The notes under the pieces are model-generated. The model did not search any database and was not told the origin of the DNA. It saw only the letters and a list, made by a program, of their open reading frames with translations. From Flavobacterium kayseriense (GTDB lineage: Bacteria; Bacteroidota; Bacteroidia; Flavobacteriales; Flavobacteriaceae), in assembly GCF_014305095.1 (NCBI RefSeq), contig NZ_JACRUI010000005.1:186001-250000 (forward strand): DNA of 64,000 bases, in the 5' to 3' direction. The translations under genes were made by a program, and so were the position numbers. Below, one piece after another: positions 1-64,000 of the stretch; position 1 is the first letter of the stretch, and each line of letters starts with the position of its first letter.

Positions 1-1
1 A

Positions 2-730
2 CATCAGTTGGACTCAGCTCAAATTTTAAAGGAGGCAGATATTACGTCTAAAATAAATTTTAATTTCATCCCCAACTTTTTAAACACAATACTTAATACG
101 GTTAGTATTTTAGGTGTGGCATTAGGATCCATTCTTTTTATCACTTTCTTTTTTTTGAAAGATAGATTAATGTTTGTCGTGGGTTTCAAAAAATTAATTC
201 CTGACAGTCATGAAGACCAAATATTGAATTCATTAGATAAAATAAATCATTTATTGTCTCGTTATTTCATCGGCCTACTGCTGCAGTTATTCATCGTTTT
301 TATATTATATCTAATTGTTTTACTGATTTTTGGCGTAGAGAATGCACTTGTTATTGGCTTTTTGTGCGCCGTGCTTAACATCATACCCTATATTGGCCCT
401 TTGATTGCCTCAGTATTAGCAGCAGTATTAACAATGCTTAGCAATTTAGGTAGTGATTTTCAATCGGAGATTTTACCAACTACTATTTATGTTCTAATTG
501 GCTTTTGGTTAGTTCAAATCATCGATAACAATTTTTCACAACCCATTATATTTTCAAAAAGTGTTAGCTCACATCCCTTAGAAATTTTCCTAATAATATT
601 AATAGCAGGATTCCTTTTTGGAATACTTGGAATGGTTGTAGCAGTTCCACTTTATACCATTATAAAGGTGGTGGCAAAAGAATTTTTTCCAGAAAATCAG
701 CTTATAAAACTACTTACTAAAGATATTTAA
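2..730 (+). CDS. AI-2E family transporter (PerM/UPF0118), 5'-truncated
   Basis: The open frame continues to the left edge of the window, so the N-terminal part of this gene is missing and the TTG at 8 is probably an internal Leu codon. About 240 residues remain. They contain at least five hydrophobic segments, including a pair around residues 85-140 and a long C-terminal one near residues 190-225 that ends in a glycine-rich stretch and a VAVPLYTI motif typical of the AI-2E transporter (PerM) family. These are inner-membrane permeases whose substrates are mostly unproven. The stop lies 2 bases before the next gene, so the two are probably co-transcribed. The family call is fairly secure; the substrate is not inferable. 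Confidence 0.8.
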   Translation, partial: HQLDSAQILKEADITSKINFNFIPNFLNTILNTVSILGVALGSILFITFFFLKDRLMFVVGFKKLIPDSHEDQILNSLDKINHLLSRYFIGLLLQLFIVFILYLIVLLIFGVENALVIGFLCAVLNIIPYIGPLIASVLAAVLTMLSNLGSDFQSEILPTTIYVLIGFWLVQIIDNNFSQPIIFSKSVSSHPLEIFLIILIAGFLFGILGMVVAVPLYTIIKVVAKEFFPENQLIKLLTKDI

Positions 731-732
731 TT

Positions 733-1911
733 TTGGATTTAAAACTTTTAAATGTCGCAGTACAGGACTACATAAATGCTAATATTGGTATTTCAATTTC
801 AACTTTAGCACTCAAAAAAAATCCTTTTCCTGATGTAGAATGGGTCTCAGTCCTACAACAAGTAGAAGCGAAAACGAGGGCCAAAGAAAAGCTACCTACG
901 TGGTTTAATACTAAAGACATTCTATATCCTTCAAAAATTTCAGTAGAACAAACCTCCTCAGAACGCACCGCTAACTACAAATCCACTTTAGTTTCTGGTA
1001 ATTCTTTAATTGACTTAACGGGTGGTTTTGGAGTAGACGATTATTATTTTGCAAAAAAAGTAGAGCATGTTGCACACTGTGAAATTAATCAAGCATTGTC
1101 AGCTATTGTAAAACATAATTTTGATCAATTAAAAACTCAAAACATTAGTTGCTACCTTGGGGATAGCTCAGAGACTTTGGTGCGCTTACATCAAAAATGG
1201 GATTGGATTTACATCGATCCTTCTCGAAGAAGCGATGCTAAAGGAAAAGTTTTTTTGCTAAAGGATTGTTTACCCAATGTACCAGTAAATCTTGAAAATT
1301 ACTTCAAGTATGCAAATTCCATTTTAATAAAAACAGCACCCTTATTAGACCTCAAAGCGGGCTTATCTGAACTTCAAAATGTACAAACCATACATGTTAT
1401 AGCTTTAGAGAATGAAGTAAAGGAGCTACTATGGGAGTTGCACAAAGGATATATGGGAAATACAAACATTAAAACAGTTAATCTGGTAAAGGAGGAAACG
1501 GAAAAATTTGAATTTGTTTTAAATGAAAATAAAGAAGTAGCATCTTACAGTCTTCCGCAAAGTTATTTGTATGAACCCAATAGTGCGATTATGAAATCTG
1601 GAGGCTTTGACGAAGTTAGCACCGTTTATAAAATTAATAAACTTCACAAGCATTCTCATTTGTACACAACGGATGTACTGATTAATTTTCCTGGTCGAAA
1701 ATTTAAAATTAATCAAGTTTTTAATTACAATAAAACGGAAATGAAAAGTTTTCTAAGCGGAAAACAAGCTAATATTACAACACGAAATTTTCCTGATACC
1801 GTAGAAAGTATTCGGAAAAAATGGAAAATAAAAGATGGAGGAAACTCGTATTGTTTTTTTACAACTGATGAAAACAACAATAAAATAGTTTTAATTTGCA
1901 CCAAAATATAA
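733..1911 (+). CDS. Class I SAM-dependent methyltransferase with THUMP-like C-terminal domain
   Basis: The 392-residue protein carries a Rossmann-type SAM-binding motif I (LIDLTGGFGVD, residues 92-102), an acidic residue after strand 2 near 117, and a DPSRR motif at 162-166 where N6/RNA methyltransferases carry their catalytic DPP/NPP-like motif. The last 100 residues resemble the THUMP-like domain found in flavobacterial homologues. A nucleic-acid substrate is likely but not shown. The start is a TTG; no ATG or GTG lies upstream in frame before the previous stop, and the N-terminus beginning Met-Asp-Leu-Lys-Leu-Leu fits relatives as I recall them. It follows the permease by 2 bases and overlaps nothing. 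Confidence 0.8.
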   Translation: MDLKLLNVAVQDYINANIGISISTLALKKNPFPDVEWVSVLQQVEAKTRAKEKLPTWFNTKDILYPSKISVEQTSSERTANYKSTLVSGNSLIDLTGGFGVDDYYFAKKVEHVAHCEINQALSAIVKHNFDQLKTQNISCYLGDSSETLVRLHQKWDWIYIDPSRRSDAKGKVFLLKDCLPNVPVNLENYFKYANSILIKTAPLLDLKAGLSELQNVQTIHVIALENEVKELLWELHKGYMGNTNIKTVNLVKEETEKFEFVLNENKEVASYSLPQSYLYEPNSAIMKSGGFDEVSTVYKINKLHKHSHLYTTDVLINFPGRKFKINQVFNYNKTEMKSFLSGKQANITTRNFPDTVESIRKKWKIKDGGNSYCFFTTDENNNKIVLICTKI

Positions 1912-1916
1912 GTATC

Positions 1917-2483
1917 ATGAAACAACTAATTACGCTTACTTTTTTTTTACTATCGATAGTAATGAATGCTCAGGTACCATGTGACTACAGCACCAATGTA
2001 AAGGACTCTCTAGGCATCTACAAGGAAACGAAAGCATACCTCATGAGCGAAAAGAATTTTGGTGACAATTCGAGCTATATTTTTAACACTTTAACTTATG
2101 ATGATGGTTTAATGATCCTGAATGTTCAACTAATCCAAAAAAGTAATGTTTTTATAAAGGCTAATTGTTTCGATAAAAACTCAAAGCTATATCTGCAATT
2201 AGACAATGGAAAAATAATTACCTTATTGCATACCGATCAAGAAAATTGCGGCACCTTACTTCGAGATAACAAAGACTTTGACAATAGGTTGACTGTTGGT
2301 ACCTTTTTATTTTTAAAAGGAACTATCGAAGACTTAAAAAGTTCTCCTGTATCTCTTATGAGGATTAAGTTTGCAACAGGAATGGAAGATTTTGTAATAA
2401 AAAAAGAAATAAAATCAGAGATGGATGGCTCAATTTTTTATCCTGAAAAATATTTTATGAACTATTTAAAATGTGTTGAATAA
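1917..2483 (+). CDS. Secreted protein of unknown function
   Basis: I chose the ATG at 1917 because it gives a clean signal peptide (MKQLITLTFFLLSIVMNA, cleavage probably after residue 18); a frame-extended start at 1896 would overlap the upstream gene. The mature protein has about 170 residues, is probably beta-rich, and contains four or more cysteines (for example near the mature N-terminus, in NCF, in ENCG and in LKCVE at the C-terminus), so periplasmic disulfides are plausible. I do not recognise a family. It starts 5 bases after the methyltransferase stop, and its own stop lies only 4 bases from the convergent dipeptidase gene, leaving no room for a terminator. Confidence 0.7.
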   Translation: MKQLITLTFFLLSIVMNAQVPCDYSTNVKDSLGIYKETKAYLMSEKNFGDNSSYIFNTLTYDDGLMILNVQLIQKSNVFIKANCFDKNSKLYLQLDNGKIITLLHTDQENCGTLLRDNKDFDNRLTVGTFLFLKGTIEDLKSSPVSLMRIKFATGMEDFVIKKEIKSEMDGSIFYPEKYFMNYLKCVE

Positions 2484-2487
2484 TTTA

Positions 2488-3138
2488 TTAATTACAATCC
2501 CATTTTTTGTTAGAAACATTGTCTTTCAATCCAGCCTTCAAATTATAATGCCACCATTCTGAATCAAAAGAATTGAATTCATTTGCAATCATTATTTTTT
2601 TTAGTAATCGCCTATTGTCTTTTACTTTTTGAGGTGATTTTGAATAGGTGTGACTGGCTTCAATTCCGAAAAAATCAAAATCGGTTCCCATATCCAGCTC
2701 TTTACCGCTTTTATCCACCAATGTAATATCAACTGCTCCACCCCTATTATGTATGGATCCTTTTGATGGATCGGCTACGTACTTTGGATTTGAAACGATT
2801 GCCCACATTTTCTTTTGGATATCTAACGGACGGTAACAATCAAATAATTTGATGCGTAATCCCTGTTTCAGGAATTCTTTATTTGCTTTTACTAATGCCT
2901 CTACTGTTTTTAATCTTAAAAAGCACTCGGCACAGTCATACACTTGCGCTTTTAAAAAATTATCTGATGTTGCGTATTTCATATCATAAACAAAATCCGT
3001 ACTATAATCCTTCAAATTGACAAAAGTAGAATCGACACTACTTCTTCTTGCTGATTCGATACTAACTTCTTGAGATTTACAAGAGAAACTAGCTAAACAA
3101 AGGACAATGAGACCTATAAATTTTAAAAGAGTTTGCAT
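2488..3138 (-). CDS. VanX/DdpX-like D-Ala-D-Ala dipeptidase, lipoprotein (peptidase M15D)
   Basis: The 216-residue protein has a lipobox ending at Cys20 (LASFSC), so it should be anchored to a membrane facing the periplasm. The M15D catalytic set is visible: Arg103 in CYRP, the zinc ligands His130 and Asp137 in the SxHxxGxAxD motif, and Glu194 with His197 in EWWHY. Enzymes of this family hydrolyse D-Ala-D-Ala dipeptides. VanX proper is cytoplasmic and serves vancomycin resistance, whereas exported versions such as this more likely recycle peptidoglycan dipeptides. There are no vanH or vanA neighbours, so I do not call it a resistance gene. Two extra cysteines at 69 and 72 are notable. Confidence 0.88.
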   Translation of the reverse strand: MQTLLKFIGLIVLCLASFSCKSQEVSIESARRSSVDSTFVNLKDYSTDFVYDMKYATSDNFLKAQVYDCAECFLRLKTVEALVKANKEFLKQGLRIKLFDCYRPLDIQKKMWAIVSNPKYVADPSKGSIHNRGGAVDITLVDKSGKELDMGTDFDFFGIEASHTYSKSPQKVKDNRRLLKKIMIANEFNSFDSEWWHYNLKAGLKDNVSNKKWDCN

Positions 3139-3281
3139 ATCTTGATTTTTTATAAAAATAATTTAAAATAAAACACATTAGTAAAAACTGAGATTAATTT
3201 GTGTCCAAACAGTAAAGACCTTCATTATTTTGCAATGAAATGTCTATTTTCTACAAAAGATTACTATTTCATCAATAAACT

Positions 3282-4139
3282 CTATTTTACATATTTGTCA
3301 ATCATATACTTTGTGATCGGTTTTAGCGGTTTATTATTTTCAGGATTAAATCCAGGACAGTTATAAAACTCTAATTGGTCACCATTTTTACAATACCACA
3401 CAATCGCTTTTTTATCTTTAAAAAAAGTTGTGGTATCGCTAACTTGTATCTTTTTAAACTGAAGCATATTTTTATTGAGAGTCATTTTAGTACTCACACC
3501 TAAAACACCAAAAGATTCATTTTCTTCACAGTCAACTATTTCATAATGATTCCCCTGCCACTGCATACAACTTTCCTTAGACAATATATAATAACCAATC
3601 CCACTAAACATCAAAGTCATTAAAACAGCTATTACAATATATTTATAAGTAACATTTACTTGATAGCTATTCTTTCTACTACTAAGCTTTGGTGAACTAA
3701 CAATGGAATTATGAGCAACATTTGATTGCTTTTTTACTTCATCAAAATGTTTATCACTTATACTAAAAACTTCCATATTCGGTGCTTTACAAAACTTCGT
3801 AAAAGGTCTTAAATCGAATCCTACTAAAATAGCAGCCATGTTTAATGCTTCAATATCCGTCAGGACAGTCTCTCCTTTAAAAAAAGTTTCAATCGGTCGG
3901 AATTTATCTGTCACTCCCTTTAATTTATTACCAACGCTGGGATTAAAATCAAAACCACAAAAAATCTCAAAACTTTTTAAATCATCTTGGTTTGAAATGT
4001 CTTTAAATAATTCGAAACATAAATTTCTAAGTTTTGCTCGCGACGTTAATAGTAAATAACTACTATTTGTTCCTTCTTTTTCTAAATCATATTTGCTTTT
4101 TATAGCTCTTCTGTACTCATCTAAATTATTACTTACCAT
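3282..4139 (-). CDS. Flavobacterial single-pass membrane protein of unknown function
   Basis: The 285-residue protein has a hydrophilic N-terminal domain (residues 1-160) with no signal peptide, one transmembrane helix at about 166-187, and a C-terminal domain of about 95 residues that begins with a CMQWQGNHYE motif and contains three more cysteines. The positive lysines before the helix predict that the N-terminal domain is cytoplasmic and the C-terminal domain periplasmic, a topology reminiscent of a signalling or anti-sigma protein. I recall similar uncharacterised proteins in Flavobacterium genomes but no assigned function. The gene is transcribed alone, with a short repeat region upstream of its start. 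Confidence 0.7.
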   Translation of the reverse strand: MVSNNLDEYRRAIKSKYDLEKEGTNSSYLLLTSRAKLRNLCFELFKDISNQDDLKSFEIFCGFDFNPSVGNKLKGVTDKFRPIETFFKGETVLTDIEALNMAAILVGFDLRPFTKFCKAPNMEVFSISDKHFDEVKKQSNVAHNSIVSSPKLSSRKNSYQVNVTYKYIVIAVLMTLMFSGIGYYILSKESCMQWQGNHYEIVDCEENESFGVLGVSTKMTLNKNMLQFKKIQVSDTTTFFKDKKAIVWYCKNGDQLEFYNCPGFNPENNKPLKPITKYMIDKYVK

Positions 4140-4461
4140 ATACCACTTGGAATTTTAAGGAAATCATAGGAATTAAAGGAATCATCGGAATTCCATATAA
4201 AATTAGCATTACAAGCACCCTTCCTTTGTAACAGAAATTGTTATTGCTCTATTTCGCGATAAGAACAAATGTACAAAACAACTTCTAAAAAAGTGCTATG
4301 CTGTAAGCCTGTAAGATTATTTAGGAAGTATAATCTGATTGCTTTTCAACACTTCACTTCACTTCCCAAAATTAGTAATTAACATAACGGTTTCCACTTA
4401 AAACTATTCGATCTAAACTCTCGAACGGCCAAACCTATGACCCATTTTTAAAAAGATAAAT
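4140..4461. other. Gene-free region between divergent genes
   Basis: This 322-base interval separates the minus-strand membrane protein from the plus-strand small lipoprotein. At 4149-4194, just upstream of the minus-strand start, five GGAA-containing words recur at spacings of about 10 to 14 bases and end in GGAATTCC. That spacing, near one helical turn, is compatible with a regulator binding array but is unproven. The rest is AT-rich and I see no RNA gene or strong terminator in it. Confidence 0.5.
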
Positions 4462-4668
4462 ATGAAAAAAATATTTTTTATAGCTGTAACTGCTATTATT
4501 AGTAGCTTATTACTGTCCTGTGAAGCACCTGCAATTGAGGAGTTAAATTCGCAAGCAACTACTCAAGTAGTTAAGAGAGAATCCCTAAATGTTAATGGTA
4601 CGGATCCAGTTGCCGATGATGGACCTGGAGATAATGTCATTGTCATTTTGCCTCCAAAAAAACCGTAA
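4462..4668 (+). CDS. Small lipoprotein (68 aa) upstream of a sensor kinase
   Basis: This short frame encodes a signal peptide with a lipobox ending at Cys20 (SSLLLSC) and a mature peptide of only about 49 residues. The mature part is acidic in the middle (DPVADDGPGDN) and ends with a proline/lysine tail (ILPPKKP). A purine-rich stretch precedes the ATG. It sits 52 bases before the start of the TPR histidine kinase on the same strand. I infer it is co-expressed with the kinase and could be a signal, ligand or accessory of it. The size and composition are directly visible; the role is speculation. No enzyme domain fits in so short a chain. Confidence 0.65.
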   Translation: MKKIFFIAVTAIISSLLLSCEAPAIEELNSQATTQVVKRESLNVNGTDPVADDGPGDNVIVILPPKKP

Positions 4669-4720
4669 TGAAAGGCAATATATTATATTAAAACAGTATT
4701 TTCGGGGAAAGAAACTTAAA

Positions 4721-6439
4721 ATGTTACGATCCCCGATTTTTATTTTCCTAGTCTACCTTTGTCTTGCTTCTTGCAAGCAAAAAAGCTCTAATTCTTCAAT
4801 ACTAGAAAAGCAAGAAGAAACCCAAGAACAGCTAATAGCTACTAAATATTCTGAAAAAGCAGATACTTTTTATTACACTAAAAAATTTGATAGTGCCTTA
4901 TTTTATTATTCAAAATCTAAAGAAATTTTTGAATCAGAAAAAGACTCCTTGTATAGCGCTTACAACTTGATTCAGATTGCAAGAATACAGCAAACTTTTG
5001 GAGATTACAACAGCAGTGAGGAGACTTTAACAGAAGCATTACCCTTCATACAAAAAGACCCTACATACCTTTTAGCTACTAATAACTTGTTAGGAATCGC
5101 AGCAAAAGAACTTAATAATTATACCGATGCCATCAACTATTATAAAGAGGTAGTTAAACAAACTTCTAATACAGTTTTAAAAACGGCCCCACTAAACAAC
5201 ATAGCTGCAGTTGCAATTGAACAAAAGCAATATGTAAAAGCTATAGAGCTTCTGGAACCTATCTATAAACTTAATATTCTAGATACCTTACCGACCCAGA
5301 GAGCAGGAATCATTGACAATCTAGGATTTGCTTATTTCAAGAACAACCAATCCAAAAAAGGACTGACTTACATGAATAATGCCTTATCCATAAGATTGAA
5401 TAACGGCGATACTTATGGCAGCATAGAAAGTTACTTACACCTTGCCGACTTTTACAAAAACAAAAATAATACACAAGCCACCAAGTATGCTGAAGAAGCT
5501 TATGAAACAGCTACAATGCATCAAAGTGTGGATGATCGATTAGAAGCACTTCAGTACTTGATGTCTAATAATAGTGCATTAGGAACCAACTACTATGCCT
5601 CTGAATTTATCAGATTAAATGATAGTATCAAGAGAATAAGAAACAACGCTAAAAATCAATTTGCCAAAATTAAATATGATTCGAGAAAAGCCACTTTAGA
5701 AAATGTACAAATAAAGGCACAAAGAGCAGAAACGCTGCTATTATTAGAAACTGAAAAAATCCAGAAATACCTACTTTATTTTATATTATCTATTGTACTA
5801 GTATCAATAATCGCGCTTATTAACTACTTCAAAAACAAAAACATAAGGGAACGTATACAAGCAGCCTACAGCACAGAAACTAGAATTTCTAAAAAATTAC
5901 ATGACGAGTTAGCAAATGATGTGTTTTATACCATGACTTTTGCAGAAACACAAGATTTACAAAATCCAGAAAAAAAAGAAACATTACTAAATAACCTAGA
6001 CCTAATTTATGCTAGAACCCGAAACCTATCTAAAGAAAATAGTCCGATTGAAGTAGGCGAAAATTACGAGTACCTATTAAAACAAATGCTTACAAATTAT
6101 AAAAGTAAAAACACAGAAATTATTATCAAAAACGGGAAACCTATTAATTGGTCTGCCCTAACTTCCGAAAAAAAGATTGCTATCCAACGCGTTTTACAAG
6201 AATTTATGGTAAATATGAAAAAATATAGCCAAGCTAGCTTTGTTGTTATTGGTTTTGATTTAGTCCAAAATACCATAAAAATAAGCTACTCCGACAATGG
6301 AATTGGTTTTGCTGAAAAATTAATTTTAAAAAATGGACTACAAAATGTGGAAAACCGTATTCACGCCGTTAACGGAATAGTTACTTTTGAATCCGAACCT
6401 AATAAAGGTTTTCGAGCGACAATTTCATTACCAAAATAA
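4721..6439 (+). CDS. TPR-containing sensor histidine kinase (HisKA_3-like)
   Basis: I place the start at 4721 because it yields a short hydrophobic leader with a lipobox-like LASC near residue 18; an open frame extending back to 4589 would run through the lipoprotein gene. The 572-residue protein has an N-terminal periplasmic region of TPR-like helical repeats (about 45-320), a coiled segment, one transmembrane helix near 348-366, then a cytoplasmic kinase core. His394 in KLHDELAND is the likely phosphorylation site, in the style of NarX/DesK kinases. The ATPase domain shows DNGIGF and a late glycine-containing lid. It is followed after 6 bases by its response regulator. Confidence 0.85.
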   Translation: MLRSPIFIFLVYLCLASCKQKSSNSSILEKQEETQEQLIATKYSEKADTFYYTKKFDSALFYYSKSKEIFESEKDSLYSAYNLIQIARIQQTFGDYNSSEETLTEALPFIQKDPTYLLATNNLLGIAAKELNNYTDAINYYKEVVKQTSNTVLKTAPLNNIAAVAIEQKQYVKAIELLEPIYKLNILDTLPTQRAGIIDNLGFAYFKNNQSKKGLTYMNNALSIRLNNGDTYGSIESYLHLADFYKNKNNTQATKYAEEAYETATMHQSVDDRLEALQYLMSNNSALGTNYYASEFIRLNDSIKRIRNNAKNQFAKIKYDSRKATLENVQIKAQRAETLLLLETEKIQKYLLYFILSIVLVSIIALINYFKNKNIRERIQAAYSTETRISKKLHDELANDVFYTMTFAETQDLQNPEKKETLLNNLDLIYARTRNLSKENSPIEVGENYEYLLKQMLTNYKSKNTEIIIKNGKPINWSALTSEKKIAIQRVLQEFMVNMKKYSQASFVVIGFDLVQNTIKISYSDNGIGFAEKLILKNGLQNVENRIHAVNGIVTFESEPNKGFRATISLPK

Positions 6440-6445
6440 TAGAAC

Positions 6446-7114
6446 ATGTTTACAAAAGTCCTAATAGCTGATGACATCGATTTTAATGATTTAGGAGCAG
6501 CACAAATTCTTAATGAGTTAGATGTTGAGGAGGTACAATATGCAAAATATTGCGATGAAGCTTTACTAAAAATTAAAAAAGCTGCACTGGACAATCAACC
6601 TTATCAATTACTGATTTCAGACCTTTCCTTCAAAGCAGATCACAATAAAAACCAGCTCAACTCTGGAGAAGAATTAATACAAGCCGTTAGAGCAATCTAT
6701 CCTGATATTAAAATTATCGTTTTTTCGATCGAAGATCGCTTCCATCGTATTAAACTCCTGTTTGAAGAATTACAAGTAAATGGCTATGTCTTAAAAGGCC
6801 GAAATACAATGTATGACTTAAAAATCGCGATTCAAAAAGCCTTTAATAACCAATCAGAAAATATTTCTGCTGAGTTGCAGCATCTATTTCAAGACAAAAC
6901 AACGAGCGAAATCAATAACTATGATGTACTACTTATCAAGAATTTATCCATAGGGATCTCACAAGAAAGTATGGAAACCGTATTTAAAGAAGCTGGCATT
7001 ACCCCTAATAGTAAAAGTTCCATCGAAAAACACATCAATAAACTCAAAATATACTTTAAAGCAAATAATACAGTCCATTTAGTGTCCATTGCAAAAGATC
7101 TTGGAATAATTTAA
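6446..7114 (+). CDS. Response regulator with LuxR-like C-terminal domain
   Basis: The 222-residue protein has a receiver domain (about 1-125) with the acidic pair in IADD, the phospho-acceptor Asp in ISDLSF, a conserved Ser in VFSIED and Lys in VLKGR. The last 65 residues align in pattern with a GerE/LuxR helix-turn-helix, from a KNLSIGIS segment to a C-terminal KDLGII, although it is divergent. The gene begins 6 bases after the TPR kinase, so the two form a two-component system. Targets are unknown. A strong terminator follows, closing the small lipoprotein, kinase and regulator unit. Confidence 0.85.
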   Translation: MFTKVLIADDIDFNDLGAAQILNELDVEEVQYAKYCDEALLKIKKAALDNQPYQLLISDLSFKADHNKNQLNSGEELIQAVRAIYPDIKIIVFSIEDRFHRIKLLFEELQVNGYVLKGRNTMYDLKIAIQKAFNNQSENISAELQHLFQDKTTSEINNYDVLLIKNLSIGISQESMETVFKEAGITPNSKSSIEKHINKLKIYFKANNTVHLVSIAKDLGII

Positions 7115-7140
7115 AACCAAACCTAAACTTCAAACCTAAA

Positions 7141-7168
7141 AAAGCTCCTAATTCAAGGAGCTTTTTTT
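7141..7168 (+). terminator. Rho-independent terminator after the response regulator
   Basis: A 9-base stem (AAAGCTCCT pairing with AGGAGCTTT) with a 6-base loop is followed by a run of T, 27 bases after the response regulator stop. Confidence 0.85.
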
Positions 7169-7555
7169 ATTATAATTTAATGAATTGGTAATCTACATTT
7201 TTTGGCGCATCCTTGTTGCACAGCGATACATTAAATTACGCTAATAGTACAAGCGACAATGTCGAGCTGTCCGCTATATCTTTTTATTTAGCTCTACTCC
7301 TACCGATATCTAGCTAAATAAAAAGGATGTCACTTCCATCTCTTGCGCAAATACATTACCCCTAAAACACGTACAATTGCATTAAAACAAAACTTAGATC
7401 ATTATTATCTAATTATTTTTATCGATTATGGTTTCTCGTAAGGCAATCGTTTTTTATGGCAGTAAGTTTGAAAATAATTGAACACTAACAATATATAGGG
7501 CGAGTAACTAAAAATCCATAAGAGTAAGACAAAATTAATTTACAAACATAATAGC
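7169..7555. other. Gene-free region carrying hairpin repeat copy A
   Basis: This 387-base interval contains no credible gene. Its centre (7266-7340) is the first of three copies of the hairpin repeat listed separately. The remaining 200 bases before the next lipoprotein are AT-rich with no clear promoter match. Confidence 0.6.
7266..7340 (-). repeat. Hairpin repeat, copy A
   Basis: Read on the minus strand, a left flank GATGGAAGTGACATC leads into a perfect 14-base stem (7312-7325 pairs with 7280-7293), an 18-base loop, and a right flank ATATAGCGGACAGC. The flanks match the copies at 29587 and 51638, whereas the stem sequence does not. This is the pattern of a palindromic intergenic element common in Flavobacterium genomes. 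Confidence 0.7.
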
Positions 7556-7921
7556 ATGAAAAAAATTTTATTTTTCGTTTCACTTTCATTAGTGCTAACC
7601 TTGGGAAGTTGTGGCGGAAGAGCATCAGTAATGGGAAACTCTAACATGAGTCAAACTAATGTAGAGTTATCTAAAAAGAATTTTAATATACTTGGAAAGG
7701 TTTCAGGTGTATCATCAAATACTTATATTCTAGGTATAGGAGGTTCAGCTAACCGTGCGTTATTGGAAAAAGCCAAGAACGAAAGGATGAAAACTGCAAA
7801 CTTAAGCGGTTCAAAAGCAATAGTTAATGTAACTTATGACAAGCATTTTAACGGCTTCTTCCCATTCTACTCTAAAGTTACAATTACGGCATCTGCCAAC
7901 ATTGCTGAATTTACAGAATAA
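7556..7921 (+). CDS. Small lipoprotein, possibly DUF6567-like
   Basis: The 121-residue protein has a signal peptide and lipobox ending at Cys19 (TLGSC), then a glycine-rich stretch and a domain of about 90 residues that includes GIGGSANRALLEKAKNERM and an alternating beta pattern towards the C-terminus. From memory it resembles the small Bacteroidota lipoproteins grouped as DUF6567, but I am not certain of that assignment. It should be exported and lipid-anchored. It stands alone, with a perfect inverted repeat just after its stop. Confidence 0.7.
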   Translation: MKKILFFVSLSLVLTLGSCGGRASVMGNSNMSQTNVELSKKNFNILGKVSGVSSNTYILGIGGSANRALLEKAKNERMKTANLSGSKAIVNVTYDKHFNGFFPFYSKVTITASANIAEFTE

Positions 7922-7929
7922 TCATATTG

Positions 7930-7959
7930 CTTCGTGTGGTCGTTAAAATCCACACGAAG
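7930..7959 (+). terminator. Stem-loop after the lipoprotein gene, weak U-tract
   Basis: A perfect 10-base stem (CTTCGTGTGG with CCACACGAAG) and a 10-base loop lie 8 bases after the stop. No long T run follows, so it may be a poor terminator or an mRNA 3' stabilising structure. Confidence 0.5.
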
Positions 7960-7993
7960 TAACTTTAAAATTACTTATCATTTTAGATAATTT

Positions 7994-8025
7994 TTTGTTA
8001 TAGCTGATACAAACAACTAACTTTG
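7994..8025 (+). promoter_or_regulatory. Bacteroidota-type promoter for the nuclease-fold gene
   Basis: A TTTG at 7994-7997 is separated by 20 bases from TAACTTTG at 8018-8025, which fits the TTTG/TAnnTTTG promoter of the Bacteroidota primary sigma factor. The likely transcript start lies about 30 bases before the ATG at 8060. Confidence 0.6.
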
Positions 8026-8059
8026 AAAACGCTGTAAATTAAAAACTATGATTGATACA

Positions 8060-8857
8060 ATGAAAAAGCTACTTTTTCTTCTCTTTTTCACTATTTCATC
8101 CTTTGCCCAACCCAACCTACTATCCTGGAACATAGAAAACTTAGGAAAATCAAAGTCTAATAACGAAATCGCTTTTATGGCGAATACCATTAAAGAGTTT
8201 GACATAATTGCTATTCAAGAAGTAGTAGCTGGTTATGGCGGTGCACAAGCAGTAGCAAGACTTGCTGATGAGCTAAATAGAAAAGGTAGTAGTTGGGATT
8301 ATGTGATCAGTGACCCTACTTCTAGTTCAGCTTACAAAACGGAACGTTATGCTTTTATTTGGAAAAAAAGCAAAATCAAGAAAATAGGTCGTGCTTGGCT
8401 TGAGAAGAAGTACAACTTAGAGATTGATCGAGAACCATACTATTGCACATTCGAATATAACAATAAGCAGTTTACGCTGGTTAACTATCATGCGATAACC
8501 AAAAATAGACAACCTGAAACGGAAATAAAGTACTTTAAGTTTTTGCCACTAGAATACCCCACACTGAATTTAATTTTCGTAGGTGATTTTAATTGCTCCC
8601 AATCCCATTCCGTATTCAATCCATTAAAAAAAATGCGCTTTCAACCTGTATTCATAAATCAAAAAACTTCCTTAAAGAAAGAATGCAATTTAGCTGATTG
8701 CTTGGCCTCTGAATTTGATAACATATATTATAATACTACAAAAATAACCGTTAAAAAATTTGGAGTACTTTCATTTTACAAAGAATTCAACTCCTTAAAA
8801 CAGGCACGTACCATTTCTGATCACATTCCAATTTGGATTAGTTTCGATATAAAATAA
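8060..8857 (+). CDS. Secreted endonuclease/exonuclease/phosphatase-family protein
   Basis: Two in-frame ATGs lie 12 bases apart; the second, at 8060, places the signal peptide (KKLLFLLFFTISSFA) directly at the N-terminus, so I prefer it. The 265-residue protein shows the DNase-I-like (EEP) motifs in order: WNIEN, IQEV with the metal-binding Glu, GDFN and SDH near the C-terminus. It is therefore a metal-dependent phosphodiesterase that acts outside the cytoplasm. Extracellular or periplasmic DNA is a likely substrate, but phospholipid or phosphoinositide-like substrates share this fold. It is a single-gene unit behind its own promoter. Confidence 0.85.
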   Translation: MKKLLFLLFFTISSFAQPNLLSWNIENLGKSKSNNEIAFMANTIKEFDIIAIQEVVAGYGGAQAVARLADELNRKGSSWDYVISDPTSSSAYKTERYAFIWKKSKIKKIGRAWLEKKYNLEIDREPYYCTFEYNNKQFTLVNYHAITKNRQPETEIKYFKFLPLEYPTLNLIFVGDFNCSQSHSVFNPLKKMRFQPVFINQKTSLKKECNLADCLASEFDNIYYNTTKITVKKFGVLSFYKEFNSLKQARTISDHIPIWISFDIK

Positions 8858-8967
8858 AACATGGTAGAGTTTACTTTGATTGACACTATACGAGGATTTA
8901 ATGCAACATAATTATAGATATTTATAAAAAGTCTTATGAAAAAAAACTCAAAAGACTAGTTTCTGTA

Positions 8968-9036
8968 AAGCCCAAAGGATTCGAATCTTCGACCGTCCCA
9001 ATTAAAGATCGGGATGCACTATTCAATTATGATTAT
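8968..9036 (-). pseudogene. Decayed tRNA copy 1 (3' half resembles tRNA-Arg)
   Basis: On the minus strand this holds an anticodon-arm-like stem-loop with TTT in the loop, then a T-arm with GATTCGAATC and a degenerated 3' acceptor (GGGCTTTA). No complementary 5' acceptor strand is present. It lies exactly 104 bases from decayed copy 2 and 208 from the intact tRNA-Arg. Confidence 0.65.
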
Positions 9037-9068
9037 AAACAAAAAAACACTCAAATGAGTGGTTTTTG
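9037..9068 (-). terminator. Terminator between the two decayed tRNA copies
   Basis: CACTC and GAGTG form a stem around a 4-base loop, followed on the minus strand by a T run. It is a near copy of the terminator after tRNA-Arg and part of the 104-base duplicated unit. Confidence 0.65.
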
Positions 9069-9140
9069 TGAAGGCAGAAGGATTCGAACCTTCGGCAGTC
9101 CCGATTAAAGATCGGGATGCACTATTCAATCATGATTATA
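9069..9140 (-). pseudogene. Decayed tRNA copy 2 (3' half identical to tRNA-Arg)
   Basis: The last 25 or so bases of the acceptor and T-arm are identical to the functional tRNA-Arg next door. Upstream, on the minus strand, comes an anticodon-like arm CCCGA-TCTTTAA-TCGGG with TTT at anticodon positions but C where U33 is expected. The sequence where the 5' acceptor strand should be does not pair with TGCCTTC, so a functional tRNA is unlikely. Confidence 0.7.
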
Positions 9141-9172
9141 AACAAAAAAACCACTCAAAAGAGTGGTTTTTG
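9141..9172 (-). terminator. Terminator of the tRNA operon
   Basis: On the minus strand, immediately after the tRNA-Arg 3' end, CCACTC and GAGTGG pair around a 4-base loop and are followed by a T run. Confidence 0.8.
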
Positions 9173-9246
<74 letters not shown>

Positions 9247-9284
9247 ATTTATCTTTTAAAACTTAAATGGCAAAAGTTTTATTG

Positions 9285-9359
9285 TCGGGGTGGCAGGATT
9301 CGAACCTGCGGCCTCCTGCTCCCAAAGCAGGCGCGATAACCGAGCTACGCTACACCCCG
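9285..9359 (-). tRNA. tRNA-Pro (anticodon TGG)
   Basis: The acceptor CGGGGTG pairs with CACCCCG, the anticodon stem CCTGC/GCAGG encloses TTTGGGA giving TGG, and the T-arm has GTTCGAATC. The discriminator is A and CCA is not encoded. It lies 38 bases upstream of tRNA-Arg and 49 bases after tRNA-Ser on the minus strand. Confidence 0.95.
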
Positions 9360-9408
9360 TAACAATTTTCAATATATAAATTTTAAAATGTAAAACTTTA
9401 AAATTATG

Positions 9409-9492
9409 CGGAGGGACAGGGACTCGAACCCTGGCACCGGTTACCCGATGACAGTTTAGCAAACTGCTCCATTACCACTCTGGCACCCCTCC
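9409..9492 (-). tRNA. tRNA-Ser (anticodon GCT)
   Basis: The acceptor GGAGGGG pairs with TCCCTCC, the anticodon stem GCAGT/ACTGT holds loop TTGCTAA with anticodon GCT, and a long variable arm (CATCGG/CCGGTG) marks a class II tRNA. The discriminator is G. It is the first gene of the tRNA operon. Confidence 0.95.
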
Positions 9493-9524
9493 AAGCTCAG
9501 AGAACGTGTCTCGTTTTGCGGTTG

Positions 9525-9555
9525 CAAATGTAGCACTTCATTGCCTTACTCACAA
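9525..9555 (-). promoter_or_regulatory. Promoter of the tRNA operon
   Basis: On the minus strand, TTG (9553-9555) and TACATTTG (9525-9532) are separated by 20 bases and lie about 30 bases upstream of tRNA-Ser. This matches the Bacteroidota -33/-7 pattern. Confidence 0.65.
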
Positions 9556-9698
9556 CTATTTTACCTGTTTTTTTTACTAATTTTTCATATTAATTTAAAA
9601 CAAGTTCACAATCAAACACATAGCAAGATGTAAAAATACACTTTTGTTACTAAAAAATATAAACCACGATTCAAAATCGAATTTTGTTTAAAAAAGAT

Positions 9699-9706
9699 TA
9701 AATTTG
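9699..9706 (+). promoter_or_regulatory. -7 box upstream of the thiolase gene
   Basis: TAAATTTG matches the TAnnTTTG -7 consensus 26 bases before the ATG. I see no convincing -33 element at the right spacing, so confidence is modest. Confidence 0.4.
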
Positions 9707-9731
9707 CTTCACAAACTAACAATATAAAATC

Positions 9732-10910
9732 ATGAACAAAAGAGTTGTCATCGTTTCTGCCGTTAGAACCCCCATTGGAAGTTTCATGGGAGGATTATCA
9801 ACAATCACTGCACCTAGATTGGGCGCAATAGCGATTAAAGGGGCATTAGATAAAATTAATTTAGATCCAAATTTAGTAGACGAAGTCCTTATGGGTAACG
9901 TCGTTCAAGCAGGTACAGGACAAGCTCCTGCCAGACAAGCCGCTATATATGCTGGTTTACCAGACACAGTTGCTTGCACCACTATAAATAAAGTATGTGC
10001 TTCAGGAATGAAGGCTGTAATGATGGGAGCGCAATCAATTCAAGCGGGCGATGCTGAAATTGTAGTTGCTGGCGGAATGGAAAACATGAGTTTAATTCCA
10101 CATTATGTGCACATGAGAAACGGAACCAAATTTGGCCCCACTACTATGGTAGACGGTTTACAAAAAGATGGTTTGGTCGACGCTTACGACAACAATGCAA
10201 TGGGTGTTTGTGCTGACTTGTGCGCGACAGAATATGAATTCAGCAGAGAAGACCAAGATAACTATGCAATTCAGTCATACGAGCGATCAGCTAAAGCGTG
10301 GGAAGCTGGTAAATTTGATCAAGAAATTGTACCTGTTGCCGTACCCCAAAGAAAAGGAGATCCTATTATCATTTCTAAAGACGAGGAATTTACTAATGTA
10401 AAAATAGACCGTATCCCTACTTTGAATGCCGTTTTTTCTAAAGATGGGACCGTAACAGCTGCAAACGCTTCTACCATCAATGATGGTGCTGCTGCGCTAA
10501 TATTGATGAGTGAGGAAAAAGCACAAGCATTAGGTTTAAAACCTTTAGCTTACATTAAAAGCTATGCTGATGCTGCGCAAGAACCTAAGTGGTTTACTAC
10601 TAGCCCCTCAAAAGCGCTTCCTAAAGCATTAGACAAAGCGGGTATAACTTTGGCTGATGTTGATTTTTTCGAATTTAACGAAGCTTTTGCTGTAGTAGGT
10701 TTAGCAAACTCAAAAATTTTAGGACTTGATAATAACAAAGTTAATGTTAATGGAGGTGCAGTTTCATTAGGTCATCCACTTGGATGCTCTGGAGCTAGAA
10801 TCATCGTAACATTGCTGAATGTATTAGAGCAAAACAATGCTAAAACAGGAGCTGCTGCAATTTGCAACGGTGGTGGTGGTGCATCGGCTATCGTTATTGA
10901 AAGAGTATAA
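9732..10910 (+). CDS. Acetyl-CoA C-acetyltransferase (thiolase)
   Basis: The 392-residue protein has the full length and landmarks of the thiolase family: the acyl-accepting Cys89 in NKVCASGMK, a GHPLGCSGAR segment with the catalytic His near residue 349, and a C-terminal CNGGGGASA with the second cysteine near 379. It condenses two acetyl-CoA to acetoacetyl-CoA or runs the reverse, in the cytoplasm. Thiolase I (beta-oxidation) and II (biosynthetic) cannot be separated with certainty; the overall pattern favours the AtoB/PhaA-like type. The next gene begins 19 bases later on the same strand, so read-through is likely. Confidence 0.92.
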   Translation: MNKRVVIVSAVRTPIGSFMGGLSTITAPRLGAIAIKGALDKINLDPNLVDEVLMGNVVQAGTGQAPARQAAIYAGLPDTVACTTINKVCASGMKAVMMGAQSIQAGDAEIVVAGGMENMSLIPHYVHMRNGTKFGPTTMVDGLQKDGLVDAYDNNAMGVCADLCATEYEFSREDQDNYAIQSYERSAKAWEAGKFDQEIVPVAVPQRKGDPIIISKDEEFTNVKIDRIPTLNAVFSKDGTVTAANASTINDGAAALILMSEEKAQALGLKPLAYIKSYADAAQEPKWFTTSPSKALPKALDKAGITLADVDFFEFNEAFAVVGLANSKILGLDNNKVNVNGGAVSLGHPLGCSGARIIVTLLNVLEQNNAKTGAAAICNGGGGASAIVIERV

Positions 10911-10929
10911 TAAAGTAAAATAATTATAG

Positions 10930-11691
10930 ATGTTTGGAATTTGCAATCTGGCTATAATCCCACTTCGGTTTGAACCAAGTGATAAAAGCGAAATTGTTTC
11001 TCAAGTTTTATTTGGAGAGCATTTTGAAGTTTTAGAGCAAGCACAGCAATGGTCTCGTATTAAGTTACATTATGATTCCTATGAAGGTTGGGTTGACTCT
11101 AAACAATATCAAATACTCTCTGAAGCAAACTACAACCAATTATCTAGTGATGCTGTTATTTTAAGTGCAGATTTAATAGAATACATAACAGGAGATAACA
11201 ATATGTTGCTCCCTATTCCATTAGGATCTTCCTTGTCATTTCTTAATCACAACGAAATCAATCGTTATAATTATGATTTTGAAGGAAACAAAACGAATGG
11301 AGTAAAAGATAAAAAACACATTATAAATACCGCTTATTTGTACTTGAACGCACCTTATTTATGGGGCGGGAAAACACCTTTTGGAATTGATTGTTCAGGC
11401 TTTACTCAAATGGTATACAAGTTGAATGGTTACAAACTGCTACGAGATGCTTCTCAGCAAGCAATGCAGGGGGAGCCATTAAGCTTTATCGAAGAAAGCG
11501 AGCCTGGTGATCTAGCGTTTTTTGACAACGAGGAAGGAAATATTATTCATGTAGGTATCATTATGGAAAACAATTACATTATTCACGCGAGTGGTAAAGT
11601 TAGAATCGACCGTCTCGACCACCTTGGAATCTATAATCCCGAAATTAACAAGCACACACATAAACTTCGAGTTATTAAAAAAATAATTTAA
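10930..11691 (+). CDS. NlpC/P60 (C40) peptidase with N-terminal SH3-like domains
   Basis: The 253-residue protein has a bacterial SH3-like segment (about 1-62, with EGWVD), a second less clear SH3-like region (65-120), and an NlpC/P60 domain with Cys155 in GIDCSGF, His207 in IIHVGI and His219 in IIHA. Such enzymes are endopeptidases that cut gamma-D-Glu to diaminopimelate-type bonds in peptidoglycan stem peptides. No signal peptide is visible, which suggests a cytoplasmic recycling role (as for YkfC-type enzymes) acting on imported muropeptides. It follows the thiolase closely but shows no functional link to it. Confidence 0.9.
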   Translation: MFGICNLAIIPLRFEPSDKSEIVSQVLFGEHFEVLEQAQQWSRIKLHYDSYEGWVDSKQYQILSEANYNQLSSDAVILSADLIEYITGDNNMLLPIPLGSSLSFLNHNEINRYNYDFEGNKTNGVKDKKHIINTAYLYLNAPYLWGGKTPFGIDCSGFTQMVYKLNGYKLLRDASQQAMQGEPLSFIEESEPGDLAFFDNEEGNIIHVGIIMENNYIIHASGKVRIDRLDHLGIYNPEINKHTHKLRVIKKII

Positions 11692-11696
11692 ATACA

Positions 11697-11729
11697 AAAC
11701 CTATCTAAATCAGATAGGTTTTTTTTTGT
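11697..11729 (+). terminator. Terminator after the NlpC/P60 gene
   Basis: AAACCTATCT pairs with AGATAGGTTT around a short AATC loop and is followed by a long T run, starting 5 bases after the stop. Confidence 0.85.
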
Positions 11730-12483
11730 TATCGAAAGTTCCAAAACTCTTTCACAGCACAAGCAATGTTAGCAGGATAAAAATTAGTTATCACTACCTA
11801 AACATGGGTACTACTTCTGTGACCCTATTTAAGCATTAAAATCAAAATACTTACCAACACTACAATTTCCTTCAAGAAATAAAAGTCAGTATTAAAAATC
11901 AAGATCTACATTCAAGCCATTGTAAAGAGCAAATATGTTTTTTTTTAGAAAAACATACTAAAGGCACGATGTCCCTACTCCACTATAAAAACAATTATCC
12001 GCACCTACCCCGCATTATTTAGACCAAATTAGTCTATAAACGTTAAAAAAATAAAACACACCCCTTAAATAAAGGAGTGAAATAGAATTTATTTGCTTTT
12101 TTTAACCATAAGAACATTTTTTAGAGTTGAGAAAAATATAATTATTTAAAGAGATTTTATTAATTCTTTAGAATTAAGGATCGAAATTTTGTTATTAATA
12201 ATTCTGCATCTAACTGACAAAAAAAAATCATTATCGTTCTAAATCTCAATTAAAAGTTGATAAATTCGCCTCACTGATTAATTAAATAATAATCACTATT
12301 TAACTAAAAACGCAAAATAATTATTACCAATTTATTGATTATTCAAACAATAATTAAATAAAATTATTCAAAATCGTATAATTATAAAATATTAAACATT
12401 AGTAATAATAAAAGATTCACACCCCTTAAAAAGAACAAGTAGCAACACGCTAAAACAATAACTAAAACTAAAACCATACAATC
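11730..12483. other. Long AT-rich leader region upstream of the P-II/ammonium genes
   Basis: This stretch of about 750 bases has no credible gene. I see an AT-rich inverted repeat at 11934-11957 (TATGTTTTT against AAAAACATA), a small inverted repeat TAGAC/GTCTA at 12020-12036, and very A+T-rich sequence for the last 250 bases before the P-II start. A long upstream region before nitrogen-regulated genes would suit promoter regulation, but I found no clear -7 box or sigma-54 site. Confidence 0.5.
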
Positions 12484-12822
12484 ATGAAAAAAATCGAAGC
12501 TATCATTCGAAAATCAAAATTTGACGAAGTCAAAGAAGCTTTGCATAAGATCGAAGTTAATTTTTTCACCTACTGGGACGTTACTGGAGTAGGTAACGAA
12601 AAAGAAGGACATGTTTACAGAGGAATTACATACAGCACCTCTGATATCCAAAGAAGATATATCTCCATCGTAGTTTCGGATTCTTTTTTAGAAAAAACAG
12701 TAGATGCTATCATTGGTGCTGCAGCAACTGGTATGGTGGGAGATGGGAAAATTTTTGTTTCGGATATAATTGAAACGTACAGAATTAGAACGAAGGAAAA
12801 AGGTAATGACGCAGTAAACTAA
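12484..12822 (+). CDS. P-II family nitrogen regulatory protein (GlnB/GlnK-like)
   Basis: The 112-residue length and the secondary-structure pattern fit P-II proteins. The T-loop contains VYRGITY, with Tyr50 at the position uridylylated in E. coli GlnB, and the B-loop TGMVGDGKIF (about 83-92) keeps the nucleotide-binding glycines and lysine. P-II trimers bind ATP, ADP and 2-oxoglutarate and plug ammonium channels when nitrogen is plentiful. The ammonium transporter starts 31 bases downstream, the standard glnK-amt pairing, so this is most likely a GlnK-type channel regulator. The T-loop sequence after Tyr50 (STSDIQRR) differs from the enterobacterial one. Confidence 0.92.
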   Translation: MKKIEAIIRKSKFDEVKEALHKIEVNFFTYWDVTGVGNEKEGHVYRGITYSTSDIQRRYISIVVSDSFLEKTVDAIIGAAATGMVGDGKIFVSDIIETYRIRTKEKGNDAVN

Positions 12823-12853
12823 ACAAGAAAAACAAATTATAAAAAGATATATT

Positions 12854-14056
12854 ATGGATACAAATGGAGTATTAGATTTAATGTGGGTATTAATCTGCGC
12901 TATATTAGTGTTTTTCATGCAAGCTGGTTTCACATTGGTAGAAACTGGATTTTCAAGATCAAAAAATGCTGGTAATATAATAATGAAAAATTTAATGGAT
13001 TTTTGCATTGGTAGCATTGCCTTTTGGGCTCTCGGTTACTCTTTGATGTACGGAGATTCAATTAGTGGTTTTATCGGGACTCCAAGTTTGTTCTTTGACA
13101 CTGCAGCCGATATGCACAGTTTATTTTTTCAAACTGTATTTGCTGCCACTGCAGCTACGATTGTTTCTGGGGCAATTGCCGAAAGAACTAAATTCACAAC
13201 TTATTTATTTTTCTCTCTCTTAATGACTTTAGTTATCTACCCAATCTCTGGTAGTTGGGTATGGAATGCAGGTGGATGGTTAGCTCAATTAGGGTTTACT
13301 GATTTTGCTGGCTCTACAGTTGTACACTCTTTAGGAGGATGGGCCTCATTAGTGGCAGCAATAATGGTTGGACCACGAATTGGTAAATACAATCTTGATG
13401 GAACTACAAATGCAATTCAAGGTCACAGTTTGATGCTAGGAGCTTTAGGTGTATTCATTTTATGGATGGGATGGTTTGGGTTTAATCCAGGGTCACAATT
13501 AGCCATTTCAGGAGACAACGCACTAGCTGTGGCGAGCATCTTTATAACAACTAATTTAGCCGCAGCTTCTGGTGCTATAGCAGCTATGTTTTTAACATGG
13601 ATGATATATAAAAAACCAGATATTTCAATGACTCTAAATGGAGTATTAGCAGGACTTGTTGGTGTAACTGCAGGTTGCGCTGCTGTAAGCCCAGCCGGTG
13701 CTTTTGCGATAGGAATCATCTGCGGTATTTCGGTTGTATTCTCGATAGAATTCATCGACAAAAAACTAAAAATTGACGATCCTGTCGGGGCGATATCAGT
13801 ACACGGTGTGTGCGGTGCAATAGGAACATTGCTCGTTGGTGTTTTTGCAACTGATGGAGGATTGCTATATGGTGGAGGATTTGAAAAATTGGGCATTCAG
13901 GCTATTGGAGTTTTCTCAATTGCAGCATGGGCACTAGCTACATCATTTGCAGTACTGTTTATATTGAAAAAAACAATGGGACTAAGAGTAAGCAAGGAGG
14001 AGGAAATTGACGGACTTGATATTCACGAACATGGAACAAATTGTTACAATGACTAA
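12854..14056 (+). CDS. amt: Ammonium transporter (Amt/MEP/Rh family)
   Basis: The 400-residue protein has about 11 membrane helices. The pore twin histidines are visible as His158 in STVVHSLGG and His317 in ISVHGVCG, and the Amt signature region around FGFNPGS is present. It moves ammonium or ammonia across the inner membrane. There is no cleavable signal peptide, unlike the second Amt in this window. Directly downstream of the P-II gene, it should be gated by that protein. A strong terminator follows the gene. Confidence 0.93.
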   Translation: MDTNGVLDLMWVLICAILVFFMQAGFTLVETGFSRSKNAGNIIMKNLMDFCIGSIAFWALGYSLMYGDSISGFIGTPSLFFDTAADMHSLFFQTVFAATAATIVSGAIAERTKFTTYLFFSLLMTLVIYPISGSWVWNAGGWLAQLGFTDFAGSTVVHSLGGWASLVAAIMVGPRIGKYNLDGTTNAIQGHSLMLGALGVFILWMGWFGFNPGSQLAISGDNALAVASIFITTNLAAASGAIAAMFLTWMIYKKPDISMTLNGVLAGLVGVTAGCAAVSPAGAFAIGIICGISVVFSIEFIDKKLKIDDPVGAISVHGVCGAIGTLLVGVFATDGGLLYGGGFEKLGIQAIGVFSIAAWALATSFAVLFILKKTMGLRVSKEEEIDGLDIHEHGTNCYND

Positions 14057-14164
14057 GTATTATCTATGAAATTACACTTTTGCAGCCTCAAATCATTAAA
14101 ATCAGTATCTAAACTAAACTGTTTTTAAGCAAAAAAGTAAATTGTTTAAGAAAATACTAATTAA

Positions 14165-14206
14165 ATAGCCATGATAAAATTATTTTATCGTGGCTATTTT
14201 TTATTT
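14165..14206 (+). terminator. Terminator after the P-II/Amt operon
   Basis: AATAGCCATGATAAAA pairs with TTTTATCGTGGCTATT (one G-T or mismatch position) around a short loop, followed by a T run, about 110 bases after the amt stop. Confidence 0.85.
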
Positions 14207-14396
14207 TTTATCTGCTGCCCTACTTTTAAATCTGTCGAAAAAAAGGTAAGGAAATTTTCAATCTTTTTATACTGAAACTTCTTTAAGAGTAAACATAAAT
14301 AGGATAAATAACCAACGTAACACAAATTATTTATTTTAGAACTTAGAACTCCTTACACAACTAAACTGTCTCTTCATTAAAAAAGACTAAAAAAAA

Positions 14397-14443
14397 TTGA
14401 AATACATTCGCTTTTAGAATTTTGTATCGTAATATTGCAATAT
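14397..14443 (+). promoter_or_regulatory. Arsenic operon promoter with ArsR operator palindrome
   Basis: TTG (14397-14399) and GAATTTTG (14417-14424, one mismatch from TAnnTTTG) are 17 bases apart. Just downstream lies the perfect 12-base palindrome ATATTGCAATAT (14432-14443), overlapping the expected transcript start and ending 11 bases before the arsR ATG. This is the placement expected for autorepression by a SmtB/ArsR-family repressor. Confidence 0.6.
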
Positions 14444-14454
14444 ACTTATATATT

Positions 14455-14787
14455 ATGGGAATTACTAAATCAGAAAATTTTACGCAGGAACAGAATGACT
14501 TGGCAACTTTGGCGAAAGCCATAGGACATCCAGCTAGAATTGCAATCATCCAATATCTAATCAAGGTAAATAGTTGCATCTGCGGCGACATAGTAAATGA
14601 ACTACCACTTTCGCAACCTACTGTTTCACAACACCTCAAGGAATTAAAAAACGCAGGATTGATCAAAGGAAACATAGAAGGAAATGCAATCTGCTATTGC
14701 TTGAATGAGGAAGGATTTAAGAAAATTGAAAATTTCTTCCTTGCCATTAATACGTTTTTCAAACCCATAAAAAATAATTGTTGTTAA
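14455..14787 (+). CDS. arsR: ArsR/SmtB-family transcriptional repressor
   Basis: I use the ATG at 14455; an earlier in-frame start at 14422 would place the operator palindrome inside the gene. The 110-residue protein has a winged helix with the recognition helix in [12 protein letters not shown]. The metalloid-binding cysteines are likely those in the SCICGD segment (two cysteines spaced like CxC/CVC sensors) plus the C-terminal CC pair. Family members release DNA when As(III) binds. It is the first gene of an operon with DUF6428, a reductase and an ACR3 pump. Confidence 0.92.
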
Positions 14788-14806
14788 CTATAAAAACATT
14801 AAATAA

Positions 14807-15271
14807 ATGAAACTATCTGAAATCAAAAAAGTACTTGCTACTTTAGATAATGTAGCATTCCAATTACCAAACGGGACTTTTGTTCCAGAGCATTTTCACG
14901 TAACCGAAGTAGGATTAATTACAAGAAATTTTATCGATTGTGGTGGCAAAGTACGTAAAGAGTCCGTCGTTAACTTTCAATTATGGAATGCTAATGACTT
15001 AGATCACCGCCTAAAGCCAAAAAAACTAATGAATATCATATCCCTATCGGAACGAACTCTTGGTATTCTTGATAATCAGATAGAGGTCGAATACCAATCA
15101 GAGACAATTGGAAAGTATGATCTTGACTTTAACGGGAACAACTTTGTATTAGTCAATAAACAAACTGCTTGTTTAGCTGAAGATCAATGTGGTATTCCTC
15201 AGAAAGAAAGTAAAACAGAAGCAAATTCTAATCAACAAAATACGTGTACTCCTGGCGGAGGTTGTTGCTAA
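14807..15271 (+). CDS. DUF6428 family protein of the arsenic operon
   Basis: The 154-residue protein begins with a domain of about 120 residues (HFHVTEVG and an FIDCGG motif) that I recognise as DUF6428, a family repeatedly found between arsR and the reductase in Bacteroidota arsenic operons. The last 25 residues form a low-complexity Asn/Gln linker ending in GGGCC, with further cysteines at ACLAEDQCG and TCTPGG. The cysteine-rich tail suggests binding or handing on of As(III), but the function is unproven. It starts 19 bases after arsR and ends 16 bases before the reductase gene. Confidence 0.85.
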   Translation: MKLSEIKKVLATLDNVAFQLPNGTFVPEHFHVTEVGLITRNFIDCGGKVRKESVVNFQLWNANDLDHRLKPKKLMNIISLSERTLGILDNQIEVEYQSETIGKYDLDFNGNNFVLVNKQTACLAEDQCGIPQKESKTEANSNQQNTCTPGGGCC

Positions 15272-15287
15272 CTAAATTTAAATTTTA

Positions 15288-15914
15288 ATGAACAGTGCAC
15301 CTACTCTATTTCATGCTTTAGAACAGCAAATAAAAAAGAATTCATTTGACACAATTTCGAGCGATAGAAAATTAGAGCTTGACTCTCTTATTAATTATAT
15401 ACAAGAGAAGACAAATGCTAAACAAAAAATTCGACTGAATTTTATTTGTACTCATAATTCACGCAGAAGTCATTTAGCGCAAATTTGGGCACAAACTGCT
15501 GCTGCTTATTACAATATTAGTAATGTGACATGCTATTCAGGAGGTACTGAAGCTACTGCTTTGTTCACAGCTGTTGCTACCACTTTACGTAACACTGGTT
15601 TTGAAGTTACCTCGTTATCCCAAGGAAATAATCCAGTTTATAGCATTAAATACAGCGAAAACGAGCATCCTGTTATCGGTTTTTCAAAAAAATACGATGA
15701 TCGTTTTAATCCAAATACTGAATTTGCTGCAATATTAACATGCTCAAGCGCAGATCAAGGGTGTCCCTTTATTGCTGGTGCTGAAAAGCGCATACCACTC
15801 CCTTTTGAAGATCCTAAACAATACGACAATACGCCGTTACAAACGGAAAAATACATGGAAAAAAGTATTGAAATAGCTGCAACTCTACTGTATGTGTTTT
15901 CTCAAATAAAATAA
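15288..15914 (+). CDS. arsC: LMW protein-tyrosine-phosphatase-type arsenate reductase
   Basis: The 208-residue protein carries the P-loop CX5RS (Cys54 to Arg60, CTHNSRRS) of the low-molecular-weight phosphatase fold used by thioredoxin-coupled arsenate reductases, with additional cysteines at LTCSSADQGCPF, the position of the redox relay, and a late PFEDP segment holding the catalytic Asp. It would convert arsenate to arsenite in the cytoplasm. At 208 residues it is longer than classical ArsC (about 130-140), mostly through an N-terminal helical extension of about 45 residues. The neighbours support the arsenic role strongly. Confidence 0.87.
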   Translation: MNSAPTLFHALEQQIKKNSFDTISSDRKLELDSLINYIQEKTNAKQKIRLNFICTHNSRRSHLAQIWAQTAAAYYNISNVTCYSGGTEATALFTAVATTLRNTGFEVTSLSQGNNPVYSIKYSENEHPVIGFSKKYDDRFNPNTEFAAILTCSSADQGCPFIAGAEKRIPLPFEDPKQYDNTPLQTEKYMEKSIEIAATLLYVFSQIK

Positions 15915-15928
15915 AATAAAATAAATAT

Positions 15929-17008
15929 ATGTCAGCCAATAAATGTACTCCTGCAATCTCTAGAAAAAAGTTAAGTTTTTTAGACCGGTACCTAACCTTA
16001 TGGATCTTCCTAGCTATGCTTCTAGGAGTAGCGATTGCTAACTTTATACCTTCAAGCGGAAACTTTATCAATTCGTTTTCTAACGGTACCACTAATATTC
16101 CACTCGCCATTGGATTAATTTTAATGATGTATCCACCCTTGGCGAAAGTAAAATATGAGAAAATGGGTCGAGTTTTTAAAGATATTAAAGTCTTATCTGC
16201 CTCCCTCCTACTAAATTGGATTATAGGACCTTTTGTAATGTTTTTTCTTGCCTTATATTTTTTAAATGATTACCCTGAGTATATGATTGGGGTTATTTTG
16301 ATTGGTTTAGCACGTTGCATTGCTATGGTAGTAGTATGGAATGACCTTGCAGATGGAAATAGAGAATACGCGGCAGGTTTAATTGCCCTAAATAGTATTT
16401 TTCAAGTTTTGCTCTACAGTGTGTATGCCTATTTTTTTATTACTATTTTACCTCCTTACTTCGGCTTTACCGGTTTTGAAGTAAACATAAGTATAAGGGA
16501 AATCGCAGCAAGTGTAGGTATTTATCTAGGTATTCCGTTTGCTTTAGGGATTATTAGTCGCTACGCATTAATTTATTTTAAGGGAGAACCATGGTTCACG
16601 ACTCAATTCATTCCAAAGGTTTCTCCAATTACATTAATGGCACTATTATTCACCATTATACTCATGTTTAGTCTTAAAGGCGAATTAATCGTTCAAATTC
16701 CTTTTGATGTGCTTCGTATAGCTGCACCTCTTGTCATATATTTTTTATTCATGTTTATATTAAGTTTTTTCGTTGGTAAATATTTTGGTGCCGATTATTC
16801 AAAGAGCACTGCAATTGCATTTACTGCAACAGGTAATAATTTCGAACTGGCGATCGCTGTAGCGATTGGTGTATTTGGTATCAATAGCGGTCAAGCTTTT
16901 GCTGGCGTTATAGGACCATTAGTAGAGGTTCCCGCTCTTATTGCACTTGTAAACGTTGCTTTTTGGTTTAGAAAAAAATATTTTTCACAAAACTATATTA
17001 GCAATTAG
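15929..17008 (+). CDS. acr3: ACR3-family arsenite efflux transporter
   Basis: The 359-residue membrane protein has about ten helices and the ACR3 signature [18 protein letters not shown], whose cysteine is essential in studied ACR3 pumps. A second family block is [17 protein letters not shown]. It extrudes arsenite (and possibly antimonite) across the inner membrane. It lies 14 bases after the reductase and is the last gene of the ars operon. The family is unrelated to ArsB despite the shared role. Confidence 0.94.
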
Positions 17009-17081
17009 TGGATTTACGGTGAAAAATGAAATATTTTGTTTAATTAAATGTTAAAATACTTAAACAAGCAATAAATTTACA

Positions 17082-17089
17082 TATCTTTG
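17082..17089 (+). promoter_or_regulatory. -7 box upstream of the fasciclin gene
   Basis: TATCTTTG matches TAnnTTTG 35 bases before the ATG at 17125. No clear -33 element is seen. Confidence 0.45.
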
Positions 17090-17124
17090 AATATCTTAAT
17101 TTAATTAACCATAAAATATTGAAC

Positions 17125-17709
17125 ATGACAGTAGTAAAAACAATTAGTACCTTTTTGTTGTTAGGAGTAATCGCAACCTCTTGTGGAGACAAAAAGAAAT
17201 CTGAGTCAACAGAAATGACAGACACAACAGCAGTAGCAATGGACACTACAGTTGTAGTTGAAACACCAAACATTGTAGGTGTTGCAGCTGGGAACGAAGA
17301 CTTCTCTACACTTGTAACAGCTGTAAAAGCTGCAAATTTAGTAGAAACATTAAGCAGCGAAGGCCCATTTACAGTATTTGCTCCGAATAACGCGGCATTT
17401 GCAAAATTACCAGTTGGTACTGTAGACACACTACTAAAGCCAGAAAATATAGAAAAATTAAAATCAGTTCTTACGTACCACGTAGTAGCTGGTAAATTTG
17501 ATGCAGCAACAGTAACTGATGCTATTACTAAAAACAATGGTAAATACACTGTAACTACGGTTCAAGGTGGTACAATCGTTTTAAGTATCAAAGATGGAAA
17601 AGTTATGCTGACTGATGCTAACGGTGGAACGGCGACTGTAATACTTGCTGACGTTGCAGCATCAAATGGTGTGATTCATGTTATTGATACAGTTGTAATG
17701 CCTAAATAA
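17125..17709 (+). CDS. Fasciclin-domain lipoprotein
   Basis: The ATG at 17125 gives a signal peptide with lipobox ending at Cys20 (GVIATSC); a TTG two codons earlier is less likely. After a Thr/Asp-rich linker of about 30 residues comes one fasciclin (FAS1) domain (about 58-192), recognisable from the GPFTVFAPNNAAF block, the LTYHVVAG block with its conserved YH, and the C-terminal NGVIHVIDTVVMP block. Such proteins are surface-exposed or periplasmic and are linked to adhesion or stress, but the role here is open. It is a single-gene unit with its own terminator. Confidence 0.93.
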   Translation: MTVVKTISTFLLLGVIATSCGDKKKSESTEMTDTTAVAMDTTVVVETPNIVGVAAGNEDFSTLVTAVKAANLVETLSSEGPFTVFAPNNAAFAKLPVGTVDTLLKPENIEKLKSVLTYHVVAGKFDAATVTDAITKNNGKYTVTTVQGGTIVLSIKDGKVMLTDANGGTATVILADVAASNGVIHVIDTVVMPK

Positions 17710-17740
17710 TAAGATTGAAGGAAACAGCAAACGTTTCTTT

Positions 17741-17772
17741 AAAACCGTTACAGCAATGTAACGGTTTTTTTT
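17741..17772 (+). terminator. Terminator after the fasciclin gene
   Basis: AAACCGTTAC pairs with GTAACGGTTT around a 6-base loop, followed by a T run, 32 bases after the stop. Confidence 0.88.
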
Positions 17773-17893
17773 GTCAACTATTTTCACGTGTAGACTAGCA
17801 TTTGCTGTAATCACTGATCCATTGACTCAAAATTTTCATACTTAATTAGAATATAGTACTCTTGTACATAATTTTAACTCTTTTTAACCAACG

Positions 17894-18244
17894 ATGAATA
17901 TAAAAGACATTACAGGCCAATACACTATTTCAGGAAACAATCAGGATGGCGAGCAAAATAACTACAGTGGTTTACTTACTCTATCACTTGATAATAACAA
18001 TAGAATTAAAGCGAGATGGGTTATCGGAAAAGATCAAATTCAAGAGGGTAACGGCTTTTTTAGAGACAACATTTTAGTTATAAATTTTAGATATGTAGGC
18101 GAAAACAATGCGGTTTTTAAAGGCGTAGCAATTTACCGTTGCATAACTGCTGATATTTTAGATGGTTTTTGGTCTGAAAAGCACGGAAACCCACTCTACC
18201 TCGGTACCGAAAGTTGCCTAAGAATTGCGACTCTCAACAACTAA
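17894..18244 (+). CDS. Small cytoplasmic protein of unknown function
   Basis: The 116-residue protein has no signal peptide or membrane helix. Its alternating pattern (for example YSGLLTLSLD, IKARWVIG, ILVINFRYVG) predicts a small beta-barrel or sandwich, and it ends with a short NPLYLGTESC stretch. I do not recognise a named family. It lies alone on the plus strand between the fasciclin and panB genes, with no close operon partner. The regular frame, length and AT-rich leader support a real gene. Confidence 0.65.
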   Translation: MNIKDITGQYTISGNNQDGEQNNYSGLLTLSLDNNNRIKARWVIGKDQIQEGNGFFRDNILVINFRYVGENNAVFKGVAIYRCITADILDGFWSEKHGNPLYLGTESCLRIATLNN

Positions 18245-18450
18245 GAAAGTTACTTTTTTTTTAGATTTTATGTTATAGCGCAAATATCTAAACACATTTT
18301 ACACGTTAAATTATTCCATCACAAATCTCAATATTTTAGTAAGTTAAAAATCATTGACCTATTTCTACTACTAGGTTTTGTATTGCTATGCTATTTTTTA
18401 GGTTCATCCAAAATTGTTTTACTACTTTTACAGCTATAAAACCCACAATT

Positions 18451-19269
18451 ATGTCAACCGCAAAAAAAGACTACAAGAGAATCACTACAAAGTCATTGAT
18501 AGAGATGAAAGCTAACGGAGAGAAAATATCAATGTTAACTGCCTATGATTATACAATGGCTAAAATTGTTGACACGGCTGGTATTGACGTAATACTTGTG
18601 GGAGATTCAGCTAGTAATGTGATGGCTGGGCACGAGACAACTTTACCTATAACATTAGACCAAATGATATACCATGCTTCTTCCGTAGTGAGAGCTATAG
18701 AAAGAGCATTAGTAGTAGTCGATTTACCGTTTGGTAGTTACCAATCTGATCCTAAAGAGGCTTTACGTTCCTCTATTAGAATTATGAAAGAAAGTGGTGG
18801 CCATGCAGTTAAATTGGAAGGTGGAAAAGAAATAAAAGAATCGATTAAGAAAATTTTAAATGCAGGTATACCAGTAATGGGGCACTTAGGTTTAACACCG
18901 CAATCAATCTATAAATTTGGGACTTACACTGTACGTGCCAAAGAGGAAGAAGAGGCAGACAAACTAATCGAAGATGCAAAATTATTAGAAAGAATAGGTT
19001 GTTTTGCCCTAGTTCTAGAAAAAATACCAGCTCATTTAGCTGAGAAAGTTGCAAAAAGCATTTCTATTCCTGTAATTGGTATTGGTGCAGGTGGCGGTGT
19101 AGATGGTCAAGTACTTGTAATTCATGACATGCTAGGAATGAACAATGAATTTAGTCCTCGTTTTTTAAGAAGGTACATGAATTTATATGAAGGAATGACA
19201 ACTGCAATAGGACAATATGTTGCTGACGTAAAATCAAGCGACTTCCCAAATGATAAAGAGCAATATTAA
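18451..19269 (+). CDS. panB: 3-methyl-2-oxobutanoate hydroxymethyltransferase
   Basis: PanB transfers a hydroxymethyl group from methylene-tetrahydrofolate to 2-oxoisovalerate, giving ketopantoate for coenzyme A synthesis in the cytoplasm. The 272-residue protein shows the family blocks [21 protein letters not shown] (metal-binding Asp), [22 protein letters not shown] and [14 protein letters not shown]. The ATG at 18451 matches the usual family length; the upstream frame adds 21 residues without similarity. The RluA-type gene 235 bases downstream is a common flavobacterial neighbour as I recall. Confidence 0.96.
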
Positions 19270-19504
19270 AAATGTATTTTTGAAAGAAGTGGTAGAATAT
19301 CATTATCAAGACCTATTTTTCCTTAAAAAATTAGAAAAGCTAATAACTCATTCAACTATTTACATAGCGAGTACTATTTTTCACATTTAACATGTAGCAG
19401 GTCTTGAAAACGGATTAGCTAAATTTTTCAAAACTAGCAATACATCACTTTTAACAATAATAAGTGAATCTTTTTCGTCTCAAAAAAAAGGTTCAAAATA
19501 CTTT

Positions 19505-20194
19505 ATGAAAGAAATATCTAATAAATCAAACCTCCAAGTACTTCATGAAGATAACCACATAATCGTGGTTAATAAGCGTGTAGGGGATATTGTTCAAGGT
19601 GATAAAACGGGTGACAAACCACTTAGCGATATTGTAAAAGAATATATTAAAGAAAAATACAACAAGCCAGGAGAGGTTTATTTGGGTGTAGTACATCGAT
19701 TAGATAGACCAACAACAGGAATTGTGGTATTTGCTAGAACAAGTAAAGCATTAACAAGGCTAAACGAGTTGTTTAAAAATAGAGAAACTCAAAAAACATA
19801 TTGGGCAATAGTTAAAAATAAGCCCGAGCAAAGGCAAGCAAAGTTAATTCATTTCATTAAAAGAAATGAGAAAAACAATACTTCTAAAGCACATACTAAA
19901 GAAGTACCTGATAGCAAATTAGCAAGTTTAGATTACACAATCTTTAAAGAGTTAAATAATTATTATGCTCTAGAGATTAATTTACATACTGGTAGACATC
20001 ATCAAATTAGGGCACAACTGGCTGCTATTAATTGCCCTATAAAAGGAGACCTAAAATACGGTTTCGATCGCTCTAACCCAGATGGAGGTATTCATTTACA
20101 TGCTCGAAAATTAGTTTTTATACATCCAGTAACTAAAGAGGATCTTTTTGTAGTGGCGCCGGTTCCGGCTGAAGTGGTTTGGCAAGCGCTGTAA
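19505..20194 (+). CDS. RluA-family RNA pseudouridine synthase
   Basis: The 229-residue protein contains the RluA catalytic block HRLDRPTTG with Asp67 as the nucleophile, followed by ARTSKALTRLNELF, and the later LHTGRHHQIRAQLA block. It isomerises uridine to pseudouridine in rRNA or tRNA. No S4 domain is present at the N-terminus, so it belongs to the compact RluA/RluC-like subgroup. The exact site modified cannot be read from the sequence. It is probably transcribed from its own promoter in the 235-base gap after panB. Confidence 0.92.
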   Translation: MKEISNKSNLQVLHEDNHIIVVNKRVGDIVQGDKTGDKPLSDIVKEYIKEKYNKPGEVYLGVVHRLDRPTTGIVVFARTSKALTRLNELFKNRETQKTYWAIVKNKPEQRQAKLIHFIKRNEKNNTSKAHTKEVPDSKLASLDYTIFKELNNYYALEINLHTGRHHQIRAQLAAINCPIKGDLKYGFDRSNPDGGIHLHARKLVFIHPVTKEDLFVVAPVPAEVVWQAL

Positions 20195-20266
20195 TTTTAC
20201 TAAATAAAAATAAATATTTAAAATTTTAAAATTAACTTGCATTGCAAATAAGCAAGCTACTTTAAA

Positions 20267-21595
20267 ATGAATTATAAAGAAAATATAGAATATCGTAAAG
20301 ATGTATTAAAAAAATTACTTAATAATCTAATCCTACATGAAGATGAAATTGTAGAAGCGTTATACAAAGATTTCAAAAAACCCGCTTTTGAATCAGTTAT
20401 TACTGAAACAAATTATGTAATTACCGAATTAAAACACACCATAAAAAATATGAAGTCTTGGTCTAAACGATCAAGAGTTCTACCCTCACTAATAAATTTC
20501 CCTTCTCGCGATTACATTTACAAAGAACCGTACGGTAAAGTTTTGATAATTGCACCTTGGAACTATCCCTATCAATTGGCTTTATGCCCGCTTGTATCAG
20601 CAGTGGCAGCAGGAAATCAGGTGGTTGTTAAACCATCTGAATTAACACCTAATACCTCGGCCATCATCACTAAAATCATTCACAAAACGTTTGACATAAA
20701 TCATGTAGATGTCAAAGAAGGTGGTGTTGAAGTATCTACACAATTACTAGCACAACGCTGGGATTACATCTTTTTTACTGGCAGTATTCCAGTTGGAAAA
20801 ATTGTCGCAAAAGCCGCGGCAGAACATCTGACTCCAACTACTTTAGAACTAGGTGGTAAAAGCCCATGTATTATAGATGAAACTGCTAATTTAAAATTAG
20901 CAGCTAAAAGAATTGTGTGGGGTAAATTTTTGAATGCGGGACAAACCTGTGTTGCCCCAGATTATTTGTTAGTACATCAAGATGTAAAATCTAAATTTGT
21001 AGACTTTTTAAAAAGTGAAATCACATTAGCCTACAGCGAAAACCCTGAAACTTCAAAAGATTTTGCTCGCATTGTGAACAGTAAAAATTGGGAACGTGTA
21101 AAAGGATTAATAAATCCTGAAAAAGTTATTTTTGGCGGAAAGTCGTCAGCAAATTCTCTATACGTCGCTCCGACTTTGGTAGAGGAAACGGACTTAGAAA
21201 GCGCAATTATGCAGGAAGAAATTTTTGGACCAGTTTTGCCCATTTTGACTTATTCAAGTAAAGCCGATATTCAAATTATATTTTCGAAATACGAGAAACC
21301 ATTGGCCTTATATGTATTTACAGAAAACAATAGCTTTGCAAATGAAATTATAAAAAAATATTCATTTGGCGGTGGTTGTGTCAATGATACGGTGATTCAT
21401 CTTTCTAATAGTAGGTTACCATTTGGTGGTGTAGGCCATAGTGGCTCAGGTGCTTATCATGGAAAATTTAGTTTTGACACTTTTTCTCATAAAAAAAGTA
21501 TGATAAAAAAAGCAACTTGGCTAGATTTGCCGTTACGATATGCCCCTTACAAAGACAAATTAGCATTAGTGAAGAAATTATTAAAATGGACATAA
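20267..21595 (+). CDS. Aldehyde dehydrogenase (class 3-like, NAD(P)-dependent)
   Basis: The 442-residue protein is slightly shorter than the common 480-500 and matches the class 3 / fatty-aldehyde dehydrogenase group. Landmarks are APWNYP, the general-base Glu194 in LELGGKSP, the catalytic Cys228 in NAGQTCVAP, and EEIFGPVLP. It oxidises medium- or long-chain aldehydes to acids in the cytoplasm or at the membrane. The last 30 residues are basic and hydrophobic, consistent with loose membrane association. The downstream membrane protein lies 48 bases away. Confidence 0.92.
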   Translation: MNYKENIEYRKDVLKKLLNNLILHEDEIVEALYKDFKKPAFESVITETNYVITELKHTIKNMKSWSKRSRVLPSLINFPSRDYIYKEPYGKVLIIAPWNYPYQLALCPLVSAVAAGNQVVVKPSELTPNTSAIITKIIHKTFDINHVDVKEGGVEVSTQLLAQRWDYIFFTGSIPVGKIVAKAAAEHLTPTTLELGGKSPCIIDETANLKLAAKRIVWGKFLNAGQTCVAPDYLLVHQDVKSKFVDFLKSEITLAYSENPETSKDFARIVNSKNWERVKGLINPEKVIFGGKSSANSLYVAPTLVEETDLESAIMQEEIFGPVLPILTYSSKADIQIIFSKYEKPLALYVFTENNSFANEIIKKYSFGGGCVNDTVIHLSNSRLPFGGVGHSGSGAYHGKFSFDTFSHKKSMIKKATWLDLPLRYAPYKDKLALVKKLLKWT

Positions 21596-21643
21596 CCAAA
21601 AATAGTAACCAAAATTAAAAACTAAATCATTACCTCTTTAAAC

Positions 21644-22420
21644 ATGAACGATAAGAAACTTAAAATTGAAGCTTTAAAAGAAAATGGATATCAATTAGAA
21701 TTTGAAAACGTATTCAACCTCGCTTTCGATAACTATAAAAAAATTGCCTTATATGCTGGCTTGATGATTTTCGTTTTTTCAATACTAATGGGAATCCTAT
21801 TTAGCGTAGGAATCATTTCTTATCTGGGCGTTGCACAATTTACTGAGATGATGAAACCCGAAAATTTACAAGCAGAAGTAATGTCAGAAAATATTAAAGC
21901 ATTACTAATTGTTGCAACTGTGATTGGAGTTGCCCTATTAAGCCCATTTTATGCTGGATTAATAAAGATGGCACATTCTGCTCAAAAAGATGAAGAATTT
22001 CATGTGTCAACGGTTTTTTCTTATTACAAAGCACCTCACTTTAAGGAACTTGTTATTGCAGCTTCACTGATAGCATTATTCAGTTCAACTATTAATTCTG
22101 CAATTACTTATTTAGGAATACAATACTTAGAAATACTTGTTTCAACAATAATTAGTTTCATTACTATGTTAGTCATTCCATTGATTATCTTTAGTGATTT
22201 AAAAGCAACAGATGCTATAACATCGAGTATTGTTCTTGTATCTAAACAACCTTTACTTTTGATAGGTCTGTACATAATATCCTCCCTTGCTTCCTTAATT
22301 GGAATATTTGGATGTTGCATTGGAATATTTTTTACCATCCCATTCATGTATTCATTCTATTTTGCTACTTACAGCCAAATTGTAGGATTTGATCAAAATA
22401 CAATTGAAGAACATTTTTAA
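21644..22420 (+). CDS. Polytopic membrane protein of unknown function
   Basis: The 258-residue protein has an N-terminal cytoplasmic stretch of about 35 residues, then five or six membrane helices (roughly 38-65, 85-110, 125-150, 160-185, 195-240) with small-residue-rich helix packing. The shape resembles glycerophosphodiester-phosphodiesterase membrane domains or DUF975-type proteins, but I do not assign a family. It lies 48 bases after the aldehyde dehydrogenase and may be co-transcribed with it. Confidence 0.7.
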   Translation: MNDKKLKIEALKENGYQLEFENVFNLAFDNYKKIALYAGLMIFVFSILMGILFSVGIISYLGVAQFTEMMKPENLQAEVMSENIKALLIVATVIGVALLSPFYAGLIKMAHSAQKDEEFHVSTVFSYYKAPHFKELVIAASLIALFSSTINSAITYLGIQYLEILVSTIISFITMLVIPLIIFSDLKATDAITSSIVLVSKQPLLLIGLYIISSLASLIGIFGCCIGIFFTIPFMYSFYFATYSQIVGFDQNTIEEHF

Positions 22421-22549
22421 TTAGCCCGATAAACTTCAAATTAGCATCTTTACTGTGAGATTAATAATAGTATAATTTTTTTTTATGATTTTTTTCTTTA
22501 CATTTAGCTAGGTTAGGAACGTATTAAAATCATACTTAATCAATAATCT

Positions 22550-25500
22550 ATGGAACTATATTTCATTATTTTTCAAAATCATATAGCGACTAGCTTAGGT
22601 TTCGATAATGATTATATCCCTGCATTCATTAGTTCACAACAATTAGTGGACAGTCTAACCTTTAACAAAAATTTATTTAGAACTTTTTTACCAATTATTT
22701 ACATCTTTATATTTTCATTGATCTTTAAATTTTTCAAAATTAATTACAATATAAAAAATAATTTAGTTTCAAATTTCACCAAAGAGAAATCGTCTTCGAA
22801 AGAATTTCAACTTTATTTTCTCTTCACTGGTCTGATTTTATTAACGCTAGAAATTACATTTGAAGCTTTTAAGTTAAGACCTAAGAGTCTTTTTATTCCA
22901 AATACTGTCATAGCGGTACTTTTAATTACAATTTACTTTATAAGCTTAAAATCAAAATTAGTATTCGAGAATATTCAAAAAATTTTCAAAATATTTTTTG
23001 TTACCGCTTTTCTATATGTTTGCCGGAATTTAATTGCTTCCGAGAAAGACGGGATACCTGTTATTGCTTTTTTATTATTTATATTTTTTTCCTTTAATGT
23101 ACTAAAACCTAGAAAATTTTATAACTTTTACATCGCTTTTATAGCCGTGTTTTTGCTGGTTGTACATACACTGCGACTTATTCCTATAGACACCATAGCG
23201 ATATTAATCAATTATAGTCTAATTGTTATTTGTATTAATTATATCAGACACTTGACTGTGGTGGCTACAAATGATAAATTTCTTTTTAATAATCAAATTA
23301 TTAATAAAGGAAACTCTTTGATTATAGCTATTAATAAAAAAAATGAAATTGTTTTTTGTAGTGAAACGATTAAATCACTTCTAGGCTACACCGTAGAGGA
23401 AGCTCTTTGTGATGGATATTGGACATTAACCGAAACCTCGGCTAACAACACTATTGATGACATTGACAACGCTAATAGTGCTGCGATACAAATTACAAAA
23501 GTAAAATGTAAAAATGGAGACTATAAGTTTATCCAATGGAATGACAAAAAATTCTCTGAAGATTTGCTAATCGGAATTGGCCAAGATGTTACGGAGCATG
23601 TTAAGACACAAAAAAGGTATGAAAACCTGGTTGAAAGCGCATATGATTTGATTTATGAGTTAAATCATGACGGAAACTTTACTTTCATTAACAAAAATTC
23701 TGAAATTATTACCGGATATAGTCTCGAGGAACTGTATCAAATCAAATTTGTGCAATTAATCCAAAGTCCATATAAAGCAACAGTATTTGAATTTTATTTT
23801 AGGCCATCAAAGGAATTCGAAAATTTTCCCATTCTTGAGTTTCCAATTCTAACAAAACAAGGAGAAGAAGTTTGGCTTTCGCAAAAAGTAACGATCCTCA
23901 GAGATGAAAAACAGGAAATTACCGGATATTCTATAATAGCAAGAGACATAACGATTTTAAAAAAAATTGAAAAAGAAAAAGCAGATAGACAACTTAAAAA
24001 TTTAAATTTCAGTGAGGTTCTAAAAAGTTTTACCGAAAAAAGTTATTCCAACTCTGAAAGTATCGAAGATAAATTAAAAATCATTTTACAACTCACAAGT
24101 AAAACTATAGGTGTTTGTAGGGCAAGTTATTGGGAATATGATCCAGAAAAAATAACATGTGTTTATTTATATGAATTTTCAAATGAAAAATTTAGTTTCT
24201 CTACCGGAATTCAGTTGAGTCGAAAATCATATCCTATCTATTTTTCAACAATAGAGAATAAGACGCAAGTAGTTGCCTCTAATGTATACACGAATAACAT
24301 TTGCGTTGAGTTGTGTAAAGATTACATTGCCGATAATAACATTAAATCTTTATTAGATACACCCGTTTTTTTAAATGGAGTTTTAAAAGGAATCATCTGC
24401 TTTGAAACTACTCAGATTGTAAAGCATTGGGACAACGAAGATATTAATTTTGCACGTTCTGTTTCTGATATTATTGCTATTGGATTCGAATCTAAAATGA
24501 GACTTGATATTCAAGAAAAACTTACTTATAAAAGTGAGCTACTTGCTGCTATGACGCTGTGTACTGAGAAATTTTTGAATAATAAAGACATTGGTAATAT
24601 GTTTAGTGACGTTCTTATTATTATGGGAAATGCAACAAAGTCACATCGCGCATACTACTACGAAAACAATCCAAAAGAAAAAACAATTAGTCAAAAATAC
24701 AGATGGATTAAGGATGAATTAACTCTTGCTAAAAACAATCCTCTCCTACAGCATCTACCTTATCCTTTTTTCGAGGAATTACTACACCCCTTATTAGATA
24801 ATAAAATCTATAGTGCCTGCGTATCTAGAATAGTTAATAAATCACTCCGAGATAAACTTATTAATGTCGAGGTAAAATCATTAATCTTGTTTCCCATTTT
24901 TGTAAAGGACAGATTTCATGGGTTTTTAGGTTTCGATGATACTAATGAAGAACGAGTTTGGAATGAAGATGAAGTAAATATTTTGCAAACCTTAGCACGA
25001 AACATTTCAGCATCAATTGAACAAATCGACTCTGAGACCATTATATATGAAAGTGAAGAGAAATTCAGACTACTAGCAAGTAATATACCTGGTACAGTTT
25101 ATCTAGCAGAAAATGATCAGACTTATACAAAAATATACCTCAACGATGAAATTGAAAAATTAACAGGTTATGATAAAAATTTATTTTTATCAAATAAACT
25201 ACTTTTTACTGATCTAATTCATCCCGATGATGCAGCGCAAACTATGTCAGAGATCAAAGCAAATTTATTACTTAATCAAGGTTTTCATCTGACTTTTAGA
25301 ATAATCCGAAAAGACCAAAAAATTGTTTGGGTCGAAGAATTTGCTGATGTTATTATTAAAAATAAAAAAATAGCTTATATCGAAGGTATTATGTTTGATA
25401 TTACACAACGTAAGGAAGCAGATGAAGCTATTAAAGGACGTGACTATGCAGAAGCAGCGAACAGAGCGAAATCAGAGTTCTTAGCAAATATGAGCCACGA

Positions 25501-26614
25501 AATCAGGACGCCTCTTAACGGGATAATCGGTTTTACGGATCTCTTGATGAAAACTAAGCTTGAGGCAATACAACAAAAGCATATGAATACAGTTAATCAA
25601 TCTGCTCATACATTGCTAGAAATTATAAATGACATCTTAGATTTTTCTAAAATTGAAGCCGGTAAATTAGATCTTTTTATAGAAAAACATCATGTTCGCG
25701 AATTATTAAAAGAAATAACAGATCTTATCCTATATGAAGCAAATCAAAAAAATCTTAAGTTAGAACTCAATATACAACAAAATATTCCTTTCTATTTTTG
25801 GACTGATACAGTTAGGTTAAAGCAAATATTAATTAATTTACTGGCAAATGCAGTGAAATTTACTGAGAAAGGCTCTATACAATTAAACGTAACGCTCGTC
25901 AAACAAATTAGTCTAAACAAGACAAGAATTCGTTTCTCAGTAATTGATTCTGGAATTGGAATACAAGAGAAAAATAAAACCAAAATTTTCAAGGCTTTCT
26001 CTCAGGAAGACAGTTCAACAACAAAGAAATTTGGAGGGACAGGATTAGGACTAACCATTTCAAATAAGTTACTAGGACTTATGAAAAGCCGTTTACAGTT
26101 AGAAAGTCAAGTTGGTATAGGAAGTGAATTTTATTTTGACCTTGATTTAAAAACAACTAACGAAATGGACTTTAATCTTAGTCTTTTTGAAAAAAACAAT
26201 ACTTCAGATAATCTGCTTCTTTTCCAAACTAACGAACAGTTGCATAACTTAAAAGTGATGCTTGTTGAAGATAATAAAATCAATATGTTATTGCTCAAAA
26301 CAATAATTAATAATCTGCTAGTAAACCCTACTATTTATGAAATACCAGATGGCTTAGCAGCAGTGAACGAATTTGAAACAATCAATCCAGATATTATTTT
26401 TATGGATATTCAAATGCCTAAAATGAATGGATATCAAGCTACTGCTGAAATTCGAAAAACGATACTTGGTAAAATGACACCAATTATTGCCATTACTGCT
26501 GGGACTGAAAAAGAAGAAAAAAACAAATGCCTGGAAATAGGAATGAACGACTACATTTCAAAGCCTATAATAAAAGGAGCAATTGAAGAAACATTTTTAA
26601 AATGGATGCTTTAA
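22550..26614 (+). CDS. Hybrid sensor histidine kinase with 7TM, PAS, GAF and receiver domains
   Basis: The 1354-residue protein starts with seven predicted membrane helices (about 45-240). Next come a PAS-like domain (250-345), a second PAS (355-475), two GAF-like domains (about 500-645 and 665-820), a third PAS (835-950), a HisKA domain with His983 in NMSHEIRTP, a HATPase with NLLANAVKF, DSGIGI and GGTGLGL, and a C-terminal receiver with Asp1286 in FMDIQMPKMNG. Autophosphorylation should pass from His983 to Asp1286. No separate regulator or phosphotransfer protein is adjacent, so its output is unknown. The input could be light, redox or a membrane ligand. Confidence 0.9.
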   Translation: MELYFIIFQNHIATSLGFDNDYIPAFISSQQLVDSLTFNKNLFRTFLPIIYIFIFSLIFKFFKINYNIKNNLVSNFTKEKSSSKEFQLYFLFTGLILLTLEITFEAFKLRPKSLFIPNTVIAVLLITIYFISLKSKLVFENIQKIFKIFFVTAFLYVCRNLIASEKDGIPVIAFLLFIFFSFNVLKPRKFYNFYIAFIAVFLLVVHTLRLIPIDTIAILINYSLIVICINYIRHLTVVATNDKFLFNNQIINKGNSLIIAINKKNEIVFCSETIKSLLGYTVEEALCDGYWTLTETSANNTIDDIDNANSAAIQITKVKCKNGDYKFIQWNDKKFSEDLLIGIGQDVTEHVKTQKRYENLVESAYDLIYELNHDGNFTFINKNSEIITGYSLEELYQIKFVQLIQSPYKATVFEFYFRPSKEFENFPILEFPILTKQGEEVWLSQKVTILRDEKQEITGYSIIARDITILKKIEKEKADRQLKNLNFSEVLKSFTEKSYSNSESIEDKLKIILQLTSKTIGVCRASYWEYDPEKITCVYLYEFSNEKFSFSTGIQLSRKSYPIYFSTIENKTQVVASNVYTNNICVELCKDYIADNNIKSLLDTPVFLNGVLKGIICFETTQIVKHWDNEDINFARSVSDIIAIGFESKMRLDIQEKLTYKSELLAAMTLCTEKFLNNKDIGNMFSDVLIIMGNATKSHRAYYYENNPKEKTISQKYRWIKDELTLAKNNPLLQHLPYPFFEELLHPLLDNKIYSACVSRIVNKSLRDKLINVEVKSLILFPIFVKDRFHGFLGFDDTNEERVWNEDEVNILQTLARNISASIEQIDSETIIYESEEKFRLLASNIPGTVYLAENDQTYTKIYLNDEIEKLTGYDKNLFLSNKLLFTDLIHPDDAAQTMSEIKANLLLNQGFHLTFRIIRKDQKIVWVEEFADVIIKNKKIAYIEGIMFDITQRKEADEAIKGRDYAEAANRAKSEFLANMSHEIRTPLNGIIGFTDLLMKTKLEAIQQKHMNTVNQSAHTLLEIINDILDFSKIEAGKLDLFIEKHHVRELLKEITDLILYEANQKNLKLELNIQQNIPFYFWTDTVRLKQILINLLANAVKFTEKGSIQLNVTLVKQISLNKTRIRFSVIDSGIGIQEKNKTKIFKAFSQEDSSTTKKFGGTGLGLTISNKLLGLMKSRLQLESQVGIGSEFYFDLDLKTTNEMDFNLSLFEKNNTSDNLLLFQTNEQLHNLKVMLVEDNKINMLLLKTIINNLLVNPTIYEIPDGLAAVNEFETINPDIIFMDIQMPKMNGYQATAEIRKTILGKMTPIIAITAGTEKEEKNKCLEIGMNDYISKPIIKGAIEETFLKWML

Positions 26615-26650
26615 TTTCAAAGCATCTAATAACTATAAAAACTACACACT

Positions 26651-27511
26651 ATGAAATGGAAAGGTAGAAGACAAAGCGATAATGTTGAAGACAGACGAGG
26701 GATGTCATCAGGTGGTAAAACTATCGTGGGTGGTGGACTTATTGGAATCGTAATTTTACTTCTAAATGTTTTTGGTGGCGAAAACGGACAAATGGTAGGT
26801 AATATCCTAGAACAAACACAGGGGAAGCAAAGCGCTCCAACAGAACAGCGAGATTTAACTGCTAAAGAACTTGAGGAACAAGCTTTTGTCAAAACATTAA
26901 TAGCAGATAATGAAGATGTTTGGATCAAAATTTTTCAAGAAAACAGTATGACTTATAAAGAACCTAATATGGTCCTTTTCAGTGGTGCAGTTAGCACTGA
27001 GTGTGGTAATGCAACCTCTGATTCTGGACCTTTTTACTGTCCTGCAGATCAAAAAGTATATATGGATTACACCTTTTTTGAAGAGCTAAAAACTCGTTTT
27101 GGTGCCCAAGGTGGTGAATTTGCTACCGCTTACGTAATTGCACACGAGATTGGACATCACGTTCAAACCTTGTTGGGTACCTCATCAAAAATGCGCCAAA
27201 TGCAACAAGGAAAATCAAAAGCCGAAGCCAATAAGTTATCAGTAGCATTAGAACTACAAGCCGATTTTTATGCTGGAGTTTGGACACATTACAACCAAAA
27301 TATGAAAAATTTTCTTGAAGATGGTGATATTGAAGAAGCACTAAGTGCGGCTCATGCTGTAGGTGACGACGCTATTCAATCTAAAATGCAAGGACATATT
27401 GTTCCGGAATCATTTACGCATGGCACATCAGAACAACGTAAATATTGGTTTATGAAAGGATATAAAACGGGAGATATAAATCAAGGAAATACTTTTGCCG
27501 AAATAAAATAA
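26651..27511 (+). CDS. Neutral zinc metallopeptidase (YpfJ-like)
   Basis: The 286-residue protein has a short basic N-terminus, one membrane helix at about 23-41, a linker, then a zinc metallopeptidase domain with HEIGH at 165-169 and a likely third ligand Glu in LELQADFYAG near 214. The block GPFYCPADQKVYMD and the late MQGHIVPESFTHGTSEQR are typical of the YpfJ (DUF neutral zinc metallopeptidase) family. With this topology the catalytic domain probably faces the periplasm. The physiological substrate is unknown. It is followed by a terminator. Confidence 0.9.
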   Translation: MKWKGRRQSDNVEDRRGMSSGGKTIVGGGLIGIVILLLNVFGGENGQMVGNILEQTQGKQSAPTEQRDLTAKELEEQAFVKTLIADNEDVWIKIFQENSMTYKEPNMVLFSGAVSTECGNATSDSGPFYCPADQKVYMDYTFFEELKTRFGAQGGEFATAYVIAHEIGHHVQTLLGTSSKMRQMQQGKSKAEANKLSVALELQADFYAGVWTHYNQNMKNFLEDGDIEEALSAAHAVGDDAIQSKMQGHIVPESFTHGTSEQRKYWFMKGYKTGDINQGNTFAEIK

Positions 27512-27527
27512 AAAATAAAAGAATTTA

Positions 27528-27556
27528 AAAATGGGACAGTGTCCCATTTTTTTTTG
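27528..27556 (+). terminator. Terminator after the metallopeptidase gene
   Basis: AAATGGGAC pairs with GTCCCATTT nearly loop-to-loop and is followed by a run of T. Confidence 0.85.
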
Positions 27557-27715
27557 ATCTAAGCAAATCATATCTGTACGATAAATTACCTCCTAGTTTT
27601 AATGAATAGTTAGTTAATCATTCTTCATTCAGAAAGTTAAACCAACTTAATTCACTCTTAGATAACATTTTAAAAAACAAAGGAATAATCAAAACAACAT
27701 CAAAAAAATTAGCAG

Positions 27716-27723
27716 TACCTTTG
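27716..27723 (+). promoter_or_regulatory. -7 box upstream of the RhlE-type helicase
   Basis: TACCTTTG matches TAnnTTTG; the transcript would have a leader of about 50 bases before the ATG at 27778. The -33 element is not obvious. Confidence 0.5.
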
Positions 27724-27777
27724 CAGCTACTTAAAGAAGCATATTAAAAAATACTAGTTGCTTCATAAACACCATTT

Positions 27778-29064
27778 ATGTCATTCAATTCATTAGGTTT
27801 ATCTGATGCGCTACTAAAAGCCATCAGCAAAAAAGGATACACGAATCCTTCTCCAATACAACAAAAAGCAATACCACCCATTTTAGAAGGTAAAGATGTA
27901 TTAGCATCAGCACAAACAGGAACAGGAAAAACAGCTGGTTTTACACTACCTATTTTGCAAATATTATCGCAAGGAAAGCACTTAAGCAATAGACCGGTTC
28001 GTGCTTTAATTTTGACTCCCACAAGAGAGTTAGCAGCACAAATTCTTGCAAATATTAAAGAGTACAGCGAATTCTTGGATTTACGAACCACTGTATTGTT
28101 TGGTGGTGTAAACCAGAAACCCCAAGTAGCACAATTGCGTCAAGGAATTGATATACTAGTAGCGACTCCTGGTCGTTTGCTGGATCTGCACAATCAAGGA
28201 TTATTATCTCTTGCAAAAGTAGAAATATTAGTCCTAGATGAAGCCGATCGTATGTTAGACATGGGATTTGTTAGAGATATCGAGAAAATAATAAAATTAG
28301 TTCCTGCAAAAAGACAGAACTTAATGTTCTCGGCTACCTTTTCCAAAGACATCAAAAAACTGGCTACGGGAATTTTAAACAACCCAGTACATGTAGAGGC
28401 TACTCCTGAGAACACGACCGTAGACGCCATTACTCAAAAAGTATATCCAACAGCCAAAGAGAAAAAAACAGAATTAATCATAAAATTAATTACCGACGGA
28501 AACTGGAAACAAATTTTGGTATTTACGCGCACCAAGCAAGGCGCAAATAAATTGACCGAGGCCATGATAAGTGCCGGAATCAAAGCCGCAGCCATTCACG
28601 GTAACAAAGGACAAGGAGCACGAACGAAAGCTTTAGCTGGTTTTAAAGACGGTTCGCTCACAGCACTTGTTGCTACTGATATTGCTGCACGTGGCTTGGA
28701 TATTCCCTTATTGCCGCACGTTATAAATTTTGAATTACCAAATATTCCTGAGGATTACGTACACCGCATTGGTCGTACAGGTAGAGCGGGTGCAAATGGT
28801 GAGGCTATTTCATTATTCAGCCCTGACGAAACTGTGTTTTTACGTGATATCGAAAAGTTGATTGGTATGAAGCTACCTACTGAAAATATCGCTGGTTTCG
28901 AGCCTGACCCTAACGCATCCACGGCGCCTATCAAGCAAGGACAAGGTAGACAACAGCGCAATTCAGCTCCAAGGAAGCCAAAAGCAGAAACTTCATCTAG
29001 AAGTTCTAATAATAGTTTTGGCCCAAGACGCCCAAGTGCTAACAACGACAGAAGATCAAAATAA
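27778..29064 (+). CDS. rhlE: DEAD-box ATP-dependent RNA helicase (RhlE type)
   Basis: The 428-residue protein carries the Q motif ([11 protein letters not shown]), motif I AQTGTGKT, Ia PTRELA, II DEAD, III SAT, and [12 protein letters not shown], then a basic, Arg/Ser-rich C-terminal tail of about 55 residues (GRQQRN, SRSSNN, RRPS) that should bind RNA non-specifically. This layout is that of RhlE-like helicases, which remodel structured RNA in ribosome assembly or RNA turnover, often at low temperature. The gene has its own promoter and terminator. Confidence 0.92.
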
Positions 29065-29124
29065 TTTTTTTCAAGGAGCAGAAAGATCACTTTTCAGTAG
29101 TAATTCTCTCCTGCTATACATTAC

Positions 29125-29165
29125 AATCCTCGTACGGGCTAAACACTAGCCCATACGAGGATTTT
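29125..29165 (+). terminator. Terminator after the helicase gene
   Basis: AATCCTCGTA plus GGGCT pairs with AGCCC plus TACGAGGATT, with one mismatch and a 7-base loop, and is followed by TTTT. It lies about 60 bases after the stop. Confidence 0.85.
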
Positions 29166-29286
29166 CATTGCTATCGGGGCTATAAGTCACGATCGAAGTT
29201 CCATACAGGAATAAGGTAAATAGAATTAAGCTCATGTTTATTAAATGATCAAGATTCAAATTAAAGATTTAAAAAATACTTTTGCA

Positions 29287-30165
29287 TTCATTAAAATCGG
29301 TGCTAATCTGTTAAATCCGTCGCAATCCGTGGGCCAAAACTAAAGTTAATTCTAACCACTTTTTCATAGTAGTAAAGTCACCGCAAAAAAGAAATTCCTC
29401 ATTCTTCGGAATGACAAAATAGTACGTATTTGTATTTGACTTATATCTACACCAAATATGACTATTGAATTCATCACAATCAGTGATAATATGTTTAATC
29501 CGTCACTATCCGCAGGTCAAAACTAAAATTTATCCGTACCACTTTTATAAACAATTCAAATGGTTGTATTGGAAATAAAACCTGATTAATAGCCCCGATT
29601 GCAGTGGTATCCTCTTGTATGGCGACAGCAAATACAAGAGATATAACGAAAAGCGGGAAGTTAAGTTCTTATAGCAACCAATTTTGGTGCTCCTAGAAAC
29701 AAAAAATTACTAAAGCAAAATATTTACCTCGAGGAAATAAAGAGATTCCTCATTCTTCGGAATGACAAAATAGTACGTTTTTGTAGTTCACTTAAACGTA
29801 ATAAGACTATCCATTATAACCCTAAAAAACACAAATGCATTCATCACAATAAGTGATAATCTGTTTAATCCGACACTATCCGTGGGCCAAAACTAAAATT
29901 TAGCCAAACAAATTTTATATACTAGTGAAGTCAACGTAAAAAAAAGATTCCTCATTCTTCGGAATGACAAAATAGTACGTATTTGTAGTTGACTATTACC
30001 TACACCAAATATGACTTTTAAATTCATCACAATCAGTGATAATCTGTTTAATCCGTCACTATCCGAGGGCCAAAACTAAAGTTTATACTTACTACTTTTT
30101 CATACTAGTTAAGTCAACGTAATAATCATCATTCTTAGCAATGACAAAATAGTTTGCGTTTGTAT
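29287..30165. repeat. Tandem repeat array, 183-base period, four units
   Basis: Four copies of a block of about 58 bases (X) start at 29287, 29470, 29840 and 30023; each contains a variant of GTGATAATCTGTTTAATCC and ends near GGGCCAAAACTAAA. Each is followed by a block of about 43 bases (Y) with a small ATTCC/GGAAT inverted repeat and AATGACAAAATAGTACGT, at 29391, 29743, 29945 and, degenerate, 30127. X1 to X2 and X3 to X4 are both exactly 183 bases. X2 to X3 is 370 because unit 2 is interrupted (see hairpin copy B). The region has no credible gene and separates the helicase from the convergent ComM gene. Confidence 0.85.
29587..29680 (+). repeat. Hairpin repeat, copy B, inside the tandem array
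   Basis: A left flank (AGCCCCGATTGCAGTGGTATC) is followed by an 8-base stem CTCTTGTA (29612-29619), a 13-base loop and TACAAGAG (29633-29640), then a right flank beginning ATATAACGAAAAGCGGGAAG. The flanks match copies A and C; the stem does not. It lies between block X2 and block Y2, where about 169 bases are extra relative to the other units. Confidence 0.75.
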
Positions 30166-30176
30166 TTAAATCAAGC

Positions 30177-31712
30177 TTAACCCAACCAGCCGTCACGATC
30201 TAAGCTTCGGTATTGGATAGCCTCGGCGATATGCGATGAAACCACTATAGGTGCTGCATCAAGGTCGGCAATCGTTCTGGCTACTTTTAAAATACGATCG
30301 TAAGCACGGGCTGATAAATTAAGTCGTTCCATAGCTGTTTTTAGTAATTGTTTAGACGTATCATCAAGAGCGCAGTATTCCCTAATTTGTTTCGTATTCA
30401 TTTGCGCATTGTAATGAATATTGTTCATCTCCTCGAAACGTGCCGACTGAATTTCACGAGCCGCAGTAACTCTTTTTCGAATATCGACGCTACTTTCGGC
30501 TTTTCGGTCATCAGATAACTTCTCGAAAGGTACTGGCGTCACTTCAATGTGAATATCAATTCGATCTAATAATGGGCCTGAAATCTTACTTAAATAACGC
30601 TGCATTTCATGTGGTGAGGATGTTTGTGGTGCGTCAGGATCATTAAAAAAACCACTTGGACTAGGGTTCATACTTGCCACCAGCATAAATGATGATGGAT
30701 AGGTTACAGTGAACTTAGCTCTTGAAATTGTTACTTCACGATCCTCTAGCGGTTGACGCATTACTTCCAAGACGTCCCGCTTAAATTCAGGCAATTCATC
30801 CAAAAACAAAACACCATTGTGCGCCATCGAAATTTCGCCAGGCTGCGGGTAACTACCTCCTCCCACTAATGCCACATTCGATATCGTATGATGCGGACTC
30901 CTAAACGGTCTTTGATTCATCAAACCTACTTCTTTTAACTTACCCGCCACACTATGGATTTTTGTCGTTTCTAATGCTTCGCGCAAAGTCATTGGTGGCA
31001 AAATACTTGGTAATCGCTTGGCTAACATTGTTTTTCCAGCTCCAGGAGGACCAATTAAAATAATATTGTGACCTCCGGCAGCCGCTATTTCCATGCATCG
31101 CTTAATAGACTCCTGCCCTTTTACATCGCTAAAATCAAATTCTGGAAAGTCTAAATCTTTATAAAACTCAGCTCTCGTATCGATAGTTGTTGGTTCCAGA
31201 TTTCCTTTTCCTTCTAAAAAATCAATGACTTCTTGAACATTTTCAACGCCATACACATCAAGTCCAGCAACAATTGCTGCTTCTTTTACATTTTGCTTTG
31301 GCAGAAAAAACCCTTTAAAACCCTCTTCCTTAGCTTTTATGGCAATAGGCAAAGCACCACGAATGGGCTGTAAGCTTCCGTCAAGAGAAAGCTCTCCCAT
31401 TATCACGTACTTTTCTAGGTCTACTGCAGTGATTTGCTGTGAAGCAACTAAAATACCAATTGTTAAAGTAAGATCATAAGCTGATCCTTCCTTTCGCAAA
31501 TCAGCTGGAGCCATGTTAATCGTGATCTTTTTACCTGGCATACCGTAGCCATTGTTTTTTAGTGCAGCAGCGATGCGATAACTACTTTCTTTAATGGCAT
31601 TATCAGGCAATCCAACTAAATGGTAACCAATACCTTTATCAATATTTACTTCTACGGTAATCGTTGTAGCTTCTACTCCAAAAACGGCACTTCCAAAAAC
31701 TTTAACAAGCAT
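30177..31712 (-). CDS. comM: YifB/ComM-family Mg chelatase-like AAA+ ATPase
   Basis: The 511-residue protein begins with the ChlI-like N-terminal domain (about 1-190, with GLPDNAIKE and KITINLAP-like KITINMAPADLRKEG) followed by the AAA+ core with Walker A GPPGAGKTML (near 215-228), a Walker B region FLDELPEF and the C-terminal helical lid. In transformable bacteria ComM is a hexameric helicase that promotes branch migration of incoming DNA during natural transformation. The family is broad and this gene stands alone, so competence is inferred from homology only. Confidence 0.93.
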   Translation of the reverse strand: MLVKVFGSAVFGVEATTITVEVNIDKGIGYHLVGLPDNAIKESSYRIAAALKNNGYGMPGKKITINMAPADLRKEGSAYDLTLTIGILVASQQITAVDLEKYVIMGELSLDGSLQPIRGALPIAIKAKEEGFKGFFLPKQNVKEAAIVAGLDVYGVENVQEVIDFLEGKGNLEPTTIDTRAEFYKDLDFPEFDFSDVKGQESIKRCMEIAAAGGHNIILIGPPGAGKTMLAKRLPSILPPMTLREALETTKIHSVAGKLKEVGLMNQRPFRSPHHTISNVALVGGGSYPQPGEISMAHNGVLFLDELPEFKRDVLEVMRQPLEDREVTISRAKFTVTYPSSFMLVASMNPSPSGFFNDPDAPQTSSPHEMQRYLSKISGPLLDRIDIHIEVTPVPFEKLSDDRKAESSVDIRKRVTAAREIQSARFEEMNNIHYNAQMNTKQIREYCALDDTSKQLLKTAMERLNLSARAYDRILKVARTIADLDAAPIVVSSHIAEAIQYRSLDRDGWLG

Positions 31713-32092
31713 GTGAGATAATTTTTATTAAAAATAAGGAAATTTAATACACCAAAACACAACAGATAAAAAATATTTCAAAAAATGATAAATAGGGAAT
31801 CCAAAACCGTTAAATAGTGTTTTTTCAGTTTAAATAGTATGTAGCTCCAAGTGAAGTAAAACCAGCTTAATGGTCTTTTTACTACTTTTTCGATAATTTA
31901 TACCTATATTTGCACTCAATTATAGGTTTTTTAATTGGAAAACGATTTTTTTTTAATCATTCCAAATTTGCCTATCAGTGATTTCAAATTCTTGAAATCC
32001 TACTAAAAAAATATCGTATTTGTAGTTCGCTGCATCTTTGCCTTTTGGAAAAATTCCACTTACAGGCTACTATTAACCAATACTAAAATAAA
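31713..32092. other. Intergenic region between divergent comM and the symporter operon
   Basis: This 380-base interval contains a plus-strand -7 box at 31905-31912 and an 8-base perfect inverted repeat, GATTTCAA/TTGAAATC, with a 4-base loop at 31980-31999. The transcript from that promoter would have a leader of about 170 bases before the symporter start. I see no recognisable riboswitch in it. Confidence 0.5.
31905..31912 (+). promoter_or_regulatory. -7 box for the symporter/racemase operon
   Basis: TATATTTG matches TAnnTTTG, 180 bases before the symporter ATG. No clear -33 TTTG is at the expected spacing. Confidence 0.45.
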
Positions 32093-33565
32093 ATGCACTG
32101 GATAGATTATCTAATCTTTGTTGTTTATATGTTTGCTATGCTTGGTGTAGGAATCTACTTTTTTAATAAAAATAAAACGGCTGAGGACTTTTATGTAAGC
32201 GGACGCAATATGAGCAGTTGGCACATCGGCCTATCAGTAGTCGCTACTGATGTTGGTGGTGGTTTTTCTATTGGTCTTGGAGGCCTTGGCTTTACCATGG
32301 GATTATCAGGCTCTTGGATGCTATTCACCGGACTTTTAGGAGCTTGGTTGAGTGCTGTTTTTCTTATTCCAAAAGTGAGTCATCTGGGACACAAGTATAA
32401 ATTTTTTACTTTTCCGCAAATTTTTGGGCACTTTTACAATTCCCGTGTGGCTTTATTGGCCGGAATTATTTCTGCCATTGGATATGTAGGCTTTACAAGC
32501 TCGCAAGTTTTGGCTGGAGCCAAATTAGCGTCAGCTACAATCGAAGGTTTAAATTTACAGACGGCTTTGATTGTAATGGGAATTATCGCTGTGGTCTATA
32601 CCGCAATAGGTGGCCTTAAAGCCGTTATTTACACAGACACAATTCAATGGTTGATATTAATTAGCGGCCTTGTATTTATTGGAATACCAATTGCCTATCA
32701 TGCTGTAGGGGGTTATGACGCTATTAAAGCAACATTAGACCCAAAATATCTATCGTTAACTAATGTACATTGGTATCAAATACTAAATTGGTCTGTAACG
32801 ATCATTCCTATTTGGTTTGTGGGAATGACATTGTACCAACGAATTTATGCTAGTAAAGGAGAAAAAGAGGCGAAGAAAGCTTGGCTCATTGCGGGTGCAT
32901 TTGAGTGGCCGATCATGGCATTTATGGGAGTAATTCTAGGAATGCTTGCTAAAGTTGCTGCTAGCCAAGGAATGTTTGCCGGTATTACTGATGCGAGTAC
33001 AATGGACAGTGAAATGGGCTTACCGGTCCTACTTGCAACTATACTACCTGTTGGGCTTTTGGGATTAATGCTATCCTCTTATTTTTCGGCTATCCTCTCA
33101 ACGGCAGACAGCTGCTTGATGGCTGCATCTGGTAATATTGTGACGGATATTATAGCTAAATTTTCTAAAAAAGAACTAACGCATAAGAAAGAGTTACGGT
33201 TGTCGCAAATTGTAACGCTAGCAGTTGGTTTGTTTGCGATTTTACTAGCTTCTCAAATGCAAAATGTTTTAGAATTGATGCTGTACTCCTACGCCTTTAT
33301 GGTATCGGGTTTATTTGTTCCGGTGATTGGTGCTCTTTTCTGGAAAAAAAGTCATCCCATCGCTGCTTTCTGGAGTATGCTCTTGGGCGGAAGTACCACA
33401 ATTATTTTAATTCTTACTAAAAATAAATTACCTTTAGGAATAAAATTACCCGAGCACATAGATGCTAACATTTATGGTTTGACGGTCTCTTTAATTTTAT
33501 TTCTAACACTATCATATTATCATTTTAACAAAAACGAAAAACAAAATGGAATTCAGAATAATTAA
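32093..33565 (+). CDS. Sodium:solute symporter (SSS family)
   Basis: The 490-residue protein has about 13 membrane helices and the SSS signature around residues 55-80 (GGGFSIGLGGLG) and the second block near 330-345 (YFSAILSTADSCLMAAS). It imports a small solute with sodium ions. Relatives carry amino acids, sugars, nucleosides or urea; the downstream genes (GNAT, M20 hydrolase, two racemases) make an amino acid or N-acyl amino acid the best guess. The last 20 bases overlap the start of the GNAT gene, which indicates translational coupling. Confidence 0.92.
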   Translation: MHWIDYLIFVVYMFAMLGVGIYFFNKNKTAEDFYVSGRNMSSWHIGLSVVATDVGGGFSIGLGGLGFTMGLSGSWMLFTGLLGAWLSAVFLIPKVSHLGHKYKFFTFPQIFGHFYNSRVALLAGIISAIGYVGFTSSQVLAGAKLASATIEGLNLQTALIVMGIIAVVYTAIGGLKAVIYTDTIQWLILISGLVFIGIPIAYHAVGGYDAIKATLDPKYLSLTNVHWYQILNWSVTIIPIWFVGMTLYQRIYASKGEKEAKKAWLIAGAFEWPIMAFMGVILGMLAKVAASQGMFAGITDASTMDSEMGLPVLLATILPVGLLGLMLSSYFSAILSTADSCLMAASGNIVTDIIAKFSKKELTHKKELRLSQIVTLAVGLFAILLASQMQNVLELMLYSYAFMVSGLFVPVIGALFWKKSHPIAAFWSMLLGGSTTIILILTKNKLPLGIKLPEHIDANIYGLTVSLILFLTLSYYHFNKNEKQNGIQNN

Positions 33566-33980
33566 TCAAACAACAGGTGCAAATCCTATATATACAAGTG
33601 GAGTTATTGCACAATTTTTATTTACTCATCTCGAAGAATATGGAGATAAAATAGCTGATATCTTAAAATGTATCGATTATGTGATGCACCCGGACAAAGG
33701 TGGAAATATAGTTATAGGATTAGATGAAAATGAAATCGTTGGGATAGTAATCTTAAACAATACAGGGATGAAAGATTTTATTCCCGAGAACATTTTAGTG
33801 TACATCGCAGTAGATAACAGCCATCGTGGTAAAGGGTATGGCAAGCAATTAATGCAAAAAGCCATTTCGATTGCCGAAGGAAATATAGCCTTGCATGTAG
33901 AACCAGATAATCCTGCCAAAAAGCTATACGAAAAACTAGGGTTTACTAACAAATACCTAGAGATGCGTCTTATCAAATAA
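33546..33980 (+). CDS. GNAT-family N-acetyltransferase
   Basis: The 144-residue protein has the acetyl-CoA-binding motif A (HRGKGYGKQLM, about 95-105) after a beta strand with ILVYIAVD, and the C-terminal motif B region with NPAKKLYEKLGF. Such enzymes acetylate amino groups of small molecules or proteins. Its ATG lies inside the end of the symporter gene (20-base overlap) in another frame, and its stop is 6 bases before the M20 gene. With the neighbouring deacylase and racemases, an amino acid acceptor is likely but unproven. Confidence 0.9.
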   Translation: MEFRIINQTTGANPIYTSGVIAQFLFTHLEEYGDKIADILKCIDYVMHPDKGGNIVIGLDENEIVGIVILNNTGMKDFIPENILVYIAVDNSHRGKGYGKQLMQKAISIAEGNIALHVEPDNPAKKLYEKLGFTNKYLEMRLIK

Positions 33981-33986
33981 TCCAAA

Positions 33987-35138
33987 ATGGAAAATTTAAA
34001 CCAAAGCTTAGCCTCACTCACGCTATTGCGAAAGGAATTACATAAATATCCAGAAGTTTCAGGAAAAGAAATCAATACAGCCAAAAGGATTATTTCATTT
34101 CTTGAAAATTATTCTCCTGATGAACTGATCACGAACATCGGGACAACAGGAGTTTTAGCTATTTACCATGGGAAAGAAGCAGGTAAGACCATTTTATTTC
34201 GAGCAGAGCTTGATGCTTTGCCGATAGATGAAATAAACACATTTGACCATCGTTCTGTCAATAAAGGAGTCTCTCACAAGTGCGGACACGACGGACATAT
34301 GGCTATTTTATGCGGTTTGGCTATGGAACTGCACACCAACAGACCCGAAACAGGAGTCGTAATCTTACTTTTTCAACCTGCGGAGGAAGACGGAACTGGT
34401 GCTGAAAAAATATTGAATGATCCTAAATTTATGTATCGACCAGACTTCGCCTTTGCACTGCACAATATTCCTGGTCACCAGCAAAATCAAATTGTGAGCA
34501 AAGTAAACACTTTTAGTTGTGCTGTAAATAGCTTAATTATAAAGCTTAACGGCCATACGTCGCATGCTGCAGAGCCGCATATGGGAATCAATCCCGCATT
34601 GGCTTTAGCTAAAATTACGACAAGATTTAACGAATTAATTCAACCTGATCTTGGCAAAGAAAAGTACTGCTTGATTACCCCAATTTATTCGAAGATGGGT
34701 AAAAAAGCCTACGGAGTATCTGCTGGTGCTGCGCAAATTCATTTTACGGTTCGAAGCGACAGCAATATGCAAATGAAGGTTATCGAAGAAAAATTAGAAA
34801 AAGAAGTTAAAATAATAGCGGAGGAATTCCATTTAAAACATGAAACATCATGGACTCAAAAATTTTACGCAAACGAAAATAATACTGGGGCCGTCGATTA
34901 TATCAAAAAAGCATCTAAAATTAATAATTTTAACTTTTTAGAAAAACAAACTCCATTTACTTGGGGAGAAGATTTCGGCCTTTTTACACATCAATTCTTA
35001 GGTGCTATGTTTGGCGTAGGCTCAGGAACAGACTCCCCTGCCTTACACAATCCAGATTATGATTTTCCTGACGAAATTATTCCTACTGGTATAGCCATGT
35101 TTCATCAAATTAGTAAACAAATACTAAATGCACACTAA
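33987..35138 (+). CDS. M20D-family amidohydrolase (N-acyl amino acid deacylase type)
   Basis: The 383-residue protein shows the M20D metal-binding signature with HKCGHDGHMA (about 90-99), the catalytic EE pair in PAEEDGTG, the next ligand in HNIPGH and a late His in SPALHNPDYDF. Members hydrolyse N-acyl amino acids such as acetyl-, hippuryl- or indole-acetyl conjugates in the cytoplasm. A central dimerisation domain lies at about 185-290. The gene overlaps the alanine racemase start by 11 bases, so it is translated together with it. Confidence 0.92.
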   Translation: MENLNQSLASLTLLRKELHKYPEVSGKEINTAKRIISFLENYSPDELITNIGTTGVLAIYHGKEAGKTILFRAELDALPIDEINTFDHRSVNKGVSHKCGHDGHMAILCGLAMELHTNRPETGVVILLFQPAEEDGTGAEKILNDPKFMYRPDFAFALHNIPGHQQNQIVSKVNTFSCAVNSLIIKLNGHTSHAAEPHMGINPALALAKITTRFNELIQPDLGKEKYCLITPIYSKMGKKAYGVSAGAAQIHFTVRSDSNMQMKVIEEKLEKEVKIIAEEFHLKHETSWTQKFYANENNTGAVDYIKKASKINNFNFLEKQTPFTWGEDFGLFTHQFLGAMFGVGSGTDSPALHNPDYDFPDEIIPTGIAMFHQISKQILNAH

Positions 35139-36279
35139 CTCAATAATAGAACTAAATAAAAACGCATACCTTAACAATATCCAATTTTTAAGAAAGATTT
35201 TTGGTAAAAAAGTCATTCTATCCTCCGTGGTCAAAGGAAATGCTTATGGACATGGACTGCACGAATTTGCCACTATGGCAAATGATTGTGGGGTGAATCA
35301 TTTTTCTGTTTTTGACGTCGAAGAAGCCAAATTAATTAGAGCAGCATTATCATCTAAAGTCACTATTATGATCATGGGTTTCGTACCTGACCAAGATATG
35401 GAATGGGTAATTGCTAACGTTGTAGAATTTTATGTTTTTGACAAAAGTAGGCTTTCCACAGCTGTAAAAGTAGCAAAGAAACTCAAGACTAGAGCTATAG
35501 TCCATATCGAAATAGAAACTGGAATGAACCGCACTGGATTTAATAAACAAGAACTATCCTATGTTATTACTACTTTAAAAAAAGAAAATCAGCATTTAAT
35601 TTTTAAAGGACTTTGTACGCACTATGCAGGTGCCGAAAGTATTACTAATTATTACCGAGTTGAAAAGCAAATAAAAAAATTTAAGGAAATAGATGACTAT
35701 ATTTGTAACAATGGTATCCAACCTGAAATTAAACATACCGCTTGTTCTGCAGCATCAATGATGTACCCAGAAACGAGAATGGATTTAGTTCGCATCGGAA
35801 TAATGCAGTATGGTCTATGGTCAAGTCCCGAGATTTTTGTCAATTTTTTAAATTCGACCAAAAGTAAAATTGATCCTTTGCAGCGCATCATTGCTTGGAA
35901 AAGTACAATCATGTCGACTAAAAAAGTAAATAGCGGCGAATTCATTGGTTACGGAACAAGCTTTCTAGCAGAGAGGAAAATGAAAATTGCAGTAGTTCCT
36001 ATCGGATATGCTCATGGCTATAGCCGTTCGTTGAGCAATCAAGGACGTGTATTAATTCAAGGACACAGATGTACCGTAATTGGATCTGTAAATATGAACA
36101 TGATGACTATTGATGTTACAGATATCGATACCGTAAAAAAAGAAGATGAAGTGGTATTAATTGGATCTCAAAATGAAATGACTGTTTCAGTGGCTTCTTT
36201 CAGCGATTTAAGCAATCAACTTAATTATGAATTACTAACTAGAATAGCAAAAACGATTCCACGCAAAATCATTCAATAA
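35128..36279 (+). CDS. alr: Alanine racemase-family PLP enzyme
   Basis: The 383-residue protein has the PLP-binding Lys36 in SSVVKGNAYGHG, the substrate block TGMNRTGF and the catalytic-base region with Tyr in GEFIGYGTSF and PIGYAHGYSR. Alr interconverts L- and D-alanine for peptidoglycan. The block that reads GRxxMD in most alanine racemases reads GSVNMNMM here, so substrate range may differ. Many Bacteroidota carry Alr fused to MurF; this stand-alone copy in a catabolic-looking operon is more likely accessory. It overlaps the next racemase by one base. Confidence 0.88.
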   Translation: MHTNSIIELNKNAYLNNIQFLRKIFGKKVILSSVVKGNAYGHGLHEFATMANDCGVNHFSVFDVEEAKLIRAALSSKVTIMIMGFVPDQDMEWVIANVVEFYVFDKSRLSTAVKVAKKLKTRAIVHIEIETGMNRTGFNKQELSYVITTLKKENQHLIFKGLCTHYAGAESITNYYRVEKQIKKFKEIDDYICNNGIQPEIKHTACSAASMMYPETRMDLVRIGIMQYGLWSSPEIFVNFLNSTKSKIDPLQRIIAWKSTIMSTKKVNSGEFIGYGTSFLAERKMKIAVVPIGYAHGYSRSLSNQGRVLIQGHRCTVIGSVNMNMMTIDVTDIDTVKKEDEVVLIGSQNEMTVSVASFSDLSNQLNYELLTRIAKTIPRKIIQ

Positions 36280-37352
36280 TGGCTTTTATAAAATTATATA
36301 GAAAAAAGTTAGAGGAAAACTATCTGTTCCTAAACGAAATTTTTAAATCTCGAAATATAGAATGGGGTGTTGTTACTAAGCTTTTGTGCGGTAACGAACT
36401 CTACCTAAAAGAGATAATGGCGTTAGGGGTTCATGAAATGCATGATTCCCGAATTAGCAATTTAAAAAAAATTAAAAAATTAAACCCCGATATACAAACG
36501 GTGTATATCAAACCCCCTGCAAAACGAAGTATCGAAAGTATTGTACGTTATGCCGACGTCAGTTTTAATACTGAAATTTATACAATCCAGGAACTCTCTA
36601 AAGAAGCGTTGAAGCAAAACAAAATTCATAAAATCATTATTATGATTGAAATGGGTGATTTACGTGAAGGCGTCATGGGCGAAGAATTGATTGAGTTTTA
36701 TGGAAAAATTTTGAGCTTACCTAATATCGAAATCAGAGGTATAGGAACCAACCTTAATTGCCTGAGCGGTATTATGCCTACACAAGATAAACTCATTCAA
36801 TTGAGTCTGTATAAACAATTAATTGAAGCCAAGTTTAATATCGAAATTCCATGGGTTTCTGGTGGGACTTCCGTTGCAATTCCGCTAATTTTAAAAAATG
36901 CACGCCCTATGGCCGTTAATCATTTTAGAATCGGTGAAGCTTTATTTTTTGGTAAAGATCTTTTTACAGGCGAGACCATCAAAGGAATGCACAATGACGT
37001 TTTTAAGCTCTTTACAGAGATTATTGAAATTACAGAGAAACCAGATACACCAATAGGGGAATTAGGTGAAAGCGGCGTTGGAAACACATTCGTTATAGAC
37101 GAAGAAGCTGATTTAAGCACGACCTCATTGCGGGCTATTTTAGATATTGGTCTTTTAGATATGCAACCTCAGTATTTAGAACCCGAGGATAGCGGAATAA
37201 CAATCGTTGATGCAAGTTCCGATATGTTGGTAATTGATATCTCTAACGCAGAGAAAAAATACAAAATAGGCGATTTAGTCTCCTTCAAAATCAGGTATAT
37301 GGGAGCCCTTTACCTCTTAAATTCAGATTATATCGAAAAAACGATAGGATAA
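36279..37352 (+). CDS. Alanine/ornithine racemase-family PLP enzyme
   Basis: The 357-residue protein is a PLP fold-III enzyme with the probable Schiff-base Lys34 in WGVVTKLLCG, then the blocks EMHDSRISNL, VYIKPP, IEMGDLREGV and a late GESGVGNTFV. The sequence fits the alanine/ornithine racemase family (COG3457-type), which includes ornithine racemase of amino-acid-fermenting clostridia. It shares a one-base ATG overlap with the alr stop and closes the five-gene operon. Substrate is unknown; ornithine, lysine or another amino acid is possible. Confidence 0.87.
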   Translation: MAFIKLYRKKLEENYLFLNEIFKSRNIEWGVVTKLLCGNELYLKEIMALGVHEMHDSRISNLKKIKKLNPDIQTVYIKPPAKRSIESIVRYADVSFNTEIYTIQELSKEALKQNKIHKIIIMIEMGDLREGVMGEELIEFYGKILSLPNIEIRGIGTNLNCLSGIMPTQDKLIQLSLYKQLIEAKFNIEIPWVSGGTSVAIPLILKNARPMAVNHFRIGEALFFGKDLFTGETIKGMHNDVFKLFTEIIEITEKPDTPIGELGESGVGNTFVIDEEADLSTTSLRAILDIGLLDMQPQYLEPEDSGITIVDASSDMLVIDISNAEKKYKIGDLVSFKIRYMGALYLLNSDYIEKTIG

Positions 37353-37380
37353 CCCATGATTATCAACAAATAGATATCTT

Positions 37381-37417
37381 AAAGGAAAAAACCACAAAGG
37401 TATTTTCCTTTTTTTAA
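37381..37417 (+). terminator. Terminator after the racemase operon
   Basis: AAAGGAAAA pairs with TTTTCCTTT and is followed by a run of T, about 30 bases after the last racemase stop. Confidence 0.8.
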
Positions 37418-37568
37418 AGATAATGCAATTTATAATATTAATATTTAAATTAATATTGCATAAAATTTTAAATAATTAAATTAACTACCATGTAAGTGTT
37501 AATTTGTATTCTTTATCATATATAAATAAAGAGTTTTAGTATTTTTATAAAAAATTAACTAAAACCAT

Positions 37569-40568
37569 ATGAAAAAAACTATTTACCTCCTCTTTTTATT
37601 AGTTTTTATACCAAAAATTAATGCGCAGGAATACTTTCCAAATAATGAAAGTATACAAAACAAAAACAACAATTATACTGCCTTTACGAATGCGAAAATA
37701 TTTGTTACTCCAACACAAATAATCGAAAAAGGAACTTTACTAATCCAGAATGGAAAAGTAATTAGCGCAGGAAAAGCAGTAACACTTCCAAAAAACACAA
37801 TTGTAGTAAATCTAGAAGGAAAATCAATCTATCCTTCCTTTATAGATATGTATACTACTTTTGGAATCGAAAAAACCAAAAGAGCCGAAGGTGGTGGCCG
37901 CCAAAATCCTTTGTATGATACTAAAAAAGAAGGGTACTATTGGAACGAGCACATCAAACCTGAAACAGAAGCATTCGCTAATTTCAAATACGATAATGCT
38001 AAAGCTGAAGAGCTATTAAAAGCAGGTTTTGGTGTTGTAGGTACGCACGTTGCTGATGGTATTGCACAAGGGACAGGATCTTTGATTGCTTTAAATAATG
38101 ACGATAATAGCAAGCGTCTATTATCTAACAAAATCACGAATCACTTTAGTTTTTCTAAAAGTGTTGGTTCTATCCAATCGTATCCTAGTTCACTAATGGG
38201 AATGATGGCATTATTACGTCAAATGTATTTGGATCTGGACTGGTACAAAAATGGAAATTCTAAAACAACTGATTTGTCGTTAGAAGCGATGAAGGACAAC
38301 CAAAAATTAGTTCAAATTTTTGCTTCAGAGGATAAATTAAATAGTCTAAGAGCGGCAAAAATCGCTAAGGAATTTGGATTAAACTACATCCTTAAAGGTG
38401 GAGGTAATGAATTTGAGAGAATAGATGAAATTAAGAAAACTAATGCTTCATTTATCATCCCTATTAACTTTCCAGAAGCTTTTGATGTAACAAATCCTTA
38501 CTTAGCAAGTCAATTAGACTTTAGCGATTTAAGATTATGGAATCAAGCGCCAACTAACCTTAAAGTATTGTCTGACAATGGAGTTGTTTTTGCACTAACA
38601 ACTGACAAACTTAAAAAAATCGATGATTTTAGAACTAACTTATTAAAAGCGATTCAATACGGTTTTGACAAAACTAAAGCATTAGAAGCATTAACCACTG
38701 TACCAGCTTCTTTACTTGGAAAAAGTAATGAGATTGGAACTTTAAAAGATGGTAGCCTTGCCAACTTCTTGATTACCTCTGGTGAAGTATTTGACAAGAA
38801 AACAACAATCTATGAAAACTGGGTTGAAGGAAACAAATATGTTATCAAAGACATGACTGCTAAAGATATTCGTGGTAGTTATGACCTAACAGTGGATAAC
38901 ACAACCTACAAATTACTTATCAAAGGAGAAATTGCTTCTCCTGAAGCGGAAATAAAGAATATTGACTCTACTAAAGTAAATTCAAAACTTACCATCGCTA
39001 ATAATTGGATTTCATTAATCATGAAAACCAAAGACTCAGTTAAAACTAATTTTAATAGACTAACAGGTTATATTGAAAACACACCTAATCTGAGTGGAAA
39101 AGTAATTGCTTTTGATGGAAGAGAATTAACTTGGTCTGCGTTAAAAACTGCTCCTTTCGAAAAAGAAAAGGACAAGAAAAACGAAACTAAATTAAATACA
39201 GTTGTTCCCGTTAGTTTCCCAAATATTGCTTTTGGAAACACTGCCAAATTAAATCAAGAAACCTTGCTTTTTAAAAACGCAACGGTTTGGACAAATGAAA
39301 AAGAAGGAATTCTTACTGAAACAGATGTATTGGTTAAGAATGGTAAAATTGCCGCAATTGGAAACAATTTAAGCGATGCTTCAGCAACTGTAATTGATGC
39401 GAAAGGAAAACACCTTACTAGTGGAATTATAGACGAACATTCACACATCGCAATCTCTAGTGGAGTTAATGAAGGTGGACACAACTCGAGTGCAGAGGTA
39501 ACAATACAAGATGTTGTAAATTCTGACGACGTAAATATTTACAGAGAGCTAGCTGGTGGTGTAACAACATCCCAATTGCTTCATGGATCTGCAAACCCAA
39601 TTGGCGGTAGATCAGCAATTGTAAAATGGAAATGGGGAGCGGCTCCTGACGAAATGTTGTACAAGAATCAGCCAGGCTTTATAAAATTTGCTTTGGGAGA
39701 AAACGTAAAGCAATCGAATTGGGGAACTAATAACCCTACACGTTTTCCTCAAACTAGAATGGGAGTTGAACAAGTTTTCACTGATTACTTTCAACGCGCT
39801 AGAGAATATGAAGCGACTTGGAAATTATACAACGCTTCATCTAAGAAAAATAAAGGAAAAGCTCCGAGAGTAGATGTGGAAATGCAAACTTTAGTAGAGA
39901 TTTTAAATAAAGAACGTTTTATTTCTTGTCACTCTTATGTGGCATCAGAGATCTTAATGTTAATGAATGTTGCTGATAAATTTAATTTTAAAGTAAATAC
40001 ATTTACCCACATCTTAGAAGGTTACAAAGTAGCTGATAAAATGAAAGAGCATGGCGTTGGAGCATCTACATTTGCTGACTGGTGGGCTTATAAATTTGAA
40101 GTAAACGACGCTATTCCTTACAATGGTCCAATCATGCACAATGCAGGCTTATTAGTAGCTTACAACTCTGATGATGCTGAAATGTCAAGAAGATTAAACC
40201 AAGAAGCAGCAAAAGCAGTGAAATATGGTGATGTTTCGGAAGAGGATGCATGGAAATTCGTCACTCTAAATCCAGCAAAATTATTACATATCGATGATAA
40301 AGTGGGTAGTATAAAAGTTGGAAAAGATGCTGACATCGTTTTATGGAGTGCAAACCCACTATCGATCTACGCTCAAGCAGAGAAAACAATTATTGAAGGT
40401 ACCGTTTACTATGACGCTAAAAAAGACGAGGCTAAAAGAGTAGCCGTAAATCAAGAGAGAAATCTAATTATAGGTCAAATGCTTGAAGAAAAAAACAAAG
40501 GTATGAACACACAGGAACCTAAGAAAAAAACTAAGGTTGAATACCACTGTGATACAATGGAACAATAA
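37569..40568 (+). CDS. Secreted double amidohydrolase, N-terminal half degenerate
   Basis: A signal peptide (KKTIYLLFLLVFIPKINAQ) leads into two amidohydrolase folds (about 35-430 and 590-985) in one 999-residue chain. The second half keeps the metal site: His624 and His626 in DEHSHIA, His in SCHSY and THILEG, and Asp in YNSDDAE. The first half lacks the HxH motif (SFIDMYTTFGI at the equivalent place). Substrates of such periplasmic amidohydrolases could be peptides or cyclic amides; none is shown. It begins a three-gene operon with a second degenerate amidohydrolase 33 bases downstream. Confidence 0.88.
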   Translation: MKKTIYLLFLLVFIPKINAQEYFPNNESIQNKNNNYTAFTNAKIFVTPTQIIEKGTLLIQNGKVISAGKAVTLPKNTIVVNLEGKSIYPSFIDMYTTFGIEKTKRAEGGGRQNPLYDTKKEGYYWNEHIKPETEAFANFKYDNAKAEELLKAGFGVVGTHVADGIAQGTGSLIALNNDDNSKRLLSNKITNHFSFSKSVGSIQSYPSSLMGMMALLRQMYLDLDWYKNGNSKTTDLSLEAMKDNQKLVQIFASEDKLNSLRAAKIAKEFGLNYILKGGGNEFERIDEIKKTNASFIIPINFPEAFDVTNPYLASQLDFSDLRLWNQAPTNLKVLSDNGVVFALTTDKLKKIDDFRTNLLKAIQYGFDKTKALEALTTVPASLLGKSNEIGTLKDGSLANFLITSGEVFDKKTTIYENWVEGNKYVIKDMTAKDIRGSYDLTVDNTTYKLLIKGEIASPEAEIKNIDSTKVNSKLTIANNWISLIMKTKDSVKTNFNRLTGYIENTPNLSGKVIAFDGRELTWSALKTAPFEKEKDKKNETKLNTVVPVSFPNIAFGNTAKLNQETLLFKNATVWTNEKEGILTETDVLVKNGKIAAIGNNLSDASATVIDAKGKHLTSGIIDEHSHIAISSGVNEGGHNSSAEVTIQDVVNSDDVNIYRELAGGVTTSQLLHGSANPIGGRSAIVKWKWGAAPDEMLYKNQPGFIKFALGENVKQSNWGTNNPTRFPQTRMGVEQVFTDYFQRAREYEATWKLYNASSKKNKGKAPRVDVEMQTLVEILNKERFISCHSYVASEILMLMNVADKFNFKVNTFTHILEGYKVADKMKEHGVGASTFADWWAYKFEVNDAIPYNGPIMHNAGLLVAYNSDDAEMSRRLNQEAAKAVKYGDVSEEDAWKFVTLNPAKLLHIDDKVGSIKVGKDADIVLWSANPLSIYAQAEKTIIEGTVYYDAKKDEAKRVAVNQERNLIIGQMLEEKNKGMNTQEPKKKTKVEYHCDTMEQ

Positions 40569-40601
40569 AAAGCGGACTCAATAATTGAAAAAACATATAA
40601 A

Positions 40602-41900
40602 ATGATACTTAAAAAAAGATATTTACTTCTGCTATCACTGAGTTTGTCCTTAGCAGCACAACACGCACCAGCAGATAAGCAAACAAAATCAGTTTTGATA
40701 ATGAATGCTACTGCTCACCTAGGAAACGGTCAAGTAATTCAAAATAGTGCAATTGGATTTAAAGACGGAAAACTTACCCTAGTAGCAGATGCTACAAAGA
40801 TCAGATTAGCACAAGGAACGTACGACACAACTATTGACGCAACTGGGAAACACGTGTACCCTGGCTTCATTGCTCCTAATTCAACATTGGGATTGGTAGA
40901 AATTGATGCTATAAAATCATCAGATGACGAAAGCGAAATAGGAGATTTTAATCCAAATGTTAGAGGTATTGTTGCTTACAATGCCGAGTCGAAAGTTATA
41001 GAAACGGTACGCCCTAACGGGATTCTAATAGCTCAAATTACACCGAGAGGTGGAATAATCTCAGGTGCCTCATCGGTTGTTCATTTAGACTCTTGGAACT
41101 GGCAAGACGCTATCATGAAAGAGAATGATGGTATTCATATGAACTTCCCTTCTTCTTTTAATAGAGGAGGACGTTGGGCAGAGCCAGGAGCTTCTAATTT
41201 GAATAAAAATTATGCAAAGCAAATTGATGAAACTAGAGCTTTCCTAACAAATGCAAAGTCATATATCGCCGATCCAGGTAAAGACCGAAATCTTATATTT
41301 GAATCTACTAAGAGTTTATTTGACGGAACTCAAACACTTTTTATACATGCTACTGCAGAATTACAGATAGTAGATGCTATAAACTTAGCTGTAGAAAGCG
41401 GAATCAAAAAAACAGTAATTGTTGGTGGATTTGAAGCGTATAAAGTAGCTGATATGTTAAAAAAACACAATGTCGGAGTTTTGCTACAGCGCGTCCATGA
41501 AATGCCTGAAAACGATGATGACGATGTTAATTTACCATATAAAATGGCTAAAATGTTAGTCGACAAAGGAATACTTGTAGGTCTTGAAAACAGTGGTTCG
41601 ATGGAAAGAATGAATACTAGAAATCTTCCTTTCCTTGCAGGTACTTGTGCAGCTTACGGACTTGACAGAGAGCAAGCATTACAATTAATCACATCAAATA
41701 CAGCAAAATTATTGAATATCGATGCCATGTGCGGAACACTGGAAGAAGGGAAAGATGCTACTTTATTTGTTTCTGAAGGAGATGCTCTCGACATGAGAAC
41801 GAATAAGTTAACACAAGCTTTTATTCAAGGTAAACTGCTCAACCTAGATAACCATCAATCAAAGTTGAATACAATCTATAAAAAGAAATACAATCAATAA
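40602..41900 (+). CDS. Secreted amidohydrolase-fold protein lacking the metal motif
   Basis: The 432-residue protein has an N-terminal signal sequence (LLLLSLSLSLAAQ) and an amidohydrolase-like fold with the small beta domain at both ends (VLIMNATAHLGNG and the late GTLEEGKDATLFV). Where catalytic members have HxH it reads FIAPNSTLGL, and the late Asp position reads ENSGSM, so it is probably not a metal hydrolase. I infer it is a structural or regulatory partner of the double amidohydrolase upstream, from which it is separated by 33 bases. It ends 2 bases before the PH-domain gene. Confidence 0.83.
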   Translation: MILKKRYLLLLSLSLSLAAQHAPADKQTKSVLIMNATAHLGNGQVIQNSAIGFKDGKLTLVADATKIRLAQGTYDTTIDATGKHVYPGFIAPNSTLGLVEIDAIKSSDDESEIGDFNPNVRGIVAYNAESKVIETVRPNGILIAQITPRGGIISGASSVVHLDSWNWQDAIMKENDGIHMNFPSSFNRGGRWAEPGASNLNKNYAKQIDETRAFLTNAKSYIADPGKDRNLIFESTKSLFDGTQTLFIHATAELQIVDAINLAVESGIKKTVIVGGFEAYKVADMLKKHNVGVLLQRVHEMPENDDDDVNLPYKMAKMLVDKGILVGLENSGSMERMNTRNLPFLAGTCAAYGLDREQALQLITSNTAKLLNIDAMCGTLEEGKDATLFVSEGDALDMRTNKLTQAFIQGKLLNLDNHQSKLNTIYKKKYNQ

Positions 41901-41902
41901 AC

Positions 41903-42280
41903 ATGGGAATATTTAATGCTATTTTAGGGAATGCTTCAGAGGTAACTATTGAAAAAGTATCCAAAGAATTTGAACCGATCTTAATCGATGGTGAACAAAT
42001 CGAGAAGGCTTACAAGGTCATTCGAGACATGTTTATTTTTACAAACAAAAGGTTAATACTAGTTGAAAAACAAGGTGTAACTGGATCAAAAGTAGACTAC
42101 CAATCGATACCCTACTCTAGTATAAAGAAATTCTCAAAGGAAAGCGGTGGTATTTTAGACCTAGATGCCGAATTAAAAATTTGGATTACTGGAGAAACAA
42201 CCCCTATCAAGAAACAATTCGGTAAGGATAATAACATTAATGAAGTTTATAAAATTTTAAGCACCCATATTTTACAATAG
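41903..42280 (+). CDS. Bacterial PH-domain protein
   Basis: The 125-residue protein matches the bacterial pleckstrin-homology family (bPH_1 type): a short N-terminal helix, then seven predicted strands including MFIFTNKRLILVEK and QSIPYSSIKKFS, and a C-terminal helix (NINEVYKILSTHIL). Family members are cytoplasmic and often mediate oligomerisation; ligands are not established. It starts 2 bases after the amidohydrolase-fold gene, so it is co-transcribed with secreted partners, and the functional link is unclear. Confidence 0.87.
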   Translation: MGIFNAILGNASEVTIEKVSKEFEPILIDGEQIEKAYKVIRDMFIFTNKRLILVEKQGVTGSKVDYQSIPYSSIKKFSKESGGILDLDAELKIWITGETTPIKKQFGKDNNINEVYKILSTHILQ

Positions 42281-42314
42281 TCTTGGGTTAAAACTAGTAT
42301 ACTTCTAATTCTAC

Positions 42315-42358
42315 AATCAGATCTATAACAAACTTGTTATAGATCTGATTTTTTTTTA
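42315..42358 (+). terminator. Terminator after the PH-domain gene
   Basis: A perfect 16-base stem, AATCAGATCTATAACA pairing with TGTTATAGATCTGATT around a 4-base loop, is followed by a T run. It closes the amidohydrolase operon. Confidence 0.9.
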
Positions 42359-42533
42359 GGCCTACAACCATGATAGCTAAATTACAACAATACAAAAAGA
42401 AACATACTACCAAAATAGCAGTTAGAAATACGTTCTCAAATACAAACCCCGTAAAATATAAGGGTTTAATTTATTAAATTAGTAAAAATATCCAACTTAC
42501 CCTGCATTTTACAACAGGTATAGAATGATTTTA

Positions 42534-42541
42534 TAAATTTG
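42534..42541 (+). promoter_or_regulatory. -7 box just upstream of the second amt gene
   Basis: TAAATTTG matches TAnnTTTG and ends 22 bases before the ATG at 42564. If it is used, transcription starts too late for the in-frame TTG at 42543 to be the start codon. Confidence 0.5.
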
Positions 42542-42563
42542 CTTGAAATTAAAACCAAAACAA

Positions 42564-43868
42564 ATGAGAAAAATTATTTTAAGTGTAATACTGCTCACAC
42601 TATTAATACTAACGTTATTTTCTAGCTTTATTTTAAATACTAATCCTGCTCCTACTCAAGAAGTAAAATTTGATTCGGGAGATACTGCATGGATGATTGT
42701 AGCAACCGCTTTAGTACTAATAATGACTCCTGGATTGGGATTCTTTTATGGTGGTATGGTAGGTAAAAAAAACGTAATTAGTACAATGCTTCAAAGCTTT
42801 ATGGCCATGATTATCGTGACACTATTATGGGTATTTGTTGGTTTTAGTTTATCATTTGGTTCTTCTATAGGAGGTTTTATTGGAGACCCAACAGAGTATT
42901 TCATGTTTCAAAATGTTAATATTAACACTGCCTACGGCACTATTCCTTTCATGTTGTTTGCTTTATTTCAAGCAAAGTTTGCCATTATAACTCCTGCCTT
43001 AATAACAGGTGCATTTGCTGAAAGAATTCGTTTCTGGGCCTATATGTTATTTATGCTTTTATTCATTTTATTTGTATACACCCCTTTGTGTCATATGACT
43101 TGGCATGCAGATGGATTCTTCTTTAAAATGGGAGTTCTAGATTTTGCAGGAGGAACTGTAGTTCACATGAGCGCAGGTTGGGCTGCACTTGCAGGCGCTA
43201 TGTTTTTAGGAAAAAGAAAAACACAAAAATCTAATCCAGCACGTATCACTTATGTTTTGTTAGGAACTGGATTGTTATGGTTTGGTTGGTTTGGCTTTAA
43301 TGCTGGATCTGCATTAGCCGCAAACGGACTAGCCGCACAAGCACTCGGTACTACAACCGTAGGAGCAGCAGCGGCGGGAATGGCTTGGATTTTTTACGAT
43401 AAAATACTCGGACACAAAGTATCGGCCATGGGTGCTTGTATAGGAACTGTGGTCGGACTAGTAGCTATCACGCCTGCTGCTGGATTTGTAACGATTCCGC
43501 ATGCGATTTTTATAGGTGCTTTCTCTGCCATTGTCAGCAATTTTGCTGTTAGTAGATTTCCAAAAGGAAAAATCGATGATGCTTTAGATGTATTTGCTTG
43601 TCACGGAGTTGGGGGAATGGTAGGGATGCTATTAACTGGTGTTTTTGCTTCAAAAGCTGTAAATCCTGCTGTAACGGACCAAGGACTGATATTTGGAGAA
43701 ACAACTTTGTTTATCAACCAATTTGTCGCTTTAATAATAGTATCTCTATTTGCATTTACAGTCTCTTACTTTTTGTTTTTCATAGTGAACAAAATTACTC
43801 CTTTACGTGTAACTGAGGATAAAGAGGAACTTGGATTAGATATCTCGCAACATGGAGAGTTTCTTTAA
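42564..43868 (+). CDS. amt: Second ammonium transporter (Amt/MEP/Rh), with cleavable-type leader
   Basis: I use the ATG at 42564 because a -7 box lies immediately before it. The 434-residue protein begins with a hydrophobic leader and an extracytoplasmic stretch (residues 1-40, RKIILSVILLTLLILTLFSS), then eleven Amt helices. The pore histidines are His201 in GTVVHMSAGW and a second in VFACHGVGG. It differs clearly from the amt at 12.9 kb, which lacks the leader. No P-II gene is adjacent, so regulation may rest on the distant P-II protein or on transcription. It ends at a strong terminator. Confidence 0.92.
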   Translation: MRKIILSVILLTLLILTLFSSFILNTNPAPTQEVKFDSGDTAWMIVATALVLIMTPGLGFFYGGMVGKKNVISTMLQSFMAMIIVTLLWVFVGFSLSFGSSIGGFIGDPTEYFMFQNVNINTAYGTIPFMLFALFQAKFAIITPALITGAFAERIRFWAYMLFMLLFILFVYTPLCHMTWHADGFFFKMGVLDFAGGTVVHMSAGWAALAGAMFLGKRKTQKSNPARITYVLLGTGLLWFGWFGFNAGSALAANGLAAQALGTTTVGAAAAGMAWIFYDKILGHKVSAMGACIGTVVGLVAITPAAGFVTIPHAIFIGAFSAIVSNFAVSRFPKGKIDDALDVFACHGVGGMVGMLLTGVFASKAVNPAVTDQGLIFGETTLFINQFVALIIVSLFAFTVSYFLFFIVNKITPLRVTEDKEELGLDISQHGEFL

Positions 43869-43886
43869 AAACAAAATACATCCATA

Positions 43887-43924
43887 AAAAAAGTCCTTGA
43901 AGTAAACCTCAAGGACTTTTCTAT
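43887..43924. terminator. Bidirectional terminator between amt and dsbD
   Basis: AAAAGTCCTTGA pairs with TCAAGGACTTTT around a short loop. A-rich and T-rich flanks on both sides suit termination of the plus-strand amt gene and possibly the convergent minus-strand operon. Confidence 0.8.
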
Positions 43925-44065
43925 TATAGGATAGATGTTACTTTTTTTTTAAAGAAAAATTAAAATATGCTGTCACTCAAAAAATAGTTGTAAAAATAAC
44001 GATTTCTTGTATTTAAACAGCGTTATTTAAAACCATGTGGCAGTCCATAAAAGAGTGGAATTATT

Positions 44066-46111
44066 CTATTTTTTATAATTAGAAATACCTGTTTTTAACC
44101 AATTTTCATATTCAGCAACACCAACATAGCTTATTGTAGGCTTAGCTGAATTTAAGCTATTTCCCTCTGAATCTGTTAATACATATAGAGGTTGTGTATT
44201 TGTTTTATAAGTCGAAATCATAAAATCAGTCCACTTATCCCCTACCGTTGCTATTTCTGATCCTGTTGTTTTTGATACAAACTGCTCTTCTTTTGGAAGC
44301 GCACGCTTATCATCAACATACAAAGAAATCAAAACAATTTCCTTTGACAGAATTGGTAAAATTTTATCGTCAGACCATACATTATTTTCCATTTTTCGAC
44401 AATTAACACAAGCGTAACCTGTAAAATCAATCATAATGGGTTTGTTTACTGTTTTGGCGTAAGCCAATCCTTTTTCATAATCTTCAAAAACCATAATACC
44501 GTGAGGTCCTAACTTAGCTCCTTCAGGTAATACTTCAGTTGAGGCAATTGTTGAGCCACCCAATCCTTTTGGACTTTCACTATACTCTAAAGTTGGCGGA
44601 AAAGCACTTATTAATTTTAAAGGCGCGCCCCAAAGTCCTGGGATCATATAAACAGTAAAAGTTAATACTACTAACCCCATCATCAATCGACCCACTGAAA
44701 TATGCGTCAAAGGACTATCATGAGGCAAAGTAATTTTTCCGAATAAATAAAAGGCTAAAGTCCCGAAAATGGCAATCCAAATCGCTAGAAATACTTCTCT
44801 TTCTAATAGGTGTAATTGTAGTACCAAATCGGCATTGGACAAGAATTTGAAAGCCAAAGCCAATTCTAAAAATCCTAAAACAACTTTCACGGTATTTAAC
44901 CAACCACCCGATTTAGGCAACGAGTTCAACCAACCTGGAAACATGGCAAAAAGCATAAATGGCAAAGCCAAAGCTAATGAAAAGCCTAACATCCCAATTA
45001 CAGGTGCAATTCCGCCCTTTGAAGCAGCTTCTACCAATAAAGTACCTACAATAGGACCCGTGCACGAAAAAGAAACAATTGCCAAGGCTAGCGCCATAAA
45101 TAAAATACCTAAAATACCACCTCTATCTGCTTGGCTATCGACTTTATTTGCCCAAGAATTAGGCAGCATAATCTCGAATGCTCCTAAAAAAGAAGAAGCA
45201 AAAACGACCAATAGCACAAAGAAAAGAATGTTAAACCAGACATTTGTAGACAAAGCATTCAGAGCTCCTGCTCCAAAAATCCAAGTAACTAAGAAGCCTA
45301 ATATGACATAAATAACAATTATAGCAATACCGTAAATAATAGCATTCCTAATTCCGGCTGCTCTAGTTTTGCTTTGTTTCGTAAAAAAACTAACTGTCAT
45401 GGGTATCATAGGAAAAACACAGGGCGTTAGTAAAGCTGCAAAACCAGAAAGAAAGGCAATGAAAAATATCGACCATAATCCGCGAGCCGTTGTTGTATCC
45501 TCTGTTGGAATAGCAACTACCTCCTTAGTACGATCATTAGCATCATACACATTACTTTCCCCTAAGCTTGGCGCTAATGAATCGACGGTAGTAGTATCTG
45601 TGGCAACTGTTGTACCTACTGTTTCAGGATTTGATTCTACTGTTGGAGCAGCAACCACCGTAATAGCAGGAATCGTAAATGTGAACTTTTTTTCTTGATT
45701 GATACAAACTTCCTTACAGACCTGATAATTTAATACCGCGTCTATTGTACCAAGTTTAGGATTAGTTACCGTTACCTCCTGTCTAATTTGAGCTTTTCCC
45801 TCAAAAAAAGTCTCATTAACCTCAAATATATCGTTGTAGGCTGTTTTAGTCTTACTTTCTTTAGCCTTACCAACCAAATTAAAATTTCCTTTTTGGTTCT
45901 TGAACGATACCTCTAACTGTAGTGGTCCTCCATCAGGCGTAAATTGCGAATACATATGCCAATCCTTTTCTAGAACTGCATCAAAAACAAGAACAAAGGT
46001 GTTCTCTGATTTTTTCTCTATTTTGGTTGACCATTTCACAGGATCTAGCATTTGCGAATTGGCATTGGCAAAAGCCAAGAAAGAGATAAATATAAATAGT
46101 ATTTTCTTCAT
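44066..46111 (-). CDS. dsbD: DsbD-like thiol:disulfide interchange protein
   Basis: The 681-residue protein has a signal peptide, an N-terminal periplasmic domain (about 21-150) with Cys132 and Cys136 in VCKEVC, a membrane domain with eight or so helices bearing LTPCVFPM and SFSCTGPIV (the two redox cysteines), and a C-terminal thioredoxin-like domain with the CVNC motif near residue 570. It passes electrons from the cytoplasm to periplasmic thiol proteins. Its ATG overlaps the tilS stop as TAATG, so it is co-translated with tilS. The N-terminal linker (about 155-205) is Thr/Val-rich. Confidence 0.92.
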   Translation of the reverse strand: MKKILFIFISFLAFANANSQMLDPVKWSTKIEKKSENTFVLVFDAVLEKDWHMYSQFTPDGGPLQLEVSFKNQKGNFNLVGKAKESKTKTAYNDIFEVNETFFEGKAQIRQEVTVTNPKLGTIDAVLNYQVCKEVCINQEKKFTFTIPAITVVAAPTVESNPETVGTTVATDTTTVDSLAPSLGESNVYDANDRTKEVVAIPTEDTTTARGLWSIFFIAFLSGFAALLTPCVFPMIPMTVSFFTKQSKTRAAGIRNAIIYGIAIIVIYVILGFLVTWIFGAGALNALSTNVWFNILFFVLLVVFASSFLGAFEIMLPNSWANKVDSQADRGGILGILFMALALAIVSFSCTGPIVGTLLVEAASKGGIAPVIGMLGFSLALALPFMLFAMFPGWLNSLPKSGGWLNTVKVVLGFLELALAFKFLSNADLVLQLHLLEREVFLAIWIAIFGTLAFYLFGKITLPHDSPLTHISVGRLMMGLVVLTFTVYMIPGLWGAPLKLISAFPPTLEYSESPKGLGGSTIASTEVLPEGAKLGPHGIMVFEDYEKGLAYAKTVNKPIMIDFTGYACVNCRKMENNVWSDDKILPILSKEIVLISLYVDDKRALPKEEQFVSKTTGSEIATVGDKWTDFMISTYKTNTQPLYVLTDSEGNSLNSAKPTISYVGVAEYENWLKTGISNYKK

Positions 46112-47421
46112 TATTGTATTTCTAGTTTCAGGATATGTTCTGTATTATTTTCTATTTTAAATCGTTCGTCTTGGCGTAATCCTACGACCCACACAATGGT
46201 ATCTGCGGACCATAATATCCAAATATTTTCTTTATCAACGACTGACAATTTCTCATCTTTGAAAAGTTTACTTAGTTTTTTAGTTTTTCCTTTCATCCCA
46301 AAAGGCTGAAAAACATCACCCTCTTGCCATTTTTTTAAAACCAACGGATAAACTAATTTATTTTCGTCGACAAAGATAGTTGTATTTGATGAAGTCGTTC
46401 GATCAGTCACTTTAGAAATAGATAATTTTAAGGGAATCTTAACTTCTTGAACTTCTTTCTCGATGAAAAACTCCTCATGCGAACTACTTTCTAACATTGG
46501 AACAAGTAATAAGGTATCGCGATCTTTTATCAATCGATAATCAGTGCTCAAAACTTGCTTACCAGATTGGCTTTCGACTAGATCATAGATATCATTCCAA
46601 GCTGTAAAACCAAATTCTTTAAGCCAATGATACAAGTATGATTTATAATTAGGCAACCTTTTAAGTTGTAAAAGATCAAAATGAATTGTTTCTCCATTTT
46701 GCTCTGCAACTTGCTGATACACCATAATAGCCGCATCCTCAACCATTGCTTGTGCTTCTTGCAAGTACTTTTGTGTGTTTTGAAAAGTTGATACAAAATT
46801 TGAATTGAGTTCTTTCAATAAAGGGACTACATCATGTCTAATTTTGTTTCTCAAGTACTTGTTAGATGCATTACTGCTGTCCTCTCGCCATTTTAGTTTT
46901 GTTTCGGCTGCGTAATCTGCAATTTCAATTCTAGAAAAAAGCAATAGCGGTCTAATAATTTTATCATTCTGGGACGGAATACCCACTAAACCATCCAAGC
47001 CTGTTCCTCTACCTAAATTGATTAAGAATGTTTCGATGTTGTCATCTGCATGATGCGCTGTCAAGACATAATCAAACTGCTCTTCCTCGATCAACTCATA
47101 AAACCAATTGTATCGCAGGTCTCGTGCAGCTACTTGTGTAGAAAGTTTGTAATCTTTGGCGAAAGCCGTAGTATCGAACTGAGTTGCAAAAAGCGAAATC
47201 GCATATTGCTCAGCATAGTTTTCTACAAATTTCTGATCTTCAAAGCTCTCGACTCCTCTCAATTGAAAGTTACAATGTGCTAGCGCGATTTCGTAAGGTA
47301 ATTGTCTAAATAATTCAACCATGACCATACTATCTAAACCACCACTTGTGGCCAAAAGTAATTTCTTGTTTTCTAGGAAAGGAAAGTTTTCTCTAATATG
47401 AGCTTGTAGTTTTTCTAGCAT
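46111..47421 (-). CDS. tilS: tRNA(Ile)-lysidine synthetase
   Basis: TilS converts cytidine 34 of tRNA-Ile(CAU) to lysidine with ATP, letting it read AUA codons. The 436-residue protein shows the ATP pyrophosphatase P-loop SGGLDS (26-31), HCNFQLRG, the AARDLRY motif and NLGRGTGLDGL, then the C-terminal tRNA-binding domains. It is essential in most bacteria. It lies 46 bases after pabB on the minus strand and shares a TAATG overlap with dsbD. Confidence 0.95.
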   Translation of the reverse strand: MLEKLQAHIRENFPFLENKKLLLATSGGLDSMVMVELFRQLPYEIALAHCNFQLRGVESFEDQKFVENYAEQYAISLFATQFDTTAFAKDYKLSTQVAARDLRYNWFYELIEEEQFDYVLTAHHADDNIETFLINLGRGTGLDGLVGIPSQNDKIIRPLLLFSRIEIADYAAETKLKWREDSSNASNKYLRNKIRHDVVPLLKELNSNFVSTFQNTQKYLQEAQAMVEDAAIMVYQQVAEQNGETIHFDLLQLKRLPNYKSYLYHWLKEFGFTAWNDIYDLVESQSGKQVLSTDYRLIKDRDTLLLVPMLESSSHEEFFIEKEVQEVKIPLKLSISKVTDRTTSSNTTIFVDENKLVYPLVLKKWQEGDVFQPFGMKGKTKKLSKLFKDEKLSVVDKENIWILWSADTIVWVVGLRQDERFKIENNTEHILKLEIQ

Positions 47422-47467
47422 CCTTCAAAAATAAAGATTAATAATTTATCTACAAATTATACGCTAC

Positions 47468-48754
47468 TTATTCTAATACTTCGCGCATCGCTTTCGCTTT
47501 TAATAAGCATTCCTCGTACTCTTTTTCAGGTACTGACAAAGAGGTGATTGCACTACCAACAGAAAAGGAGATGTATTTATTTTCTTGATTGTAAAGTATA
47601 CTTCGAATGACAACATTAAAGTCGAAATCGCCATCGGGAGTAAAATATCCCACTGCTCCACTGTACAAACCTCTTTTTGTCTCTTCTAATTCCTCTATTA
47701 TTTTCATAGCCGAAATTTTGGGAGCACCCGTCATGCTTCCCATTGGAAATGATTTTTTAATCGCTTCAATGGCTGAATATTGGGGATCGAGTTTAGAAGT
47801 CACCGTCGAAATCATTTGATGCACTTGCAGAAACGAATATACGGCACATAATTCAGGTACCTGAACTGATCCCCTTTGCGCTGTATGAGATAAATCATTA
47901 CGCACTAAATCTGTGATCATAATGTTTTCTGATCGTTCTTTTGGGTCTTCTGCTAATAATTTTTTAGCCAATTCATCCTCACTACTAATTGCGTAGCGCT
48001 TTGCCGTTCCTTTTATTGGTTGCGAAATTAACTCTTGTCCCTGCTTTTTCAAATAACGTTCCGGTGAAGATGAAAGCAAAAAATGCTTGTTATTTTTGAA
48101 AAAAACAGCAAATGGAGATTGTGATATTTCGTTGAGCTTAAAAAATTTATCTAATGGATCGATAATAGCATTTTCGGCAAAAAACTCCATACAAAAATTT
48201 GCTTCATAAATATCCCCGCGTTGCACATGCTCCAGCATACTAGAAACCTTAGATATATATTTGTTAAAATCGATGCGCTGCTTTATTTCAAGAGATTGCT
48301 CCTGAACATCGTGATGTAAAACTTGCGATAAAATCTCCTCAAAATCATCTTCTAGTTCATCATCACACAGCCCTAGATATTGCATCTCTACCTCGCTATC
48401 ATGTAGGAGAAAAAGTTTTTTGGGCTGAAAAAAGAATAAATCGGGAAAAGAAAGTCCGTCAAAATTTTTGGACTGTAATGGCTCCAAATCATTTTTGAGA
48501 TCATAGGACAAATAACCAAACAGCCAGTCCTTGGTTGTTTGCTGATATTGCGCTAAATCTTCAAAAGCGTTATAAAAATCGGTTTTTAAAGATGTAAAAG
48601 CATCTACTGCTACTAAACCATTATAACTAGAGTACGTATGATCATAGTCGTTACTGTCTAAATAGACGACTTCACGAAATTGTTGCGCCCATGTTAAAAG
48701 TTGTTTTTTGAACAATTTTGGGTCTGAAATAGGTTTGCGAACAGTTACTCTCAA
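47468..48754 (-). CDS. pabB: Aminodeoxychorismate synthase component I
   Basis: The 428-residue protein belongs to the chorismate-utilising family. PIKGT (with Lys) replaces the PIAGT of anthranilate synthase, which identifies PabB, and further family blocks are SPERYL, RSENIMITDLVRND and FPMGSMTGAPK. With PabA it makes 4-amino-4-deoxychorismate for folate. The start is a TTG at 48754-48752; the upstream frame meets a stop without any ATG or GTG. It is the first gene of the minus-strand group with tilS and dsbD. Confidence 0.92.
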   Translation of the reverse strand: MRVTVRKPISDPKLFKKQLLTWAQQFREVVYLDSNDYDHTYSSYNGLVAVDAFTSLKTDFYNAFEDLAQYQQTTKDWLFGYLSYDLKNDLEPLQSKNFDGLSFPDLFFFQPKKLFLLHDSEVEMQYLGLCDDELEDDFEEILSQVLHHDVQEQSLEIKQRIDFNKYISKVSSMLEHVQRGDIYEANFCMEFFAENAIIDPLDKFFKLNEISQSPFAVFFKNNKHFLLSSSPERYLKKQGQELISQPIKGTAKRYAISSEDELAKKLLAEDPKERSENIMITDLVRNDLSHTAQRGSVQVPELCAVYSFLQVHQMISTVTSKLDPQYSAIEAIKKSFPMGSMTGAPKISAMKIIEELEETKRGLYSGAVGYFTPDGDFDFNVVIRSILYNQENKYISFSVGSAITSLSVPEKEYEECLLKAKAMREVLE

Positions 48755-49001
48755 AGTGATTTTTTGCTTTTAAATTCAAAATTACGACAAAAAAAAACCT
48801 TTGATCTATGATATTATGAAAAATCAGCGAAAATATTTCGTAAATTTACATTAATACACTGATTAGATACTAATTGTATTTATAATAGTGTCTAATTTTT
48901 TCTGATTTATACGGTAACCAACGGGAGAGAACTTAAAGAATATAAATGTGCCTTACCGCAATCAGTTAGTTAAAACCTGTAACCCATAAAACCTATATAT
49001 C

Positions 49002-49379
49002 ATGAAAATTGCAGCGATTATTATTCGGACAATGTTAGGTCTTTTGTTTTTGTACACTTCTATTAGTTACTTCTTTCATTTAACACCGGAACCGGTATCA
49101 ACAGGAGAATTCAAGGCTTTTCAATTAGGATTGGTAGCATCTATGTACTTATTTCCTTTAGCAAAAGCAGTAGAGTTACTATGCGGTTTATCATTTATAA
49201 CTGGGAAGTATATGACTCTGGCTAATATTATTATATTTCCTGTTACTTTAAACATCTTATTGATTAATTACTTTTTAACTCCTGAGAATTTACCCATCGC
49301 CATTTTTGTATTTGTGGGGAATATCTTTTTGATTTTTACCCATTGGGAAAATTACAAAGGATTATTTAAAGCAGATTAA
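49002..49379 (+). CDS. DoxX-like small membrane protein
   Basis: The 125-residue protein has four predicted helices (about 5-25, 45-62, 70-90, 97-115), the size and layout of DoxX family proteins. The first helix carries the TMLGLLFLYTSISYFF pattern with an N-terminal Arg, typical of that group. Members of the family have varied or unknown roles in respiration and redox control. The gene stands alone in front of a convergent lpdA gene. Confidence 0.8.
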   Translation: MKIAAIIIRTMLGLLFLYTSISYFFHLTPEPVSTGEFKAFQLGLVASMYLFPLAKAVELLCGLSFITGKYMTLANIIIFPVTLNILLINYFLTPENLPIAIFVFVGNIFLIFTHWENYKGLFKAD

Positions 49380-49401
49380 ATAGTAACTATTTTTTAATAA
49401 A

Positions 49402-49428
49402 AAACCCGCCTTATAAAAAATAAGACGG
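49402..49428. terminator. Bidirectional terminator between DoxX-like gene and lpdA
   Basis: ACCCGCCTTAT pairs with ATAAGACGGGT (one G-T pair) around an A-rich loop, with A-rich and T-rich flanks. It serves the two convergent genes. Confidence 0.75.
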
Positions 49429-49453
49429 GTCAATGTATAAGGGTATGCTTATT

Positions 49454-50857
49454 TTAAACGTGTAATGCTCTGTTGTCAGTAGCTGCTAATGCTGCCTCTT
49501 TGATTGCTTCCGCGAAAGTAGGGTGTGCATGAGACATTCTTGAAATATCTTCAGCAGATGCTTTGAACTCCATTGCTACAACTGCTTCAGCAATTAAATC
49601 AGCTGTTCTCGCACCAATCATGTGTACACCAAGAACCTCATCTGTTTTTGCATCAGCAAGTATTTTTACAAATCCGTCTAAGTCAGCACTTGCACGTGCG
49701 CGACCTAATGCTTTGAAAGGAAAGCTTCCAGATTTGTACGCAATTCCAGCTTCTTTCAGCTGCTCTTCTGTTTGTCCTACAGCAGCTACTTCTGGCCAAG
49801 TGTAAACAACACCAGGAATTAAGTTGTAATCGATATGTGGTTTTTGACCTGCGATTAATTCTGCAACCATTGTTCCTTCTTCTTCGGCTTTATGAGCTAA
49901 CATTGCTCCACGTACTACATCACCAATAGCGTAGATATTTGGAACATTTGTTTGTAAATGATCGTTTACCTCAACTTGTCCTCTATCTGAAATTTTTACT
50001 CCCGCTTTATCAGCATTCAAACCATCAGTATAAGGACGACGTCCAACAGAAACTAAGGCGTAATCACCTTCAAGAGTGATTGTTTCTCCTTTTGCGTTTT
50101 CAGCTTGAACAGTTACGGCATCGCCAGCTCTTTCTACCGATTTTACTTTATGAGAAACGTAGAATTTCATTCCTTGTTTCTTTAATACTTTTGTCAATTC
50201 TTTAGACAATGAACTGTCCATTCCAGGAATGATACGATCCATGTACTCTACTACCGAAACTTGCGCTCCAAGACGTAAATAAACTTGACCTAGCTCGATA
50301 CCAATAACTCCGCCACCAATAATTACTAGATGTTTAGGAACCTCAGGCAATTTTAAAGCTTCAGTCGATGTAATAATTCTTTCTTTATCGATTGTAATAA
50401 AAGGTAAATTAGAAGGTTTAGAACCTGTAGCAATGATGATATTTTTTGCTTCAACAGTTTCTGATGTCCCATCCGCTTTTGCAACCGCAACATGCGTTGC
50501 ATCTACAAAAGAACCTAGTCCTTCAAGTACCGTAATATTATTTTTGTCCATCAAATATTTTACTCCACCTGATGTTTGATCAACGACTGCTTGCTTGCGA
50601 GCAACCATTTTTGCTAAGTTTACTTTTACTTCACCAGTAAGTTCGATTCCGTGGTCTTCAAAATGCTTTATTTCAGCATAATGATGAGAAGAAGCTAACA
50701 TTGCTTTTGAAGGAATACAACCTACGTTTAAGCAAGTACCCCCAAGAGTTGAATATTTTTCGATAATGGCTGTTTTGAAACCTAGTTGTGCACAACGAAT
50801 CGCTGATACATATCCTCCAGGTCCAGAACCTATAATGACTACGTCAAATGAATTCAT
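49454..50857 (-). CDS. lpdA: Dihydrolipoyl dehydrogenase
   Basis: This E3 component of 2-oxo acid dehydrogenase complexes reoxidises dihydrolipoamide with NAD. The 467-residue protein has an N-terminal FAD GSGPGGY motif, the redox-active disulfide Cys42/Cys47 in GGTCLNVGCIPSK, a second glycine-rich NAD motif GGGVIGIE, and the C-terminal HAHPTFAEA block with the His-Glu pair. It is a single gene on the minus strand, away from the E1/E2 genes, which are not in the window. Confidence 0.96.
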   Translation of the reverse strand: MNSFDVVIIGSGPGGYVSAIRCAQLGFKTAIIEKYSTLGGTCLNVGCIPSKAMLASSHHYAEIKHFEDHGIELTGEVKVNLAKMVARKQAVVDQTSGGVKYLMDKNNITVLEGLGSFVDATHVAVAKADGTSETVEAKNIIIATGSKPSNLPFITIDKERIITSTEALKLPEVPKHLVIIGGGVIGIELGQVYLRLGAQVSVVEYMDRIIPGMDSSLSKELTKVLKKQGMKFYVSHKVKSVERAGDAVTVQAENAKGETITLEGDYALVSVGRRPYTDGLNADKAGVKISDRGQVEVNDHLQTNVPNIYAIGDVVRGAMLAHKAEEEGTMVAELIAGQKPHIDYNLIPGVVYTWPEVAAVGQTEEQLKEAGIAYKSGSFPFKALGRARASADLDGFVKILADAKTDEVLGVHMIGARTADLIAEAVVAMEFKASAEDISRMSHAHPTFAEAIKEAALAATDNRALHV

Positions 50858-50999
50858 AGTATATTGTTTTATATATTATTTTTATAAAAAGTGCTACAAA
50901 ATTAAGGAATTAAGTTTTGTTAAAAGTTCTAAAAACAAGATTTTTTGTGAAGTATTTGGATTCTAATCGTGCTAAAAACTATTTAGCCTCTCAAAATTA

Positions 51000-51458
51000 C
51001 TACAACGCTATAGTTGTAGTGTTTTTTACTTCGCTAATCATAAATGTACTTTGTGTACTACCAATATGTTTAAGTGTAGTTAATTTAGTGACCAAAAACT
51101 CTCGGTAGGCTTCCATATCCTTTACAACGATTTTTAAAATGTAGTCGTAGTCACCACTCACGTGATGGCACTCGAGCACTTCGTTAAGTTTGACAACTTC
51201 GCTCTCAAAATGGGTTAAGAATTCGTGCGAATGTTGAATTAATTTTAAATGGCAAAAAACAACAAATCCTTTTTCGACTTTGGATTTATTAAGGACTACG
51301 ACATACTTATCAATAATTCCTTCACGCTCTAATTTTTTGATTCTTTCATAGACAGCGGTAACTGACAGGTTGAGTTTTAAGGAGAGCTCTTTATTTGTTC
51401 TTTTACTATCGCTTTGTAATAGCAACAATAGTTTTTTGTCAATCACATCTAGATTCAT
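51000..51458 (-). CDS. Lrp/AsnC-family transcriptional regulator
   Basis: The 152-residue protein has an N-terminal helix-turn-helix (about 5-55, SLKLNLSVTAVYERIKKLE) and a C-terminal RAM-type ligand-binding domain with CHHVSGDYDYILKI. Such regulators sense amino acids and often control the neighbouring metabolic gene. The gene is divergent from the PLP enzyme at 51770, separated by 311 bases that carry a hairpin repeat. I infer that it regulates that enzyme, which is common for Lrp-type neighbours of Cys/Met genes. Confidence 0.92.
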   Translation of the reverse strand: MNLDVIDKKLLLLLQSDSKRTNKELSLKLNLSVTAVYERIKKLEREGIIDKYVVVLNKSKVEKGFVVFCHLKLIQHSHEFLTHFESEVVKLNEVLECHHVSGDYDYILKIVVKDMEAYREFLVTKLTTLKHIGSTQSTFMISEVKNTTTIAL

Positions 51459-51534
51459 GGTAAGCCGTTTTTATAGTTTTGAAATAAAATCTAATAATTT
51501 TCAATTTTTGATAGAAAAAAAGAAAACAACACTA

Positions 51535-51542
51535 CAAAAATA
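51535..51542 (-). promoter_or_regulatory. -7 box upstream of the Lrp/AsnC gene
   Basis: On the minus strand TATTTTTG matches TAnnTTTG, about 77 bases upstream of the regulator start at 51458. Confidence 0.4.
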
Positions 51543-51637
51543 CAATTTTGCAGTTAAAAAATCTATATTTATGATAGTTGGTTGATTAATAAACTGAAAT
51601 TGACTTAATTTGAATTGGGTTTGGATTACGCCACGCC

Positions 51638-51745
51638 TATAGCCCAGATAGCAGCGGCATCTCCCGATTTAGAAAAACAAAGCTTTTTTCAAGCTGTAGT
51701 TTTTATTTATCGGGAATATAGCGGATAGCTGGATTAAGCTCCTAA
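51638..51745 (+). repeat. Hairpin repeat, copy C, between Lrp and the PLP enzyme
   Basis: The left flank TATAGCCCAGATAGCAGCGG continues to CATC, followed by a 7-base outer stem TCCCGAT/ATCGGGA (51662-51668 and 51709-51715) enclosing a second inner hairpin, and then the right flank ATATAGCGGATAGC. The flanks match copies A and B. It ends about 25 bases before the PLP enzyme start and thus lies in its 5' leader or promoter. Confidence 0.75.
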
Positions 51746-51769
51746 AAAAAAACTAAAAAATTATAACAT

Positions 51770-52972
51770 ATGAAAGATTTTAACCCTGCAGACAATATTC
51801 AAGACTTACAGTACTTTGGTGAGTTTGGTGGTGTAAACCCATCGATCTCTGATTCATCTACCTATACGTTTTTATCAGCAAAAACCATGTTTGATACTTT
51901 TGAAGGTAACATGGAAGGCTGTTATTTGTATTCGCGTCACTCCTCGCCTAGTAATTTATATCTTGACCAAGCACTAGCAGCTATGGAAGGGACAGAAACA
52001 GCCAACGTTGCAGCATCAGGAATGGGTGCTATAACACCTACTTTATTGCAACTTTGTGGTACTGGCGATCATATTGTTTCGAGCCGTACGATATACGGTG
52101 GAACTTATGCGTTCTTGAAAAATTTTACTCCGCGTTTAGGCATCAAAACTACTTTTGTAGACATCACAAAACTAGACATTGTCGAAGCAGCGATTACTGC
52201 AAATACAAAAGTTTTGTATTGTGAGACAGTGAGTAATCCTTTACTCGAGGTAGCGGATATTGCTAGTTTATCTAAAATTGCAAAGAAACATAATTTGACA
52301 TTAGTGGTTGATAATACGTTTTCTCCATTATCTGTTTCTCCTGCTAAATTAGGCGCTGATATTGTTATTCATAGTTTAACCAAATACATCAACGGTAGTA
52401 GTGATACTGTGGGAGGTGTAACCTGTGCATCGCAAGAGTTTATAAACAAACTCAAAGATGTAAATAGCGGAGCAAGCATGCTTTTGGGACCAACAATGGA
52501 CAGTTTACGATCAGCTAGTGTGATGAAAAATTTACGCACGCTACATATACGTATGAAGCAGCACAGCCATAATGCAGCTTACCTAGCGGAACGTTTTGAG
52601 AAAGACGGCTTAAAAACAGTCTATCCTGGACTAGCAAGTCATCCAAGTCATACTATTTATTCGGGTATGATTAATCCTGAGTACGGTTTTGGTGGAATGA
52701 TGACTATTGACGTAGGTTCTTTGGAGAAAGCTAATGCTTTGATGGAATTGATGCAATCACGCAACTTAGGCTATCTTGCAGTTAGTTTAGGATTCTACAA
52801 AACGTTGTTTAGCGCACCAGGAACCTCAACATCGAGCGAAATACCGATGGAAGAACAAGCCGAAATGGGCTTAACTGACGGATTAATTCGATTCTCGATA
52901 GGTCTTGACAATGACATTGAGCGTACATACCAAATGATGAAAGCGTGTATGAAAGAGCTTTCTATTTTGTAA
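51770..52972 (+). CDS. Cys/Met-metabolism PLP enzyme (methionine gamma-lyase-like)
   Basis: The 400-residue protein has the fold-I trans-sulfuration features: YSRHSSPS near residue 55-62, the PLP-binding Lys205 in SLTKYINGSSD, and a conserved SLG after the active site. Members include methionine gamma-lyase, cystathionine gamma-lyase and beta-lyase, O-acetylhomoserine sulfhydrylase. The absence of other methionine genes and the divergent Lrp regulator favour a catabolic gamma-lyase, but the specificity is not decided by these motifs. The start is preceded by hairpin repeat copy C. Confidence 0.87.
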   Translation: MKDFNPADNIQDLQYFGEFGGVNPSISDSSTYTFLSAKTMFDTFEGNMEGCYLYSRHSSPSNLYLDQALAAMEGTETANVAASGMGAITPTLLQLCGTGDHIVSSRTIYGGTYAFLKNFTPRLGIKTTFVDITKLDIVEAAITANTKVLYCETVSNPLLEVADIASLSKIAKKHNLTLVVDNTFSPLSVSPAKLGADIVIHSLTKYINGSSDTVGGVTCASQEFINKLKDVNSGASMLLGPTMDSLRSASVMKNLRTLHIRMKQHSHNAAYLAERFEKDGLKTVYPGLASHPSHTIYSGMINPEYGFGGMMTIDVGSLEKANALMELMQSRNLGYLAVSLGFYKTLFSAPGTSTSSEIPMEEQAEMGLTDGLIRFSIGLDNDIERTYQMMKACMKELSIL

Positions 52973-52992
52973 AAATAGGATCTAGTTAATTT

Positions 52993-53035
52993 AAAATCCG
53001 TTGTAAAATGATTTACAACGGATTTTCTTTTTTAC
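52993..53035. terminator. Bidirectional terminator after the PLP enzyme
   Basis: AAAATCCGTTGTAAA pairs with TTTACAACGGATTTT around a 5-base loop, followed by a T-rich run. It lies between the plus-strand PLP gene and the convergent nuclease-fold gene. Confidence 0.85.
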
Positions 53036-53064
53036 ATCTATCTACAGGAATTTCTTTATTTGTT

Positions 53065-54153
53065 CTATTTGCGTTCATTTGGTTCTGGAACATCATCGCT
53101 GCTACCACCATTTTCAACAAGTGTATCTTCTGCCCTTTGGTGATCTTCACGATCGGCTTCAAGACCTTCTTGATTCGGTTCTTGTGCGGGGGTAAAAGCT
53201 AATGAGGTATACAACGGAAAGTGATCTGAACTAATCGATGGTAACCTTTGAATAGAACATAGTGTAAAATGACTACTGTGAAATAAATGATCCATGGGCC
53301 ATCGCGCAATGGGTACTTGAACATGAAACGTATTTAACATGCCGCGTCCTATCCTAGGATCTAGCAAGCCACTTATTTTACGAAAAAGGCGCGTTGTCGA
53401 TGACCAAGCTACATCATTAAGATCACCAGCTACAATAATAGGCTGATCACTATCGGCAATACTTTTAGCTACAGCAATTAGCTCTGCATCACGTTCAGAC
53501 GACTCTGTATTTTCAGTAGGGCTTGGTGGAGCCGGATGCAAGAAATGTGCTCTAACTCTATCTCCTGAGCGAAGTTCTATTGCTAGATGTATTGAGGGAA
53601 CATCATCTTCTATCAAAAAGGAAATCTCTTGGTCATGCAAAGGCAACTTTGAATACACATGCATCCCGTACAGGTTATCCAATGGACATTTGACTGTATA
53701 CGGCATCATTACTTCTAAAACTGCAAGCTGCTCTTCCCACCATAAATCAGACTCTAAAGTGACTAAAATATCAGGTTGGTATTTGTTGACTAAATCCAAT
53801 AATGAACCAACATTCCTATTGGGCGTAAGGACGTTCGAAGTTATAATACTAAGTCTTCTATCAGGATCTACCTCCTTGCATGATTTAACCTCTCTTGACC
53901 AAAATGGAGTATACGGCAACACCCACCATAACTGATAAAGCAAGCAAACTGAAACCGCGATTACTAAAACTATTGAAAACCAATTTTGAAAATCCAAATA
54001 GAAAAAACTAGCCACTAAAATAGCCATACAAAAAACAGTGATTTGAAGGCGAGGAAAATCCATGCTTCTAACAATCCAATGTTTATTACGTGACAATGGT
54101 ATAAGCGTAAATAAAACCGTTAAAACGGCACAAATTGTAATTATAGTAATCAT
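53065..54153 (-). CDS. Membrane-anchored endonuclease/exonuclease/phosphatase-family protein
   Basis: The 362-residue protein has three N-terminal hydrophobic segments (about 1-22, 32-52, 55-78) and then an EEP domain (about 100-320) with the metal Glu in TLESD, the GDLND block and SSDHFPLY. It is therefore a membrane-bound metal-dependent phosphodiesterase fold, different from the secreted one at 8.06 kb. The last 40 residues are strongly acidic and rich in Glu, Asp and Pro with no similarity I can place. Substrate unknown. The next gene on this strand is a kinase-like protein upstream. Confidence 0.85.
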   Translation of the reverse strand: MITIITICAVLTVLFTLIPLSRNKHWIVRSMDFPRLQITVFCMAILVASFFYLDFQNWFSIVLVIAVSVCLLYQLWWVLPYTPFWSREVKSCKEVDPDRRLSIITSNVLTPNRNVGSLLDLVNKYQPDILVTLESDLWWEEQLAVLEVMMPYTVKCPLDNLYGMHVYSKLPLHDQEISFLIEDDVPSIHLAIELRSGDRVRAHFLHPAPPSPTENTESSERDAELIAVAKSIADSDQPIIVAGDLNDVAWSSTTRLFRKISGLLDPRIGRGMLNTFHVQVPIARWPMDHLFHSSHFTLCSIQRLPSISSDHFPLYTSLAFTPAQEPNQEGLEADREDHQRAEDTLVENGGSSDDVPEPNERK

Positions 54154-54222
54154 AGCAGTGGTGATTTCATATCGATTTATTTTTGTTTCAATTTATGCTA
54201 AAAAAAATAAGTACAGCTTCTA

Positions 54223-55209
54223 CTATTTATCGTTTATTTTATAATATTCCAGCCAATTTTTTATTCTAGAACTGTACATTTTGAGATAATTTTCAGTGAA
54301 GAAGATATTAGACCAATCGAAACGCTGCGCTTGTACACCGAGATAAAAAATAAAAACAGCAGCTCCAGCTTCGGGAATTATTTTTATTTCAGTTTCTGAT
54401 AATTCTCTTTTGGTTCTGTACCCTGCAATAAAGCTTTTCACTTTTTCCTCGTACACTTTCTTATCTTGTTCAATAAAAAATAACTGCTTACAAAAATAGC
54501 CTACATCCAATACAAATAGACCTTGACCACAATTATCAAAATCAAATATAGTTATTTCATTTTCGTTGTTAATACTCAAATTATCATACCAAATATCAAG
54601 GTGCACCATTCCGCTAAGACCGCTCTGAGTTCTATTGAATTCTAATTTTTTTTCTATTTGCGAAGCGGTACTTTTTATAAAAATCATTTCATCTAAATCT
54701 TCCGAAAAAAACGACCTAAAATTCATGTACGCATCCTGCAGCAATAACTTTGGTGTATACTGTACTCTACTAGTAAAATAAAACTCAGTGATATTGTGAA
54801 TACGCGCCATAATTGCACCAATAGCAGCACAATTTTCATTACTGATAAAACGGACTTTATCACCCTTTGCAAACGAAAACAGTACAATGTAACGCTTTCC
54901 CTCTGCTGCCATAACCTCCTGAATAAAATTGTTATTTCTATCTTTTATAGGATGCGAAACAGAAACATTATTGTCGTTTAAGATCGTAAGTAGCTCGAGC
55001 TCTTCTATAATCTGCGCTTTGCTTCTCCAATTATGGCAATATACCCTAATGACGTATTTATTTATTCCATTTGAAATAAAGTAAGTATGATTTAGTCCCG
55101 TTCGATATAATTTGCAAGTAAAACTATTATCTAAATTGTACCTATCTCGAACGAAAAGACCTAATTCATTTTCCGATAAAGTGGAAGCGCTAGCGGGGAA
55201 TGTTGACAT
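54223..55209 (-). CDS. Aminoglycoside phosphotransferase-fold kinase
   Basis: The 328-residue protein has an APH/choline-kinase fold: an N-terminal lobe with TGLNHTYFIS, a catalytic loop HLDIWYDN, and a metal-binding DFDNCG. It probably phosphorylates a small hydroxyl compound such as homoserine, choline or a hydroxylated amino acid; a role in antibiotic resistance is not indicated by anything nearby. The gene begins 101 bases after lgt on the same strand and ends 69 bases before the nuclease-fold gene. Confidence 0.83.
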   Translation of the reverse strand: MSTFPASASTLSENELGLFVRDRYNLDNSFTCKLYRTGLNHTYFISNGINKYVIRVYCHNWRSKAQIIEELELLTILNDNNVSVSHPIKDRNNNFIQEVMAAEGKRYIVLFSFAKGDKVRFISNENCAAIGAIMARIHNITEFYFTSRVQYTPKLLLQDAYMNFRSFFSEDLDEMIFIKSTASQIEKKLEFNRTQSGLSGMVHLDIWYDNLSINNENEITIFDFDNCGQGLFVLDVGYFCKQLFFIEQDKKVYEEKVKSFIAGYRTKRELSETEIKIIPEAGAAVFIFYLGVQAQRFDWSNIFFTENYLKMYSSRIKNWLEYYKINDK

Positions 55210-55310
55210 CTATTTTCGCTTTTATTAATTGGATATTGCTTTTAGAACTTTTGCAAATAAATCGAGTATGTTTCATTCACTTTTAAATCCGTAACATACG
55301 AAACAGCAAC

Positions 55311-56144
55311 TTAAAATGACTTAGGAACTTTGCGGAAAATATTTTTAGCTACGAAATACAATCCTACAATTAAGAAAGGGATACTTAATAGCTGTCCCAT
55401 ATTTAAAAGCATACCGTTTTCAAATTCGACTTGATTAATTTTTACAAATTCGATTACTATTCTCATTATAAATATTAAAGTGATTGCGTATCCAAAATAA
55501 AAACCATTACCAATTTTAATCGAATTCATTTTGTAAATAATAAAAATTGATGCAAATATTAGTAGGTATGAGAGCGCTTCATAAAGCTGTGCAGGATGTC
55601 GAGGTACATTATCAATCCTTTTAAAGATAAAAGCCCACGGCATGGTGGTTGGATTACCAATCATTTCAGAATTCATCAAATTAGCAAACCTAATAAAAGC
55701 AGCACCTAATGGAGCGACAACTGCAATGAGATCAAGTAACATCAAATATTTTATTTGATACTTTTTAGAATAGAAGTACAAGGCCAACAGCAAACCTAAT
55801 GTTCCGCCGTGGCTTGCTAGTCCAGCATAACCAATGAATTGGTATACTCCATTCGCATTTTTTTGAATAGGTAAAACGATCTCTAATAGGTGTTGCGAAT
55901 AGTAATCAAAATCATAAAAAAAACAATGCCCTAACCTGGCTCCTACAAATATCCCGATAATACCATACATAAATAAAGCCTCATGTGCCTCGTTACTAAG
56001 TTTTTCAGCTTTAAAAATTCCTTTTAGAATGTACATACATAAAAGCAATCCAGAGGCAAACAAAAGCCCATAATATTTGAGGGGGAAACCAAAAATAGAA
56101 ATAATTTGATCGTTAAAATCCCAATTTACATATAATGCAGTCAT
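55311..56144 (-). CDS. lgt: Prolipoprotein diacylglyceryl transferase
   Basis: Lgt moves a diacylglyceryl group onto the lipobox Cys of prelipoproteins, the first step in making the many lipoproteins seen in this window. The 277-residue protein has seven membrane helices and the conserved blocks GARLGHCFFYD, HGGTLG, RFANLMNSEMIG and HPAQLYEA. It is essential in most Gram-negative bacteria. It stands upstream of the APH-fold gene on the minus strand. Confidence 0.95.
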   Translation of the reverse strand: MTALYVNWDFNDQIISIFGFPLKYYGLLFASGLLLCMYILKGIFKAEKLSNEAHEALFMYGIIGIFVGARLGHCFFYDFDYYSQHLLEIVLPIQKNANGVYQFIGYAGLASHGGTLGLLLALYFYSKKYQIKYLMLLDLIAVVAPLGAAFIRFANLMNSEMIGNPTTMPWAFIFKRIDNVPRHPAQLYEALSYLLIFASIFIIYKMNSIKIGNGFYFGYAITLIFIMRIVIEFVKINQVEFENGMLLNMGQLLSIPFLIVGLYFVAKNIFRKVPKSF

Positions 56145-56284
56145 ACAATTTATTTATTTTTAAAGTTCAGAATCAAATACAATCATGCATAAAATTCAAT
56201 GCTGTTTCTCTCAATTTAACGGTAAGCAAAACGCTATTGCATAGATTATGACACATACAAATACGTACGTGATACTCGTTATCA

Positions 56285-58693
56285 TTAAAATTTATAGCTA
56301 TATCCTATTCGAACTACCTGAGTTTCGTAATAATCATTACTGGTATAATCAAAACCTTGACCTGTAATTTCTTTTCTAGTGATCATCGTATTTAATACAT
56401 CTGTGGCATTAATGAATAATTCACCTTTCCCTTTTTGAAGTAGTTTTTTGATTCCAAGATCTACTGAAAATCGTGATTTAATTTTTCCTTGAGGAATTAT
56501 ATCTGGAGCTAAATAAATAGCGGTTAATTGTGCGCTAAACTCTTTGCGAAAATTAAACGTATTATTTATTTTAAAGTTTCCTGATACAAGTTCTTGTTTT
56601 TCAGCCGAAAACGTATTTAAAACTGGATATTTATTTTCTACAGTAAAGGCCTCTATAACATTACGATACGCATTTAGATTAACATTAAAAGAATATAACT
56701 TTGATACTTCTTGACTTAAAACCAGTTCCAGACCCGTATTAAAACTTTTGTTTACGTTTTGGAATATAGCATAAATGATAGGACTTCCCGCCACGGTGCT
56801 AGAAATTCGTGTAATCGTTCCGTCAGCAAAACGATGGTAAGCGGCACTGTACAAACTTCCTTTTTCCCAATTATTTTTATAACCAAGTTCTACTGAATTT
56901 GTAAATTGTGGTCGCAATGCTGGGTTTCCTACTTTAATAATTTCGGCATCGTCATACTTTGGAAAAATACGAATATCTACCTCATTAGGTCGGTCTACCC
57001 TACGGTTGTAAAAAGCCGAAAGTTTATTGTTGTCATTAATTTTGTACGCCAAACGAAAGTTAGGAAAGGGTTGCATATAATTATAACTATCACTTGTATA
57101 AACAGGATGGTCCTCATTTACATTATACTGTATTTTTACATACTCTACCCTCAACCCTAGTTCAGCCTCCCAAGATTTATTTTCAAAAATATAATTTCCG
57201 TAAACAGCAGGAATTAACTCTTTGTAAGTGGCTGCTCCACCTGCGCTTGCATCTAAAACCGAATTTGCTCCCGGGATAAATTGCATGTTCGTCGGGATAT
57301 TGCGATTGCGTAGTTTTAAACCCGTTTCTATTCGACCATATTTAAGTGGCTTAATGTAATCTACATTAAAATCATACACTTGTTCATCTGACAAAAGCTT
57401 AAATGCATCTGTACCTGTAGATGATGGTAAAAAATTATCATAGAAATATTTTTCATCCTCACGATGAAAGGTGTAATTGAAACCCATATTCAATAACCTA
57501 CCAGCCTCTTTAAATTTATGTTGGTAATTAGCGGTAGCCATCCATGTAGTCTTCAATTCATCTTCTAGAAACTGCCATAAGCGTCGGCGTTGTGAAAAAT
57601 CTGCATTAAAAAAAGGTTGATCACCGCGATCAATAATTTTTTCACTTCCAAAAAGTCCCGAAATAGTTACCGAATTTTGATCATCTATAGCATAGTCAAC
57701 TCCTGATTTTAAAGTAGTAAAATGCGTGTTTCTATTTCTTTTTAGTTGTGAATTAATAATATCACCATCATCATACGTCCTGCTTACAAATTCGTTTTTA
57801 TTTAAAGTTTCAGTATATAAATAATCACCTTGAAAAAACACGTTAACTTTGTTTTTCCTATAATTTAAGGAAACATTAGGGTTGATTTTAGGTGTAAATG
57901 TGTATTGAGGTCTGATGGTTGGAAGGTTTTCCTTACGAACCCACAAGGATCCTGCACCAGTAGTAAAACCTAGTTTTCCATTGAAACCGTTTTTTCTGTT
58001 TTTCTTATAAATGATGTTGATAATACCCGCATTACCATTTGCATCATACTTTGAGGAGGGATTATTAATTATTTCTATCTTTTCAATTGCCGATGCCGGA
58101 ATATTATCTAATCCTGTTTGGCCTCCAAAACCAGTTATGGCTGTTTGCTTACCATCAATTAAAACTGTGACTTTATCGTTACCTCTTAATTGCACTTTAC
58201 CATCTTGAACGGTGACACTTGGTAAATTTTGCATGGCTTGAAGTACAGATCCTCCGGTTTGACTAATATTGTCTTGCAGGGAAAATGTTTTCTTATCCAT
58301 TTTCTCGCTAATTTCATCTGCTTTAGAGATTATAACGACCTCGTTTAGTTGATTTAAATTTTCCTCTAATTCTATTGTGTTCAAATCTAAGTAATCAGAT
58401 AACGAACCTACAAACAAGTTCTGTTTTTTGGTGATGTATCCTATATAAGAGAATTCTAAATAGTAATTTCCAGATTGCACCTTAGCCAGCGAAAACCGAC
58501 CTGCTTCATTACTAATCACTCCACTGATAAAAGCAGCATCTTTTTCAGTTTTTAAAACCACGTTAACATATGGTAAAACGATTTGGGTCTTTCTATCCTT
58601 AATAACTCCAGATATTGTTACACTCTTTTGAGCATGTATAGCCGAAACCAAAACTAATTGAAGTAGTAAAGTCAGTACTATTTTTATTCGCAT
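56285..58693 (-). CDS. TonB-type outer membrane beta-barrel receptor
   Basis: The 802-residue protein has a signal peptide (VLTLLLQLVLVSAIHA), a carboxypeptidase-like regulatory beta domain (about 25-115, with GVIKDRK and GNYYLEFSYIGY), a plug-like domain with LRGNDKVTVLIDGKQT and IEIINNPSSKYDANG, and a long beta-barrel ending in the aromatic YSYKF. It belongs to the outer-membrane beta-barrel family of Bacteroidota. No SusD partner is adjacent, so it is not a typical SusCD pair; a metal or peptide ligand is possible. Confidence 0.9.
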   Translation of the reverse strand: MRIKIVLTLLLQLVLVSAIHAQKSVTISGVIKDRKTQIVLPYVNVVLKTEKDAAFISGVISNEAGRFSLAKVQSGNYYLEFSYIGYITKKQNLFVGSLSDYLDLNTIELEENLNQLNEVVIISKADEISEKMDKKTFSLQDNISQTGGSVLQAMQNLPSVTVQDGKVQLRGNDKVTVLIDGKQTAITGFGGQTGLDNIPASAIEKIEIINNPSSKYDANGNAGIINIIYKKNRKNGFNGKLGFTTGAGSLWVRKENLPTIRPQYTFTPKINPNVSLNYRKNKVNVFFQGDYLYTETLNKNEFVSRTYDDGDIINSQLKRNRNTHFTTLKSGVDYAIDDQNSVTISGLFGSEKIIDRGDQPFFNADFSQRRRLWQFLEDELKTTWMATANYQHKFKEAGRLLNMGFNYTFHREDEKYFYDNFLPSSTGTDAFKLLSDEQVYDFNVDYIKPLKYGRIETGLKLRNRNIPTNMQFIPGANSVLDASAGGAATYKELIPAVYGNYIFENKSWEAELGLRVEYVKIQYNVNEDHPVYTSDSYNYMQPFPNFRLAYKINDNNKLSAFYNRRVDRPNEVDIRIFPKYDDAEIIKVGNPALRPQFTNSVELGYKNNWEKGSLYSAAYHRFADGTITRISSTVAGSPIIYAIFQNVNKSFNTGLELVLSQEVSKLYSFNVNLNAYRNVIEAFTVENKYPVLNTFSAEKQELVSGNFKINNTFNFRKEFSAQLTAIYLAPDIIPQGKIKSRFSVDLGIKKLLQKGKGELFINATDVLNTMITRKEITGQGFDYTSNDYYETQVVRIGYSYKF

Positions 58694-58864
58694 GTTAAAA
58701 TTGTCCTTTAGTATTGAAATGTAAAAGTAAGTAATAAATATATGGATTACTTACAGCGAATGTTAACTGTAAAAATAATTTTAGTTTTCGAAACTAGTAT
58801 ATGGTATTCTTAAAAAGTAGATTCTGCGTTTTACTTCAATCCTTGCTAATAACAACTTAAAATA

Positions 58865-58898
58865 AAAAACCGCCTTAATGTATTCAAGACGGCTTTGT
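58865..58898 (-). terminator. Terminator after the amino acid permease gene
   Basis: On the minus strand, AAAGCCGTCTT pairs with AAGGCGGTTT (one bulge, one G-T pair) followed by a T run, about 17 bases after the permease stop. Confidence 0.7.
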
Positions 58899-58914
58899 AA
58901 CTATTCGATAGTAA

Positions 58915-60843
58915 TTAAACTTCTCTAAGGTTTAATTTACTGTTTTTTCGGCTAAAGCCAAAGTAAATCGTAAGTCCGATAAGTAACCAAATCGTAAAAT
59001 AAATCCAGTTCCAAACGCTAAGTTCAGCCATCATATACAAACAACTAACCAATCCTAATAAAGGTATTAGAGAAAGGTTTTGACGGAACGACCAAATTGT
59101 CAATCCCACTAAAACAACCAGGAAAATCCACATAGGGATTTTATGCTTGAACAAAGTAAAACCTGTTTCATATTTTAATTCATTATCAATAGGCAAGTTA
59201 GCAACTACGGCAGCATACTTTGCCTCGTCTTTTTGATATTGACTTAGTAAGTTTTCTAAGTCTAAGTTTTCCGTAATTGTTTTCGACTCAAGACCTACAA
59301 GGTAATCGTAGACTTTTTTAGAATCGTCTTGATTCAAAGATGTTATAATATCAGTCGCACTAATAATTTTGGCTTCATTGGTAATAAAACCCATTGTCGC
59401 TTTATTGTTGTAATTAAAAGCATAAAACAAACCTGCGGCTAACATAAAAGGAACCACGTATTTTGAATTCACATAAGGGGTTTTGAATTTCCCTCTTGGA
59501 ATATCTTTTTTATTTTGTAGCACCAGAACTCCTGCACACACCAAAACAAAAGCAAATAAAGTACCTATACTACATAGATCAGTAACCATAGTTAAATTTA
59601 AAAACAAGGCAGGAATAGCTACGACAAAACCAGTCACCACAGTTGCGTACGATGGCGTTTTGTATTTTGGGTGCACTCTAGAGAATTTCTTTGGTAATAA
59701 ACCGTCACGACTCATACTCATCCAAATACGAGGTTGCCCCATTTGAAATACCAACAATACGCTTGCCATTGCAATTACAGCACTTACGGCAATGATACCT
59801 GACATCCATTTTAAATCTAATTTAGCAAATACAAAAGCTAAAGGATCACCTACGTCAAGTAAGCTATAATTTACCATTCCGGTTAATACTAAGGCGATAA
59901 TAACATATAATATGGTGCAAATAATGATAGCCCACATCATACCTCGTGGTAAATCGCGCTGGGGATCCTTACACTCTTCGGCTGTTGTAGAGATCGCATC
60001 AAAACCAATGTAGGCAAAAAACACTGCCGACACACCTTTTAGAACACCACTCACTCCATTAGGCGCAAACGGAGTCCAATTGTCTGTATCAACATAAAAT
60101 ACACCCACCGCAATCACTAATAAAATGATACATAATTTTACAACTACCATCAGGTTACTCGCATTACGCGACTCTTTCATTCCGCGATAAACAAGAGCAG
60201 TGATTAAGACAATAATAAATAGAGCTGGTAAATCAGCTACAAAATGAAAGGAACCAATAGTTGGCGAAGTAGTCCAAGCCATGTAAGAAGCTTTTAAACC
60301 ATCACTTAAATTTTCATATGCCTTACCACTTTGCATCAATGCAGTAGCATCAGTGAAGCCGTTTGAAGCCGTTAAGTAATCCATTTGCACCCATTGCGGT
60401 AAATGAATTCCACCACTCTCCAGTAAACCTGTAAAGTAATCACTCCAGGATATGGCCACGGTAATATTTCCAATGGCGTACTCCATAATGAGCGCCCATC
60501 CAATAATCCAGGCTATTAACTCTCCAAAAGCTACATAGGAATAAGTATACGCGCTACCAGAGACTGGTACCATCGATGCAAATTCAGCATAAGCAAAAGC
60601 AGCAAAACTACAGGCAAGTGCGGTAAAGAGGAATAAAAATATAACGGCAGGACCACCATCAGCACTCGCTTTACCAATAGTACTAAAAATACCAGCACCG
60701 ACTATCGCTGCGATTCCGAAAGCGGTTAAATCTCTAGCTGTAAGGTGTCTTCCTAACGCATTGTGTCCGTCAGCTTCATTTCTTTCGACTTGTTTAAGTA
60801 TATCTTGCACTGTCTTTTTTCTGAACAAACTCGAACCCTTCAT
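58915..60843 (-). CDS. Amino acid permease (APC superfamily, CAT-like)
   Basis: I start at the ATG 60843; a 16-residue upstream extension has no permease character. The 642-residue protein has an N-terminal cytoplasmic segment (RKKTVQDILKQ) and about 14 helices with the APC landmark GIAAIVGAGIFSTIG and FFAYIGFDAISTTAEE. Two hydrophilic insertions are unusual in length: one near 140-190 and another near 500-590 rich in charged residues, making it longer than the usual 480-500. Cationic amino acid uptake is inferred from similarity only. Confidence 0.9.
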   Translation of the reverse strand: MKGSSLFRKKTVQDILKQVERNEADGHNALGRHLTARDLTAFGIAAIVGAGIFSTIGKASADGGPAVIFLFLFTALACSFAAFAYAEFASMVPVSGSAYTYSYVAFGELIAWIIGWALIMEYAIGNITVAISWSDYFTGLLESGGIHLPQWVQMDYLTASNGFTDATALMQSGKAYENLSDGLKASYMAWTTSPTIGSFHFVADLPALFIIVLITALVYRGMKESRNASNLMVVVKLCIILLVIAVGVFYVDTDNWTPFAPNGVSGVLKGVSAVFFAYIGFDAISTTAEECKDPQRDLPRGMMWAIIICTILYVIIALVLTGMVNYSLLDVGDPLAFVFAKLDLKWMSGIIAVSAVIAMASVLLVFQMGQPRIWMSMSRDGLLPKKFSRVHPKYKTPSYATVVTGFVVAIPALFLNLTMVTDLCSIGTLFAFVLVCAGVLVLQNKKDIPRGKFKTPYVNSKYVVPFMLAAGLFYAFNYNNKATMGFITNEAKIISATDIITSLNQDDSKKVYDYLVGLESKTITENLDLENLLSQYQKDEAKYAAVVANLPIDNELKYETGFTLFKHKIPMWIFLVVLVGLTIWSFRQNLSLIPLLGLVSCLYMMAELSVWNWIYFTIWLLIGLTIYFGFSRKNSKLNLREV

Positions 60844-60926
60844 ATAATTATTTTTCTCATTACAACTTAGTATAAACCTCCCAAAATTCAATTATTATTA
60901 AAATAATTGTCCTTGAATTTAAAAAC

Positions 60927-60934
60927 CAAATGTA
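60927..60934 (-). promoter_or_regulatory. -7 box upstream of the amino acid permease
   Basis: On the minus strand TACATTTG matches TAnnTTTG, about 85 bases before the chosen permease start. Confidence 0.45.
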
Positions 60935-61087
60935 TAAAACTAATTCAATATTTGAACACCTTATTTTTTGATATTCCTAAATAAAAAAACGCTTTATTTT
61001 TACTGAAATTTTACAAGTACTTTGATAATTAAATGACTGCTTTAAATGAAAAACAAAAAAGAAAAATAATTGTCTGAATTTTCAAAA

Positions 61088-63997
61088 TTATTTCAGATAA
61101 CTTCTCAAAATAGATACCGGATGTTGAGCTTCTCGGCTAGTTCCATCAAAAATTTGATGACGGCAACTTGTACCAGCCGATGCAATAAGTGTGGTGGCAG
61201 CTGTAGATCTGACTTTTGGGAACAAAGTATCTTCTCCCATTTGCATACTAATCTGGTAATGTTCTTTTTCATAACCAAAAGAGCCTGCCATACCGCAGCA
61301 ACCTGAGTTATAAATGGTAACCCTTGTATTCTTCGGAATATTTAACATAGCAAAAGTGGCCTCAATAGAACTCAACGCCTTTTGATGGCAATGCCCATGA
61401 ATTTTAATTTCCTTTTCTTCATCAGTGAATTGATGCTCTTGAATGTTACCAACTCCTATTTCTCGCTTAAAAAACTCCTCAATCGTTAGGACATTTTTAG
61501 CCAGTTGCTTTGCAGCAGCTTTATCTTCGGCTAGACGCAAATATTCGTCTCTGAAGGTTAATATCGCCGATGGCTCTAAACCTACTAAGGGACAATTATC
61601 ATTTATAAGAGGTGCAAAAGTAGAAACATTTTTAATCGCAATCAGCTTGGCTTCCTCAAGGAATCCTTTTGATATAAAAGCTCTTCCGCTCTCCTCATGG
61701 TTCACTATTAAAACTTGATATCCTACTTTTGTTAGCAGCTCGTAAGCATCAATACCTACTTGAACATCATAATAGTTAGTAAACTCATCGATAAACAAAT
61801 ATAATTTCCCTTTATCGAAGGTTCCCGGTGTTGCTAGGTGATCCGTTAACCACTTTCTTAAAGTGTGTGGCGCTAGAAAAGGTACTTCACGCTCAGGAGC
61901 GATTCCCATTGCTTTTTTCACAAATGACAAATTAGCCACAAAATTAGTTAAGGATGGAAACAAACTTCCCATCGCATTCATTTTTGCATTGTTCGCAAAA
62001 ATCTTATTTCGAAAACTATAACCATTTGCTTTTTGGTATTGGTACAAAAATTCGGCTTTCAAGGAAGCTACGTCAACATTAGAAGGACATTCGCTTGCGC
62101 AAGCTTTACAATTCACACAAAGATCAAATACTTCGTATAATTCTTTATGATTGAATTTATTTTCTTTTTCAGAATGAGTCAGATATTCTCGTAACGCGTT
62201 CGCACGTGCCCTAGTGGTATCTTTCTCATTACGGGTAGCACGGTAACTTGGACACATAGCCCCTCCTGCCGATGGTAATTTGCGACAGTCGCCAGATCCA
62301 TTGCATTTCTCGGCTGCTCTTAAAATACCCATACTATCAGAGAAATCTTGAAGCGTTTGAATCTCTGGTTCTTCCCTATCGGTTTCAAAACGAAAATTCT
62401 CATCCATTTTTAAGGCATTTACGATTTTACCCATATTCAAAACCGAATTTGGGTCGAAAGCCAGCTTTACTCGCTTAAGCAATTCGTAGTTTTTCTCGCC
62501 AATCATAAACGGCAAAAATTCACCACGTACAATTCCGTCACCATGTTCTCCACTTAAAGAGCCTCGATACTTTTTTACCAAAATAGCAACTTCAGTAGCA
62601 ATATTTCTAAACTGATGAACGCCTTCTGAAGTTTTTAGATTCAAAACAGGACGCAAGTGTAATTCACCCGCTCCAGCATGTGCATAATAAATCGCGCTTT
62701 GTCCATGTCGCTCCATCATCGCTGAAAAGTCAGCAATATAAGCTGGTAAATCGCTTAGCTCAACTGCAGTATCTTCTATAGAATCTGCCGCTTTATCATC
62801 ACCAACGATACTTCCTAACAAACCTAATCCCGCTTTTCTAAGTTCATTTACCTTTTCAATATCTACTCCATATAACTTTGGAGAAGCATAACCAAATTGA
62901 TGCTCTTCCAAATCTTTAATCAACGCATTAGCTTGGTTTTCGGCATCTTCCATGCTTTCATGTGAGGCAACCTCAAATAACATCATTGCTTTGGGTTCTC
63001 CTTTAATAAAAAACCTGTTTTTACTTTGTTCTTTATTTGTTTTGGTACAATCTAAAATGGTATCATCTATCATTTCGCAAGTGTACAAATGGTGTTTCAT
63101 GGCAACCAAAACCGCTTCTAAACTTTCTTGAATACTTGTAAAATGTGTCACAACCATTACATTATTGGTCGGTGGCAAATCATCTAATTGCAAGGTTACT
63201 TCGGTTGTGAAGGCCAGAGTTCCCTCGCTTCCGCATAGTAGTTTTCCAACATTTATCGTTGGTTGGCTTCCGCCAAAGAGGTCTGACTGCAATAACACAT
63301 CAACGGCATAACCCGTATTTCGTCTGTGAATTTCTGGCTTTGGAAATTCTTTTTTTATTTCGTTTTGGGTTTTACAATCAGAAAGTTCAACGTGCAGCGA
63401 TCTATAAATCGAATTCTCTAAAGAAGTTCCATTGGTCTTCGCTAAAAACTCAGCTGATGTCAAATCCTTAAATACAGCTGTAGATCCATCACTCAAAATA
63501 GTTCTGATCTCAATGATTTTATCACGAGTTACACCGTATCGAATGGATGTTGTTCCCGAAGAATTATTCCCGACCATACCGCCTACCATACATCGATTTG
63601 AGGTCGAAGTATTAGGACCAAAAAATAATCCGAACGGTTTTAAATATAAATTAAGCTCATCCCGGATTACCCCTGGCTGAACAGTTACTGTTTTTTTAAT
63701 AGGATCGAAAGAAAGAATCTTAGTGAAATACTTGGACACATCCACCACAATACCCTCCCCTACAGTTTGCCCTGCAAGCGATGTTCCTGCAGTTCTTGGA
63801 ATCAAAGAAATCGAATGTTCATTTGCAAAATGAACTAAATTTACAATATCAGCATCTGTTTTAGGCAAAGCCACAGCCAAAGGAATAATACGGTAAGCCG
63901 AAGCATCTGTAGCATACAATGTTTTATGAAGGTCGTCGAATAAAAGCGTGCCATCTAATGATACTGCTAATTTTTGGAACTGATGTTTAGTAAGCAT
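61088..63997 (-). CDS. FAD-linked oxidoreductase fused to iron-sulfur domains (D-lactate dehydrogenase-like)
   Basis: The 969-residue protein fuses a vanillyl-alcohol-oxidase-type FAD domain (about 35-210, with PRTAGTSLAGQT and GNNSSGTTSIRYG), an FAD-oxidase C-terminal domain (about 270-520), a 4Fe-4S region with CVNCKACASECPS (near 627-640), and cysteine-rich CCG domains (HGHCHQ and CCGMAGSFGYE near 896). This is the layout of membrane-associated D-lactate or related 2-hydroxy acid dehydrogenases. The ATG is 3 bases from the window edge; the frame may extend but the length fits the family. Confidence 0.88.
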   Translation of the reverse strand: MLTKHQFQKLAVSLDGTLLFDDLHKTLYATDASAYRIIPLAVALPKTDADIVNLVHFANEHSISLIPRTAGTSLAGQTVGEGIVVDVSKYFTKILSFDPIKKTVTVQPGVIRDELNLYLKPFGLFFGPNTSTSNRCMVGGMVGNNSSGTTSIRYGVTRDKIIEIRTILSDGSTAVFKDLTSAEFLAKTNGTSLENSIYRSLHVELSDCKTQNEIKKEFPKPEIHRRNTGYAVDVLLQSDLFGGSQPTINVGKLLCGSEGTLAFTTEVTLQLDDLPPTNNVMVVTHFTSIQESLEAVLVAMKHHLYTCEMIDDTILDCTKTNKEQSKNRFFIKGEPKAMMLFEVASHESMEDAENQANALIKDLEEHQFGYASPKLYGVDIEKVNELRKAGLGLLGSIVGDDKAADSIEDTAVELSDLPAYIADFSAMMERHGQSAIYYAHAGAGELHLRPVLNLKTSEGVHQFRNIATEVAILVKKYRGSLSGEHGDGIVRGEFLPFMIGEKNYELLKRVKLAFDPNSVLNMGKIVNALKMDENFRFETDREEPEIQTLQDFSDSMGILRAAEKCNGSGDCRKLPSAGGAMCPSYRATRNEKDTTRARANALREYLTHSEKENKFNHKELYEVFDLCVNCKACASECPSNVDVASLKAEFLYQYQKANGYSFRNKIFANNAKMNAMGSLFPSLTNFVANLSFVKKAMGIAPEREVPFLAPHTLRKWLTDHLATPGTFDKGKLYLFIDEFTNYYDVQVGIDAYELLTKVGYQVLIVNHEESGRAFISKGFLEEAKLIAIKNVSTFAPLINDNCPLVGLEPSAILTFRDEYLRLAEDKAAAKQLAKNVLTIEEFFKREIGVGNIQEHQFTDEEKEIKIHGHCHQKALSSIEATFAMLNIPKNTRVTIYNSGCCGMAGSFGYEKEHYQISMQMGEDTLFPKVRSTAATTLIASAGTSCRHQIFDGTSREAQHPVSILRSYLK

Positions 63998-64000
63998 TTT

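Follow-up and report, generated by a model that had tools for sequence, protein, structure and literature searches.

The production and use of D-amino acids is widespread among bacteria; to our knowledge, only few dedicated D-amino-acid pathways are known in Bacteroidota. In the N-succinylamino acid racemase pathway, a GNAT-related D-amino-acid acylase, a racemase and a deacylase reportedly convert D- to L-amino acids irreversibly. The pathway goes back to Sakai et al. (2006), as cited in PMC8762209, and uses of its enzymes are given in PMC7431475. A related protection strategy operates in the breakdown of S-(2-succino)cysteine in Bacillus subtilis (scm, formerly yxe), in which, following PMC12757645, an amino acid is protected by an acetyltransferase and later deprotected by a deacetylase. 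As far as the available sections of PMC12838360 go, an ornithine racemase is simply listed there, and RacX of Halocola was modelled on an Asp/Glu racemase; RacX was rejected as a counterpart of the ORR protein described here.

The window, a stretch of 64,000 nucleotides of Flavobacterium kayseriense, contains at positions 32093-37352 five plus-strand genes in the order SSF-GNAT-M20D-ALR-ORR (Table 1); the junctions are, in order, an overlap of 20, a gap of 6, an overlap of 11 and an overlap of 1 bases, and the layout given in the first-pass annotation was exact in all these points according to the ORF listing. Its family assignments were likewise reproduced: SSF matched PF00474 (180.9 bits, cut-off 22.8), GNAT matched PF00583 (57.6 bits), M20D matched Peptidase_M20 and TIGR01891 (218.5 bits, over the cut-off of 153.75), ALR matched Ala_racemase_N and Ala_racemase_C as well as TIGR00492 (284.5 bits, over the cut-off of 168), and ORR matched Ala_racemase_N with NF040742 as best NCBIfam model (329.1 bits versus a cut-off of 480, the match covering nearly the full length). 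The terminator proposed at the operon end is supported by a T-run and by hairpin stability: RNA 37370-37425 folded at −14.8 kcal/mol, while its shuffled versions averaged −5.67 (z −4.0) and none of 200 reached this stability. A simple terminator scan of the window returned 7 sites versus 7.1 expected, the hairpin after ORR being absent from its list. TTTG-N17-24-TANNTTTG, which we take to be the Bacteroidota promoter pattern, gave 7 exact matches versus 7.47 expected, none of them upstream of the operon, and a sigma-70-type promoter scan gave 30 sites versus 37.2 in shuffles.

Table 1. Coordinates of the five operon genes and of the 3' hairpin in the window.
Feature	Position	Strand	Description
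SSF	32093..33565	+	490 aa; sodium:solute symporter (SSS family), putative amino-acid importer
GNAT	33546..33980	+	144 aa; N-acetyltransferase, near-obligate ORR partner
M20D	33987..35138	+	383 aa; metallo-hydrolase, putative N-acyl-amino-acid deacylase
ALR	35128..36279	+	383 aa; Alr-type PLP racemase, distinct subfamily, not housekeeping alanine racemase
ORR	36279..37352	+	357 aa; Orr-type PLP racemase, sister subfamily of ornithine racemase
Intrinsic-terminator-like hairpin with T-run	37375..37422	+	3' of ORR; RNA folding

The neighbourhoods of the closest ORR relatives were compared in 80 kept loci, and co-occurrence was surveyed in 395 genomes of the same phylum (Bacteroidota), the genome searches scoring only the best few candidates per genome. 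An order unique to this strain had been named beforehand as an observation that would speak against a common role; the exact five-gene order was found in 44 of the 80 loci and GNAT and ORR on one strand in 75, and a cluster restricted to the F. kayseriense strain was ruled out by these neighbourhoods together with the genome survey. ORR was present in 63 and GNAT in 62 of the 395 genomes, both in 61; the two ORR genomes devoid of GNAT possessed more typical ornithine racemases. In one genus of 24 genomes (g1), GNAT occurred in exactly the 10 having ORR. The ALR subfamily was detected in 43 of the 395 genomes, every one of them ORR-positive, including 17 in which ALR was situated more than 8 kb from ORR or on a different contig. 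M20D was present in 45 of 63 ORR-positive versus 2 of 17 ORR-negative genomes, and the SSF orthologue in 49 of 63 versus 0 of 17, the 17 controls being hand-picked (14 of the window's genus, 2 of its family, and G076 as a GNAT carrier). Gene starts were at most 8 kb apart for GNAT-ORR in 59/61, for GNAT-SSF in 44/48 and for ALR-M20D in 35/42 genomes; the genomes counted are not independent of each other in phylogeny, and true neighbours may be separated by the end of a contig. M20D-ALR was paired on a contig separate from GNAT-ORR in four genomes (G335, G224, G326, G367), as was an M23-M20D-ALR group in G273, and among the 80 named loci several orders of the same genes appeared across the lineages with the partners still grouped. 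GNAT-ORR stood without the other partners in 23 of these loci, 17 of the 63 ORR genomes possessed neither M20D nor ALR at the thresholds used, and 14 of the 63 had no SSF; in consequence, the remaining genes are dispensable. On the ORR tree (FastTree only, with a long-branch warning and four rows left out), the linked-M20D/ALR state changed at least 17 times, the state without linked M20D/ALR depending on flank length.

The gene set thus comprises two modules, SSF-GNAT-ORR and (M23-)M20D-ALR, with the GNAT-ORR pair as core and a near-obligate partnership between its two members. Uptake, racemisation and acyl transfer or removal, as suggested in the first-pass annotation, are what the families most naturally point to; with GNAT-ORR as the core, the hydrolase does not take a central place in the set. 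Co-occurrence and the varied gene order support the five genes as one functional set. The least probable reading, and one already disfavoured, would treat them as independent co-transcribed amino-acid genes with no shared pathway and the Alr protein as a spare alanine racemase: all families of the operon are common and promiscuous and overlaps of such size are ordinary in compact genomes, but GNAT, ALR and SSF track ORR near-perfectly even when unlinked and are regrouped in new orders.

We propose, with a probability of roughly 0.4, that the operon encodes one two-module amino-acid pathway in which stereo-conversion is combined with N-acetylation and the substrate is likeliest basic (ornithine or lysine): SSF would mediate sodium-coupled amino acid uptake, ORR would interconvert the L and D forms of the imported amino acid, and GNAT would acetylate an amine of one stereoform. 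Since acetylation is practically irreversible, the racemase equilibrium would be pulled one way, and the product of the first module would be an N-acetyl-amino acid, most likely of D configuration. The second module (M20D-ALR, elsewhere with M23) would act as the reverse of the first: the acyl group would be removed by M20D, and ALR, with its changed active-site motif, would convert the amino acid back to the opposite stereoform for catabolism. We infer enzyme activities in keeping with the families, and likewise the substrate, the acetylated amine and the direction of the pathway; ornithine or lysine is the likeliest substrate in view of the ORR-NF040742 match, the nearby aminotransferases in one family of genomes and the M20D-DoeB2 match. 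A literature search for the gene set returned no description of the pathway.

The nearest equivalog models of SSF, PutP (TIGR02121; 152.1 bits, cut-off 515.5) and PanF (117.3 bits), both remained far under their cut-offs. Three loci (L126, L128, L135) contained a distant SSF (25% identity) directly 3' of ORR instead, indicating that transport matters. In the seven named loci having GNAT-M20-ALR-ORR without SSF, tblastn detected no SSF remnant within the locus, and the SSF slot held unrelated-looking genes in the five of them that were inspected. The best equivalog for M20D, the N-acetyl-diaminobutanoate deacetylase model DoeB2, was reached with 178.3 bits, far under its cut-off of 550, and the best PDB relative was YxeP (1ysj), which we take to be ScmP; Cys99, His101, Glu134, His159 and His354, presumably the metal ligands, were invariant across 76 alignment rows.

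The predicted model of GNAT (pLDDT 94.3) had RimI, NatC, Ard1 and GCN5 as fold neighbours (Z about 15.9-16.5). That GNAT might be a regulator which acetylates the ORR protein rather than a metabolite appears highly improbable: the near-obligate two-gene pair, alone in 23 of the 80 named loci, and the proximity of the model to the protein N-terminal and lysine acetylases RimI, NatC and GCN5 (top Z 16.5) would agree with such a role, but small-molecule acetylases followed close behind (aminoglycoside 2'-N-acetyltransferase, Z 15.1; the top Foldseek rows included polyamine acetylases), and the gene is accompanied by a transporter and an N-acyl-amino-acid-type deacylase. The modelled fold as such would fit protein, polyamine and small-amine acetylases and does not settle the substrate class.

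The predicted model of ORR (pLDDT 90.1) was nearest to fold-type III amino-acid racemases in the fold searches (best Z 27.3), a match to the general racemase fold only, and at E 0.01 the ORR sequence had no match in the PDB. Although Orr (NF040742) is the best NCBIfam model for ORR, the score falls short of that required. In contrast, L138, a bona fide Orr from another genome of the same phylum, exceeded the cut-off with 505.7 bits; unlike ORR, it resides in a genome without GNAT and among genes that, judged by eye, look like ornithine fermentation genes. No ornithine fermentation genes were recognised by eye among the window ORFs near ORR. A plain fermentation ornithine racemase was rejected for ORR on comparison with L138, in bit score and in gene surroundings.

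ALR belongs to the same family as Alr and MurF-Alr and possesses the same catalytic Lys and Tyr, both invariant in 74 rows. Unlike these proteins, the ALR subfamily exhibits Asn-Met-Asn (Asn in 73/74, Met in 74/74, Asn in 74/74) in place of the expected Cys-Met-Asp, which we take to be an active-site feature of alanine racemase, and His for Asp in GYADG; Cys-Met-Asp is present in the MurF-Alr of the genome itself and Met-Asp also in 4y2w and 5irp. At the position of Tyr354, where the broad-specificity racemase Bsr presumably carries a non-Tyr residue, Tyr was found in 74/74 rows. A separate, complete housekeeping MurF-Alr fusion is encoded in the window's genome, which makes ALR a paralogue. 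The label "alanine racemase" in the first-pass annotation therefore holds for the family (see the TIGR00492 match), while the function is doubtful because of the MurF-Alr present and the lost Cys-Met-Asp; on the same grounds, ALR was rejected as housekeeping alanine racemase. The subfamily is a warning that the annotation "alanine racemase" may in some cases be given to a different enzyme.

Two racemases besides a complete housekeeping enzyme would also be in line with a periplasm- or wall-directed supply, in which ORR and ALR would provide non-canonical D-amino acids for the editing of peptidoglycan, their pool being regulated by GNAT and M20D; a metallohydrolase of the M23 type, whose fold is characteristic of wall endopeptidases, is indeed linked as sixth partner of the set in other lineages. 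We consider this quite improbable, since M23 was the only wall enzyme recognised by eye among the first 40 and the first 25 neighbour-gene clusters, a crude test gave no clear sign of a signal peptide in the linked M23 proteins, and the one scanned came closest to the M23 portion of a hypothetical protein of 1015 aa and not to a wall enzyme model. An M23 link to an APH-M23-aminotransferase fusion was also seen.

Aminotransferases were encountered in the flanks of other loci. In L157, an ornithine aminotransferase (TIGR01885, 675.4 bits, cut-off 378.4) is encoded divergently beside SSF and is followed by a lysine 6-aminotransferase (TIGR03251, 699.2 bits, cut-off 520.8); among the fetched flanks, ornithine aminotransferase occurred in 12 loci and lysine aminotransferase in 8 of these 12. 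The flank aminotransferases were confined to family f24 (12 of 20 ORR genomes, with G305 left out and some contigs short), and one more lysine aminotransferase was situated about 7 kb off in family f43 (G384). The window's genome contains an ornithine aminotransferase (641.5 bits) and no lysine aminotransferase over the cut-off. Two OTCace proteins are encoded there, one being the aspartate carbamoyltransferase; the second, adjoining argB, exceeded the N-acetylornithine carbamoyltransferase cut-off (303.2 versus 288 bits) and was far under those for ornithine carbamoyltransferase. Free ornithine would thus have a reason to be acetylated, as required by a D-amino-acid salvage into arginine: SSF would import D- or DL-ornithine, ORR would convert it to L-ornithine, GNAT would acetylate the latter, as only N-acylated ornithine could be carbamoylated here, M20D would deacetylate the product, and ALR would handle another D-amino acid, released from peptides. 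Such a salvage is unlikely, however: the N-acetylornithine carbamoyltransferase background is expected in Bacteroidota generally and would leave unexplained why GNAT tracks ORR, the roles of ALR and M23 are not accounted for, and the ornithine aminotransferase of the genome offers another exit for ornithine.

The two-module pathway of stereo-conversion and N-acetylation is thus preferred. As a rather doubtful extension of it, an undescribed N-acetyl-D-ornithine or N-acetyl-D-lysine metabolite might be made by Bacteroidota and reclaimed by the same or neighbouring bacteria, with GNAT-ORR as its dedicated pair of synthesis enzymes and SSF, M20D, ALR and M23 as a repeatedly regrouped uptake and recovery kit. 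The near-inseparable GNAT and racemase define a two-enzyme pathway, and a single LC-MS experiment could reveal its product; the locus is fairly interesting for this almost obligate partnership and for enzymes that lend themselves readily to assay.

Compared with the described systems, the operon differs from scm in the step between protection and deprotection, which is a flavin monooxygenase reaction there according to PMC12757645 and would be a racemase reaction here, no oxygenase being present in the operon. The closest named system is the N-succinylamino acid racemase pathway; the earlier statement that no named pathway exists needs correction in so far as this pathway shares the logic, though its racemase is of another class. 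A GNAT and an M20D hydrolase are present in the operon, where the named pathway has a GNAT acting on D-amino acids and a deacylase specific for the L-form. The racemase of the N-succinylamino acid pathway, however, is an enolase-superfamily enzyme acting on the N-acyl amino acid, whereas both racemases of the operon itself belong to Ala_racemase_N (ORR with fold type III) and are PLP enzymes that need a free alpha-amine; the transporter and the second racemase are additional features of the operon.

The five plus-strand ORFs of the first-pass annotation agreed in coordinates and overlaps with the ORF listing, their assigned families with the profile matches, and the operon end with a hairpin and T-run; promoter scans of the window revealed no outstanding promoter for the operon. 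Downstream, a 216-base gap precedes two large amidohydrolase-type genes (the second identified by sequence homology alone), which lie outside the operon unit; their position is kept in several Flavobacterium loci, and in others they are missing or relocated.

Coordinates of the operon and of other features in the window
Feature	Position	Strand	Remark
VanX-type D-Ala-D-Ala dipeptidase look	2488-3138	minus	by eye; further D-amino-acid or wall-peptide gene, far from operon
NlpC/P60-like gene	10930-11691	plus	by eye; further D-amino-acid or wall-peptide gene, far from operon
ArsR-like regulator, small conserved protein, phosphatase-like protein, Acr3-like transporter	14422-17008		by eye, looks like an arsenic resistance cluster
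Mg-chelatase-type gene	30177-31712	divergent	upstream of operon; family match
Five-gene operon	32093-37352	plus	SSF, GNAT, M20D, ALR, ORR
Hairpin and T-run	37375-37422		terminator-like, closes the operon
Amidohydrolase-type genes	37569-41900		3' of operon
Endonuclease/exonuclease/phosphatase-like membrane protein	53065-54153		sequence unlike Flavobacterium neighbours; transfer possible

The five operon genes belong together in a real and recurrent partnership (probability about 0.9). The search of genome contigs for the Orr-type racemase (ORR) found 286 relatives; since only the best 80 were retained, this set is biased towards near relatives (chiefly Flavobacterium, plus Fulvivirga, Acidiluteibacter and some unclassified MAGs). 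The neighbourhood comparison proposed in the first-pass annotation showed the window's order not to be strain-specific: it recurred in 44 of these 80 loci, including four of the five Fulvivirga loci (ORR identity approximately 65%), the fifth being truncated by a contig end. Searches of a set of open-access papers found no earlier description of the partnership.

Gene orders at ORR loci (M20, M20D hydrolase)
Order	Best 80 of 286	Wide-flank 53	Remark
SSF-GNAT-M20-ALR-ORR	44		order of the window
GNAT-ORR	23	10	best 80: flanks short in some
GNAT-M20-ALR-ORR	7		
M20-ALR-ORR	4		contig stops within or just before M20
SSF-GNAT-ORR	1	10	
ORR alone	1	2	best 80: short contig; wide-flank: G156, G345
SSF-GNAT-ORR-M20-ALR		15	
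GNAT-ORR-SSF-M20-ALR		4	
GNAT-ORR-SSF		4	three with distant SSF (25% identity)
SSF-GNAT-ORR-M20		3	
GNAT-SSF-ORR; GNAT-ORR-SSF-M20; ORR-M20; ORR-M20-ALR; M20-ALR-SSF-GNAT-ORR		1 each	

In an even sample of 395 genomes from the window's phylum, taken to be Bacteroidota from the relatives that carry names (presence thresholds: E ≤1e-30 for ORR, ≤1e-20 for GNAT, ≤1e-75 for the ALR subfamily, ≤1e-50 for M20D, ≤1e-110 for SSF), ORR was present in 63, GNAT in 62 and ALR in 43 genomes. ORR and GNAT occurred together in 61 genomes (hypergeometric p 3e-68, kinship ignored); as such values take no account of kinship, the match within the genus is the safer statement: GNAT in 10/10 ORR-positive and 0/14 ORR-negative genomes. 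GNAT occurred without ORR in G076, and ORR without GNAT in G156 and G345. By score, these two proteins are more typical Orr enzymes than the window's ORR (329.1 bits): that of G156 reaches 505.7 bits, above the cut-off of 480, and is a bona fide Orr, and that of G345 is Orr-like (404.6 bits). The neighbours of the G156 gene (L138:1115-9022) resemble, by eye, a full ornithine fermentation cluster. All 43 ALR genomes carried ORR, in 17 of them more than 8 kb away or on a different contig, which contig ends may explain in some cases. Among 80 genomes (the 63 ORR-positive and 17 hand-chosen ORR-negative ones), M20D was found in 45/63 versus 2/17 and SSF in 49/63 versus 0/17; 17 of the 63 had neither M20D nor ALR.

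The genes form two modules, SSF-GNAT-ORR and M20D-ALR, the latter with M23 in other lineages. Where both genes were counted, starts lay at most 8 kb apart for GNAT-ORR in 59/61, GNAT-SSF in 44/48 and ALR-M20D in 35/42 genomes. The wide-flank loci cover 53 of the 63 ORR genomes, nine Flavobacterium and G305 being left out. Three contigs of G335 carry SSF, M20D-ALR and GNAT-ORR separately; in G273, M23-M20D-ALR and SSF-GNAT-ORR lie on two contigs. A FastTree phylogeny built from 133 ORR rows, of which 129 had an assigned state, gave at least 17 changes in the state of linked M20D/ALR, gain and loss not being distinguishable; the gene sets have therefore been regrouped repeatedly.

The metallohydrolase partner M23 (approximately 200 aa) lay between ORR and M20D or nearby in 29 loci, in four Fulvivirga-type ones (L076, L079, L080, L082) on the opposite strand. 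ORR-M23 (26/32) and M20D-M23 (22/30) starts were likewise at most 8 kb apart; as the M23 sites entered (n=33) were mostly the closest or linked ones, this is not a fair rate. The linked proteins contained HxGxD (29/29), [YF]GH[LI] (28/29) and strict H-x-H-[FW] (19/29), and a crude hydrophobic-run test revealed no evident signal peptide in the 29 (L145 borderline, run of 8). The best NCBIfam match of the L161 protein was NF004799, a 1015-aa hypothetical protein; a long homologue, L175:3827-6895, is by Pfam a 1023-aa APH kinase-M23-class III aminotransferase fusion, next to genes resembling, by eye, those for proline racemase/hydroxyproline epimerase and for D-amino-acid dehydrogenase. The window's genome encodes an M23 homologue (C7:165543-166016; L172:6032-6748) with 44% identity to ORR-linked M23, no obvious signal peptide and seemingly unrelated surroundings; similar homologues occur in 13/14 ORR-negative genomes of the genus.

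Five putative metal-ligand positions of M20D were invariant in 76 alignment rows. Its nearest named relatives, YxeP and DoeB2 (the latter scoring far under its cut-off), count as N-acetyl-amino-acid deacetylases, either from their names or from a published description (PMC12757645). In ALR, the Schiff-base Lys, Tyr and Arg positions were invariant (74 rows), Cys-Met-Asp was replaced by Asn-Met-Asn (73, 74 and 74 of 74 rows) and His replaced the Asp of GYADG (72/74); the MurF-Alr encoded in the window's genome, which scores 1161.9 bits against NF008897, retains Cys, Asp and Asp at the altered positions. We read the replaced motif positions, presumably of structural role, as a putative change of substrate. 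The ORR model (pLDDT 90.1) was closest to alanine, broad-specificity and lysine racemases, effectively tied (Z 27.3, 27.2, 26.9; 316-330 residues, approximately 3 Å), followed by D-threonine aldolase (Z 26.2); the GNAT model (pLDDT 94.3) was closest to RimI (Z 16.5) and NatC (Z 16.4), with an aminoglycoside acetylase at Z 15.1.

Hints from neighbouring genes and metabolism favour ornithine or lysine as substrate, without proof; that it is a basic amino acid at all has an even chance. At L157, an ornithine aminotransferase (TIGR01885), divergent and adjoining SSF, is followed by an L-lysine 6-aminotransferase (TIGR03251); in the fetched flanks, TIGR01885-type homologues occurred in 12 loci and TIGR03251-type ones in eight of these, all in family f24 (19 of its 20 ORR genomes inspected). 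One more lysine aminotransferase is found in G384 (f43), approximately 7 kb from SSF. A scan of 12 ORR-positive and 8 ORR-negative genomes detected a lysine aminotransferase above cut-off in five of the 20, all ORR-positive, but in no scanned member of the family to which the window belongs, with or without ORR; the distribution of the enzyme thus matches kinship no less well than it matches ORR. An ornithine aminotransferase (641.5 bits) is encoded in the window's genome. The genome also encodes an N-acetylornithine carbamoyltransferase, and neither of its two OTCace proteins reached a cut-off for ornithine carbamoyltransferase, so that the cell would benefit from acetylating ornithine.

Stereo-conversion of an amino acid with acetylation is the likely function; the specific scheme, in which SSF-GNAT-ORR makes an N-acetyl amino acid and M20D-ALR reverses this, is tentative at best. 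PLP racemases require a free alpha-amine; racemisation would therefore have to precede alpha-acetylation, or the acetyl group would have to sit on the side chain. The chemistry is similar in logic to the N-succinylamino acid racemase pathway, but the operon is no member of it because its racemases are PLP enzymes.
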